Source of the DNA: Isoetes taiwanensis
Taxonomy: Eukaryota > Streptophyta > Lycopodiopsida > Isoetales > Isoetaceae
Assembly: GCA_021234155.1 (NCBI GenBank)
Contig: JAJEKV010000052.1
Coordinates: 2,968,254 to 3,032,253, forward strand
Reading direction: 5' to 3'
DNA length: 64,000 nucleotides
How positions within the stretch are numbered: position 1 is the first letter of the stretch; every line of letters starts with the position of its first letter. The translations under genes and the position numbers were made by a program. A model generated the notes under the pieces. That model ran no database searches. It had not been told where the DNA came from and saw only the letters and a program-made list of their open reading frames with translations. Of this stretch, positions 1 through 64,000 are shown one piece after another.

Positions 1-2831
1 CAAAGTGAAAAATATGGATGTATACTTAGAACCTTTAGTAGAAGAACTTGAAGTTTTGTGGAAGGGAGTGCATGTGTACGACATCTTTAAAACTCCACAT
101 GACTTTACATTCCATGGGATGTTATGCTTTACTCTTCATGATTATCCAGGTTTTTCTGAAGCTTCAGGTATGATATAGTAAGAGTGCAAAATCATATTAC
201 TTATTACTCTAGTACTTTACCTTCCATTTTTATTGCAGGTTCTACAAACAAGTGGTGCATGTGGATGCCCATCTTGTGGGACTAGCTTAACCTCTTATAG
301 GTCAAAACATCTGAAGAAACAAATATATTTGGGGCATAAAAAGTACTTGCCAGAGGGCCATTCTGCACGTGGCTCTAATGAGATGCCGAAGCCAAAGCGA
401 TGGACACCCAAGGATTGGTTGGATGCTTGGCAGGAGATGAATCCCAATGTGGATTATTTGACTGGTTATAAGGATTCCAATGCAAAAACTCCTCCTGGAA
501 TGAAGAGGTTATCAATTTTTTATAGGTTGGAGTCTTTGGGTGACTTGGAGTTGGTCCATTTACTAGACCCTATGCACATTTTCAAGAATGTTGCTCATTC
601 TCTTTGGCAGCATTTAACAGGAGAATGGGAAACCTTGGGTGCTAGGATGGATCTGAAAGAACAAAAAATAAAAAAGAAATATTGGCCCATCAGGAGGGTA
701 GGCAAGAAGACTCTGACGTGGAAACAAGGTGCATCGGTTCTAGGAAAGAAACAACAGGCCGAAGTGAACAAGAGGATAGCAAAGGTGCGCACACCAACCG
801 GATATGGGGCTTCTTTGAGAAAGGCATTTACTAAAAAGGTAGCCTCATTTGGATTAAAGACACATGATTGGCATAAGTTTCTTCAGGTATACTTTGGTTC
901 TTGTGCTTTCAATTCTTGGAATAAATTGTATTGCAGCATGCAATGATACTTCGTGGACTTTGCAGCATATACTTCCATGTGTGATAGGCGACTTCTTGAC
1001 TCCACAAGTAAGGAGTATTATATTTTGATTGGGTAAATTTGCAAGGTGGGTCTCCTCCAAAGAAATTGAAGTGGCCGAGATATCAAAAGTGGAGGAGGAA
1101 GTGATTATACTACTTTGTGACATTGAAAAGGAATTTCCCACTAGTTTTCTTGACCTCCAGGTACTACTAAAGAAATGTTATGCAATCATACGTAGCAACT
1201 ACGAGTTCAATTTTATTTCTAGCAGTTATACGCTAATTAACAAGGTGCTTACATACATAGGTACATCTCTTGATGCATATTCCAAATGAGATAAGTTGGC
1301 AGGACCTGCTCCCAGCAGATGGATGTTCTTTCCAAAGCGCTACATGAAGGTGCTCAAAAACTTTGTGCGTCAAATGGCAAAACTGGAGGGTTGCATGGCT
1401 GAAGGCCATCTTGTCCAAGAAACATTATTTTATCTAAATGATGCCACTATCTCATGCCATCCAGATGCTCCTAAATTGTGGGAAAAAGAAGAACTCAAAG
1501 AGATTACGTCAGAAGTATTACAAGGCAATGGAGTAGAACGGAGTTTGAGTGATGACATGCTTATTGCTATAAGCACATTTGTCCTTAATAATACTGCAAG
1601 TTTGCAACCATGGAGGGACATATATGAAATTGCTAAGGAGGATGCACATAGAAGGTCAACGGGACGATCAATGGGACAATCTAGTTTACCAGATGTTATG
1701 GATAATGCATGGTTGTTGGCTCGTATGGACGAAGCTAAAGATCGTGGCCAAGGTATTCCAGATGATGATTATGAGCTTGCCCTTGGTTGTAGCAAGAAGG
1801 TAAAAAATTATAAATCTCTAATCCTAAATTTCATTCTCTTTATACTGTATTACTCATAACTATCATAATTTGGTTTTAGGCGCAATTCTATACTTCAATG
1901 TGGGCATATGGACAGCATCTTCGCATCAACAACGTTGATAAGTGTAGGGTTACATTTGATTCAGGGATCGTAGCAGAAATTTGAACAAAAAGTCAATCTA
2001 GTAAAATGGGGATCGCAACCTTCTGGAGAGTAACCTGGATTATGTGGGAATCCTGACAGACATTATTGAGTTGGATTATCGCAGATTTCATGTCAATGTC
2101 TTGAAGGCACGATGGTTCAAAGTTGTATATAGAGGTCGTGGCAAGACAGTTAGGACTCATCCATCTGGATTTATAGAAGTGGATTCTTCAAAGGTATTGG
2201 CTGAAATGAAAGAACCTTTCGTGTTTTCAAGTCAGGTTGAGCAGATATTTATCCATGAGAATCCTAATGACACAAACTGGTGGATTATCGTACATTGTCA
2301 ACCAAGAGCTCGACGATATAATTGCTTTATCTGGCGATCGATGATGTTGATGGTGGTGGTGGTGGTGGTGGCCACCAAGAGGCTGTTTTAGACATCACTA
2401 ATAATGATGATGACATATTATTGCATGACGAAGGAGAAGGAGAAGGAGAAGGAGAAGGAGAAGGAGAAGGAGAAGGAGAAGGAGAAGACATTGAAGGGGA
2501 GGGTGCATATTTAGGAGAAGGTTATCTCGAAAGTAATTTGCATGAGGATCATATGGATGAACATGTTTCTTTCGAATCGCCATTAGCACTTTCACGAAGA
2601 GAGGAGGTTGATAAAGAAGCGAATTATGTGCTCCGATCTCCATTTAATTCGCCAATCCATGTTCATGTTCATGATGAGGATTACACTGAAGACGAAAAAA
2701 TTATTGGACATGCACATGATCGTTCTGAAGCAATTAGAGGTTTGGCTCTTCGTTTACATCTAGATGATGATGAAATAGATGACATTGAGCATGATCTAGG
2801 TGAACAAATTGATGTGTTCACATATGAATAA
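1..2831 (+). pseudogene. Degraded CACTA (En/Spm) TNP2-type transposase
   Basis: Reads as a TNP2 transposase relic split into pieces by introns, frameshifts and stops. In order: a segment at 2-167 with the family pattern (DVYLEPLVEEL...DYPGFSEASG); 233-885 with the CPSCG zinc motif and the LLDPMHIFKNVAHSLW block; a short exon at about 963-1025 (HILPCVIGDFLTPQVRS) ended by TGA; 1029-1158 in another frame; a DUF4218-like part at 1296-1797 (RYMKVLKNFVRQ...LEGCMAEGH); a short exon after the acceptor at about 1880; and a DUF4216-like part at 2044-2330 (YVGILTDIIELDYRRF). The end is an acidic tail at 2330-2831 with a Gly-Glu repeat. Introns with GT...AG ends are visible, for example from 886 to the AG near 962. 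Frame changes near 1980 and 2330 and the TGA near 1027 mean it cannot make an intact protein as read. The 5' end lies outside the window. No CACTA terminal repeat was found on the right. Confidence 0.9.
2430..2488 (+). repeat. (GAAGGA)n microsatellite
   Basis: About ten units of a 6-bp purine repeat encode an acidic Gly-Glu run in the tail of the CACTA transposase relic. The long poly-Leu frame on the opposite strand is its shadow. A short GTG/GGT run lies just upstream, about 2350-2370. Confidence 0.9.
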
Positions 2832-5800
2832 TCAACATTATAATCTTATTGCAATTACTACTATGGTTTAGATCATTTGATATTGAGTGTTGTCTTTCCA
2901 AATTTGTCGTCTCTAAATTATGGAACTATCGCTAATTCCTTGTAAATCTTGAGAAACTAGAGGTTCCTCTTCTTGCTACTCATCCTCCAGGATCATCGTT
3001 CAAGGGGAAGCGTCCATCCGTTGAGATGCAGCCTACAAGAGCAATCTAAATTGGACTGGCATTTGTTTGCACCTTCTTGCAATTCTATGAATTCATTTAT
3101 TCGTCATATAAAGAGTAGTTCCTGGAGTTTCGATATATGTTATGTACATTTAAGTATCTCATATTTGATGGATCTTGCCTTCCTAATAGGTTTGCTCCTT
3201 TGTTCACATTGTTCACCATTTACTATTCCCCTTCATCTAACTAGTTCTTAGATATCCAAATCATTCTTCAATCGTACCAAGTAATATCCCTTGGTGCAGT
3301 ACTATATCTTATGTATGAATACACAACACAATTTTGTTGAAATACTAGACACAAAGTTGGATGGCATTCTGTTATAAGTCTTAAAGAAAATATTGTAGCG
3401 ACATAGTTATAATGTTGTTTAAAAGTTGTTGCAACAACCCACTTAAATTGGACAAATGCTTCTCACAATTCAGTTGAAATAATAGTTAAAAATTTGGATA
3501 CCATTTTTGAAGCAGAACCATTTCTGTAAGTTGCATGATTCGGTGAAACTCTGTTTGATATTTTACCTTTCTCTATGTTAGCATCATCAAATTAGCGCAT
3601 TCGAAAGAGCTCCAGTAAAAAAAATAAGATGGAGGTACTTTGATGCATTCTGCATTTGTATTTTCTGCATTATGCTACTAGATTGAAGCATACCATATTT
3701 ATTATGCAGGTACCTTGATACTTTCAGCCCCAATTGTATACTTTCAGCCGTTCTTGCACAAGGTAAAATATTTGATGATGGCGAAGCTGCAACGGTCTCT
3801 GATGCATCCATTTCATTTTATTGCAGACGCACCACTATCTATGTATGCCATTTCAAAATACCCTCTTTAATTTGCGCTAGCTTATTGGTTTCTTAACCCA
3901 CCGAGATATGAAAGTTTAGTCTACTGGCTTGGAACATGTCCTTGGAGCGAATAGATAAGGTGAGATTTATTTATCCATGCTATGCACTATAGATTAAATA
4001 ACTCTAGAATTTAGCATTTTGAACTATGTTCTAGAGCTTGAAAAAATAGTTCTCTCATCGATCAAGATAGGCTGAGATATGGGTATTTTGCATTTCATTC
4101 CATTTCGTTCTTGCTATTAGTCAACCTCTTGATGAGGATTTGACTATTAATGGCTGTCTTATAGTAGGCAATTGGTTCACTTTCATCTTTGAGATAATTG
4201 ATTTTTATTTCATCCAATAAATTTGGCTTATTTTAGGGCCCTTAGATTGTCCTTTTCTTATTCGCATTTGGCATTTGGTGTTGGCAGGAGCACATGATTC
4301 TACTGCAATGGTTTCCAACATACAGCTAAAAAGTTTGTAAGTATAGCAGGAACTAAGTTTTCCTTATTCAAATATCCAAGGGCATTTTGGATGGAATGTG
4401 GGTTTGTAGAGCTGTGGGTTTAAGGTGGGAAAGGGCCATTAACACCATTTGGTTTTGCATAAAGTTATGATAGAGGCAACCTGGAAATGATACAATGCTG
4501 TTGCAGTCGCAGCCACAGCCACAGAAGTGACTAAACCTCCTCTACCCACATGGCATTACTAAATAGAATTCCTCATCTTTTTTGTCCTTTTGCATCTGTT
4601 GCATGCTTAGCTCTAAACAGAATTCTGAATTTCCTGACCTCTTAGGCAATGCATTCTACATGATGCATTTCTTTCCTTAATTTTGCCATGTATAGACTCG
4701 GATTGCATTTTGTTACTCTGTTCCAAGTGTCTTTGTCCCAGAAATTTATAGAGGTGTAATAGCAGTGAGTGAAGTGAGTATACGTTGTTTGTCTTCTTCC
4801 TGAGTATATTCGCTGGATGAACCAAGTTCCAGATATATGTAGATATATGTCTCATGCTTCCAATACAAATGTGTAGTTGAAATGTTATACAACAGGGAAT
4901 ATAATTCATTATGTTTCTCTCATGGATCTTATTCTGTTAGTTTAACACCATTTTACAGACATATGCAGGTCAATTAGACTGAAAGTGCTAAACTCCATAA
5001 ACATATGTAAGGTCCATTGCATGCCACTTTATGAAACTTACAGTTGTAAAGATGTTTCCTTAATCCCTCTCTATTTCTACAAAATTTTGAGTTTGAATTC
5101 CTCATATTTGAATTTCTTCTGTTGAATGTTTTCTTAATGGTAAGCAACTATTTTGACCTAGCTTCCTATTTTCTTTTCTTCACATATGGGTCAACTAAGA
5201 GCTTTTAATAGCATATGCACATGTTCCATGGATCCCTAAAATATCACAAGGAGCAAATACCTCTTACCAAATGTGATAACCACTACTACCTCTATTTCTA
5301 CGTCTCTAATTTAAAGGTAACAAAAATTTGAAATTATACATCCTGCATATGCATTTTCTAGGCATCACTATATTGAGACCATGATGTGATGTAGAACAAA
5401 ATGGGGGAAGCCATTCTTGCTTCCCCCTGACCTGCAGAATCTGGTTGCGTAATGGCTGAGCCCATTCTGTTCTACAACATCAAGGTAAGCTGCTTATCAG
5501 ATTATACAAGTTTGTTAAGGCGGTATGTCATTCTGCTTAAGAATGAATCAAGAAACGGACGAAATGCTCATTCAGTTACCTTGACGCATGATAGTAGCTA
5601 AAATTATTAGGGCAAAATGCAGAATCAAGAAGCATAATTTATTATAGTTTAGTGCCAAAAAGTGGTTCCTATAACTCAAAATGGATTACAAAAATTGTGC
5701 ATCTCAGGCCTTCCATTCTAAAGGTCTCATAAGTATAACATTTTACATTGACGACATTGAATAATTCTCCATAATTTTGCGAAAATGCACATGTTTACTA

Positions 5801-6126
5801 TTGTTTTGCATCTTACACAATATTTCTCAAACTATAGCCATACCTCTAATACTACCATTTTGATTCTTTTAAGGAGATTTAAGTGCCCATCACATTCTTT
5901 ATAAAGTATTGTTTTCTTTAAAATGATTATCTTATCTTATCTTTATTGAAATCCATCCTTTAAACATAAAGTTAGTACATTGATGATATTGTCATTAGAC
6001 AACTTCAATAACAAAAAATAATTACAAAAGCAAAATAGTTTCCATGCTTGCCAGTATCAACATGTGCTGTTGTTGAAGTTGCATATATGAACGTTAAAGT
6101 CCGAATGAAAACACATGCCAGGATAT
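2832..6126. other. Non-coding, AT-rich; body of an upstream Helitron
   Basis: No supportable coding region. The right edge is the 3' terminus of a Helitron ending at 6158, so part of this stretch is that element's body. I could not find its 5' end: no TC-TATATTATAAT-type start was seen between 2832 and 6100. Short ORFs here have no recognisable domains. Confidence 0.5.
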
Positions 6127-6158
6127 TAGCCCGGCAACGCCGGGCACACGTTTACTAG
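6127..6158 (+). mobile_element. Helitron 3' terminus (element A)
   Basis: The stem GCCCGGC (6129-6135), loop AAC and stem GCCGGGC (6139-6145) are followed by 9 nt and then CTAG (6155-6158) and a T. This is the classical Helitron 3' end: a GC-rich hairpin about 10 nt before CTRR, inserted 5' of a T. The next element starts at the very next base. Confidence 0.85.
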
Positions 6159-6373
6159 TCCTATATTATAATGTTTTGGGGTGTGTCGTCAACCACGCCC
6201 TAAAAATTCAACGGCTCAGATTCTTTCGACTTAAAAAGTGGATGGTCTATAATCAAGATTGCTAACCCCAACCCTAAAAATCCTTTTGTTCTAACGTTTT
6301 GTTCACGAGCATACCTTGCTGATAGCAACCATCTAGCTCGGGGTGAGCATACCGAGCTCACTTTGCCGCAGCC

Positions 6374-7555
6374 ATGGCAATCTCCCTACTCTTCGTTTTC
6401 ATGGTTGCTTCTATTTGGCTACCAGGTTCATATGTTTATCACATTCTAGATCACGTAGCAAACACTGCTACAGGTTTTGGGCTGTGGCTATCTGTTCATA
6501 TCAACAAACACAACAGCCTGATGTATTCTGGACTTGGCTCTATATTACAGAAGTTTTGATTTCGTTGGAGCAAAGCGAGGGTTTGATTCTATCAGAACAA
6601 AGGTAAAAGCCTTTTTTATATTCGGTTCATTCTCCGTTTCCATCATTTCCCTAGGTAGGGGACCTCTCCATTGCAAGATTACTTTAGATCTTCATGTTTC
6701 TTTACATAGTAGAATGTTTTTGGGAGATTTTGAGCATTTACATTTCTAAAATATGAAAATGGTGCTTTTCTTGAATTTGTGTCTCATCAAAGTCAGTGCA
6801 TATCAAGCACAACAGGGTATGGTGATTTCTACGGGGTAAAGCTATGGCCGACCAATTTTGATTCTTTTTTGGGTCCCCTGCTTCTATTAGACTACCATTT
6901 ACGTTCTTATATTCTGTTTAAGTTGGTTTGTTGGCTTGAAACTAAAGCCATGGCTTGATGGATTATGTGCTGTTAATGTTGTATGTTTTCCTTTTGAGAT
7001 GCTTTGTGCAATACTTTCATAGGTTACAAAGTTTAATTTGTGCTTAACTTTTGTAGGCCTGTGACACTGGATTAGTCAGGGAACAAGAATATGATAAAGC
7101 AACATTTTCAAGGTAAAATCCTTAGCTCTCATGGTTGGTGTTATTAGAGTAAAAATTTAACTTTCAGATTGATGGGTCTTCCACTATACACTGTCAAAAA
7201 CATTTTACAGCAAATGATGTAAAGGAGGTAATTTCTTTTCTAAGCCAATTGATAACCACATAATGGAGGAAATGCACAAGGCGAACATTATTGTATTACA
7301 CTCTGCAGCTTGATTCTATGATGCAAACAGTTCCAAGCCAAGATGGATGTGCGGAGCCAAATTACGAAAAGTACTTTGCAATCTGGAAATAATTTTGTAA
7401 TTGGTCAACTTGCTGGAAATTCACCTGTGCCTCCTCTGACCTCCAGATTTCTGATTATGGAACAGAGTAACGGAGGATCGCCTATGTACAGAGTAACGGA
7501 AGATCGCCTATGTGAAGACCTAATACAGGCTTGGAAACTCAATCATATGTTATAG
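6374..7555 (+). pseudogene. Possible captured exons inside Helitron B
   Basis: Several open segments are bounded by plausible splice signals. A start-like exon at 6374 encodes a hydrophobic signal-like N-terminus (MAISLLFVFMVASIWLPG). Next come 6551-6602 (ends FDSIRTK, donor GTAAAA), 7057-7112 (acceptor TTGTAG, donor GTAAAA) and a segment from 7168 after TTTCAG. A longer open stretch at 7343-7555 includes a 26-bp tandem duplication at about 7463-7514. Phases do not give one uninterrupted long protein: with the natural phase the third exon stops early. I recognise no domain. Capture of host gene pieces is a known Helitron habit, but these could also be chance. Confidence 0.3.
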
Positions 7556-9717
7556 ATCTTATTGATAAAGGAAGGAAGGAAGGAAGGCAGGTACTTTTAT
7601 CGTCCATGGAAGAGACCATATCAGGACCAAAGTCTTCTTCTTGGCAGTTCCCACCAATTAGGGATCTGAATCATTTTCGCAATGCCGCATGTTCAGTATT
7701 TTGGAAATTCTGTATATGTCCTAGCATAGCCTCTAGCCTCTACCTGCAAGTAGTTGCAATTCTAGATCTGTTGGAGACATGACTAGACCACACCTTCATG
7801 TTACAGATCAGTTATAAATTTCATGCAGAACATGTCGTCCATTAACATGTTGCCCTTTTTAAGAATTATATCAGAAGCTCTCTGTTCATCATGTATTATA
7901 GTTTAAATATACGGGCTTTTGATAATTTATTAGCATTTTGCATTTGTCCATAGCATTGCTAAATACAATGCAAATGATAATTGTAAGGATAAAATGCTCT
8001 CCTTTTTAAAATCCAAGAATAGGGCGGTGTATTGACAGTCTTAGAATGGTTGCTTAAAGGTTCCATGTGAAATGTTGGGACTCTATAATCTAGGCACCTG
8101 TTGATGGCAAACCTGGCTGAGCCACCAACCTCAGGTCAAGAAGCAATAATCTTGGTCTAGGACCTCCAGATCACTTGAGGTGATCACTCTGTGCTGGAAT
8201 ATCTGTGCTTAAACTTCCAGAAAACAAGATTTCACTAGTTTCCCTAAAGCCAGAAAAGGTAGTCTTATTCTAACAGGCACAGAAATCAATGCATTCAACA
8301 TTTGGAACCCAAACAAGCATAGCATGCTACCATGATATCTGAAAAAAGTGTTGTAAAGAGCCTATGCAAAGAGTCTCCCCGGTTGGTGAGAAATATTGAT
8401 TCTTGACTAAGTCAGAAATTGGTCAATGGACTGGACAGTGCACTAAATTTTGCCAAATGAAAACGATGATGAATTTTTGATCCAACTAAATTCAGACAGT
8501 GAACATGAGACCTGCACAATAAGAGCATGCCATTTTCAAGGTTAAAAAAATCAGTTTGTTATTTGAAAAGCGTCTCTGAGCATCTAATATTCATAAGAAA
8601 ACGTGACAGACTTTAAAACATCAGGAGATTGATCTTTCACCTCCCTTTTTGATCTTTTCTTTCCTAAATGATTGACTTAATGCAACTAGAGCTTTATACG
8701 CAACCAGATACAGAGATGTGGCCCCCTTTTTTTTTCGAATTAATTCAAATGCAAGATGCACGAAATAATATTTCCCAAGGTCAGATTTTCATTAAACTGG
8801 AATCAAAGTCATCACATTTGACATCGTGTTGATGATCAAGACGATCAATCAACAGGACATCTATAAAACACACAAATCATGAGTTTTTTGGATACAAATT
8901 GATCATAATATGCCTCAGGACAGATTTCTTGAGGCAGAAGGAACTCTCAGCATCAATTCCGACTTCACTCTTCAGGTACTTCGTCTTTGAATCGCGCAAA
9001 AGCCCATCAATTTCTCTATCGAATGAATCCCCTTTTTAAAAAACTCTGTTTCCGGCCGGATCTTGGCAAATTCGGGATCTTGGCCATGTTTTTGGTTGGT
9101 TTAGATATTTCTTTGGGTGTAACAGGACAGAAATGATTAGCCAATGTAATGATTGCTCGGTTCGATCGAAGAAAAACAAGTTCTTGGCAAGTTAAATTTT
9201 AGGGTTCGGAGTTTTCTTGAGAGCAATTATCCCACAGGCATGAATCAGAAAATGGGCCAAGGTATAAATAGAGAACTATTTTCCTCTCTCTTGATTACGT
9301 GGTCTCCTCCCACGCCAAGCTCGGCTCGTGTTTCGACTTGGCATGCCAGGGGGGACGCCACTTGGCAGAGGATGAGAGGGTAGATAGATGGGGGGGTAGA
9401 TGTAGGTAGGTTTTGACATTTTTTGAATGAAGCACGTTTCCCAAGGAAGCCATTTAGAAGATCAATCCACACTCTTTTTCCAAAATTTTTTGTGCCAGGT
9501 GGCATGATTTCATGAGGGCTACTAGGTGATATCATCAAACTTTCAAATGCAATACTTTGATTTTGTAGGAAAAAATGGATGGAGTGAGTAGGCATTAGGC
9601 ATGGGACTTGGTGAGGTGGCAAGGGGGAAGAACAAGGCTAATAGGCACATTTACCAAGTATTTCAATCTTATGGTTGACCAAGCTTTTGGGTTTGGTCAA
9701 AATTTGCCTAGTCATCT

Positions 9718-9800
9718 TTTGATGATGCAAGGTGATGTGATGATGTGGAATGATGTAATGATGTTGAGTGATATAATGGTATGGAGTGATGTGATGATGT
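9718..9800 (+). repeat. TGATGTGATGATGTGG-type minisatellite
   Basis: A degenerate array of GATG/TGATG-containing units inside Helitron B. The small ORFs on both strands here only reflect the repeat. Confidence 0.7.
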
Positions 9801-10479
9801 GGACACTTGTTGCTTAGGTGGCAACTTGGTGAATGACATATGGAGGTGGCAAATGATGGGTGGACCAAAGTGGCTTTGTAAGTAATGACATGTGTATCTA
9901 GTCATCATGCCATGTCACTTGGAGGTGGTGACTAGGCAAACTCGTGTTTAGCTTTACTTTTTCCTTTTTTTTTTGTTTTTTGTACTTTGGCTAGCATAAA
10001 ATGCTTTTTGGCTTTAGCCAATTGGTGTGGAGTGTGTGATAGTGGAGTGGTATGATGAAAAAGATGATATAAAACTTGATGCTTAGGCAATCTTTTTGGT
10101 GTAACAACTTTGAAAATGTGCCTTAGGTAGTGGTAGGTCAACTATGGAACAAAAGGCTATGTGTGAGCTGCATAATGGTATAGGGTGATGGTATGTGGGA
10201 GATGAGGTAGATGTGAGGGAGTGGAATAGAAATGACAACATGAGGGAGAAAAGATACCACTTCATAGCTTGCAAACTTCATAGGGGTCTTCCAAACTTCT
10301 AGATGCTTAGATCTTCTCAATGTGTGACCTTGATTCCAGTTCAATGTCTTCACTTGGTTCTTCAACATAGTGTCTCCCTTTTTCCTGCAACATGAATAAG
10401 ATTTGATGGCACCTTGCCATGTTGCCATAGCAGGGCAACAGCACCATTCAGATCTACCTCTGTTTTCACATCACACAGA

Positions 10480-10985
10480 TGTTAGCACATGGTTCTCTTT
10501 ACAAGGAGGTGAGACCCAAAAATTTCTTTTGTAACCATTTCGTTTGGAAGGTGATTGGTATTCAGATTCTTTAAGTGAATATATTGTAACATGACGATTA
10601 GATTTTAAGAGTTCATAATCGACTTACATGACACAGTGACATTGGAATAGAAAGATGAAAGATATTGAATGCATTGAGAACAGCTATTTGACTTGCACAA
10701 TTATAGCAGAATGTTTTATAGTTTATTGTATCTGAACAAAGCATTTCAATAGGTAACCGTTTGATTTGGCACATGATTCTTCATAAGAGGTGAGAGCCAC
10801 AAACCATTTCTTTTTGGACGAATGCGAATGCTATGACACGACAGTCAGAGTGTAAGAGTTCATAGTTGATTTACATGGCACATTAAGATTGGAATAGAAA
10901 AATGTTGAATGCATTGAGATCAGCCATTTGAATTCTGCAAAGTTATGGCAGAATGTTTCAACATTTATTGTACATGAACCAAGCG
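10480..10985 (+). repeat. Diverged tandem duplication, about 280-bp period
   Basis: The first copy (about 10480-10750) and the second (about 10765-10985) share, in the same order, AAGAGTTCATA, ATTGGAATAGAAA, TTGAATGCATTGAGA, GCAGAATGTTT and TTTATTGTA. Smaller direct repeats follow at 11013-11065 and 11468-11521. No coding content. The rest of Helitron B up to 11990 shows nothing else I can name. Confidence 0.65.
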
Positions 10986-12063
10986 AGGATCAATCCCATA
11001 GTTAACTAAAATGGAGAAGAATGAGCCTCTCATAGTTAACTAGAATGGAGAAGAATGGACCTCTATTTCTAGAACTTTCCTATTGCTAGGTTTCTCTAAA
11101 GATTATTCTGAAAAACACATGTGTGTCTTTGCTCAAGAACTAAAACATCCCAAGTCTATGCATGGACAAGGTAGAGAAGAAAACTTTCAGTACATATGCA
11201 CACGAGAACATCAAAATGAATAACTTTGTGTTATCTGGGCTGTTGATTGCCCATTCTACCATTGTATCATATTCATACACTAAATAGCGGCATTTCTACA
11301 TCAAACAAAGTCGTCCGCTTTGCCCAGTGGTTTGAGAGACTTAGAATAGCATCATGTTTGTTTAATTTAATATTAGACCTACTCATATAGGCAACGAACC
11401 GCTTAAAATATGCATGATATTGCCCATTTTTTCCTAAGTAAACAAGGCCAAAAAAAAATGGACCATAATATTCAAATGTAAGGCTAGAAAAGCTTGAACC
11501 ATAATATTCAAATGTAAGGCGACCTTACCCTTTGCTAAAGTGATACCATAATAGTAGCTGCACTTGGACATTGACATTATTAATGTTCAACTTCATAACA
11601 ATTCCACAATATTCCGTATTATAATTTGACATCCACAACATTTTGAGCATGTAGCTATTTATCAATACTGAGGATGACTCTAACTGATCATTTACAATGT
11701 CACACCTTATGCCCAGCTTCACAAAGACTAATAGAAGTTGACTATAGCCTCGCCTCAAACCTACTCAGCTTAACTATCTACACCCACTCAAATTTTCTAT
11801 GAACAAGCATCGTGTTGTTTTATTCAAAGCTTTAAAAAATGCCGATGCAACACTATCTAACATGACGAGCTAAGTTTCTTTCAAATATTGTTAAGTCATT
11901 GGATATTTTTGTTATAATATAAGGCTACAAAAGTTGGATTATTACTGCATGCTTTTCTAATTGTCGTCAAAACATTTATAGACTTCCAACTCATGCCCAA
12001 CAACGTTGGGCACCATTACTAGTTTTAAATAAGATCAATCCCATTTTTTCTCCATAGGGTAAA

Positions 12064-12089
12064 TTTTTATTGGTGGTGTACAAAAAAGC
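12064..12089 (+). repeat. Left terminal inverted repeat
   Basis: 26 bp, perfectly complementary to 19804-19829. Confidence 0.9.
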
Positions 12090-12401
12090 GAAATTCCAGC
12101 AGCTCGTCAGCACCTCGTCCGAGCGCTGCTTTTTTGCCTTCGACGGGCCGTACGGTTCATTGAAGACTGGCGACGGGCAGGAATGAAGTCTGCCACTGAA
12201 TCATTCTGAAGGGTTCCGACGAGCCTCGGAATGCGCGCGAAATCGGGTCTGGCTATGATCCTCAATGTTCACGAAATTTCGTAGCCTAATTGCAGACCTC
12301 GGTTTTGGGTTTGCTCATTCCGATCAAGCGCTTAGTTTTCTCATTCCGATCAAGCGCTTAGTGCTTGAATCAATCGTGCGCCTTGCTTTTTCGGTACAGC
12401 C

Positions 12402-14393
12402 ATGGATTACATGCTGAAGAAGGTAAATAATCGATTTTTTTTTGTTTAGCTTTGAATTTTAACTTGTTTTCTTTTCTGTTACAGCTTCCGGTGGCTAGAA
12501 CAGAGTATGAGTTCGCCACTTTTCGTGGCTTATGTGCAGATGGGAAAAAGCCAAAACAATTGAAGCCCGAGGACGTGAGTGAGTCTGATTGGCTGCAAGT
12601 TTGGAGCAGCCCATTAGATAATAGCAAAATGAAGATCAGTTTGGTCAGGCCAGCTTTTAGGTCGGAGTTGGAGAGCTTGTCCACAAGGTGTACCAGAAGA
12701 AACTGGTAAACAATGAAGTTCGAACTCAGTTTGCAAGGGCATTTTCTTGGCAGCATACAAGCAAAGCTTTGTCAAACAAGAAGGATTACTTGGTGAATTG
12801 GGCTTCGTTTGCAGCGGGCTCCTACAGAGATTCGCTGAAGAAATAGTCGAAGAAAACCCCTTTGAATGCTTTTGACAGGAATATCCAGAGCCTCATGAGC
12901 AGGACTAGAAAACTTCGGGAGATGAAAACAGAGGCCGAGGGCAGACTCGTGAAGCTCGAAGAGGAAGCTCTAAGGATGGAAGGCAGCATGAGTATTTCTG
13001 AACAATACTGCAGCCGTTTAGCAGATGCCATCGAAGAGAAGTGCAAGCTTAGGTGCGACTTGCAAAGGGTTTTGGCAGATGATGCGGAATATCAAAAGCC
13101 AGCAGCAGATTTCAAGCGTGAAGAGGACCTGCTGAGGGGGCTTCTGGAGGATACGCTTCGAGGCATGGGTAAGGACAGGTATTCTAAGCTTGTTGAAGAA
13201 TTTTTACAGCTTAAACGTGATGTGAAGTCTTACGAGCACAACATTGAATCATGGCATTCGAGAGCTACTCAAGTTAATGTTTTGAAGACCAACAAGAAAT
13301 TACAGGAGATGCGGATCAGTATGGGTATTTATAACCTCCCGCCTTTTGCTACTTCTGATGCATGTGAACTTTGTGGTCTGCAATTTAGCAAAGATTACAG
13401 CATGCTTGTGAAGCTCAAGTGCAACCATAAGTGGCATCTAGCATGCTTTGGAGCTGTTTTAGTTGGCATGCACCATGTGGGTTGCGGGGATATAATGAAT
13501 CGGTGCCATATGCCCGCCGCTTGAGCTCGGCCATGTCACTGAGCATGCTGAATTGGATGTCCCCGAGGAATCAGGAGAACATGAATCAGGAGGGGATACA
13601 GAAGTTGAGGAGCCAAAGGTTCTTCCTTACAAGAGGAAGCATGTGGTGGTTGATACACATCGGCAGCAAGTAATTGCATCTGAAGAAGCACACACCCCCT
13701 CGAAGAAAATTCAAGAAACGGGTCACAGGGAGTGCCAAGAAAAAGCAGCAAACTAAGGAGGTAGCAGAGGGTAAGTCTTGTACTTAATTTGAGAATTTGC
13801 TTCATGTTTTAATTGCTTCACTTAAGTTCTAATTGCTGCTTTTTTATTTGTTCAGATGCAGATGAAGATGAAGACAAGAGCAGTCCAAAGCCACCTATGT
13901 TGAAAGGTTGTTCTTGCTTTGCATTTGTATGTTCTTATTTAATGCATGTATTTAATTCTTATATTATAAATTGCAGTTGTGAATGACATAGCCAAGGACC
14001 TGGTGCTTGAGGGACTGATTGGGGAAGCTGATGAAGAAGGCTTTGGCAATCCAATGAGCAGCAAATGTAAAGGTATTTTGGATGTCTAATGTATAAAGTA
14101 CTTATGTTGTGGTATTTTAATTCAAATTCTAATGCAACTGTTTATGATTTGTGACTGTAGAAACAAGTGTCAAGCACTATGTTTGGCCAAGCAATACAGT
14201 CAAGAATTTGATGCTGGATTTGCCAGGTAGTACATTAGCCTCTCCCGAAAAGACAGTGCCAACCCCTAGTAAGTATCTGTTTGACATTTTTATTTGATGT
14301 ATGTTCTCGACACAAATTTAATTATGTGTCCATTTCTTTTTACAGCACTCCCAAATCCACAAGCAGAGGCTGCTGATCCTGTATCATCTCGAT
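12402..14393 (+). pseudogene. Coiled-coil and RING-like zinc-finger gene of the TIR transposon
   Basis: Exon 1 (12402-12422, MDYMLKK) ends at GTAAAT. Exon 2 starts at 12485 after TTACAG and encodes LPVARTEYEFATFRG.... A frameshift near 12660 moves the reading to a frame that continues ...ARAFSWQHTSKAL..., reaches a stop at about 12844, then goes on from 12862 as a long coiled coil. After it comes a cysteine/histidine cluster at about 13360-13500: CELC, 16 residues, then CNHKWHLAC, then a further C pair. This spacing fits a RING-like or related zinc fold. A charged tail follows in another frame (13525-13756). Small 3' exons with clean splice sites occupy about 13857-14393, ending in a double stop. 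It may be an accessory protein of transposition, for example DNA or chromatin binding or ubiquitin ligase. The function is inferred from motifs only. Confidence 0.65.
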
Positions 14394-14739
14394 GATGAAA
14401 CCGAGAATGAGATGACTACAATTTGAATCCTACATGAAAAATAGGGTGAAGTCGAGGAGAAAAAGTTTAATCTATGATTTCCCGAACATCCGATATTTGA
14501 AAAAACTTTTAACTTATGTACTAATATTTGGATGCCATGAGGCCATCCGGATAAATTTTGTATAGAACTTACTTGTATGACCCCCTTATGTGCCGATATT
14601 ATGACTCACTTATGTCTTTGGAATTGGATAAGACTTATGTGCTGAGAAAATTTTGTATATGACACTTATTTTGAAATGTAATGTATATGCTACTTATTTC
14701 GTTTGTGCTACTTAAGCTATGAATGTATGTATAAAGTAT

Positions 14740-15330
14740 GCATGTATACATGTATAAGGTATACATTGTATATAATGTATAAGGTATGAAGCAAGTATGT
14801 ATAAGTGCATTATAAGGTATCTTGTATAAGGTATGAACCAAGTATACTATATAAGGTATGAAGTCTGAAGGTATACTGCATGTATAAGGTATGTAGCAAG
14901 TATACTGTATGTATAAAGTATGAAGCAAGTATACTATATGTATATGGTATGTAGCAAGTATACGGTATGTATAAGGTATAAAAAGCAAGTGTACTATGTG
15001 TATAACGTATGTAGCAAGTATACTATATGTATAAAGTATTAAGCAAGTATACTTGTATATGGTATGTAGCAAGTATACTTTGTATGTATAAGGTACAAAG
15101 TAAATGTAATCTTTGTATGTATAAGGTATGTAGCAAATATATCTTTGTATGTATAAGGTATAAAAGCAACAAAGTATACGGTATGTATAAGATATAAAGC
15201 AAGTGTAATGTATGTATAAGGTATGTAGCAAGTATACTTCTTGTATAAGGTATAAAGCAAGTATACTATATGTATAGGGTATAAAACAAGTATACTGTAT
15301 GTATAAGGTTTAATGTATACCATGTTTATA
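14740..15330. repeat. GTATGTATAAGGTATGAAGC minisatellite
   Basis: About twenty degenerate units of roughly 30 bp (GTATGTATAAGGTAT-(G/A)AAGCAAGTATACT) lie between the 3' ends of the two convergent genes. Minus-strand ORFs full of Tyr-Ile-Pro are its shadow. 14394-14740 holds only AT-rich 3' flank. Confidence 0.9.
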
Positions 15331-15374
15331 AAGTAAGATACCATAATGAAGTAATGAACATATTCTAATAAGAA

Positions 15375-15484
15375 TTTTACAATGAATGAATGTTACATTG
15401 AATAAGAATGTTACAATGAATGAATGTTACATTGAATAAGAATGTTACAATGAATGAATGTTACATTGAATGAATGAATGAATG
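15375..15484. repeat. 34-bp tandem repeat
   Basis: About three copies of a 34-bp unit (GAATGAATGTTACATTGAAT...) lie just downstream of the transposase 3' end and give way to GAAT tetranucleotides. Confidence 0.85.
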
Positions 15485-15544
15485 TTTAATGGCTCACTTG
15501 TTCAATTATTCAATTGTTCAATTGTTGGCTTTCCACTTAATCCT

Positions 15545-15975
15545 GCTGACTTGGCTGATGACTTGTTTCTTTGCCTTTGTGGCGAATTGGCCGTTGAGTT
15601 GGTTGGCCGAGTTGGCCGTTGAGTTGGCCGATGACTTGGGCTGGCGGCTTGCCCGCCTGGCTTGCCCTGCCGACTTGGCTGATGACTTGGCCGCTTGGTC
15701 TTGCCGACTTGGTCGCTTGAATTAATTTCTTGAATTGCCTGTTGACTTGTCTGTTGAGTTGGCTGCTAATTTGTCTGCTGACTTGCCTGGTGACTTGACT
15801 GTTGAGTTGGCTGCTGATTTGCTTGCTGATTTGGCTGCTGACTTGTCTGTTGACTTGCATGATGTCTTCTCTGTTGACTTGCCTGCTGATATGTCTGCTG
15901 ACTTGCCTGCTGATTTGTCTGCTAACTTGCCTGCAGTCTTCTCTGTTGACTTGCCTGTTGACTTGCCTATTGACT
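15545..15975 (-). repeat. 12-bp coding minisatellite, (G/D)KS(A/T) tail
   Basis: About 30 units of a 12-bp repeat (on the plus strand, variants of GCTGACTTGCCT). On the minus strand they encode a Lys/Ser/Thr-rich tetrapeptide repeat, GKSA/DKSA/EKTA, at the C-terminus of the transposase. The repeat runs beyond the stop at 15722 as non-coding or frame-shifted copies. A similar basic tail could bind DNA. Confidence 0.85.
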
Positions 15976-18900
15976 TGCCTGCATTTAGATTGCTGTTACC
16001 AGCATCATCACATTGGGCTAGTATATGTGAATGCGTCTGCAAACTTTCAAGTATGTTTTCATGGATATCATCCTCCAATTCAAACATATTATGTCCTATA
16101 TCCTTCATGTCAAAATTGCAGGAGACAACTAAGTGACTGTAAACACTGCAGTCTGGCTCATATTCAAGTAGTTCATACCTGCTGTCTCCCACCAGTTTAT
16201 AAAACTTGCCTGTGACCACCACTTCCCTCCTCCCAAATTTTTGGCCCCAAGGATCTTTGTATGCTTTCTCTACAACATGCTTAGGTATAGTACATTTTAA
16301 GATGTAGAAATCAACCTTCTCCTTATTACCTGCTGGAGCAACCACTGCAAAGTTCTCTCCTACATCTATAATATCTGATTTCCACTCAAAGATCTCCCTC
16401 ATAGATCGCCCATCAACAAGTGCAAACATCATCCTCAATCCACGGTCTTAATTCAAAACGCCCGGTACCTATCCTATCTTTGTGTATGCACTTACTGTAC
16501 TTACCCACCCAACAATTATGACAAAAGCATGAGTAATTCATATGTGCAACTTGAGTGGCATCCTTGGAGTTCACTGGCCTGATGCTATGAAATTTACTGG
16601 ACTCTGTTAAAGTAGCACAGTCGAACTGCTCAACCCTGCTTACTTCATCCAGCTTGATCTCCCAAAAATACCTACAAACACATAGTAATGAGTAACATTG
16701 AGTAGTGTCTAATAAGTAACATTGATGAGTAACATTGAGTAATGAGTAACATAGTAATGAGTAACATTGAGTAGTGTGTATTAAGTAACATTAATGAGTA
16801 ACATTGAGCACTGTCACAGCAGTCATGAATCCTATGTAGAATGTACCTATGTTTGTCAGAATCCTTGAAGTGTTCCCTGCAGGAACAACATCATGAGCAT
16901 CCCGTAAAGGCTTGGAATTCCTCTTTAACATTTCATGTGTGAGTGCTCTCTTGAGAACGGCCCCTGCCCCATCATGCTCACCTGCCATTCAAACAATTGT
17001 GTCTATTATCTTACAAAATGTAGGCCAATCAAAACTGATCTGAATTTACCTTTTCCATGATATGAAGCAAAGTAGTTCCAGTTTATTGGAATGCCAGAGC
17101 TCTTATAGAATCTCCCAAGAAAGTAGAATGTTCTTGCACCCTTGAACTGGTGTGAGCAGCCATCAGACCACATTACGTGATTGTTGTATCTGACTAACTT
17201 GCTGGCCAAGTAATCAGCATGCTTGTTTAGACAGTGTTGGACGAATAAGGTGTCATGATCTCTATCATCCGAAATGTAAAAATGTGTCTCCTTGATGATA
17301 TGCCTGTCACCATTGCTGAAAGAGTTCTCTTCAACCTCTCTTGCATGTTGCATGCAGAAGTCGATGTGCACAAGTATTGTGCACTGATCATTTCTCCAAT
17401 ACAAGCTTTGGATTTCCTGCTGTATTTTGAAGGTATAGTTTTCAGCAAAATCTATGACTGATACCACAGTGTTTTCTGGAAAAGTGCCTAGACATTTTCT
17501 GAATTGCTTCGCTTGCCACCTTGCCTCATAGTTATGGGGAATGAATTCAGTCACAATCTTTTTGGCATAAGACAGCACATCTGCTGTTGAACTGGTCTTG
17601 TACACAAGCTTCACAATTGGCTTTGGAACCAATTTTGTCCCACCATTGCCATCAACCTCTTTTGCTGATTCAAAAACCTGAAAAGAAGAGAGTACAACCA
17701 CAAAATAAATTTAAGACAACCACAAATGAAAAAACTTAATATGCTTCACATACCCTGTCAAAGGTTTTCCATTCTACCAAATGCCCTGAACTCTTGCTCA
17801 ATTCTTTAGGATACATAGGTAACTTAGAAGGGCCACAGGCTTTGCATTTCAGCAACATGCAGTCATGAGCATACCACTGATCTGCAACATCCTTAGCACA
17901 TACAATTGACCTCCACAAATCACTTGATGATTTGTAGGTCATTGCATTTGCTTCACATTTCGGTCCAGCACCACAGACAGAACAAGTACAACTGCAGTCA
18001 GCACCATGGATATTTCTATCCAGCCTAATTTTGTTTAGTGCTTGTCTGACATAGTCAAGCCTCATGTGGTACACACAACAGCAAGTTTCTCTATCCTTTA
18101 CTTTTCGAACGAATGGAGGTTTTAGTGCACGGAATGCTGAGAAAGATACTTCAAATTTTGGATATCCTCTTCGAAATCTTGCATAAAAAGTGCACTGCAT
18201 TATAAGCAACAAAAAGGGTTAGCATTGTGAAGAAATGAAATGATAAATTTCAAACAAAAAAAAAAGTTACCTCAGTTTCCTCCAGAAAATGAAGGGCATG
18301 CATTATCTTGTTTCCTTTACCAAGCCTAATCTTAATAACATGTTTCTTGCATGGTGAAACTCGTGTCTGAAAAGTCCAAAAGTTAGTTACTAATTTTTGT
18401 TGTTTCCTGCTTAGTTTATCAGATCTGGTTTTCTTTTTAAACATTGACCACATTGCACTTGGAAGTTCCCAAGCAATTAGTGCCAGGTACAACAGCATAT
18501 ACCATGGCTGAGTTCCTTGCTGTAAGCACATCCGTTGATCTGGCATACTTATGCTTTGCAAGAGAATTCCTCAAGTTGTTGACAATCTTAGTCATTGTCC
18601 CTAATTCTTTCAATTTCAACATTTCAAATTCTGGCAGCATCTTAGCGGCACCTTGAAGAACTTCTTTCCTCTCCTTTTTTGACAGTTTTCGACATACCTT
18701 ATTAGCATGTTCTACAATCAACTTCGACATTTGTTGTTTTCTTCTCTTGCTCAAAACATCTTCCAGATCTTTGTCATCTTCTAACAATTCAGCCTCCCTT
18801 GTTCTTTTTCTTGCTCTCTGCTGCCTTTTTCTTTGTGCATCGATTTTCCTATGACAAATTTTCTTGTGCTTCAGATTCTGCAAATAACAACAGTTATGAA

Positions 18901-19540
18901 AATAAAGCACAGTGCACATAACTTGAGCATCAAAAAGGAAGTCAGTACAGCACCAATAACCTGCTTCAATTTTGTCATACATGTGCTGGTCTTGAATGTC
19001 CTCTGCATAATCTTGGATGTCTTCATGGACAAAGAAATCCTCTTCTTCCTCTCTTCCAGATTCTGCAATTAATATACTTCTGAAAATTAAGCAATAAATT
19101 TTATTGCAAATGAATGCAATGACCTGCTTCAACTTGGTCCTCCATGTGCTATTCTTGAATGTCTTCTGCAGATTCAACACCTGTAGCATCATATGTTGAA
19201 AACTGTGTGTCTTTTCAAACTACGCAAATTAAGAACAAATCAATAACAGAACCAAATTCAATGACCCAAGAACTGCTGATTAGTGAACTACTGATTACCA
19301 TGAATGTATTCATAGCCAAAAGATTGTTCTGGAACATCAGGAACATTTGCAAAAGGCTCAGTATAAGGCGTATTCCCAGCAATTTTTGAGGCCAGCCGAC
19401 CGCACAGCTGCTTAAATTGCTCGGATTGCTCTACAAGATTATGCAAACTGGACAGTAAATTCTTAGGATCAAATCTTGTTCCATTCTTAGAAATGGCCAA
19501 AAGGAATGCGCCTTCCCAATTCGCTTGCATTGGAAAACAT
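15722..19540 (-). pseudogene. Transposase with DFAENY / SDGC / HGKG / DGAG motifs
   Basis: Multi-exon minus-strand gene, starting near 19540 or 19530 and ending at 15722. In order: an N-terminal exon 19296-19540; a basic coiled region 18440-18870; a segment in a shifted frame at 18250-18520, so there is a frameshift near 18480; a Cys-rich block 17736-18212 (CCCVYHMR...CSCTCSVCGAGPKC); a catalytic-like core 17006-17701 with VIDFAENY and WSDGCSHQFKGARTF, then HGKG at the exon end joined to EHDGAGAVLKR in the next exon (about 16870-16985); a Cys/His domain at 16440-16680 (YSCFCHNC); and a C-terminal domain 15980-16438 with a Lys-Ser repeat tail. The three acidic positions (D in DFAENY, D in SDGC, E/D in GEHDGAG) fit an RNase H-like DDE nuclease, which is inference. 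The frameshift and a stop near 16430 suggest a broken copy. Confidence 0.75.
16680..16812. repeat. Intronic GAGTAACATT repeats
   Basis: Short tandem copies of (A/G)GTAACATTGAGTA(A/G)TGAGTAACATT lie in the intron between two 3' exons of the transposase gene. Confidence 0.75.
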
Positions 19541-19803
19541 CTGCAAAGAAAAGCGCGGTACATTACGCCAAACAAACGGAGCTTTGGAAAATTTGCCCGC
19601 CAATTGCAAATTCCAAGCACCACCTGAATTGCTACATACCAGGGATCGCTGGCTTGGACAAACAATCGGCCGATCCTCCAAAATTGATCCGAGATCAACC
19701 GTTTCGGAGGTTGGGAAAAAATGGCGGGAGGGGGCGATGGCGGGTGCGGGGCGTCCACGATGAAGGCCCGCCAGCACCCGCTAAGCACTCGATGTCCCGG
19801 ACT

Positions 19804-19829
19804 GCTTTTTTGTACACCACCAATAAAAA
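19804..19829 (-). repeat. Right terminal inverted repeat
   Basis: Reverse complement of 12064-12089 over 26 bp. The A run continues two bases further than on the left. Confidence 0.9.
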
Positions 19830-19831
19830 AA

Positions 19832-20199
19832 CACCCCATATCCACAAGATGTACTATTTCTACACGGGCTTTTTAGTCGGAGAAGGGCTTTGCACATGGC
19901 TAAATCTAGCATTGGATGCCAGATAAGGTTTTTTTCTCCAAATTCATAGCTCTTTCATCTTGAAGCTCAACACACTCGTTTCTTTCTGCCATCGCTGCCC
20001 TGAAGCTTTTGATTTCATTCTTTTTCAGCTTTAAATTCTGTTTTTTTTGCTTGAAATCACATCGATGCATCACATCGATTCAGTTTTAGTTTTTTTTTTT
20101 TGTTCGGCAGCACATGAATGCTTGAAAATATGAAGGATTTGGCATCATTTTGTTCGTTTGGCACCATCTAGGCATTACGCTTGCTAATTTGAAGAACTC
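19832..20199. other. Non-coding flank
   Basis: About 370 bp between the TIR transposon and a short foldback. Homopolymer T tracts at 20040-20100. No gene seen. Confidence 0.6.
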
Positions 20200-20323
20200 G
20201 AGGCTTTACGATTGTAAAGACCTTGGTGGCTCCGCCAAACTCAACAACACACTTGTGGCTCCGCCTCTCGTGCACCGCCTCGTTTGGAGGGGCCGCCAAG
20301 GCCTTTACAACATGTAAAGCCTC
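20200..20323. mobile_element. Short foldback MITE-like element, 124 bp
   Basis: The ends GAGGCTTTAC (20200) and GTAAAGCCTC (20323) are complementary, and the inner arms (TTGTAAAGACCTTGGTGGC against GCCGCCAAGGCCTTTACAA) pair with few mismatches, giving a near-complete hairpin. No clear target duplication. Confidence 0.55.
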
Positions 20324-21505
20324 TCCTTCTTCAAATTACCTAGTACTTTATTTTGCAAAGCAATACATTGTTGAAGTAGATGACATAAAGCGTAATCGTG
20401 CATGGACCTTATGAAGCATGAGGATTGTTGCCACATCGTCCACTATCTCTACTTTTGCAAAGCTAGCTATAACATGGCTATATGACACATTGAAGGCTAG
20501 TGTTGCATGGCAAAAGCTGTGTGTGAAAAGGCCTAGTACTCGAATATTGATAGGTTAGACCTTTATATCGATTATGATATACAGCCCCACAGGCAGTTGG
20601 GCAACATCATCCTCCTTAGAGACTTCAATGCATGCACAGGAATGGAACAGCCTAGGTGGTATGACCCCTTGACTGATGACGTCTTGCAGCTGCATCCTGT
20701 AGAGTAAACCTGGCTACGAGCATCAGATGATACTCAGGTCATGCGCTATGGTAAGCAGCTGCTTTTGCTTTGCGACATCTTTGATCTGGTCATTTGCAAT
20801 GGAGTCGCACAGTGGCCATCCTCTGGCATGAGCACTTGCAGACAGGAGAATCAAGGGGTGATCCAGTGTGGTGGACTATGTGTTGATAGCTGAGCAGGAT
20901 ATGCATGTGTTCAGGCATTTCTAGGTGGGAACAGACAGTAGAGATCATGAGTCGTCTCGGATCACCTGCCACTATATTTGCAGCTAGCCTGGCAGACTGT
21001 TCGGACCACGGGTGCCATAGCACCTCGTAGGCCTCAGCTGCCCTTGGACTATGAACATGCAGAGGCCTATGTCCGAATGCTCATTGAGGATTTGCCAGGG
21101 GCAGTGGCTTACGCTACAGCAACAAACAGAAGGGGTGATTGACATGCTAGGGACTGCTGCAGAGAGGTGCTTCAGGAACCGCCCTCGCCGAACCACTGGG
21201 ATTACCACCTTTCTATGCAACCAATGGTTCGATGTTGAATGCGAGGAATACAAATGCCAGCTTCATCGGGTCATAGACCCTGCTCTACGCTCACATGCAA
21301 CCAAACAGTACCGCGCTTTCCTTAAGGCTAAAAAAGTCAGATACATCGCGAAACATTAGAGGAAAATGTTATATCTCATAGATCGCCACCCTAGGACCTT
21401 CTGGCGAAGGGTGCTCACACATCCTACAGGGAACATCACTCCCAACAGTGGAGGGAATATTTGCAACCGTTCTACGATCCACAGGGTGCTCGGACATTGA
21501 TACCC

Positions 21506-21765
21506 GGGTAAAAGCATGAAAGGGTGTACGTACATTGTACTGAATTGATGTACAAATATGGATACTTTTCACGTACATTTTGGTTATTTTTTATTTGTAT
21601 AAACATACACTTTTCGATTTTATGTACTTTGCATATACATTTAAGCTAAATTTCGGATATGTTTTGGCTATGCATGTACTTTTTGGGTACTATGGGTGAT
21701 TTGTGTAATATAGCCACATGTACCAAAAGGGATACATTTATAGACACCCTTTCATGCTTTTACCC
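21506..21765. mobile_element. MITE copy 1 (GGGTAAAAGC TIR), 260 bp
   Basis: Terminal inverted repeats GGGTAAAAGCATGAAAGGGT / ACCCTTTCATGCTTTTACCC. The 4-bp target duplication ACCC is at 21502-21505 and 21766-21769. The sequence is nearly identical, and of equal length, to copy 2 at 27020. Inserted in the LINE reverse transcriptase region. No coding capacity. Confidence 0.92.
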
Positions 21766-23337
21766 ACCCGTCCAGGACGGCCCCGGTGCTAGAAATCACG
21801 GAGGTAGATGTAGTTCAGGGCTTGCAGCGTCTGGCCATTGGGAAAATGCCAGATTTGTATGGCATATAGCCAGATTTGCTCAAGTGGGCGGGGCCCATGG
21901 CATCAGTCCTAATTGCCTTGTTCAGCAGGGCCTTACAAGAAGGATTCTCCCGCAGTAGCCCGCTAGCAGAGTTGTGATCATCTACAAGGCAGGTGACCTG
22001 CATTGCCCAGTCAATTACCGGACAATTATGGTCAGTTCAGTGTTTGTCGAATTGCTAGCCAGAATTCTCGAGCAATAGCTGACCGGCTAGACTGAGGCGG
22101 CAGAAGTGCGGGCCCTAACACATGCAAGATTCAGGCCCCGATGCTCAACCATTGATCACATCTTCACATTGCGAACCTTAGACGAGGACAGCAGGAACCG
22201 TAGGCAAGACCTATATTGCTGCTTCGTAGACTTTGCCAATGCCTTTGATACCGTGCCTCGAGGGAAAAGCTGTAGGCACGTTTGCGAGAGCTAGGAGTCC
22301 CTACGGATCTACAGAATGTAGTTTACAAGCTATATGAGAGGTATTCAGGCCAGTTGCAACCAGCAGAACAGCCATTTGGTAGCAGTATCATGGTCCGTCA
22401 GGGATGCCCTCTCTTTCCAACAATCTTTGGAGATTAGCTCGAGCACTGGCTTGCCGACAATGGTGGGGACAGGGTTTAACTACTACAGCAGGTTGCCAGA
22501 CATCTAATATATGCGGATGATGCGGACCTTCTAGCCTATACCTCGGCGAACCTCCAATGCCACCTTGATGCCTTGGACATATTCTGCCAGGCGTCAACCT
22601 TGCCAAGACTAAGATGATCCTCATATCGTCATCGCGCCATCCACGGATCCCTTCCATCAGTTACCGCGGACAAGATGTAGAGGTGGCACCAAGTTACAAG
22701 TACATGGGAGTGGAGTTTCCTTCTGCCACCATGTACTGGGACACTTCCAGTCGATTGCGGATGACAGCATGTTGGAAGGCACTATACACAACCGCCACAG
22801 AGCGGAGCTATATGACTGGGCTCATCAGTCGCACAAGTTCAGGGTCGTAGTGGAGCTTGTCCTTTTGTACAGGGTTGAAGCCTCGGGGCCAATGGTGTCC
22901 TTTTCCATCTGGAATAAATTGGAGCAAGTGCAAAAATCCTTCTTGACACGGAAGCTAGGGGTGAAGTCCACGGTCCCATATCAAATCCTGTTGTAGGAGA
23001 CATGATTCTTGCCTCTTCAGAAGGCAGCCCTTGACCGCCATATCATCTACTTTCAAAAAGTGATAAGTATATATAATTCTTGTCTCCCTCTCCTGGCCTA
23101 TACAGTGGCAATGGGGCCCCAGCGCTTGAAGACCTACTAGAAAGACAAGAGCGTTCAGTGGCTGACCAGATGGAATGTTTTGGAGCACAGGTGCATACAG
23201 ATGCGAATAGACGCAGATCGCCACAGCTTGAGGCAATACCTTGACGCCTGCTTCCTCAACAAGATCTACGATGTCGGCGCCTTTGAACAGGTCAAGCTAT
23301 CATATTACCGACACCACGTCAACCCCACATTATAGGC

Positions 23338-23612
23338 GGGTAAGAGCATGTTAGGGTCTACATGTTTTGGAAACTACCAGGAAAATACTCTGGTTAGTCA
23401 AAGATGAAGATATTACTTGGGTTCTAAACATCTTGTTGACAACACAAGGTACCTTACAACATGTATGTACTACTACTCTTGAACATAGCACAATTTCTTT
23501 TAGTCAAGATTGAAGATTAGGTACTTTTAAAATACAATTGTGTACTTGCACAGAAGTGCACAGAAAAGTACCTTTTGGTATTTTTTTATATAGACCCTAA
23601 ATGCTTTCACCC
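23338..23612. mobile_element. MITE copy 3, diverged, 275 bp
   Basis: Ends GGGTAAGAGCATGTTAGGGT and ACCCTAAATGCTTTCACCC with the 4-bp duplication AGGC (23334-23337 and 23613-23616). Same TIR family as copies 1 and 2, but the interior differs. Inserted in the 3' part of the LINE relic. Confidence 0.85.
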
Positions 23613-23700
23613 AGGCAACAACATCAGGCATGCATCCATTACTCACCACATTCAACCTTATGAACAGTGTCTTCACAAGATCCATTGAACATGTGGATCA

Positions 23701-26700
23701 TATTCTTGGAATAATATAGTGTAAGTACTCAACATAAGCAATAACAAACACAAAGGTTAAGGCCATTAGCATCCGTTTCAAAGATTGCAACCCATAGTAA
23801 AAAGCCATGTCAGGATCTGCATGAAGAGTCCAACGAATATGGATACATACTTCCAAGATTCTTATATCATATAGAATACAACATTCCGCAACCACTCTGT
23901 GTCGTCCATTTGATTGAAAATAAAGCTATTCCGAACTGCTTCACAACAACTTAACAGACCAAATCAACTAGAGGGATCTGATATCTCTACATGGACATCA
24001 AAACTTCTACTACCGACTGTATCCCAAGTTCATTAGTATTGTGCATAACTCAAAATCACAAAAGGTACAACCTTGAATTACTCCAGTTGAGTCATTTCCA
24101 AATAATAAGTGTAAGTGAGTTGCTTCATTGGGAAGAAGATGCAATACTAATGTGCAGATATTGCATTTAATGTACACTGAGCTACATAAATACAGATTGC
24201 ATTCATCAATTCTCCTTAATAATACACATGATCCAGTTCGAAGTTAGAGATTCCACAACATTTTTCTTTGCATTCCCAATCATCATTTTCTAGATCAATC
24301 AAAAGCAAGATACACAGTACAAAAGTTGAATTATTACCTGCCGAGTAAGATCAATAACATAAAGCACACCCCAAATGAAAAAAGATCAACTTCCTACAGT
24401 AAAAAAGGCAATACAGATGAACTGGTATTTGAACCAGGAGGAAAATCTAGTCTATCTGCAGAAACATATTTAGATAAAAGGTTACCTACGGGAAGCATGC
24501 CCTAAGTCAAAAGAGCCAACAACCCTCTGCATAAAATCCCAATTTTAGACGACCCTGTTCATGAAAGAATCAAGCATCATAGTGAACCTCCAAATTCCTC
24601 ACGGGAGGTAAAAACCCTGAAATGAAATGGTCGATGCCTGCTTGCATTTAATATTTTTTTTCTATAAGACATTAAAGTTCAGTATTTGGAGGTTTTGTAA
24701 GCCTCAAGCTTCAAACCAAAACCACAAGCTGAAGACCTTTGACGTAATCAATGGCTCCTGATCGTGATCACTTTTCCAGTTAACCAAAAGTCATCCAATA
24801 GATGCTTGTAAATAAATACAAAAAAGAATACCCCATTCAGATAAACAACGACCCATGTAAAATTGGTAAAGTCAACTCAGGCGACCCACGTAAAACTGGT
24901 AAAGTCAACTTAGCTATACCTGATCGCCAAACATCCATGAGCACTGAGACAGAGCTCAGAGGAATTTTCATATGAGAAACACATGGATCTCTTGGCGAAT
25001 AAATCTCGACCTCCCAATTTTTTAGGGCGCGACTTGATTTGAGTTTTATTATATTTGTGGAAGCTCCGATGAGTTCTAACGGTTTAGGGCTTTTCCAAAG
25101 CGCAGAAGATGTAGTCGGATCTCTGCAAAAAAGAAGAAAGCTTCACTAGGAAAGCTTCAGGATTATTGTCTTTCATTTCTTCATAGTGGTTTTGGCACAA
25201 AATGGTAAGTAAATGCTTGGCCATAATGATTTGCTTCGAGCAAGCTTCAAACATGAGTTCATCATCTCTAATCTATACCATAATGTTTTGATGTGTCTGT
25301 TTTCCATCATGCCTAGGGCTGGATCATGCAAGGGACTATGATTTGATTTGAGTTTTAATGTATTTGTGGAAGCTCGGATGAGTTCTAGCGATTTAGGGCT
25401 TTTCCAAAGTGCAGAAGAGGTCATTAGATATCTGGGAAAAATACGAATGCTTCGGGAAAGCTTCATGGTGTCTTTCGTCTTTGCACAATGGTTTTCGTAA
25501 AAAACGATAAGTAAATGCTTCAAACACGTATTCGTCATTTCTGATTTACATTTTTATTCAAAACCGAATCAAATGGCTGCAAATTGGTTATATAGCATAT
25601 TCCAGCATGTCAAAATGATCAAAATAATTTGTACAAAGCCAAAATTACTATTTAAGAGCAGATTTAGCATCAGTCGACTTCACTGGGTTGTACAAAATCC
25701 GAACTAGCTCCAACAATGCTGTCTTATGCTCCCATCACCATAGCCATCACTTTTTGAAGATTTCAAAACTGTATGGAATAAAAGTTATTTGAAATATGAA
25801 TATGAATCCAGGATTTTGGTAAAAGGCAGAATTAGAACAAATGTCCAGTGTGTGCAATCGCCCCCTTCGACTTTAGAGGATTTTGATAAAACAGAAATAT
25901 TGAGCCCAATGTTGAGTGCAAGCGATGCTCCTGCTGTTTAGATATTTATGCTTCTGTCAATTAATTATAAAGAATTGAATAAGTTAATTAATTGCTAAGT
26001 CTTTTTAATCTTGCTATGCTAGGTAGCTGTAGAGAAGGCAGAGATACTTGATCGAACAAATGATGTCATGCTGACAGGCTCAAACAATCAATATGGAGAT
26101 AAAAGACCTTCATTAAAGCAGATTACTAAGCCGTGGAAGAAGACCTAACGGATTCTAATGTAGTGATCACATGGAGGATAATCCCAGTTGTGGCTGATTT
26201 CTAGCGGATCCAGCGCTGAATAGAGCTTTTTTTAATCCCATTTTGGAGTTTCAGCTGGTGCGACGTCGAGGGCACGACGAGGGGTCTTTGCTGATAAATT
26301 GGGGTTCTGCTGTTAAGCTGCATTGTCAGCAGTGGCAAAGGAAAAAAGAAAATTCATGTGAGTTGAGTCTCCCATAAATAGCAACCTGCAACTGATATTT
26401 TTCCAATAGAAAACTTTATCTTCAATGCTTTTATGAGAAGTAAAAATGTTGGGCCAATCTATTAGCTCTATTTTCTTGAGGACATGTTCCAACTTGCTCA
26501 AGGGAAAGACAAGATTCTTTTGTAGAGAGTTGATGCACATCCTTTTCACGACGGTAGCTGTAGAACAAATATTTAGTGCAGAACAGGATGAGGTCAACAA
26601 TAGTCTTGCTGGTTTTTAAAGCCACATAAGATATTGCAGGCCACCACCAGTATGCTTCAAAACATCCTGATTTATTTAATCTCATATGGAGAGACCTGAC

Positions 26701-26880
26701 AATCTAGCATTATTGAATGTGAGATAATAGAAATTATTCATATTGCAAGTATGATCGCATAAGGCAAATCCTAGGGATCATATCGAAAATTTTCCTGCTC
26801 CTTCCCAACCTAATCGTATTTCTAAGAATTTAACTGGCTCCTTCCTACTACTAGATGTGTCAAATGGAACACTAGACCGA
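23701..26880. other. Non-coding region with a 190-bp direct duplication
   Basis: No recognisable gene. Two diverged direct copies at about 25025-25220 and 25333-25520 share TTGATTTGAGTTTTA, ATTTGTGGAAGCTC, GATGAGTTCTA, TTTAGGGCTTTTCCAAAG and GATAAGTAAATGCTT-like segments. A 32-bp duplication lies at 24848-24910 (GTAAA(A/C)TGGTAAAGTCAACT). The small ORFs here look like chance. Confidence 0.6.
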
Positions 26881-27019
26881 ATTTACTTATTCAAATATTA
26901 ATAGAAGCAAATACTCCATTTTTTGGCCACAAACCAAACGATTTTTTTTTTTTTTTTTACCGCAGACCTCTGTTCAGGATACCCGATTAGGAGCACAAGA
27001 CCAAAGAGGTTGTGTGATG

Positions 27020-27279
27020 GGGTAAAAGCATGAAAGGGTGTACGTACATTGTACTGAATTGATGCACAAATATGGATACTTTTCACGTACACTTTGGTTA
27101 TTTTTTATTTGTATAAACATACACTTTTCGATTTTATGTACTTTGCATATACATTTAAGCTAAATTTCGGATATTTTTTGGCTATGCATGTACTTTTTGG
27201 GTACTTTGGGTGATTTGTGTAATATAGCCACATGTACCAAAAGGGATACATTTATAGACACCCTTTCATGCTTTTACCC
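27020..27279. mobile_element. MITE copy 2 (GGGTAAAAGC TIR), 260 bp
   Basis: Same TIR and interior as copy 1. Target duplication GATG at 27016-27019 and 27280-27283. Only a few substitutions separate the two copies, implying recent amplification. It lies just beyond the 3' end of the copia relic. Confidence 0.93.
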
Positions 27280-27336
27280 GATGGCATTTACCTAATTTTG
27301 TTACACCATAAATAAGCAAAACTAACTTTGCATGAT

Positions 27337-27965
27337 CTATTTTAACACACCCCATATTCTGCTTATAATGCTGAAGCTACTCCTAAAGTATTTCATATGT
27401 CCGAAACCTTTCCATAAAGGCTTTGTGAACATATCTGCAGGCATCTCATCTGCGGGAATATATTCCATATAGATCGATCCATCCACTACCTTCTCCCTTG
27501 TGAAATGATGGTGAATTGATATATGTGTTTGGACCTCCTGTGATGAATGGGATTTTTTGGCAATGTGATGTCGCCATTGTAGGCATTGCCATTGTACACC
27601 ATTGTACACCATTGTACAAATTGTAGGCCATTGTACACCATTGTACAATGGTACCATTGCCATCATTATACACCATTGTAGGCATTGCCTGATCATATCC
27701 TATCTCAGCCATAAATTGTCTTAGCCTTATTGTCTCCCTAGCTATAGACAAAGTTGCTATATACTCAGCTTCACACGAAGACAATGCCACTGAAGTCTGT
27801 TTGGAACTCGTCCAAGTAATTTCCTCCATGCATCATAATTGAAAAACTTGTGGTCGATCTTCTAGAATCCTAATCACCAGCCTAATCTGCATCTACAAAT
27901 GATACTAACGTGACAGCAGGTAACTCGAATCTAGTCCACATCTCAGTCCTGCATTCGAGGTATCA
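27337..27965 (-). pseudogene. Ty1/copia RNase H fragment
   Basis: Minus-strand reading: SFVDADxAGDxDSRRSTTSF, then SSKQTSVALSSCEAEYIATL, then RLRQFMAEIGYDQ with an acidic follow-up, the canonical copia RNase H order. After an expanded microsatellite the C-terminus resumes as HFTREKVVDGSIYMEYIP and ADMFTKPL. It is the 3' half of the copia relic whose RT half lies at 31312-32140. A 3' LTR was not found below 27337. Confidence 0.88.
27580..27685. repeat. ATTGTACACC microsatellite inside copia RNase H
   Basis: Repeats of CATTGTACAC / CATTGTAGGC interrupt the RNase H reading frame between the acidic block and the C-terminal HFTREK block. This is either expansion after insertion death or a filler insertion. 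Confidence 0.8.
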
Positions 27966-28189
27966 TGCAAATATGTAGCATTATAACAGGGGGTTAACTT
28001 TTGATATTTTATACGCTTTTCTATATGGTTTTTCTATGATTTTGTTGCTGTATTCGGGTGTGCATACTAAATAGTATTTCTAGAGTGCATCAATTTTTAA
28101 CCGTTGATTTGCGAGGCTGTGGTTTCTCTTTTGATTTCCACCCTTAAAAAAATCTAAAGCTACACAAACTTTAGGGTTTGTTTAGGGCG

Positions 28190-29310
28190 TGCTCTTGAGT
28201 GATAGGAAGGATGATAAAAGTTGAGGATTTTATGGGGGACTTGGATTTTGTAGCTTGGATTATAGGTTTTTGAGGAAAGTTTTTGCAACATGGCATTCGA
28301 GACGCGTGAAGAGCTTGTGGAACACAAAGCTAAGTGTCCCTTCAGGCTTGAGGATTTTGCGGCCGGATCTGGGAGCTCTTTGGAGCTCCAAGGATGGGGA
28401 TGGCCTGCTTTGGTCAAGTATACGAAGGCACTGCAGCACATCAAACCGGACCAATCTGCGACCTACAAATTCTCTAGTCGGGAGACGAGGCAAGATGATT
28501 TCGTCAAGGCTGTGCACATCACTGAGAAGTAAAACGATGTGGGCTATTTTGTTACCAAGTTCAAGCTCATGCTAGCACCTGATTATGATGCATAAAATCT
28601 TCCTTGTGGATTATCTGCCAGCAGAGAAACTCATCTCGACTACCTAAGATGCATGTCCGAATTTGCCATGGATAATCTCAAGGGCGGGTATGGGAATAAT
28701 CTGAAAAAGTCTAATGTTGATGATGTGTACCGCGGCTCTCGCAAGGGATTAAAAGGCTAAGTACGAGAATGAAACTCGCCGCGAAATGGTGGAATGGTCC
28801 ATGGCAAATCACCGCAATGACATTGGCTCCGACCCACATCTGCTAGATAGTTCTTGAACCGTAAGCCGCTTCTATGTATTGCCGGGGAAGATTGCATGAA
28901 GTTCCTTTAAAATATGGTGATAAGTTTATGGTTGTGGATATAGGCGGAGGCACCATTGACATAGTTCTCGCATCGAATCAAGTAAATCCTAAGCTTTGCC
29001 AAGTTCGTGAAGTGGCGATTAGCCTTGGAGCAATGGGCGGTGGCACTTTTGTGGACGCTTAACTTTGTCCAAGATGCTTGGGAAATCATCCAAGGCGTTG
29101 AAGCGGAAAATCGAGCCTTGTGTTGATATTGTGGCCATGAGCGAGACCCGTAATTTAGCTCTTTGTATGCTTCTCCATGGCCAGCCCACCGTCCGGCCTC
29201 AACTCGAAGAGGTCTGTTTTTATATTGTTAGGATTCTTGTTTCTAGAAGGGCAAGTGGAAAGTATTCTATTGTTTTGATTTGCAGGAAACGTGCCAGCTT
29301 TTTTTCATAG
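28190..29310 (+). pseudogene. HSP70-like (HSPA12-type) gene fragment
   Basis: Broken plus-strand reading: an upstream part at 28290-28529 (MAFETREELVEHKAKC...), a piece near 28640-28740 resembling the HSPA12 segment before the central ATPase motifs (DYLRCMSEFAMDNLK), and 28874-29062 containing KFMVVDIGGGTIDIVLA followed by AISLGAMGGGTFVD. VVDIGGGTIDI is the phosphate-2 motif of the HSP70/actin ATPase fold. The first half of the ATPase domain and the substrate domain are missing, and several stops occur. It lies inside the interval that splits the copia relic, next to a long inverted repeat, so it was probably carried in. Confidence 0.7.
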
Positions 29311-29757
29311 GAATATCGGCTCTATCATCCCTAGTGAATGAATGCCCTATGGCCAATCATGACCGGGTTTATAATAATGCAAAAGGCTACTCGAAAAAGC
29401 ATTGTCGAAAAGTTGGTCCATTTGGTTAGAATTAAACAATCATCCTTGGTGGGATGAGATTCCACATGGAAAGAAGGCAAGGATTGCATAATCCAGGAAA
29501 TGAACAATTTGATACTTGATGGTCATTTATCTCGCCAATTAACATAGAAAAATTGAAAACGGTGAATCACGAGCTTATGATGTTCACTAGACATGCAATT
29601 GCTATCTTTACAAATCTTCTTGGCGCCATCTTTGCCATTGCGGTCCTTTGAAATCTATGGTTAATGCCTTACTTCTTTTGTTATTGCCTCGGTTTACAAT
29701 TTGTTATACAAGACAAGGTCCATAAGGTAAACTTTATCCGTTCCCCTTTCTAGTTGG

Positions 29758-29960
29758 AAAAGGCATTTACCTAAGATATGTGTGTGTCGGTCGCGGTCGT
29801 GACAATGAAATGGTTATGGGGAAAAAGGCATTTACCTAAGATATCTTTTGTGTGTCGGTCGAGGTCGTGACAATGAAATGGTTATGGGCAAGGATGAGGA
29901 ATTGAGCGGTCGGTGTCGTGACAATGAAATGGTTATGGGCAAGGATGAGGAATTGGCGGT
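29758..29960 (+). repeat. Tandem duplications GACAATGAAATGGTTATGGG
   Basis: Three direct copies of a block containing GGTCGTGACAATGAAATGG then TTATGGG; two copies are preceded by GGCATTTACCTAAGATAT and two followed by CAAGGATGAGGAATTG. They feed directly into the left arm of the inverted repeat. Confidence 0.85.
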
Positions 29961-31300
29961 GTTTATCGCCACCGGGGAGTTCCAAAAATTATTGACATTG
30001 CTACTTTTCGGGACGTATCTTCACCGGAGGACAAACGCTTCGGCTATGGTTAGGATTAGCTTGTGCCTGGCCTATGCTTGTATTATGCATAGATCATACT
30101 CAGGCTTCGTGAAAAATCCATAAATGCCAATATAGGATAGGAAATCATTTGTGATATTGCTTGATGTGTCTCTCGTCGGGGGTTCCTTAAAGCGGCTAGG
30201 AAATTCTTAAGCGGCTTATTGACCATTTTGAGGAAAATGGGTAATACTTGAATGCCATGTATATAAGAATGCATACATGCAATCATCAATTGAATCCATT
30301 TGCCATGGAAATAATTTGTTTGTCTTTCGTGTTATTGTGCTTTTTTATTTACCTATGTTTGTTTTAGTTAGGGCCCGAAGGGCCCAAAAATTTTTAATAT
30401 AACAATCATACCATTAACATTATTAACATAAACTATTGCATTTAACATATCTAGATTAAAATCCCCTTTAAACCCCCTTTGGTTTGGTGCATATTCACAC
30501 GGGGTTACGAGGGGCCGAGAGCCCTTAAAATATATTCACAATACATGTACAAAATTAACACCATTAAGTACATTCTCTCAAACCTTATAGTATTTTACAA
30601 ACCTTAATATACACTATACAAAAACTTGTACATGCATACCCCACAAACGAGGATCGCTATGTACGGTCCAGATCTTGGAATAAAGGGCGAATATACCCAT
30701 CCGGCGGCTCGTTGTTCTGAGTAACCCCCCGTGTGAATATGCACCCAAACCAAAGGGGGTTTAAGGGGGATTTTAATCTAGATATGTTAAATGCAATAGT
30801 TTATGTTAATAATGTTAATGGTATGATTGTTATATTAAAAAAATTTTGGGCCCTTCGGCCCCTAACTAAAACAAACATAGGTAAATAAAAAGCACAATAA
30901 CACGAAGACAAACAAATTATTTCCATGGCAAATGGATTCAATTGATGATTGCATGTATGCATTCTTATATACATGGCATTCAAGTATTACCCATTTTCCT
31001 CAAAACAGTCAATAAGCCGCTTAAGAATTTCCTAGCCGCTTAAGGAACCCCTGACGAGAGACACTGTTGCAATATCACAAATGATTTCCTATCCTATATT
31101 GGCATTTATGGATTTTTCACGAGTCGGAGTATGATCTATGCATAATACAAGCATAGGCCAGGCACAAGCTAATCCTAACCATAGCCAGGAAGCGTTTGTC
31201 CTCTGGTGAAGATACGTCTGAAAGTAGCAATGTCAATAATTTTTGGAACTCCTGTGGCAGATAAACACTGCTCAATTCCTCATCCTTGCCCATAACCTGA
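29932..31300. repeat. Long inverted repeat, about 575-bp arms
   Basis: The left arm (about 29932-30508) and right arm (about 30726-31300) are reverse complements with scattered mismatches and small indels. For example GGTTTGGTGCATATTCACAC at 30480 faces GTGTGAATATGCACCCAAACC at 30731, and CAAGGATGAGGAATTG at the outer left end faces CAATTCCTCATCCTTG at 31272. The spacer is about 217 bp. No protein domain was recognised in the arms. A read-through transcript would form a long hairpin. Confidence 0.9.
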
Positions 31301-31311
31301 TGATTCTCTTG

Positions 31312-32140
31312 ACCGCTTTCCAATGATTCAAACCTGGATTTTGTATGAATCGGCTTACTGCTCCAACTGCTTGAGCAAAATCAGATCTAGTGCTGACTAT
31401 CACATGCATGAGACACCCCTACTACATTTCTATATGGGATTTGATCCATCTCTAGTTGTTCCTTTCTCGTATGTGGCTCCATTGCTTTGCTAAGTTTTAG
31501 ATTTGATGATGTTGGAGTCTCCTTTACCATGTAATCCTTCATTCCAAATTTGCTACATAGCTTTGTGATGGTAGATTTTTGATGAATTATCAAGGTCCTA
31601 CTGCTTCGATCCTTTTTAACATGTAATCCTAAGCATGTTTGAATTTCCCCCAGATCTGTCATGCGAATTTCAGACTTCAATGCATGCTTGGTTGAATTAA
31701 TTCCCTCCATGCCTTTGCTGACAATTATGAGATCATCAACGTACACAATGACTAGTAATATTTTTTGTTCAATCTATCTAATGTACATATTCTATTCTGA
31801 TACGCATCTAGTAAACCCTGATTGTTGCAGAAATTGATCAATCCTCGTGTGCCACATTCTCAAGCCCTGCTTTAATCTATAAAGTGCTCGATTGAGCTTG
31901 CATACTTTACCCTTTTCCTAATCAAAACCTTCAGGTTGATTCATATATATCTTCTCATCTAAATATCCATTTAAGAATGCTGTTTTCACATTCATCTGAT
32001 GTATCTCAAGATCCTCTTGTACTGCAATTGCCAAGATTGCTCCTATTGATGTCATTTTTGCCATGGATGAAAAAGTCATATCAAAGTCAACACCTCGCTG
32101 CTGCGAAAAACCTTGAGCTACCAACCGGTTCTCTTGCCTT
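31312..32140 (-). pseudogene. Ty1/copia reverse transcriptase fragment
   Basis: Minus strand: LVAQGFSQQRGVDFDMTFSS, then MNVKTAFLNGYLDEKIYMNQ (32124-31918), then MYVDDLIIVSK with the catalytic YVDD motif (31746), running on past a stop as TRSDFAQAVGAVSRFIQNPG down to about 31312. It is interrupted there by the 3.4-kb block 27966-31311. Integrase and gag are missing. Confidence 0.9.
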
Positions 32141-32142
32141 AC

Positions 32143-32156
32143 GACTCTAATACCAT
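32143..32156 (-). promoter_or_regulatory. Copia primer-binding site
   Basis: On the minus strand TGGTATTAGAGTC matches the usual plant copia PBS complementary to initiator tRNA-Met (TGGTATCAGAGC) with small changes. It sits next to a TTTCA LTR end at 32157 and directly before RT coding, so everything between PBS and RT has been deleted. Confidence 0.75.
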
Positions 32157-34280
32157 GAAACGAAATGAGAAGCTAAGAATAGAAAATTGGATGATCTACC
32201 AATGGGCCATCCCTTCTTTTAATCTCCTACCTTGATGGTTACAACAATGCCTATTTATGGCATTATCTAATTCCGTTACAACGTAAATATATTTTAATAT
32301 TCAGGGCTCAAATTTAGCAAAAACTCACCATCTAACTAGATCAAACCAACCCAGACAAAACAAAAATATGTGCCACAATAGAAACTCGTACAGGAAAAAC
32401 AAATTTAAAAAAAAAACTCAGCACCGACTATGTTTCATCCATAAGCAAATAGTCTAGTGCAAATGCCTTGGGTAGGCAATCTTCCAGTCAAACCATGGAA
32501 ATAAGGATACAGAGACGAATGCCTGCTCTCTAAAACAATATTTCAAAAAGGCAAACAGAAACAGAAAACTGAAGAAGGAAAGAATATGGTCATGCATATC
32601 TGTAAGTTAATTGGATCATGCAACAATGGCGGTGGTCGTAAACATTCAAAATCTTCAGAGCACACATTCCACAGCATAGACCCTATTTTTCTTCCGTTTC
32701 ATACAGATCTATAAATTCCGATTGAGAAAAATTGTATCGTCCAGAATCCGAAATCATGATTTTCTTGGATGGAAGGAGAACCGACAATTTGGCATGTTGG
32801 ACGGTTAAATTGCAAAGCTGGACATTTGCATAGTGTCGCGGACTGTACCCAACACCGATCCTTGACGAAAGTTGTGCTCGTCATGCTAATGAATAGAACC
32901 TTTACCTTTATATGCTCTGGTTTTCTTAGTACTACCAGGTGCTAAACAAAAACAATATTTGTACTGAATGACTTTCTTTCATTTGCAAATAAAGGAACAC
33001 GTCATCAATTATATGGAATATGCATAGCTGTTTTGTCGGGGATATCATCTTTGCACAATCATCGTGGTATTTGGCAAATTTAGGGAATCTAGAAGTCATG
33101 AAAATAAGAAATGAGGTCAGTAATATGAAATTGTTTCCAACGAACTTTAGGCTAGCATATTGTGCATAATTGTGGCAAATGTAAAGTTTTCAACCATTAC
33201 CTGATGTTTGAGCTAGTTTAATTGGCAAGTAATTAAATATTTTACTAATGCTTAAATACAATGAGTTGCAAGCTTATTTGACTGTGATTTATCTTTGCAA
33301 GATTTTTTGGATAAGAGTTATTATATGACACCATGCCGTGATTTATCTTTGCCAAATTTCCTGGATAAGAGTTATTATAAGACAACATTCCCTGATTGCC
33401 GCAAATACCCAGTCCATGTATCTTTAGTCATGTTCTTATATTCATGTTTTTGTATGGCGAACATTTGGATTTGGCTTTTCAAATTGTTGATGACATATTA
33501 GACTTGACTCAGTCAAATTGGGCAATTTGGAAAGCTAGCTAGGAGTGATTTGATTAAGGGTAATTTAACAACACCTATTCTCTTTGCCCTAGATACACAA
33601 CTGGGACTGAAGACTCTAATTGAAACAGAGTTTGTTGATGATGGGTCATTAGATGCAGCTCAAATCTATTTTGTTTCTTTGTTCTTTCTCAAATTTATTT
33701 GTTTTATTTTCATTGTATGGATGCAAGGTATCAGATATTATAGTTACCTCATGCAATAATACTTGAGATTTAAACCTTCTATTGTGGCCATTCCCATTTA
33801 ATTATTTTGGAGGGAGTTTACTCTATCCATCTATCTAAGTTGCACAACTTGATTCAAGAAACTCATGTTGGCCTAGACATTTGGTACCTATTGCAGACTT
33901 ACGGGACTCAAAAAGTTCCACATGAATTGCTCTAACGTTCTAAATATAAAGGAACAAAACCATAAAGGATGCATTCAAATGTCGAAAGCAATCACATTGA
34001 GATCCTAAATCATCACATTCTATTAAAAAGAACAATTCACAAGAGAGGCAAAACTTGCCTCTCATGATGCAGGAGTAGAACAATTTGATGGAGAATGTAT
34101 GCATGAGAGTATGCATGAGAGATTGAAATTAAGGAGCAAGAGAATTGATTTATGTAACATTCTTCAAACATTGCTGAGATACAAATTAACAATTTTTACC
34201 TGTGTAGACCTAGAGCACAACAATTTTTGCATTCCTATACCTTTAACATTTGTTATTGTTATAGTTAATTGAAGCCCAAA
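32157..34280. other. Probable copia 5' LTR remnant, then non-coding DNA
   Basis: The first few hundred bases beyond the PBS should be LTR (beginning TGAAACG on the plus strand), but its far end is not resolved. At 33288-33395 two tandem 53-bp copies (GTGATTTATCTTTGC...GAGTTATTATA) are seen. Nothing else coding was recognised. Confidence 0.5.
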
Positions 34281-34289
34281 AGTTTTTGG

Positions 34290-35653
34290 AGCCCTTAGGC
34301 ACAACTTAGCGCTGCATAGTAAGGTGTTGGTCTCCAAGTTTGTTTGGAGCATTCTGCAGGATGGAGCATCTTCTCCTGTAGTGCTTGGTATTTGTTGTTT
34401 TGATCTCTTCGCCATTGTGTGGCGTTTGGGAAGCCGTCTGTGCATGTGGAGTTGCCCTGGGCACTGTTGTATGGTCTCCGGCCTTTCCCACATGCATCCC
34501 CTTTTCTCACAGGAGTGTTGCGGGCTTGGGATCATGTGCGTGTGCTCTTCCAGCTAGATTATGCCTCAGTTTATCACCACTCTTCTCCTTTCTTGTGGGT
34601 TCCTTTACCCCTGCAAGACTTGCCCTTGGCTACCCTTTTGCATGCATGCTCGGCAGTTCTTTGGAGGCCCGTTGGAGGCGAAGCTGCTATGCTCACCTTG
34701 GAGGATTGGTATTGGGGTGGTCAGACCTAGCTTCGTGGGAGTTCTTCGAGCTCGCTTTTGCCCGAGGGCGGTGGAAGGGCTTTCTCGGGATGTTTGGCGG
34801 GGAGTATTCCGTTACACATACCTATAGTCCCTCGGGATGATGTGGTGGTGCAGGTTTGGAAGGTTCATCCGGATGTTGTGTCTTCTTGCTTTTGTGCGGT
34901 CTTCTTAGGATAGGGGTGCTAGCTATTCATGACACACCCCCCTTCGGGCAAGTGGTCTCGCAGCTTAGGGTTCTCGATGGGCTTTTGGTTTGGGCGTGGA
35001 CATGGAGCTCACTTCCCCACCAAAGGTTAGGGTGCTTCGTGGCGGTGGTGCACCGCCGTGTATCGTGGTGAATGCCCTTGTGAGTCGGTTTAGGCGGGTG
35101 TGAGCCCTCTCCCCCCCTTGTTGTGGCCTTCATCGCGAGAGGCCCCGTGGAGCATTGTGCGGTTTTATGCCCTCACTTGCGTGCTGCAGCCGGGCTTGGG
35201 TTAGGGCTCTGTTTGGTGAGATTGACTAGCCAGCAGAATTGCTGCTTCATGTGTATCTCGGTGCTTGGCCGCTTCTATTTCACCAAGCCTTGCATCCGTC
35301 GCGGGTTTGGTTGGTGTGGCTGATTTGGAAGCGGCGGCGGTTGTGGATCTTTAAGGGGATTCACGCAGCTGCGGCCTCTCGATTCCTCGACTTCGGTACA
35401 AGCTATTTCAAAGCTTTCTGGTATTCCCGGGAGTAGTAGAGCGGAAGTTTGCCATTTGGCGGGACTTCTTGGGTGTTGTAGATGGTGATGGTCGGTTTGT
35501 ACAGCAGTAGAGTTGCAGTTTTTCTGTGAGTTTGTTGTGGAGTGTCGAGGTATCGCTGTCTCTTTGGGGCAGTTCTCCTTCCTCCTCACTTGCTTTGTAA
35601 CATTACCATTCTTTTAATATATTGATGACACAGTTCTTCAAAAAAAAAAAAAA
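34290..35653 (+). pseudogene. LINE ORF2 3' end with poly(A) tail
   Basis: GC-richer than its neighbours. Frames at 34324-34500 and 35239-35436 carry weak zf-RVT-like blocks: KVLVSKFVWSILQDG and later a Trp-rich VWLVWLIWKRRRLW. The unit ends in a 3' UTR-like stretch (TTTGTAACATTACC...TTTAATATATTGATGAC) and a 14-A tail at 35640-35653, the hallmark of a retroposed 3' end. The other long overlapping ORFs are by-products of GC content. Confidence 0.6.
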
Positions 35654-35783
35654 CAACTTAAGCTTCAAAAACTAGAGTACATGGCAACCAATGATAACTT
35701 CTTTATAGATTTGCCTAATTCTGTTAGATTTATAACTAGGAGTTTGAGCTCAACAGGTTTCCGTTCACACATGTTCTCAACTT

Positions 35784-35814
35784 ATGCCCAGCAACACTGA
35801 AGCACTGTTACTAG
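35784..35814 (+). mobile_element. Degraded Helitron 3' terminus
   Basis: GCCCAGCAAC...GCACTGTTACTAG is the same family as the end at 57753 (GCCCAGCAGC...GCACTGTTTCTAG). The hairpin has lost complementarity. CTAG is at 35811-35814 followed by T. No matching 5' end was found. Confidence 0.6.
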
Positions 35815-36107
35815 TATAATAATAGAGAACTAGAAACATCATAGCATTTACTAGAAACACCATAGCATTTCGGTGACTTCCATTTCCATGAGACCACTAT
35901 TCATTAAAGCCTTTGCAATTTCCCACCTAATCTCTAAGAAGGTCAATGGTGGCCTTTATTGTTAGAATTAGGACAATGAAATAGCGTTGGCCCACATAGA
36001 CAAAGAACACTAACACCCTTCTTTGTCTCATCCATCATGATAACAAGCAATAAAAATGCTAAGGGCATTAGGGCATCAGATCTTGGTAACCGCATTGTAA
36101 GCCCTAA

Positions 36108-36272
36108 GAGACGCCTCACATGTGAGCGGCAGAACTTGCCGGACGTCAAGCCGTTCAAGCCGCTCTGGTCTGAACTGCTCCAGCAGTTCGGGGACGACCG
36201 GCTCAAACGTCAAACCGGCCGTCTCAAATTTCGTTTATGTGAATGCGTTTTCATCTACATGTGAGGCGTCTC
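36108..36272. mobile_element. PIF/Harbinger-like MITE, 165 bp
   Basis: TIRs GAGACGCCTCACATGTGAG and, read inward from the right, GAGACGCCTCACATGTAG. The 3-bp duplication TAA is at 36105-36107 and 36273-36275. TSD length and sequence (TWA) point to PIF/Harbinger (Tourist-like). No coding capacity. Confidence 0.75.
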
Positions 36273-36626
36273 TAAAGCGTTAAAAATAGCCAGATTCAGG
36301 TCCAAAAATCCTTCACGCTCTTTTAAGTAAACTGATTTTAAAGTCTGAATGGGCTGCTTCCAGCGGTCTTTATTGAGCTTGACTTTCAGAACGTGCGGTC
36401 CAGCTGTACCTGCCAGATATGAGGGCTAGTAGTCTCCTGCTCGTTGTGTGGCTGGACAAATTCAAAGAGATCTACAAACGTCTTTTAGCTTGTAAGTGGA
36501 CTTTTTTTTTTTGGCTCTGAGGCATATGATGTACTGCTTAGGAACATTGTTGTATGATGATGGGGATGCATGCCAGAGTGCTGCTTTTAAGCGGCCTTGT
36601 TATGCAGGCTTGATGCAGTTAATAAT

Positions 36627-36812
36627 CCCTTAACACACTTTGCCCCTCAAGTTTATAGTGATCCAGCGGTTCAGATCAATCTTGTCGGTGTGTTACTGGG
36701 CTATAACACCTTGCTGCTCCATAACACCCTAGGATGTTATGGGGAAATGAGCGGATCGGTCGATTTTTGATAATGATGGATGGCCCCAAAACTCGGGGCA
36801 GTGTGTTAAGGG
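36627..36812. mobile_element. Short TIR element, 186 bp
   Basis: CCCTTAACACACTTTGCCCC at the left and GGGGCAGTGTGTTAAGGG at the right are inverted repeats with a 2-bp indel. If the ends are read as CACACT, TTAA would be the target duplication; alternatively CCCTTAA is part of the TIR. The surrounding ATAACACC/GATAACGCC motifs may be older repeats. Confidence 0.6.
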
Positions 36813-36939
36813 CGATAACGCCCTGGCCCTCGGGTGTTACTTCAAAAAAAATTTTCGGGCCATAAAAATGCTAAATAGTAGTCCTGCTCGCTTCTGGCGG
36901 ACAATTTCAAAGAGACACCGCCATTTTGATGGCCCTCAA

Positions 36940-37706
36940 ATGTTTTTTTTTTCAAGAATAACCCTCGCCTTGTTATGTTATCTACTCCATGGAGCAACCT
37001 TTTCTACATTTGCGTCTATGGCTGCCAACGCAAGCGGCACATTTCCGGAGCTTGATGTATTCCTCAAATCCCCAAACTCGGTCTATGAACTGTATTTGGC
37101 AATAACGGACAGAACAGGGGAAGGAATGCTTTGTTATTTGGCAGAGGTTACAGCGTATACCTTCGTACAAAAGTGGGGAGGTCTGCCAATGCTGGGAGAT
37201 TACTCCTCGGCTGATCTCTGCTCACTTGTATTGGATGATGGGGGCTTTATTTACCTGGTTAGCTATGGACATAAGCTTAGTATCTATAATCTCACTGCTT
37301 ATCAGAAAACCCACCTCTCCAGTGTCTCCATCTCTCTCCAGAACAATGGAGATGTTGTCTTCTTGCCATCTGACCCTCCAACTTCCTACCCACCCCCTCC
37401 TGCCTCCTACCCTCCTCCTGCTGCCTCCTACCCACCCCCTTCTGCCTCCTACTCTCCACCTCCTTCAGCTGCTCCATACCCCCCTCCCCCTACCCATAAA
37501 AGTCGAGAGTCCGACACTTCAAGCTCCAGGTAATCTCCTGAAAACTCATCTAGCCTATATGAAATTAAAATACAATCAATCACTAACTTAATAAGGTAAT
37601 ATGTCATACTTTGATTTTCTGACTTCTCTATTGTCTCTCCAGCTCTTGCAATAGAATCCTCTTCAAATGGTTCCTTCTTTTGATCGGTCTCTTTTTATTT
37701 ATGTAA
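36940..37706 (+). CDS. Secreted lectin-like, Pro-rich protein with C-terminal GPI-type tail
   Basis: Two exons: 36940-37529, ending at AG|GTAATC, and 37643-37706 after CTCTCCAG. The splice keeps frame and gives about 217 residues. I start at ATG 36940 because it opens directly on a signal peptide (FFFSRITLALLCYLL...). The middle (about residues 35-150) ends in a pattern like a bulb-type (G-type) lectin repeat: LVLDDGGFIYLV and ISLQNNGDVVFL, spaced like the DGN...NGN strands. Next is an extensin-like stretch of about 40 residues built of SYPPPPA-type units. Exon 2 adds SSSC plus a hydrophobic tail (FKWFLLLIGLFLFM) right before the stop, as in GPI-anchor signals. It is probably a cell-wall or plasma-membrane surface protein. 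The frame is intact, so it may be a live host gene. The lectin assignment is tentative. Confidence 0.65.
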
Positions 37707-38425
37707 TATGGGCTACCTCAAGTCGCAAGGAATCCTTTCACTAGTAAGCTTCAGTTGCATTCTATAATGTATAAGCTAATGTCAATCCCTCTCTCGCAAC
37801 AAAGCTCTTTGAGATTGGAATTGAAGGATCTTGTTTTGACACGAGCTATGTTGCTTTCTAACTTCAAGCTTGGTGCAAGTTCTTGCTTGTGGTTTTATAT
37901 TTCCCCAATATACATCATTAAAGCTAGTATTTAAAGAACCATCCAAAATGTTTCTAGAGATAAAGGTGAAAATCTACCTTTATTTTTCCATTGCTCATTC
38001 AAAATATGCATGCTACATTGTGTATATGTAGCACCTTGGCTGCATACTGTCAGATAGATCAAATTATAAGCCTAAATTGCATAATCATCCATTCTTAACT
38101 ATCATAAACTGTAACTTGTAACCCTCCATTATGTTAAAATAGGCAGAGCTAATTAAAATGTCATCATGCCAACCATCCACGTACCAGTTGTGTTATGGCA
38201 AAGCCATGCCAAGCCAATCAATCATTATTAGAATGACAGTAAACAAGGTCCGATGAGATAGATAGATAGTATTTTTATGTCATGCCACATTGGCAAAGCC
38301 ATGCCAAGCCAATTAATCATTAATAGAATGACAGTAAACAAGTTCCGATGAGAGAGAAATGGGTAGAAAGGAATGAAGCATGATTTCATTATTTGGAGAA
38401 AATAACACAATTTTGAGAATTTTAA
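37707..38425. other. Non-coding, with a direct duplication
   Basis: Downstream region of the secreted protein gene. Two copies of a roughly 60-bp block (GCAAAGCCATGCCAAGCCAAT...GAATGACAGTAAACAAG) lie at about 38199-38256 and 38292-38350. No gene seen. Confidence 0.65.
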
Positions 38426-38461
38426 GCACACCTAATTTGCTCAAGCACAAATACTTTCACC
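38426..38461 (+). repeat. Direct repeat left of small ORF a
   Basis: GCACACCTAATTTGCTCAAG... matches 39114-39149 (GCACACCTGAATTACTCAAG...) in the same orientation, with a few differences over 36 bp. Confidence 0.7.
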
Positions 38462-38573
38462 TAGTTCTCGAGCCCAAGAAACTTGAGGTAAGTAACATAC
38501 ACATGTACATACAAATTATGTGTTATACTTGTACGTGTACATGATACTTGTAGAAGCCCAATAATGGCCCTAC

Positions 38574-38656
38574 ATTCTACACCAATAATTCACATCAATA
38601 ATTTTACTTCACTATAAAAATAGCTCGACTCGGGGGGTAGAGGTCATTCATCTTTC
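38574..38656 (+). promoter_or_regulatory. Conserved promoter of small ORF a
   Basis: CCAATAATTCACATCAATAATT, TTACTTCACTATAAAA (TATA-like, about 38611-38618) and CATTCATCT just before the ATG are shared almost base for base with 50873-50950, upstream of small ORF b. Conservation across two copies whose coding parts have diverged more suggests function. Confidence 0.7.
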
Positions 38657-38899
38657 ATGGCTTCCTCGATGCCTCGTCCAGAGCACATCCGATCTTTCAA
38701 GTGCTACCTGAGCTACAACGATCTGAACGAATGCGCTAGAAATGGTATTAATCTTGATCCATGGCTCCAATCTAAAGCTGATGGTCCTGCTAGTGCTTGC
38801 AAGAAGCTCACTCGTGTTGTGGTCCACATTTACTGGCTTCCTGATCAGGAAATCTATGAGCTAAATAGCATCACGAGCTTTGGTGTTGATGATGAGTGA
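38657..38899 (+). CDS. 80-residue small ORF a, unknown
   Basis: Intact single-exon ORF of 80 residues (MASSMPRPEHIRSFKCYLSY ... ITSFGVDDE). It is homologous to the broken copy at 50951-51183: both have (I/F)KC(Y/S)(L/M)S, LDP(W/Y)L, LP(D/E)(Q/H)...YE(L/I) and an acidic DDE end. No known domain recognised; no signal peptide or membrane segment. It lies 0.65 kb from the 3' end of the methyltransferase gene and is flanked by 36-bp direct repeats. It is probably an element-borne gene, since its relative sits beside the other DUF7869 transposase. An accessory or regulatory factor is possible; its function is unknown. Confidence 0.6.
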   Translation: MASSMPRPEHIRSFKCYLSYNDLNECARNGINLDPWLQSKADGPASACKKLTRVVVHIYWLPDQEIYELNSITSFGVDDE

Positions 38900-39113
38900 A
38901 TCTGTATTGCTAAGGATATAGTAATGACATGAGTACCTATGAAGTATGTATTACAATCAATGTTATCAGTGATGACTACTGTATGTGTTTATGATATAAT
39001 AATGGTATGAGCACCTATAAACTATGTAAGGATGTAATAGCACATTGAATATTGTTTGATGTATCATACCTGAGTGTAGTGTAAGGGTGTGCTCTTCGAC
39101 TTCCAGTATATCT

Positions 39114-39149
39114 GCACACCTGAATTACTCAAGCACAAAAACTTCTACC
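39114..39149 (+). repeat. Direct repeat right of small ORF a
   Basis: Partner of 38426-38461. Further right, 39208-39236 holds a perfect hairpin (AAACGGGAGTG / CACTCCCGTTT). The interval 39150-39549 is otherwise non-coding. Confidence 0.7.
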
Positions 39150-40260
39150 ATATTAAAATCCACAAAACATGTTTTAAAAGCATACAACACTGTTGCAAAT
39201 TAAACGGGAGTGTTGCAGCACTCCCGTTTCAAAGATTCCTTTAGAAAAAACACTTCACTTCAAAAATTAGGCTTTTTTAAGAGAGGTTTAAAGTTTCAGG
39301 ATTATCAATTTTTTTTGGGGCCTATTTTTGGGCTATTCTTTGGACACGACTTTGGTGTTTTGGAGTTAAGCACGTGAAAATAGCAGAATTGAGACATGAG
39401 CACGTAATTTTATAGAGGTGGATGTACAAAAAGCACAAATTTAGTAAACATAACAATAATAATTTCATTACTGTTTTTGTGTTATATCAATAATGGCCAA
39501 TAATGGCAATAAATAGTAAATGTCAATCAGTAGCCACAACAAAAATCCGTCAGAGATCTAAATTAAAGTCTTCTTCATTCTTCTTGCTGCTCTCAGCTTG
39601 ATCAGTCTCTTTCGTTTCACCTTTCTCTGGTGACTTAGGCTTTTCTGTGTTGGTGGCTGCTTCAGGTATTGTAGCTAGAGCAACTTCCTTAAGCTCTGCA
39701 AATGTAGCTTCGTCTTCCAAAGAGCTTGTGAAAGGAGGCTGTATCTCCGAAGATGTCATCTTAGCAAAATCAGAATTAGACTTTGCCCCCAACTCTTGAT
39801 TCTCGTCTGGTAGAGTTGGTAAGGCAGAAAGTCTCATCTTGATGAACTGTACAGCCTCCTTATCAATGTCAACAGCTACACAATTTCGGCCCTTCTTAAG
39901 TGCACAAGCAATAGTTGTACCAGAGCCAGAAAATGCGTCGAGCACCTAATCTCCTGGACGTGAAAACATATCCAGAAGATGGTTAATCAGCTTCTGTGGC
40001 TTTTGGTAGTGCTATTCTTCCTTGTGCACTAGGGTCCTGCAGCTTCTGCAACACAGCTGGAAACTCCACCACGTTTGAAAAGTTCTGGCAAGCCGCTGTG
40101 TTGAAGTGTTCCATTGTACGTTTCCCATCGAAACTCCAATAAGCCACATGGAGATATTCGACCTTACTCAGCAGTCGCGGGCCACCACCATGGTAATTAA
40201 TATTTGTTTTGTACCTAAGGAACAATTCTTCAAAGAAGGATTTAAGTACAGCCAAAAGAA

Positions 40261-40276
40261 ACGTATTCCGGAATAG
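40261..40276. repeat. GTATTCCGGAATA palindrome
   Basis: A single copy of the element-a palindrome core, at a probable intron of the methyltransferase gene. Confidence 0.75.
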
Positions 40277-41096
40277 AAACTCCTAAGAAGAATTTGAACA
40301 TGCTACAGCTGTAACTACAAATAAAAGAAGGTATTAAAAACAAGAGGGCTTGTGTTTTCCAGAATAAGTGCTCACCAAACAAGATTTTCATAACCAGCTT
40401 GCGCAGGCGAACCAAAATGATTCTTAAAGCTGGCTTCCACAAGGCCGGATTGCATGCTAGAGTGAAATACAACCAGACCTCCAATGTTTTCTTTGTGGTA
40501 ATTTGTTTTATACCGTCGACGAAAGCATTGAACTCGAGTTTTTGAATGGCTGGTCGTCAGAAGGGCCGTCTTTCGGCTTAAACCCATATGGAAGGTCAAA
40601 GAATTACCAAGGTAAAATCACGGGGGCTTTATTGATTCGGCTAGTTTGGTGCGATCCACCGGTGTACTATCTGAAGCAGGTTGTTTTGGTCGTACATTGT
40701 AAACCGTTCAGAACGGAGGGCTCGGTGTCCAAAAACACGCCGTCGCCCGTCCTCCTTCGCTTACCGTCCGACCGGATGCATAAAGCCCTCCGGCAGGTCC
40801 TTGTTTTTCTTTTTGCTCTGCAAGAAGAAACGTCTTAGTAACACGAGGAACAACAATTTGAAAAACAATTCATCATACCCAGCCTTCAAAATTTGGTGCA
40901 TATTGGACAATCCTTTCGTCCGAGGTTGCTACAGGGTAAAGCTCTTTGCACCTTTCCCAGCTGTCGACATTTAACTGCTCCATTAAGCATGTTTGACATG
41001 TGATAACATTTTTCTGGCTGTATTATTGTACGAACATTAGAAGGAGAAAACTAAAAAACAGCAACAAGAATGAATAATTTGAAAAACAGTAACATA

Positions 41097-41331
41097 AAGT
41101 GTATTCCAGAATACACTTCGGCCCTCACACTGTAAGGCAAAGTGTATTCCGGAATACACTTCGGCCCTCACACTGCAAGGCCATGTGTATTCCGGAATAC
41201 ACTTCGGCCCTCACACTGTAAGACAATGTGTATTCTGGAATACACTTTGTCTCTTACGTGAGGGCCAAAGTGTATTCCGGAATACACATTGCCTTTCGTG
41301 TGTGACCCACAGTGTATTTCGGAAAACACTT
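41097..41331. repeat. Array of six 22-bp palindromes, 43-bp period
   Basis: Copies at 41097-41118, 41140-41161, 41183-41204, 41226-41247, 41268-41289 and 41311-41331. Consensus AAGTGTATTCCGGAATACACTT, a perfect palindrome in copy 2. Spacers are about 21 bp (CGGCCCTCACACTGTAAGGC), and the spacer orientation flips between copies 4 and 5, so the array is itself roughly mirror-symmetric. It lies in an intron of the methyltransferase gene. Further copies lie at 43310, 43352, 43105, 43628 and 43682. Confidence 0.93.
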
Positions 41332-43104
41332 CTTCCTAACAAACAAAAAACCCAAAGTGGCATTCTTACTTGTGGAGCTCTTTGGACATTTCTTCTAGTG
41401 TGAATCCCTTGTCAACAACCTTTTGCAGTAGCCTTTCTAGTATATCCATATCTGTGAAGCCCTGCATTTCTCGCCAAACAGTTATAGTCATTTCCTTTTT
41501 GGGAACGTCGGATCCTTTTTTCTTTTCCGAGACCTTTCCTTTGCTTTTCAAATCACCACGCTCGAACATGGTGAAGATTTCGTTTTGGAGGTCCCAAATC
41601 TGCAGAAACAAAAGCGATGTCGATTTGGGAAAGTTGCGGTGTATTCCGAATCTGTAAGAACTTACTCTGCTCGCCGTCTCTAAAGGCTAGTTGGAACCAG
41701 TTGTCATGTGGTATTAGAGACTGCCGTTTGTTAGCCTCGTCGTATTTAAGGCAGCACTCCACAGCACACGCTTCCTTCAGTTCCAGAGAGTATTGTGGTT
41801 TCTTCAAATCATCTCCATATTTTTCTTTAAATATTACATATTCCCTGTGCATGAACCTGATTTTGTCCACGAAACTCATTTTAAGCTTATATTCGTTGTC
41901 AGCATTGTGCGTGTTGGCAACGATTTTGGCTTCTTCGATCAATCAAACCCGAAATGCTTATTATGAAAGCCTGAGAGATACCTTGGATTGTGTTTCTCCT
42001 TGTACAACTGCCTCCTTGCTTTGAAACTGTGGTTTCCCCCAAGGACATAGTGCATGTAGGTGTCTGCTTTTTCTCTGTCGTAGTCCTTGGGGTCAATGCA
42101 CTGGGATCTATCAACAAGAACAACAATTGGAGCAACATGGGCATTGGGATTGCTCCTTATTCTGTCCTTCAGATTCTTAAGTGGTCAGCATAAATTTTGC
42201 GAACCTGAAGGGGGCGCACACCATCTGCATTCTTCGGTGGCAACCTCATGGAAGTTACTGGCAAGTATATTACACCTTGCACATACTTGTTCTGATTAAT
42301 TGCTTCCATCCTCTCTGAGGTCTTGTCCACCTTTTTTTCTTTAATGGCAACCCCAGGTGCCTTGCCCTTTCCCTTCTTCGTTTTTGGTTGTTCCTCAGGA
42401 TTTTCTGCCACTTCAAGCTGTTGTACCTTCCGCTTTTTTGGTTCCTTAGCGGCTATGGTGGCTCTTGGCCTGCTAGGTTTCTTTGGCGGCACTGGGAGAA
42501 CTTCCTCTTCTTGTTCTTGCGACCCTCCATCTAATGATTCCCCGGAAGTACTAGCAGAAGGTGATGATCCTGATCTGCCTGCATCTGAACACTCGGACTC
42601 ACTGACAGGAAAGTCCTCGCTTGTACTCGAACAAACCTGTCTGATTAGTGAACACAGGCTACGTTTGGTCCGGTAGTGAGAAAAGAATTTGTACATTGTC
42701 TGTGGTTGCACACTGACAATTCGAAAGAATGCGATATCTACAACAATGAAGCCTTGGGAGGTTTTGAAGGATAGCCTCCCCGACTGACCTCCTTGTCCGG
42801 CAACATCTGAGACCTCTTTTATTGTCCCGAGGTTAAAGAACTCGGTGTCGGTGTACCTTTTGTTCCCAGCACTTTTACAGACGTACAGAAACGTCAGTGT
42901 GCTGTATTTTCCGTCCGCACCCCTGGTTATGTACCACTGCGTTTGAAAGTTTTCGTATATTGCAGGCTCGTCCGTGTCAGCTGTTTTTTTCTGGGGGTGT
43001 GGGCGCTTCACCTTCAGAGTTTTCTTTGGTGCTTTCTTGCTTCCTTCCTCCCTTCCACTGAAACGTTTAAAACAACAATGTTAAGACATGAAATGGGACG
43101 AAAG

Positions 43105-43121
43105 CTGTATTCCAGAATAAG
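43105..43121. repeat. Diverged element-a palindrome
   Basis: CTGTATTCCAGAATAAG, a partial copy near the 5' end of the second methyltransferase exon. Confidence 0.65.
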
Positions 43122-43309
43122 ATTTACTAATCTTGTGCCCTAAATGCCACCAAAAACATAAAAACAAGCCTAAATAATGTCGCTACAACACAATTTTTTA
43201 TGCCTTAATTGGACTAAACAGTGGTAGATTTAACATAAAACGAGTCTGTTTCCGCTAAAAAGTGGTGTGTTTAGGTGCAAAAAAACAAGTGTTTTCAAGA
43301 AAATAAGCC

Positions 43310-43373
43310 AAGTGTATTCCGGAATACACTTTGCACTTAGCCAGAAGCTCAAAGTGTATTCTGGAATACACTT
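43310..43373. repeat. Two 22-bp palindromes in methyltransferase intron 1
   Basis: 43310-43331 is AAGTGTATTCCGGAATACACTT and 43352-43373 has T in place of C at the centre. Spacing is 42 bp, as in the six-copy array. Confidence 0.92.
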
Positions 43374-43448
43374 TGGCTTACGAAAGCAAATCAGGAAACA
43401 CACGAAAGACGTACTATGTACTTTAATTGCTTACCTGTCCATTATTTT

Positions 43449-43775
43449 CGCTATGTAAATCGGAATACAGCAAATCGATGTAGATCGGAAGGCGCTCGGG
43501 CTGGCGACTAAATCTCTGGGAGCGGAATACGCAACTGAGGCGCTCAATTTTCCTTTTTAAAGGTAGGCCACTGTCAGTTGTGTTTTTCTATGTGATGCGG
43601 AATACGTCTTGTCCAAATACTCTGGCAAAGTGTATTCTGGAATAGCATCTGTGCACATACAGCAAATGCTGCACACAAATTAGTATTCCGGAATAGCATT
43701 TGTATTGTTGAATATCATTACTCCAATCGACTTGTGAGTTACTAACACGTCCACAATTTTTTGCAGGTGTTTAAC
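43449..43775. promoter_or_regulatory. Divergent intergenic region of element a
   Basis: Lies between the first methyltransferase exon (minus) and the transposase (plus). It contains GCGGAATACG half-sites at about 43521 and 43596, palindromes at 43628-43648 and 43682-43697, and a TTTAAAAAGG box (minus-strand reading, about 43552-43561) that could be a TATA element for the methyltransferase gene. TTTTTTGCAG at 43757-43766 looks like a splice acceptor before the transposase coding start. Confidence 0.55.
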
Positions 43776-46706
43776 ATGGTTAACCGGTTCGTGAACAAAC
43801 TTCCACCACCATTTGTTTGCCCAAGTACCTCTACCTCAGATGGAACACAAGACGGAGACGCTTCTTCAACACCTACCTCGACAAGGTCTTTGTTGCTTCT
43901 CGAAGACACTCCGAGTCCAGTAACTAGTAGACTGCCACCACCTTTCCAACCCTCTCCCAGTCCAGTAGGAAACCGGCTGCCACCAGCTTTCCAACCCTCA
44001 CCTGTTGCACGTAGCAATCTTCCACCACCATTTGTACCATCCCCCGACACTACAAATGCTCGACCTGAGAAAATTTTTCGAAACAGACTACCTCAGCCAT
44101 TTGTAGTTTCTACATCTTCACTTCCACAAACAAGGAATACAGCACGTTCTGAAGACTGCGAGATTCTCCACAGCTTCTCCCACCAAGACTTCACTACAAA
44201 TGAAGACGACCCTGCAGCATCCACTCCAATTCACACAAACGTGGTGACACATGGGTTTGCAGAATTTCAGTCTGCTCTAAGAGACATGTTTGAACGAACT
44301 CCTTGTGAAGAAGCTGCAACAACATTTGCTGGTCCATCTCCTTCATATGGTGGCCCATCTCCTTCATTCAACACTGTACCTCCGCCTTATCCGGGTACAG
44401 CTTCACGTGGTTTGTTCTCCTCTACAAGCACACCACTAAGGGCAGAGGAGGTCACCCCCAGAGTAGAACTCTCTTAAGAAGATGAAGACACCAACGAAGT
44501 GCAACGAGATTACACATTCTCTAGCCAGTCCACCAAGAAATTCAAGGTGGATTATGGTTTGAGAGCATGCTCCCTCAGAAGAAGAAGAAACCTTATGGAC
44601 GAGCATAAAATGAGAAGACTTTTAAGAAGTAAATCTTTGCTCATTGGGTTGCATCAACAAATTTAACATGGCTAAATTACGAGCAATTAGAGACAACTTC
44701 AGTTCAATGACATTGGCTGACAGAATGCCTACTTGGCCTATCATGTAAGACCAGACCGCCTTGACTTCTTGCACTACATTAACCGGTCAAGAAGTTTGCC
44801 GAAATGCTTTATGGTTGTCCACCGTTTAGGGTCCACCAGAATGTCTAGAATACACAAAAGACTGGACAAAAATCCAGCAATTGATGATCATTGTAGACCA
44901 AGAAGAGTTGTAACCATGCATGCCCTTGCTGCTGTGTCATGGATGGAGAAATATTTTAGAGAAACATGTGAGAAGTCTGCCTAACAAGAACATGTATCAT
45001 TTAACTGATAACATCACCAAAAAAGATGTTTTTAATGAGTACAAAGAGACTTGCACCCAGGCTTCAAAGACATCTCTTACTCACACCTCACAAGACCGTG
45101 GAAAAGTGAATTCGGTTTAGTGAAAATTCTGGGAGACATAGAATGTCCATTTTGCTCAAGGTGTGCGTAATTAAAGAGTCAACGAAACCGCAAAGACAGA
45201 GGTCGAAAAGAAGTAAGCTCATGTTCTCTAATCTCTTACTTGTTTTAAAGAAAATGCTTTGACCTGATTTCTTCTACGAGATATTGTGCAAAGTAACCTT
45301 GCCCGACATCGTGAACAACAAGCAAAGAGAGAGAAGAAAGCTTGCCAAACACAGAAAAAAAGCTCTTGAACGTCCACTGCAATATATGTCTGTTGTGATT
45401 GATGGAATGGACCAGAAAAAAACTACTCTACCGCATTTCTTGAACATTCCTAAAGATGTGCCAGAGGAATGTTTTGTTATGGTCCACCTTGTAGGAGCTA
45501 TGGTCTTCAAAGGAAGTCTAAAGTGCAAAGTATTTTTGACGTATCCAAACTTGCATGGTGACCCGAACCTCACAATTACAATTCTTAACAAGGTCCTGTG
45601 CGAGCAAGAGCAATTACCACCAGTGCTTTACCTGCAACTTGACAATACTACAAGGGAGAACAAGAACCAAACACTCTTTGCGTACTGTGCCATGTTAGTG
45701 GAGCTAGGGATCTTTAGAAAAGTGAAGCTGGGTTTCTTACTTGTAGGCCACACTCATGATCAAATTGACCAAATGTTCATCAGATTTTCTGTGCGCCTCA
45801 GAAGGAAGAAGGCTTTCTCTCTTCCTACTTTAGTTCGAATTATTGAAGATTCTTACACTCCCACTCCAGTGATCGATCTCCTTAAAGAGACTGCTGATTT
45901 CAGAGAGTTTATTTTCTCTCAACGTTCAGACAGAGAACAAGCTGTGAACAAATTGAATGATCTCACCTTTCAACATCACATCAAGTTCTACTTGAAGGAT
46001 GGCCAAAGTTTCTTACAGGGGAAAAAGTATACCACAACTAAGGACTGGAGTCCACCAGAGGGACTACGCTTCCTTAAATATATTCCAGACACTTCCTTCA
46101 TAGAACGTGCTGAGCAACTTCCTCTCAAAAATCCTAAGGAGTCCAAGCAGAAGAAAAGTACCCCAGAGTCATCCTTAAAAGCCATTGAAAATGGAATTTC
46201 CTCAGGCTTTAAGTACTTCTTAGAAGAAGATCGGATGTGGTGGAGTAATTTCTTTCTCGAACAGAAAATTGTTGTGAAAAATATAGCTCTAAGACAGTTG
46301 CAAGAACCATTTCAATGGCCTAACACCTTCTATCAACCCCAGCACCAAGCAGGTCCAAGCAATGCTACATTAGCACCTGCAGTAGAAGAAGACGAGGATC
46401 GAGTCATGTACCTCGGACCAAGACGCAGGAATGAGCCTCAAGGTAATATCACAGAAATTAACAAGGGTATGCTTATTGCTCTTCCAACTGAGGAGGATGA
46501 CAAAGGTCGACCTTTCTGGATAGCAAAAGTGCTTGATACAGTCAAGGAGGAAGGCTTAGTCACTAAACTCAAGATTCATTGGCTTGCAACACGCTCAGAA
46601 AATGCTTTTGAAGGTAGATATGAGTTAGAAATGAGAAGCCAAGGAAAAGGGAGAAAGTCCAAGAAGGTGGGTTGTAGGGATGAGCTGATCCTTAATGACG
46701 TGACTA

Positions 46707-49539
46707 TCCTATATAATAAAATTTTAGTGTTTGTCTGTTGTGTATGTCGCCCTAGATCGGATGGCTCAGATTTGATTTAGATCACGCGACGGTCCAGATC
46801 ACGCCTTAGATCGGGGTGTGGTTTTTTACGAAGGCCTCCTAGGGTTAGGAAGGATCGGGTGGCTTCCCAAAGATCGCAGGAGCTCTGCTTCTATGGAAGA
46901 AGCTCGGCCTCTTCCATCGGGAGTTCCATTTGGAAAGTGGAAGAAGCTCGGCCTCTTGCATCAGGAAGCCACAGCCGAGTTTTTTTTGCCTTCGAAGTCT
47001 TTCTGCTTCCATAGAGTTTTCTGGGTGGTAACGACTATGGCTTCTTCCGGACGTGCTTCTGGAAAGTACTTTGGAGTTTCTTCTACCCTATGCTTCGCCT
47101 TATTTCTTAGCTCCCCTTCTTCAAAGGTGCCGTATCCCCGGCTCTTCCAACTGTAGCCACTTCGATCCACTTGTTTCTATTTCAGGTAAACTCTTCCTAG
47201 AAACCTATGATTTTCACTACCCCTTTTTTGATTCCGAATCTTATGTTTATAGGAAAAATTTCTCCAGAAACATTCTATTTACTGTGGCATTACTAATTTT
47301 TCAATACCTAGAAGTATATCTGCTACACTGCTTGATCATTGTAGAGCAGGGTTATCACGCTTTATTGTTTTTTAAGGCACCGCCATGAACTGTGGAAGAC
47401 TTTGATGTAGATGTAATTGTTGCTTTATATATGCCTGCTAGATATAGACTTAAATTTGTTTAAGTCGAGTTTAAGGAAAGGGGGCGTAGAAGTTTAGGAT
47501 CTACATCTTTACAGGGCTTCTAAAAGAAGCATTTGTCTGAAGCATTGGTTCCACTTGCTAGAAGCATTTTGTAGGTTGACGACGCCCTTCTTCCTATTAA
47601 TTTTTTTCTACAGAATTAGCCTTTAGTTTGATGCGAAATTGTTAAGCTAACAAATAAAATTGAAAGGAAGAAAGCAGAGATCGTACAGATTTGTGACGGC
47701 ATAATAGAATGCACATGCTTGAATTATATAAGTCTTAGCTGTTTTGCATCAAGAACAGAAGACATAACGAATTTGGAGGTATGTTTATTGCTCCTTTTAG
47801 TCTTCTGCATAAATAGAATAGAAAAGATGGCATCTGATATTTTTTAGTATTGCAACAGAATGCACATCCTTGAATAATGAAAGTCTTAACCGTTTTGCAT
47901 TCCCATGGCATTCCATATCATATTATCTGAGACTTTTGCTAAATGTTGCGACCTTCAAGCATCCAATCCTTATTAGTCTCTTTATTAGCCATAGTTGCAG
48001 CCTTCTTTTAGTATAGTCTGGCAAAGCCTGGTTGTGCAACCATGGAAATATTATCCTTCTTTGAAGACAATTGCCCATACAACTGGTATTGATCCAAAAT
48101 TACAAGTTACAGTTAGTCAATTTGTTGTTTATACATCCTTCAATTAAATTTGCTTTGGTTGCAATTTCAGCAGAAGTATGAGTCGAAAAATATGAGTCCG
48201 TGAGAAATGCTATCCTTGATAGATGTAAGAACTTTGTTGGATCCGTTTATTACAATGATTTACTTTATTGGTTCCGTTGAAGATGTAATTTTAATTGCTT
48301 GCCAGGAGCCCAACTATGCTGTCTCCCGCACTCCACTTATGTGCATTGATTCTAAAAGGTTGTGAAATGACTATGAGAGACCCATGTATTTTGAATATAC
48401 AACAATATCCTTTGTGCCTGGAGTCGTGATGGTTTTAATTATCAGGAATTCTGCTTCGTACCATGCAAGGAAGCACCATACACATTCACATAGGCTAGAA
48501 CATATGCAGATTGAAGAGTTTTGCGGCACTTTCTAGAATGACAGTGTTATTTTGTGCATTTTGCAGCGTACATTATTCCATATTATAGTATAGTTTCCCT
48601 CTCTATGGCCAACACCTAATTGCAGGGTATAGATTTTGGCATGTTATAAATTATAGGTTTACTAACATGTATAAGCAGATTCATGGGACATCACCATTTC
48701 TGTGTTCCGTTTATAGGATACATTATGTCCTATGTAAAGCTGGAAGATAGGAAAGGACACATAGCATCACCATTACTATGTTCATTTCATAGGTTACTTG
48801 CTTCGAAACTTGAGCTGAGATCCTGTATGGCACCTCCTTGCAATCTAAGGTGAATCAGACCATTGTTCAGGTTATTTTGAAATTCTTGATGATTTTGTGA
48901 AAAGCCACCATGCAGGATTGAATTCTTCAGCCTGTGTACAGGGCATGAAATTTTGAAGAAATAGCATCGAACGGCGCAAATAGTCCGGCTTCTTTATTAC
49001 CTTAGTATTTGGAATGTTCTTTAGGGCTTTTTTTTACATTTGTCGCAGGCTTAATGGCAAAAATAAGAGGCACTGATTGATTGGGTTCTATTTTGTGCTG
49101 GGAGGAAGCAACTCGCTTTTTGTACATAACACCTTCTGCAGACCTGTTGTGGAAGCTGCGCATAATGGTTATTACAACAAGATTTCCATAATGACCAAGT
49201 TTTTTGATAAGTTATAGAAAACATCCACAATCAAAAGCTTGACTATGGACACATTGTCCATCCATAGGCTAGAAACACATTTTACATCATCTTTGAATGA
49301 TAAATAAATAATACACCTTAATACATCTAGGAGAATACAACAACGGTTAATTATTATCATAAGTGAACACTCATTTTGCATGATAAAATGCTTTATTTAT
49401 TGTGGGGAAACAAAGTTCAAGGACCACAATGTTTGCATGGTATCTTCTTATAACATTGAAGAACCTCAAGTCACGAAACATATATAACAATGTAAAATTA
49501 TTGCCATGGACTGCCCACCGAAGGTGGGCAATTTTCTAG
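46707..49539 (+). mobile_element. Helitron, 2.83 kb, inside the transposase gene
   Basis: 5' TCCTATATAATAAAATTTT directly after an A (46706). 3' stem TGCCCACC (49512-49519), loop GAA, stem GGTGGGCA (49523-49530), then CTAG (49536-49539) followed by T (49540). It sits exactly between A and T as Helitrons do. Its excision rejoins the codons ACT-A|TA-TTG in frame. The interior is non-coding; a GC-rich 5' part (46800-47160) gives chance ORFs. No Rep/helicase. Confidence 0.93.
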
Positions 49540-49733
49540 TATTGTGCTATGATTTTAAATTTAAATCTGACAATCGTCTACGCCAGAGGACTATCAATTT
49601 GCTTAAAAAAGCTTGTAATTACGAAGAAGAGGATGAAGAAGGTGGTGGCAATGCTTCACCATCTGTTGATAGTGATGAGGAAGATAACTCAAGCACTTCC
49701 TCTAGTGACAGTGAAAAAAGTGAAGGTGATGAG

Positions 49734-50335
49734 CAGGGAATAAATTACTAATCGCATATTTCTTAATAGCCAGAATGACTTTAGCTAAACTTGCTCGATA
49801 TTAATCCCAAAACTTTCTGTGGTTTAGCTAAACTCTACACAATTTTCCTCTCATACTTTCTAGCATTTAGCTAAACTAACCGAAACACCATTCCAAAAAT
49901 TTCTATGGTGTGGCCACCAGAAAACATTATACCAAATTACTATACTTTTTTCAATATACTCCACTTATTTTAGTCATTTTCTTTATGAAAACATTCTAAA
50001 CTAATGCTAACTAGCAAAGTATAGGACTCAAATTAATTCATAATGCTAGAAACTAAACTACTAACATATATTTCATATACACTAGAATGATATTAGCTAA
50101 ACTAGCCCGAAATTCATTCTAAAAGTTTCTATGGTTTAGCTAATCAATACAAAATTTCACTCTCTTACTTTCTAGCATTAGGCTAAAGACCTCCAGGGTT
50201 GGTGCAGTCCTGAAAAAAGTTAAGCTAAAATTATTATTTTTTTCTCAATGTTTTCCATTTACTTTAGCCAATTTTTTTTAAAAATGTGCTAAAAAATCGC
50301 CAAATAGCTAAGTTTAGCCCTTAAATTATTCCATG
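49734..50335. mobile_element. hAT-like MITE, 602 bp
   Basis: The 8-bp target duplication GTGATGAG is at 49726-49733 and 50336-50343. Ends CAGGGAATAAATTA and, inverted, CATGGAATAATTTA. An 8-bp duplication with CAGGG-type ends is the hAT signature. The interior is AT-rich with an internal duplication (TTAGCTAAAC...TTTCT(G/A)TGGTTTAGCTAA). Inserted in the C-terminal acidic codons of the transposase. Confidence 0.85.
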
Positions 50336-50415
50336 GTGATGAGGATGGCATAAATGAATATGATGACGTCCTGGATCCCTCTCTCATCACTCCTCACACT
50401 TTTGTACATAACTGA

Positions 50416-50872
50416 GTCTTAGAAAAAGACTGTAAATTTTGCATGTGAATATGAAGATTCTATCTTCAAATTTTGAGAATACTACAGTTTCAGTTACAGA
50501 CTTACTTCAATGTTTTGTTAAATATTTTATCCTCTGAAATTAGAGTTTCTCTCGTAAAATATACTTCAAGGACATTCTATTTGCTAAGAAAAGTGACACT
50601 TTAAAAAAGTCAATTCTTTCGTTGCACAAAAAAATTAGTCACTTTGGGGGGGGTCAAAATAGATTTTCATGCATCTTTTTTTTTTTTAACCTCGTTTTAT
50701 CCTCTTTTTGTAAAAAAAAAAGGAATCTTTGAGGAATATTCCTTTCACTCTCGTTTCGATGATTTGCTCCCGTTTAATACGCAATCTTGTTATACACATA
50801 TTCATACGAAAGATGTATTATACTTGTCTGTATACAACAGTCTTATACACGAGCAATAATGGCAGTAAAGTC
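50416..50872. other. Non-coding spacer between elements a and b
   Basis: AT-rich with a G8 run at about 50645 and T10/A10 runs. Elements a and b should have termini around here, but I could not identify a matching inverted repeat. Confidence 0.5.
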
Positions 50873-50950
50873 TACCCCAATAATTCACCTCAATAATTCT
50901 ACTTCACTATAAAAGCTTCTCACTTCGGGGCTAAAGTTCATTCATCTCCC
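50873..50950 (+). promoter_or_regulatory. Conserved promoter of small ORF b
   Basis: Matches the region upstream of small ORF a: CCAATAATTCACCTCAATAATT, CTACTTCACTATAAAA and CATTCATCT, then the ATG. Confidence 0.7.
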
Positions 50951-51183
50951 ATGGATTTTTCGCCTTCATCAGTTCACCACATCGAGGCGATCAAGTGCTC
51001 AATGAGCCATTCTGATCTTGTCGGTTGCCTAGACAGGGGTCTTCTTCTTGATCCCTACCTGCGAAGAAAAGCTTTGGGCGCTGAGATTCGTTGCCCTCAG
51101 CCAATTCGTATCTGATTTTGCTTCCTGAGCACAATAGCTATGAGATATCAGGGATCACCACTACAGCTAGTGATGATGAATGA
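50951..51183 (+). pseudogene. Small ORF b, frameshifted relative of small ORF a
   Basis: Starts MDFSPSSVHHIEAIKCSMSH and aligns with small ORF a, including LLLDPYLRRKA. A stop occurs at about 51113, but a shifted frame continues YLILLPEHNSYEISGITT... and ends DDE, matching a's LPDQEIYELNSITSF...DDE end. One small indel therefore broke it. It converges on the transposase of element b, whose stop is 140 bp away. Confidence 0.7.
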
Positions 51184-51321
51184 ATCACCTGTTTAGCATT
51201 GTATAGTGTAAGAGCTCTTGTGTTGAGATGAAAAATGCAGAGCGTAATGAATAATAACTAGTCTATTGTAACTTGCATGTTATATATGATATAGTAATTA
51301 TGTAAAAGAGCATTGCATACC

Positions 51322-54300
51322 TCAAGAGTTCTCATCATCGTCGTTAGCTTCTTTAGCCACTAATTCTTGCAACTGAGCCCCCACACTACTGGGGATCACC
51401 ACTGACAACGGCCTGGTCTCTACGGCCCAACCATAGTCTATTGTTTTCTGGCGGGTCATTAGGATTGGGTCTCCAATTCTTGCTCCAGCAATCCCTATAC
51501 TCATTGCATATGAGGTTCCCTTTCTGGCAACAGGCTCAAACCAAGAGACAAACACCTCTTCGTAATGTGGGAGATTAGGGTCCTGTATTGGGTCCTCTTC
51601 GGCAAAAGCCATCCACGTCGGGCAGTTATCATGTGGCCTGATTAGCAAGAGCATTCCTTTCTTGACATCTTGGTAGGGGTCGAATATTTCAACTGGGTTC
51701 TTGGGTCTACCCGAGAAAGGCCCTACGTAATGAGATGCTTCAATGTGCTCATCCACAAACACATTTTCGGGTTCTTCCAATGCACTTTGCCTGGTGCTGG
51801 GCCAGAAATCCTGAATGACAGCTCTACCGGGCTGCACGTCCCCAAGCACTCGCAGCAAGGTGGACCAGTAGTCAATAACTTCATTCATATATGTGTTGGA
51901 CCATGAGTTATCGCCAGCTCTAGAAATAGCTGCCCAGTTCATCATGTACTTGGCAATAGAAGCTCTCAATGCACCTATATCTTTCAAGCTCCCATATGGC
52001 TGCACGACCTTAGGTGACCCTCTCGGAATCATAGGTAAACCTTGGGCATCCTCCTTCCACATTCTGATTCCCTTTTCAGGGAGCCACTCCCTATGCCCTG
52101 ACCTCATCTTACTAGTGGCCATCCATCCTTCATGCAGAACTTGAAGAGTAGAGGTTCCAGGGGACCACATAAACGGTCCTTCTTTTCAGGGATAAAACCT
52201 TTCACGAATTCCTTCCAATTAGAAACCTCTGACACAAGGTAAGGTGAAGGAGACTTTGAACTACACTGCCTGAAGAGTTGCATAAGCTCTGGAATAGTCA
52301 ATGCATCTGATCTCATTAGAGTAGAGTAGTTTCCAAAGAGGGCATCTATGTCATCGTGGGTGTGTCCAACCATCATGAATCCCAGCTGCACTTGATCAAA
52401 GACACCTAACCAAACCAAGTATGACAAGTAAGAGAAAAGATATCTATTCTTATTTTGATCTGAGCAATTATCTAGCTGCAAGTAAAGCCTCCTAGGCAAC
52501 TTGTTCGGTACCATGGGGCCTTTGTTAGGAGGAATAAAATCATTTCTACTGCCATTTACCATTTTTGTCCTAAGGGCATCTGTGTTTAAAATTGCTCCAC
52601 CCTTTTTGCTTTTCGGGGACGATCTGTATCTCTCAAATGGCCCCAATTATCCTCAGATTTATTCTCCAGTGTCGTCAAGGTATGATTCAAGGATCCCACA
52701 TGAAAGTTAGAATCATCAGGCCAGAGGTCCAGTGAGAAGTGGCCCAAGGCACCTATACCATGGCCGTGCATGAGAGCACCTGTAACACTCACCTTCAGTC
52801 GTTCACCCCTCCATACAGACTTTGCTAGCTTTTCTAGACGAGGGACCATGGTCTTATTCTGATCCATCTTATCATGTATAATGGTTAAAGCGTGCTCAGC
52901 AGATCTATGAGACAAAGCTCTCCAGGACCAGTAAAGGCTCCTACATGAAATCTGGGCCGTCATATGTGATTTTCTCTCCATTGCAAGTATCCTTCTTTCA
53001 TTTGGATCTCTGGTCTTAGCAAGCTTTTCCTTTATGACAATACAGGTGTTACACTTAGAAAATGCTATCCTTTTAGCTATTGCCACCTCTGAATGATTCT
53101 CTTTTCAAGCAGACAGAAATGACGAAGGAGAAATATGCTTGCCTGTCATCTCTGTAACGGTAATATCTACTTCTTGGTGTATATCCTTCTTAGTCAAGAC
53201 TGAAGGTAGCCTCTTAACATTCTGTCTGCTACCCTCGCTCATAATTTTCGAGCGGTGTGGCATCATCTCTGCGTTTTCATCTATGAACATAGATAGCACG
53301 GCATTGCCAGCCAAAGTATGAGACCTTGGCTTCTTAGAACCACTATTTCCGTGCTCAGCAATTCTATGGCCATCATTGAAGAGCTTCTTCCACTTGTAAA
53401 AAGTGGAAATGGGTATGCCATAGGCTTTATGCCATGCTTTCACGCACACCTGTTTGTTATTCAACATCAGGTTGCGGGCTACACCATTTTCAGAGCAAAG
53501 ATCTAGCATGTTATATGCAAAGGTTGTGCGCTCCGAGGACTTCATGTTCCAGTAAAAGGTTCTCATGCAAGCTATCTCCTTGGATGTAAAATTTGCACAG
53601 CATCTTTTCATGCAGCACAGTGATGACCTGAAGTCTAAAATAGCCTCAGCACTAGTTTTTCTTTCACATTTGGTTTGTGCTGGACGTGTCCTGTGTCTCC
53701 GATTGACCATGCGGTAAGGTCTCTTTTTGGTGATGCCAATTTCGGGTCTAATGGAGTAAGGTTCATTCTCCACATCCTTCTCCTTCACTGCAACCACGAG
53801 AGTAGAAACTGGAATGTTATCAACGAGCACGAAGGCTATGGGCCATCTTACAAGGTCATGCAATTGGGGCATTTTTGCACAGGCTTGGCAGCGCATAGAG
53901 ATCTTTTCGGGCATTGGAAATAGGCTCATGATAGTAGTAGCTATCGAGCCTTCCCCTAACTTCACGTCAGCGACAGCATGGTTTGGATCGGCAAAAACGA
54001 TAACACCATAACCGTAAGCCATGTGGCAGCATTCATGCATGAGTGTGCATGCCTTCTCAATTAACTCATGTCTAGAAAGCCCTTGCATATGATTCATCTC
54101 ATTATTGGCTAATCTCTCATTGCCTCCGACCTGCCACTTTATGCATTTAATCTGTCCTGGTGGCGTGCAAACTTCTTCCTATCTCACAAGCTGACCATCA
54201 ATGTCCTTCTTGTACCACAACACAAAACTCCCCACAGCTTCACCAATTTTTTCTATTTCCAGCTCGGGAATTGGTAGTGGCAACTATCCATCCAAAACAT

Positions 54301-54429
54301 TCACAATCGAAACAACCACCATACCCTCTGGGACAATCGAATTGTGATGGCGCTCGAAATTGTGGACTCTTCCTTCTGCCACCTTTTTCCCCAGTAGATA
54401 AGTAGATAAAGCGAGATTACATCCGCCAT
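51322..54429 (-). pseudogene. DUF7869-type transposase of element b
   Basis: Runs leftward from about 54429. The N-terminal domain (54400-54170, frame-shifted, with two stops) has GKKVAEGRVHN and LPLPIPELEIEKIGEAVGSF, like the domain I know as DUF8039 in plant transposon proteins. 54097-53105 follows: YGYGVIVFADPNHAVADV, then a Cys-rich segment and a helix-turn-helix-like stretch (VCVKAWHKAYGIPISTFYKW). After a frame break near 53100 come 53086-52586 (IIHDKMDQNKT) and 52646-52104 (RLYLQLDNCSDQNKNRYLF, GHTHDDIDALF). The last part, 52170-51322, has KKGMLLLIRPHD and FVSWFEP. Motif order equals that of element a. D(K)MDQ, LDN and GHTHDDID are candidate catalytic positions. Two or three frameshifts make it inactive. 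Confidence 0.82.
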
Positions 54430-54452
54430 CCTACAAACAAGAGGTCGTGAAT

Positions 54453-54729
54453 ATCGCGGCCGCGATCTTCGTAAGCAAATAAAACTCTACTACAAAAAGA
54501 CAACTGGGAGATAAAAAAATGCTAAGGACTTTCGCCACCGCGATCTTATCGAGCATAGGCAAGAACGCGGTCGCGCTTTCTGCAAGCATTCACACTAGCT
54601 GTTTAGATAAGAACTCATGTGGAAAACACATGTCGAGATTAGCATGTGGTTTCGACTCATACTTGTAAATATATCAGATTTCTTAAGTAAATAGCAAGTG
54701 TAGATGGTTGAAGATATCGCGACCGCGAT
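54453..54729. repeat. ATCGCGGCCGCGAT palindromes, proximal set
   Basis: Copies at 54453-54466 (perfect), about 54533-54545 (partial), 54563-54577 (AACGCGGTCGCG) and 54716-54729 (ATCGCGACCGCGAT) lie just upstream of the element-b transposase. GC-rich islands in AT-rich DNA. They belong to the same family as 58653-58921. Confidence 0.88.
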
Positions 54730-55087
54730 CTCATCGAGCACAAGAGTTAAAGCATTGACTTCCAGACTAAAGCATTACTCTTACCTCACAGATCTGGAAA
54801 TGGTGGCGTCAACGTCTCCTTGTAGCCAATGACCCGTCAGAAGCTGCAGTGCCATAAAAACATGTTTTGTATCATCCACAAGGAGAAAGAAAGCATATAT
54901 TTGAAACACTTGAACATTGTATAATAAATATAGCAGAGGGCATAGGTTTGCTAAGAACATCTATTTTTAAATATTCTAATCCAAAGTATCAGCAGGTATC
55001 TTATAAATCCATATAATACATAGTGATGTTTCAGTAGAATCAATTCAATGCCGAGGACCCTGTAAGGAAACATTCTTTAAGGAAGAA

Positions 55088-57753
55088 TCTTCTTATATTA
55101 TAATGTTATTGTGTAAGTGTTGGACCCAGCCCTAATTTGGACGCTCCAGATTTGATGAAGCCAATGGAGGAGATTATGCCACGTCATATTCTTAAGGTAA
55201 ATTTTTTTTTGCTAGGGTTAGCGAGAGATTGCTCCCTCGCCGGACGCTGTTGCCGCCATAGCCCTTTCTTCACCTTATTCTGCTATACATATTTATGGTG
55301 GCTTTTGTCTCTGGGCAGAGCATCAGATTAAAATTCTTCTTCAAGAATAGATGGGGCATGGATTTGGAAGGGCCATTAAACTAATCCCGGGTTTCGTTCA
55401 AAGCTAGCTCTATTTTGCCATTCTTCAGACCAATGCGTCTTCACCATGCTGCTGTTCCTTTTGAAGAAACAAATCTAGGTATGGGTTGAATGAATACGAA
55501 TTAGACCATGCCAAACTCCATTTTTTGTTCTTCAGTGCCGGTTTGCTTCTATGCCATGCCGTTGTATCCTTTAAATAAAAAAATTTAGGTGCATGTTATT
55601 TCATTTCTAGATACCAGAGTCTATTTCATGCTTTACATTTGATGCACCTGTATTTTCGTTGTTGGATCTCACCTTATTTATGATTTGTGTTGGACACAGT
55701 TGCTCTGGTGGATAAACCATGCAGCTTAGAGCTAAAGATGTCATGCCGAAAGATTGCCAGCGTGATGTTTTAGAAAAAGGTAGCTGGCAGAAATAATATG
55801 CTAATTAGCCAAGTGCTATCTGTCATATTATGGATGTCTAAACAGGTGTTGCTTCAGGGTATGGAGGATGATAAAGAGGAGCATGAACTAGAAACTTGCG
55901 TGAGGTGGCAGAATGTTGCAAAGGATTAGGTAAACCCACATGCATTATCTCAGAGACATCAAGTCATTTGTTTTGGGCATCTTCATTTGTGTTTTCTTCG
56001 GTGCAGGCTAATCCAGCTCATGGAGAACCGTGAAGCAAATTAAAGGCATGTTCCGTTGATAGAGGGCCATCTCCATAAGCTGCATATTACCATTCTGAGT
56101 GCTTTCCATTTTGGTATCTATGTCTGTTATAGTATTTTTCAAACTTCTTTAGTTCTTTGTTTTATTTATGTATTTAAAATTCGTATAACACAATCTTGAC
56201 TGCAAAGACCTTTCGAAACAGATGTATTACCTTAGATGTCAGAAGCTCATTCATGACAGATTGGTTCTTTGGTGATAGAACTTTGCTAACTTTGAACAAA
56301 TTGGTATCAGACGTGATGATATTTCTAAAGTTGATGCCTATGAGCCAGGCTCAAGCTATTTTTACTTTTACAAGCCTTTATTTATTTCTATTCTACGAGT
56401 GCAGCTATGTGTCAAGGCCTGAGTCTCTCGATTTATTTTTTCATAGCTATGTTTTTTGCTTGCTCTCCATGCTCTGATTTAATTCAGATTGAAAAGGCAC
56501 TTTCTTCAATCCATGTTATATGCTTCACGTTCTAGAGTTTTCACGCACCTTGAACCTTTCACGCAGTGAATGGGTGCTGGCTTTGTGTTCAAAGGAAGCC
56601 AAAGATGGGTTAGAAGATCCTGCATGGCTGAAGTGTCCACTAAGGGCAGAAGGCAGCTAGCTGTAAGTATTTTCAACATTCCCTGTTTAAATGGACATAA
56701 ACTGACCTTTCTTTTTTCATTCGTAGTTATTTGTACTTATTTTGTTGTTACAGGATAGAGACACAATGGATGGACACACGTGGACTAGCTATACAGTTGA
56801 AAGTAGAAGGCAATTGCAAGTAGTTTCAACATTCCTAATCAATCATTTGCCAGAACACCAGACCGTCTGTAAAATTCGTGGTTTTCTTACTGTGTTTCTT
56901 TCCTACACATGATTTTATTGGATTCTGCTTTGCAACAGAGCTGCATGCAGTATGAGATTTGAGATTCGGGTTATGAGATTTGGGTTATGACAAAAGACTA
57001 TAGGTTGTCTACACAATCTAATTGCAGAAATAGCACAATCTAACACAATCTAATTGGAAATAGTTTGCACAAGGATTATATGCCTGCAATAATATAAAGA
57101 TGAGTGCTGCTACAAAGAAGCTAAACTTTTAGTCAAGAAGTTGGATTACTAAGAACTCTAAGGCATAATGCATAATACGTTCACAGCATCATACATTTTT
57201 GCCAGCTTAAAGTCCAAGTTAGACCAAATGGTTGCTATATGTAACATTTTGCCACCTTGAAGTCCATATCAGACCAAATGGTTGCTCCATGTAAAGGCCA
57301 AGTAGGGCCAAAAATGCTGCTTTCAATTGCTTGAAAGCTTGCTTTTAATTGCTTGAAAGCGTGATAAATATATGATTATCTTTGCTCTTGAATTTTTATG
57401 CACTAAGAATATTTACTATGTTGAAAAGCAACAACATAAAAAAGAATGGTTAATTTGGGAAATGGACATTGTGCTACATTACAATACACATAGAAAAATA
57501 TTTAAAAACATAGCATTGCACTATCTATGTTAGAGAATGGTTGAAATGTTCAATAGTCTTGGCTTCTCAATGGCTAAAATACCTCCATTCAAATATAACT
57601 TGGCTATATTCAATCCACATACCACATGTAGACAACATAACTTCTAAGTAATATGTCATGAATTACTACAAACATTTTGAGGCTTTTCGTTTACAGGTTT
57701 TCAACTTTTAGAGAACACAAACATTGCCCAGCAGCGCTGAGCACTGTTTCTAG
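55088..57753 (+). mobile_element. Helitron, 2.67 kb, inside element b
   Basis: 5' TCTTCTTATATTATAATG starts after A (55087), or TCTTATATTATAATG at 55091. 3' end: TGCCCAGC...GCTGAGCA-like hairpin (57725-57742) and CTAG at 57750-57753, then T. It separates the transposase's palindromes from those of the divergent gene. No Rep/helicase and no recognisable captured gene. 54730-55087 and 57754-58300 are non-coding. Confidence 0.82.
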
Positions 57754-58309
57754 TTATTTATTATTGATCATGAACTAACAACAGATTCTTAACAGGTTGT
57801 AGTTATCATTGAAATTCATTGGAACATTAACTTTGAGTTCACTTCACTGAGAGATATGCATCAGGATAGCCCTTTTACCTCGCCTGAAAGACACAAGTCG
57901 AAGCAGTGGAAGAAATCGAAATGTATAGTGGCGTAGTGCAAGCAGATTATCAGCGCCCTTGTCAACGCCTTCAACTGATGTGGGATTCTGCAGCAAAACC
58001 TTTGGAGAACTTGGCACAGCTTAGGCGCAGCTCGAGCGTCTCCGAGATCTTGCAAAACAAACAAATTTGAATTGGCTTTTCCCGCTTTCACTCCAAATGT
58101 TTGTTACCGAATTCAAATTTTCCTGTCACTGTCCATCCGTAATCTAGTTTCTTTTTCTGGCCTTTATGGCTGCTTAATATGTCAAGTTCATTTAATGAAC
58201 TGACTGTACGGGAGGAATTTGAACGCGGACGTCCAAGTAGATAAAGACCTCTTGTACGGATTGTGTGCTTTTTGCTTAGGGTATTTTCGCACGGTCGCAT
58301 TTATGGCCG

Positions 58310-58564
58310 GTACTCAATAAAGCCCGCCGGCCGGTAATTAATACGGCCGGCGTGTAATTAATGCGCCCGCACGTACGGCGTCATTATGGCTGGCACGCCA
58401 ATCCACGCATCATTATGCTCGGCGGGTATTTAATTTCCGCGGCCGCGTTCCTATATAAATTCGCGCCCATCAATCTCATATCATCTCAGACAGTTTTCGG
58501 CGACCGCGATTTCTTCAGCGCCTAGCGCCTTTGAGCTTGCAGCGGCTTCAAGAACCTCCCTAAA
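58310..58564 (+). promoter_or_regulatory. GC-rich promoter of the element-b divergent gene
   Basis: Repeated GGCCGG and TAATTAAT(A/G)CG(G/C) motifs at 58325-58440, a GCGGCCGCG core at 58438-58447, and a TATA box (TATATAAAT, 58452-58460). The ATG at 58565 would give a leader of about 80 nt. The base composition is very unlike the surroundings. Confidence 0.65.
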
Positions 58565-60042
58565 ATGACCGGATTTTCGTATTCAGCCGGCGCCCGCGAT
58601 CCCATGGCACCTAAGACTCCCTCAGAGAAGGTAAATTCTAACATTTCAGCTCAGCAAGATCGCCGCCGCGATCTTGCTTACTAGATTTTGTAATGTTTTG
58701 ATTGCTATAGCTGCTCAGCAAGATCGCGGCCGCGGTCTTGCTGAGCATAGTTTTTCTTTTCTGAGTAGTAGTATAGTAGCTCACCAGGATCGCGACCGCG
58801 ATGCTCGTGAGCAGTTGTATTGTTTTCTTGCTCTGCTTAGCTGCTACACAACATCGCGGCCGCGATAGTGTGGAGTACTATTATAGTTGCTTGGAAAGAT
58901 CGCGGTCGCGGTTCTCTTGAGTAGTTTATACTTTTCGTTGTACAACATTATGCAGCCTATCAGGCACTCACCACAGGCTTTTGTTTACAGCCCTTGCTCT
59001 GTTTCATGGACCGGATGTCGAACCCATCCGTATTATAACCCCTTCTAATGAACGCAAATGGTGTATAGAGATTGCACAAGCAATACCACACAATAAAGGT
59101 GACCGTAGAAAGGACCTGTGCCTGTTCCTGCGAACTGGAAAGAAACCTGAGGACGTTGAACAAGTTGGCATAGTGGTGGCAATGTGGGAAGGCACGAAGA
59201 ACAATGTGCAAGATGCTATCATATGCAGCATCGAGGACACACACCAATTGCAGTTCCTGGAGTACATTCTAAAATGGCGCAATTATATATGACCGACAGC
59301 CAGCAAAATGAACAAGCCAGCCACAGGGAAAAACGTCCCAACATCAGCTAACAGTTATGGATGGGTGTTGCCATCTTATGAATCTCTCTCTTTGTCAGGT
59401 ATAAAGGGAAACAAAGACATCTTGGTAGGGTTCCCGGCATGCAGAAATGGTTTGTCCACAGACAAGAAGCCTCCGAGTTGTGCTTTGAAAGCAGTTCGGG
59501 ACGAGAAAATGCCCTCGGTGATGGACACCAACTGGCTAAGAGCCGTGGCCAAGAAAAAAAGTGTGAAGCCCATTGCTGCTTTGGGAGAGCCTTCAGCATC
59601 AAAAACAGTTGTTGAAGAACCACAATCCACGATAAACCCCTCCGGTATTATTAACCCTACTCTTCCTCTTGCTTTAAAGGCCCCAGATACCACTACATCT
59701 GGTGGATTTATTCCAAAAAAACTTACTACTTTCAAAATTAACCTTAGAAATCTGAACACTGACAATAGCCCGCAGCCCAGCAGTTCTCAAACCCCCCCTT
59801 CTGTTACGGAAGCCTCCTCTAGACTAGCATTGACATGGCCACACGCACCTGCCATTCCAGTCGAGTTGAAGTTCAATCCGGAAGAGGAACGCAAGATGGC
59901 AGAGCAAACCACTCAAAAGCTTGAACAGTTTAAACGGTTTTACCCCTTAGGGGTTAATTGGTTTACCAAGATTTCTATTTTTTATTGTGAACCTGCACCA
60001 GCAAACCTGACACACCAAATGCGATCAAATGACACAAGAGGA
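58565..60042 (+). pseudogene. Divergent partner gene of element b
   Basis: The first exon (58565-58630) encodes MTGFSYSAGARDPMAPKTPS and ends at GAAG|GTAAAT. The intron contains five long palindromes. Coding resumes about 58990 (HGPDVEPIRIITPSN...KDLCLFLRTGKKPEDVEQVG...LEYILKWRNYI), stops, and continues at 59308-60042 with a Pro/Ser/Lys-rich linker and an acidic end (FNPEEERKMAEQTTQ). Its place and orientation equal those of the ParB-methyltransferase gene in element a, and the N-terminal domain has the same predicted size and a similar end, but identity is too weak for me to claim homology. No methyltransferase motifs are seen; the 3' part may be lost. Splice phase is uncertain. Confidence 0.5.
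58653..58921. repeat. Five long ATCGCGGCCGCGAT palindromes in intron 1
   Basis: Copies at 58653-58678, 58714-58745, 58780-58811, 58844-58875 and 58890-58921. The second is a nearly perfect 32-bp palindrome (CTCAGCAAGATCGCGG and its complement, one mismatch pair). Centres are about 64-66 bp apart except the last (46). Inner cores vary (GGCC, GACC, GTCC-like) while arm pairing is kept. Confidence 0.92.
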
Positions 60043-60059
60043 TAGCCATTTTTCATCAC

Positions 60060-60545
60060 TTTAATATCACCTAAAAATATAAAAAGTATCAAGTGATATT
60101 AATAATGATATTCAATGTACAGTGACACTACCAATGACAAGGTTCTATTATCTATAGCATCATCAGCATCGTCATAAATTTGGTCAACAATTATATCAGT
60201 ACTAATTAATGACAATATATGTGTTACTAATAGCGTCATGAATAATATCACATATTGCATCAACTTTACCATCATTTATTACTCCAATGGTGTTAATGAC
60301 AATATAAGTGTTATAGCTTATGCCAGTTATAGTATCACCCATAGCTTCATCTATAGTAACACATATGGACAATATTATATCAGTGCTTGCATATGACGCT
60401 ATATGTGTCGATAATAGTATCATGACTTATATCACTCTTACTATCAATGCTTGTTATAATTTTGATAATGATAATACAAGTGTTAATGCTTATGACAATT
60501 GTAATATCATTTGTAATGGCATTACGTTCTTCAAACTCCCATAGA
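60060..60545. repeat. AT-rich degenerate repeats (GTGTTA..GACAATAT)
   Basis: Many loose copies of TGACAATAT(A)(A/T)GTGTTA and ATCA-rich blocks. Both-strand ORFs rich in Ile/Thr/Asn are its shadow. Similar in style to 63360-63770. Confidence 0.55.
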
Positions 60546-61249
60546 CAAAGTACACAAAATAATATTATTAGAACAAGAAAGAAAAGTATTCTATTAGGGC
60601 AAACTTCCAAGTGCCACTTCATCTTTTATATCATGTGTGATATCCTCTAATTCATCATCGCCAAGCTGTAAATGTACTAAATGTGGGCCTCCTTACCTTC
60701 ATCAACATCAAAATCTAAGATCTTATTATTTGGTGATTCTGTTGGTAGACAGAGTTTTAAACGAATTCTTGCAATCCTCACTCGAATCACGATCCATCGA
60801 CACAATCATAAATAACCCACCAGCACAATGACTAAGGATGTAATCTGCCAAGAGGCGTATAAAAGACATGGAGACCACGCCTAAGACTAGGAACCCACAC
60901 CATAAAAAGATGCACAAGAACCACCAATGCAGCACGAATCACATCACATATAGATAAAAGCCCAAAAAAAAAAAAAAAACACAACAGAAGAGAAGCAAGA
61001 AGCAAATAAAAGCATGCTCTAAGATCATTATCCAAACCTAATGACAAGCTCCACATATTGTGCAAGAAGGAGGGGACGATATCCTGTAGAGAGGGTTACA
61101 CCCCACCCCAGGACAAAACATGAAGCCAAGAAACTAGGTGGCCAAACAAGGTAAAGGGAAGTAAACATCCCCACATATCATCAAGGAACCTAACCTAGAA
61201 AAAACTCTCGAACCATGCTATAGGACCTACTAATCATAACACATCCACT
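60546..61249. other. Non-coding, with an A16-type tract
   Basis: No gene recognised. An A tract at about 60964-60979. Confidence 0.5.
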
Positions 61250-61567
61250 GTGGAACCTAATGGTCCCAAAGAACCTTACACGGTAGAAAGGGAAAGTGGG
61301 ATCCCTGTCAAGACAGTATACAGGATAATGCTTCAAAGAGACCACTTCAAATCAGCTGTGGAAATGGGAATCGATCAGAATGAGTTTGTGCCGCATCTGG
61401 TAAGATGTTGGAATCAATGGTGCTGTCGGAAGATCCAGGTGTTTAGATGGTTGGCCTGGCACAATGGAATTGAAACATTGAGTAGACTAACAAAAAGGAA
61501 AATGGTGACGGCAAAGGAATGTGCAACAACCAAGAAGGTTGGGCAACATGCTATGAAAAAATATTAA
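61250..61567 (+). pseudogene. LINE ORF2 zinc-finger (zf-RVT) fragment
   Basis: The ORF contains CRKIQVFRWLAWHNGIETLS then RLTKRKMVTAKECATTKK, matching the zf-RVT pattern (P-x-V-x-x-F-x-W-L-A-x-x-x-x-x-x-T-x-x-R-L-x-x-R...C). Upstream residues fit the end of a LINE reverse transcriptase. It is a short isolated remnant. Confidence 0.6.
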
Positions 61568-63355
61568 TAGAAAATATAGCTAAGCATCACACACATGGGG
61601 GGCCTTCATACATCCACCATGTGCAAGGGAACGACCCCTTGACTAGAGAAATGCAAGGGTTTGAACCCTTGACCTAGAAACCTTGGGGCATATCCCTCGA
61701 CACAATATCATAACCAACAAGGCCATGAAAAAAATACAATGAGGGAATTCAAACATAATCACAGATCCTTTCTTCCACTTATATCACACATAGTAGTCCA
61801 CAAAAATACATGGAGGGACTCATACCTCCACCATGCTCTTTTAAAAATCACATGGATTGAACCCGAATCAAAGAACCCGAATTCTGGTAGGGGTGTCCTT
61901 TTTATTTAGACCATAGGATTTGTCATGCGTTTCTTTTGGCAGAGTGTTCATATCCGTGGATCTGGAACAATCCTACGAATATACTGGGATTCGACGGCCG
62001 ACAATCAACCTTACCAAAAAAACCGATAAAGAAAAATAAGTCCCAAATATAAATTTTAAGGGATCTTATAAAATAATACGTATAAGGTACGATCTTCTTA
62101 AAAATAAACCAGCGGACAAAAGGTAATACCTTGATGCGATTGACATGCAAGCATTAGATTTTTTTTTTTTTAGGGTTCCGATGCACACAGTTCAAATCGG
62201 CGCTTTTCTTAGGGTTCCGATGTGCACACAGCTCAAACCGGCTCGTTGCTCGTGGCTTCTGGTTGCCGAATTATCTGTTGGAGTAGGAATCACCTGTCAG
62301 TGTTCTTGGCGCATATTGGATGTTTTGCCTCATCAAATATTGCAAAAGGAGACGAGCAGGTAAGAATTAGAAGAAAATCCATGTGTATCTTGTTGAAAAT
62401 GCATGGCAAGGGTCGATTAGAGCAAAACATCGTAACTTGAAGATTCAGAAGATTAAGAAGCGTCGGCTTCCAGATCAGCATGCTTGCATCTATTTTTATC
62501 TTAACTAACTGTGAAGAAAACCTATGTTGTGCTTCAGGATAATACACAGGATCTCATGTATTCAGTAATTTGAAATTCCTTGTGCGAAGGTCTATTTGAT
62601 TTTTTGCACTGCAGAAGTCAGTTTCCTTTCTTACGTTTGTTTACCTGTTACTAAGGAAAATGACATGCAATACAGAAGTATAATCAACCTCTTGGAGATG
62701 GAAGCAACCTAGTTACTTGTAGTACAATGTCATCATCTACAAGTTCATCAAGCAGCACTCAAATTCATGATATGATATGCAGCTATAAATCACTAGCATC
62801 TTTAGTGGTGGAGTGAAGCATTAATTCTGCTGGCAGGGTAGTATATTGCTGTACACAGGTGGCTACTGTTTATTAGACCTTTAATGTGGTGGATGTCAAG
62901 GGGTCAATGCAAGTTCTTTGATGGCATGGACATATTTTATGTGGATTGCAACCGGTAGATAGAAGGTAGAAGAAGGCATAATACTGCGCAAGAACCTTCT
63001 TGGCAAGGTCCTGCAATGGTGGTAAGCTAAAGGTTTTAGTTACGCTCACGGAATCCACATGTTAAAATATGATAGGAGAGGTGGAGCTATGGTGTGAAAT
63101 AGTTTAAAGATGGGTGTCCAGCAGCATATTTGAATGCAACATGTTGTTGTAGGCATGAGAGAGGTTGAAGGTTATATGCATCACCAACTCCAACTGTGTT
63201 TATTGTTTTAATGGCCTTTTGGATTGACCTAGGTTCGATTCCTGGGGGGCCTTCAATTATATATTTTGATACACTTACAATCATACTTAACATTAATAAT
63301 GATACAATAATAACTTTCACATGGTATTATATGTGGCACTGTCAATGATGCTACA
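61568..63355. other. Non-coding
   Basis: No supportable gene. 61640-61665 (CAAGGGTTTGAACCCTTG) and 63229-63243 (TAGGTTCGATTCCTG) resemble pol III B-boxes of tRNA-derived SINEs, but matching A-boxes are weak. Confidence 0.45.
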
Positions 63356-63359
63356 TGAT

Positions 63360-63770
63360 ACTAATTGTGTTAAAAAGGGTGATACAACAATGATGCTATA
63401 TTGATACTAATCATGTCAGAAAGGATGATACAAAGGATGACACTTGTGTTGACATTATAAGTAATTTAATTATAGCAATACATGTGATGCTATAATCGAC
63501 ATTATGATAGCACTTGTAGTGACATTATGAATGATTTAATTATAGCAACAAATGTGATCCTACTTGTAGTGACATTATAAATGATTTAATTATAGCAACA
63601 AATGTGATCCTATAGCTGACATTATTATAGCACCACAAGTACAAAATACATGATATTATAATCAGAGCTATAGATGATGGTACAAATGTTACTATTATGC
63701 CATTATAATGCTATAGAATATGATACTACAACTGTTGTTATTGGTGATGCTATGAGTGACGATATAGATG
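63360..63770. repeat. AT-rich minisatellite, about 55-70-bp units
   Basis: Copies of TGACATTAT(A/G)A(A/G)T(A/G)ATTTAATTATAGCAA and CATGTGAT(G/C)CTA recur at about 63450, 63518 and 63568, the last two nearly identical. Degenerate copies extend on both sides. Confidence 0.8.
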
Positions 63771-63888
63771 ACGCGATTTCATCAACAGCTACCGTCACTT
63801 ATTGTATCAAAATCTAAAAAATTTGAAAGTCTGGTTTTAAGCAAATAAATGATGAAACTAGTGACTTAGATTGCTTATTCTCTTGTAG

Positions 63889-63977
63889 CATGTTCAAACT
63901 CTGGTTAAAAGCTTCAAGACATATCCAACAGAGGTCCTCACACCTGTTGATGTCGTGCCATTTTACCCTATTACCAG
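63889..63977 (+). CDS. Candidate host exon (89 bp)
   Basis: A pyrimidine tract and TTGTAG acceptor (to 63888), an open frame (HVQTLVKSFKTYPTEVLTPV ... VPFYPIT) and a CCAG|GTAACT donor at 63978. The phrase looks protein-like and not repeat-derived, but I do not recognise it. It would be one exon of a gene extending to the right of the window. Confidence 0.35.
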
Positions 63978-64000
63978 GTAACTGATTCTTTATCTTTTGG

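Follow-up and report, generated by a model that had tools for sequence, protein, structure and literature searches.

The window analysed here, a 64,000-nucleotide stretch of the Isoetes taiwanensis genome, holds one complete copy of a DNA transposon that we call family A (39186-50791, as set by the homology ends it has in common with other copies). It encloses a plus-strand gene for a DUF7869 transposase and a divergent, minus-strand gene of six exons for a ParB-like/methyltransferase protein. The copy ends in imperfect 25-bp terminal inverted repeats (TIRs) common to the copies (left, 39186-39210, plus strand; right, 50767-50791, minus strand), and is flanked by the target site duplication (TSD) ATAC (39182-39185 and 50792-50795), of which a paralogous empty site has a single copy. 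A preliminary description had drawn the boundaries at 38426 and 50415, and both need correcting: 38426-39185 lies outside the element, with 38426-38663 being a paralogue of the element's joined flanks, and 50415 is the final base of the transposase stop codon. Two later inserts split the transposase gene. The first (46707-49539, plus strand) is Helitron-like, with what we take to be the end signature of Helitrons (a 5' TC, a 3' hairpin and CTRR, here CTAG, inserted between A and T), while the second (about 49746-50334) has an imperfect direct repeat of ~20 bp at its borders. With these inserts, and with the frames of both genes broken, the window copy is inactive.

The two genes form a transposable unit, in agreement with the preliminary description of a plant DNA transposon bringing its own DNA-modifying enzyme: both lie between common ends and move together with 4-bp TSDs, and 93 WRKY matches mark the genome as that of a plant. 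Elsewhere in the genome, 27 of 27 gene pairs lying within 20 kb of each other were divergent and 3-4 kb apart, against 0.60 expected; the searches scored the best candidates only (at least 85, at least 130 and at least 150 distinct places), and linkage was counted on those lists. Full copies have one pair of ends and 4-bp duplications, so that neither of the refuting conditions set in the preliminary description, genes never linked or independent boundaries, applies; among ten family-A copies examined, all seven with both ends located had a 4-bp TSD, as did one element each of the related families B and C (TSDs were read by eye from the flanking sequence). Families A, B and C have the same divergent two-gene layout. 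One related DUF7869 locus (L058) had neither the methyltransferase gene nor a palindrome family in 6.9 kb, and at another (L056) palindromes were present and the methyltransferase was not detected in 7 kb. Inverted terminal repeats and a TSD of fixed 4-bp length, two features of class II TIR transposons, are both present, and the element is probably a cut-and-paste DNA transposon. It has the 4-bp TSD that is named as a feature of the Sola2 superfamily in the part of PMC3627910 used here, and we do not file it under Sola2.

The plus-strand gene, previously described as transposase-like, matches DUF7869 (PF25273; 45467-46033) with E=8.4e-50. Its first exon (43776-45212) has broken frames in the window copy and is 72.7% identical to exon 1 of another copy (L003); the second exon spans 45281-50415 and ends at the stop codon. 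The median dN/dS of exon 2 is 0.161 (10 pairs). Of the DDE/D fold expected in a TIR transposase, the protein offers no more than conserved acidic and GHTHDQID motifs, and its AlphaFold2 model is of low confidence (pLDDT 33.5). A literature search for 'DUF7869' found no paper.

The minus-strand gene, with the GGNHSFKAR and DAFSGSGTT segments already reported, has six exons. The proposed start codon lies in an exon 1 of eight bases, ATGGACAG (43435-43442), found identical together with the following GT in four of the nine pieces searched (the window, L029, L030 and L035). Exon 2 (41666-43057) encodes an N-terminal domain, a linker and the putative ParB-like domain; exons 3 (41370-41599) and 4 (40879-41017) follow; exon 5 (40376-40817) covers the region of methyltransferase motif IV, and exon 6 (39550-40214) covers motifs X and I (FSGSGTT) and the C terminus. 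The frame is broken in exons 2 and 5 of the window copy. The GT-AG introns are positionally constant among copies; departures, for example at acceptors in L029, L030 and L033, each concern a single copy. The methyltransferase exons evolve under purifying selection, with a median dN/dS of 0.054 for exon 6 (107 pairs), 0.124 for exon 5 (34) and 0.192 for exon 2 (74); gapped or stop codons were dropped, and one copy (C1034) was counted twice in exon 6, from two pieces.

The methyltransferase part matches Pfam N6_N4_Mtase (E=2.5e-7 for the window exon and 7.7e-19 for the joined exons of copy L031), and also phrog_67 (1.9e-29) and the beta-class enzyme CcrM (PDB 6pbd; E=3.5e-11). Motif IV precedes motif I, which is the order of beta-class N6/N4 amino-methyltransferases. 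The fold and motif order are like those of CcrM, which presumably has no ParB-like domain and which has DPPY where our protein has DLPY. The preliminary description had read motif IV as a degraded DPPY; instead, seven of the eight other family-A pieces have DLPY, L033 being the one in which this position is deleted, and families B and C have DIPY. Neither form matches the usual beta-class consensus (D/N/S)PP(Y/F/W). Since KsgA and Erm have NLPY/NIPY, methyltransferase activity with a DLPY/DIPY motif stays plausible as a prediction. The ParB-like assignment is tentative and comes from matches to phrog_1033 (5.2e-6, two of four members) and phrog_723 (0.046, one of four members), together with TIGR03764 (6.9e-4 in two of four members, far under its cut-off). 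PF02195 had no match anywhere in the genome, a PDB profile search with the ParB-bearing exon gave no meaningful match, and the AlphaFold2 model of that exon is of low confidence (pLDDT 36.8). A tblastn search of phages with the methyltransferase gave distant matches only (36 records, with 22-27% identity in the best 15 of 36), three stretches in viral contigs fitted a pattern and none was confirmed, and the ParB part had no match in phages and one poor match in plasmids. The gene of a Faecalibacterium phage methyltransferase is short and adjoins a terminase gene, and we therefore name no ancestor.

A palindrome family had been noticed in the intergenic DNA and in the methyltransferase introns, and 13 of its 14 window sites indeed lie inside the element (core TATTCCGGAATA, at most two mismatches; the mean in five shuffled windows was 3.2). 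The 14-mer GTATTCCGGAATAC has 3,720 sites in the genome and its reversed control none, and a 22-mer version has 1,810 sites, again with none for the control. All 12 sampled places, hand-picked from the first listed among those whose contigs had no gene match in the lists, lay in family-A element copies. The palindrome occurs in the promoter and introns, often repeating each 42 bp. In the window copy, a site scan finds an array of six units with 42-43 bp spacing in intron 3 (41096-41331), three sites in intron 1 (43107-43370; at 43108, 43315 and 43357) and two in the shared intergenic region (43632-43696; at 43633 and 43684), and intron 5 has a single site (40263-40276) with a weaker one at 40355.

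Such arrays could be neutral tandem repeats or hairpins of intron RNA with no protein partner. VANDAL arrays likewise gain and lose repeats fast, as the cited portion of PMC5735166 has it, and tandem growth alone could explain the regular spacing, which may be just the unit length of the duplication. We nevertheless regard this explanation as very unlikely. At fixed-position single sites the core is conserved above the rest of the intron (0.99 versus 0.82 in intron 5, 8 copies; 0.94 versus 0.87 in intron 2, 12 copies), the array arms covary at offsets 13-15, the same layout with different letters recurs in several families, and there are intergenic sites as well. The spacing in family A was 41-43 bp in 102 of the 143 cases under 100 bp; five duplicate loci were excluded from this array analysis, and its filter of at most one mismatch biases it toward an intact core.

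The related families have palindromes of their own. That of family B, GTATGAATTCATAC, has 64 sites (control 11), and that of family C, GTATAAATTTATAC, has 12,556 (control 17), spaced by 28-35 or 61-64 bp in 35 of 52 cases. Nine family-A pieces had motif A and lacked motifs B and C, and the B and C loci lacked motif A, with one perfect C site at the B locus. The open pattern GTATN6ATAC showed no excess (40,900 versus 40,905 for its control). On the first eight contigs listed for motif C, six of the eight regions matched DUF7869 elements, and L064 and L066 matched no reference element. In families A, B and C the sites are concentrated in the methyltransferase gene and in the intergenic DNA between the two genes. 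This distribution bears on whether the palindromes are transposase sites with a role in transposition, like the TnpA sites of Spm. Some gene-poor pieces do combine arrays with an element end (L043, L050 and L060-L062), but the clustering in all three families argues against such a role, and so do the distances in the window copy: 1.08 kb separate its left end from the first site, and the 7 kb before its right end contain no site, a stretch that shrinks to about 3.7 kb without the two inserts. We dropped terminal transposase sites as an explanation, and a service to transposition appears very unlikely.

A deeper lineage, D, which is also present in the window, has a palindrome, ATCGCGGCCGCGAT, with 965 sites (control 0) and a divergent accessory gene that is weakly similar to the methyltransferase gene. 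In this gene motif IV reads DMRS (L067) or DIRG (L068) and motif I, without GSG, looks lost. Since lineage D keeps its palindromes while both motifs look lost, the central task of the module may be something other than methylation. Such a combination would be expected if the accessory protein were a sequence-specific binder like VANC, with a methyltransferase fold that aids DNA binding or is optional, an alternative we consider possible and on the unlikely side. Against it, exon 6 of family A has the lowest median dN/dS (about 0.05) among the measured exons, D(L/I)PY and FSGSGT are retained in families A and B, and the homology of the lineage D gene rests on weak scores (N6_N4_Mtase 0.022; BLASTP 4e-5, one comparison).

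We favour, with a probability of roughly 55%, the interpretation that the transposon carries a self-recognition module, in which a ParB-like protein would act on the palindrome of its family and methylation would keep the promoter open or regulate the genes. Several observations count against it: the state of lineage D, the missing excess of the open pattern, the small excess of motif B, the DUF7869 loci L058 and L056, the two motif-C regions that matched no reference element, and the spacing, which tandem duplication could also produce. So does the centre of family-A sites, which often reads CA/TG in place of CG (53 of 147 array sites), as expected if old copies were reached by host CG methylation. 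The ParB-like protein would bind its own family's palindrome as a dimer, and cooperatively on arrays, where neighbouring units would be separated by close to a whole number of helical turns. At the sites or close to them, the beta-class domain would then deposit N6-methyladenine (or N4-methylcytosine), and this mark could keep the promoter accessible in the face of host cytosine methylation, or regulate both genes. Non-autonomous copies that bear arrays could benefit in trans. The family-specific palindromes suggest that each family may recognise and mark its own DNA, which lends support to the marking of cis-sites proposed in the preliminary description, and if protein and palindrome change together, new families could arise, as proposed for VANC and VANDAL. 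A fuller version, which we hold only tentatively, is a lock-and-key arrangement in which each DUF7869 family would have its own ParB-methyltransferase and its own 14-bp palindrome (GTAT-N6-ATAC in A-C, with a family-specific inner hexamer and helically phased arrays); bacterial-type methylation would open a family's own arrays, and only those, against silencing, and in the deep lineage the targeting would have outlived the enzyme.

VANDALs, among the closest known parallels, are Mutator-type elements. Family-specific motifs clustered in non-coding DNA, as in VANC/VANDAL systems, are present here, and in both an accessory protein is paired with a short motif of its own, which is tandemly arrayed in introns and intergenic DNA and varies by family (PMC5735166 and PMC10398659, in the parts drawn on). 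The same parts describe VANC21 motifs as arrayed in one orientation, whereas ours are palindromes; the protein here is a ParB-like methyltransferase, and anti-silencing, which was shown for VANC, is what we infer for our module, as a countering of host silencing. The idea of self-marking is not new. A ParB-methyltransferase accessory gene was published in 2025 for Sola1-1_Ec32 of Ectocarpus, and the sections of that paper considered here (PMC12477816) cite such genes for green and red algae and suggest binding and marking of the element's own DNA. As described there, the gene is likewise opposite in strand to the transposase and combines a ParB-like domain with an N4C/N6A methyltransferase; the plant host, the DUF7869 transposase, the 4-bp TSDs and the family-specific palindromes set our element apart, in a comparison made by description. 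The Ectocarpus paper is the only direct precedent for a transposon-borne methyltransferase among the matches listed. Mariner elements in algal viruses carry a DNA methyltransferase (PMC3627910) and retrotransposon DNMTs are known (PMC5890265), but these, as presented in the excerpts cited, are other enzymes, including C5 cytosine methyltransferases, in other classes of element.

Algal ParB-methyltransferase transposons were thus known and their self-marking guessed, and the cited sections of the Ectocarpus paper name no target. The private palindromes provide candidates for such a target, and do so for several related families of a single plant genome, which makes the guess directly testable. 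If it is true, plants would have, in addition to VANC, another system in which the code shifts jointly in a transposon family and in its anti-silencing protein, and natural pairs for DNA recognition could be drawn from it.

The transposase and methyltransferase genes move together. In the window element the DUF7869 gene (plus strand; E=8.4e-50 for DUF7869) reads as two exons with a short intron between them, and the methyltransferase gene (minus strand) as six, with GT-AG introns at matching places among copies apart from single-copy exceptions. When two merged lists of transposase places (at least 190) were set against the places of a methyltransferase exon (at least 130), the matches listed contained 27 gene pairs within 20 kb, all divergent and 2.96-4.03 kb apart, against a chance expectation of 0.60; with exon 6 as the methyltransferase marker, 26 of the 27 pairs among the matches listed lay in opposite orientation. 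The divergent pairing noticed in the preliminary description thus recurs at other loci. In copies L006 and L007 the reading frame stays open through intron 2, joining exons 2 and 3 into a single frame of 568 aa; the splice sites are intact.

As anticipated, full copies share one pair of ends and are flanked by target duplications. The window element runs from 39186 to 50791, ends established by comparison with nine other copies, and family-A ends carry 25-bp imperfect inverted repeats with first bases AACA. Among the ten copies examined, all seven with both ends located have a perfect 4-bp duplication in their printed flanks (ATAC in the window, then CTTA, AATA, CTAA, ATAT, AACA and TAGC); the other three, with one end missing from the fetched pieces, fall outside this count. 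When joined, the window's flanks align across the site of insertion to a paralogue starting at 38426, which has a single ATAC there and is an empty site. The original left boundary, 38426, thus lies outside the element, and the original right boundary, 50415, falls on the stop codon of the transposase gene. On either side of the transposon lies a small open frame with no assigned function (38624-38899 and 50897-51115); the two resemble each other, and the element is inserted upstream of the second.

In the second gene, the proposed fusion, exons 3-6 of one copy (L031) match N6_N4_Mtase (7.7e-19), CcrM (3.5e-11) and the phage methyltransferases of phrog_67 (1.9e-29). The ParB-like label is based on phrog_1033 (5.2e-6, two of four members), TIGR03764 (6.9e-4, under its cut-off) and the GGNHSFKAR motif in the same gene, and Pfam ParB_N had no match anywhere in the genome. 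Catalytic motif IV, previously described as a degraded DPPY, reads DLPY in seven of eight family-A pieces (the eighth has a deletion there) and DIPY in two related families, and does not reflect decay. The methyltransferase protein stayed functional while the family spread: median dN/dS between copies was 0.054 in exon 6 (107 pairs whose dS exceeds 0.1), 0.124 in exon 5 (34 pairs) and 0.192 in exon 2 (74 pairs), and in the transposase gene 0.161 in exon 2 (10 pairs). The 1.66-Gb genome yields 93 WRKY matches, indicating a plant.

The palindromes reported between the genes and in the methyltransferase introns were found again, with 13 core TATTCCGGAATA sites (up to two mismatches) in the window element, all outside the described exons, and one more elsewhere in the window. 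The 22-bp form occurs at 1,810 genome sites and the 14-bp form at 3,720, each against 0 in the reversed control, and all twelve palindrome places sampled from contigs without a listed gene match resemble the element beyond the palindrome itself. The 236 distinct sites compared include 147 in arrays. Of their 143 spacings shorter than 100 bp, 102 fall at 41-43 bp, about four helical turns, and the palindrome arms covary in sequence at offsets 13-15 (z 5.4, 3.4 and 3.0). At the centre, CA or TG stands in place of CG in 53 of 147 array sites and in 51 of the 89 single sites, the pattern that cytosine methylation would be expected to leave in old copies. Core conservation at single sites is 0.94 in intron 2 (0.87 for the remaining intron) and 0.99 in intron 5 (0.82). 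Five pieces poor in genes (L060, L061, L062, L043, L050) combine an element end with palindrome arrays and are probably deletion derivatives that retained the arrays.

Four diverged DUF7869 genes were also checked for the second gene on their upstream side. In family B (L037, L055), whose transposase is 53% identical, that gene is present and divergent, and the element has a CTAC duplication and related inverted repeats; its own palindrome, GTATGAATTCATAC, lies between the two genes and in the intron that follows the ParB exon (64 genome sites, control 11). In family C (L040, L057; duplication AAGT) the gene is present but degraded, and there are 20 perfect copies of GTATAAATTTATAC (12,556 genome sites, control 17); another C element, L059, carries the gene pair together with 20 such sites. 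Upstream of the DUF7869 gene, no methyltransferase was detected in L056, where motif C is present, and neither motif C nor methyltransferase in L058. Six of eight motif-C regions match DUF7869 elements; the other two do not. The palindromes are family-private: motif A does not occur at the B and C loci, nine A pieces lack both of the other motifs, and the B locus contains one perfect C site. All three share GTAT-N6-ATAC, and their forms make up 16,340 of the 40,900 genome GTATN6ATAC sites, an open pattern showing no genome-wide excess (control 40,905).

A deeper lineage, D, lies in the same window, with a DUF7869 gene at 51322-53104 (minus strand), ATCGCGGCCGCGAT palindromes at 54453-54729 and 58436-58912, and, divergent from the transposase, an accessory gene at 58921-60042. 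With up to three mismatches the window has 10 ATCGCGGCCGCGAT sites (0-2 in shuffles); the genome has 965 (control 0). Further copies (L067, L068) repeat the divergent pair, with sites between and beside the genes. The accessory protein weakly resembles the methyltransferase (N6_N4_Mtase 0.022; BLASTP 4e-5 in a single comparison), and its motif IV reads DMRS or DIRG. If it is homologous, lineage D would have lost the enzyme and retained targeting. The 55-58 kb stretch within the D span (51322-60042) may be an insert.

We infer that the ParB-like protein recognises the palindrome of its own family, cooperatively on phased arrays, and that the beta-class domain would methylate there, with anti-silencing or self-regulation as the possible outcome; methylation is the weakest step, since lineage D apparently dispenses with it. 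The closest working analogue is VANC (PMC5735166): it binds tandemly arrayed short motifs, situated in the introns and intergenic stretches of its own VANDAL family, and triggers a loss of methylation. The present case differs from known ones in its plant host, its DUF7869 transposase and 4-bp target duplications, and its family-specific candidate targets. The literature matches listed contain no report of such palindromes, which we do not claim to be unreported.

The window copy itself is dead: its reading frames are broken and its transposase gene is split by two later inserts. One, at 46707-49539, is Helitron-like (5' TC; 3' hairpin GCCCACC-GAA-GGTGGGC, then CTAG) and sits between A and T; the other, at 49746-50334, lies between imperfect direct repeats roughly 20 bp long and holds repeated TTAGCTAAACTA-like units.
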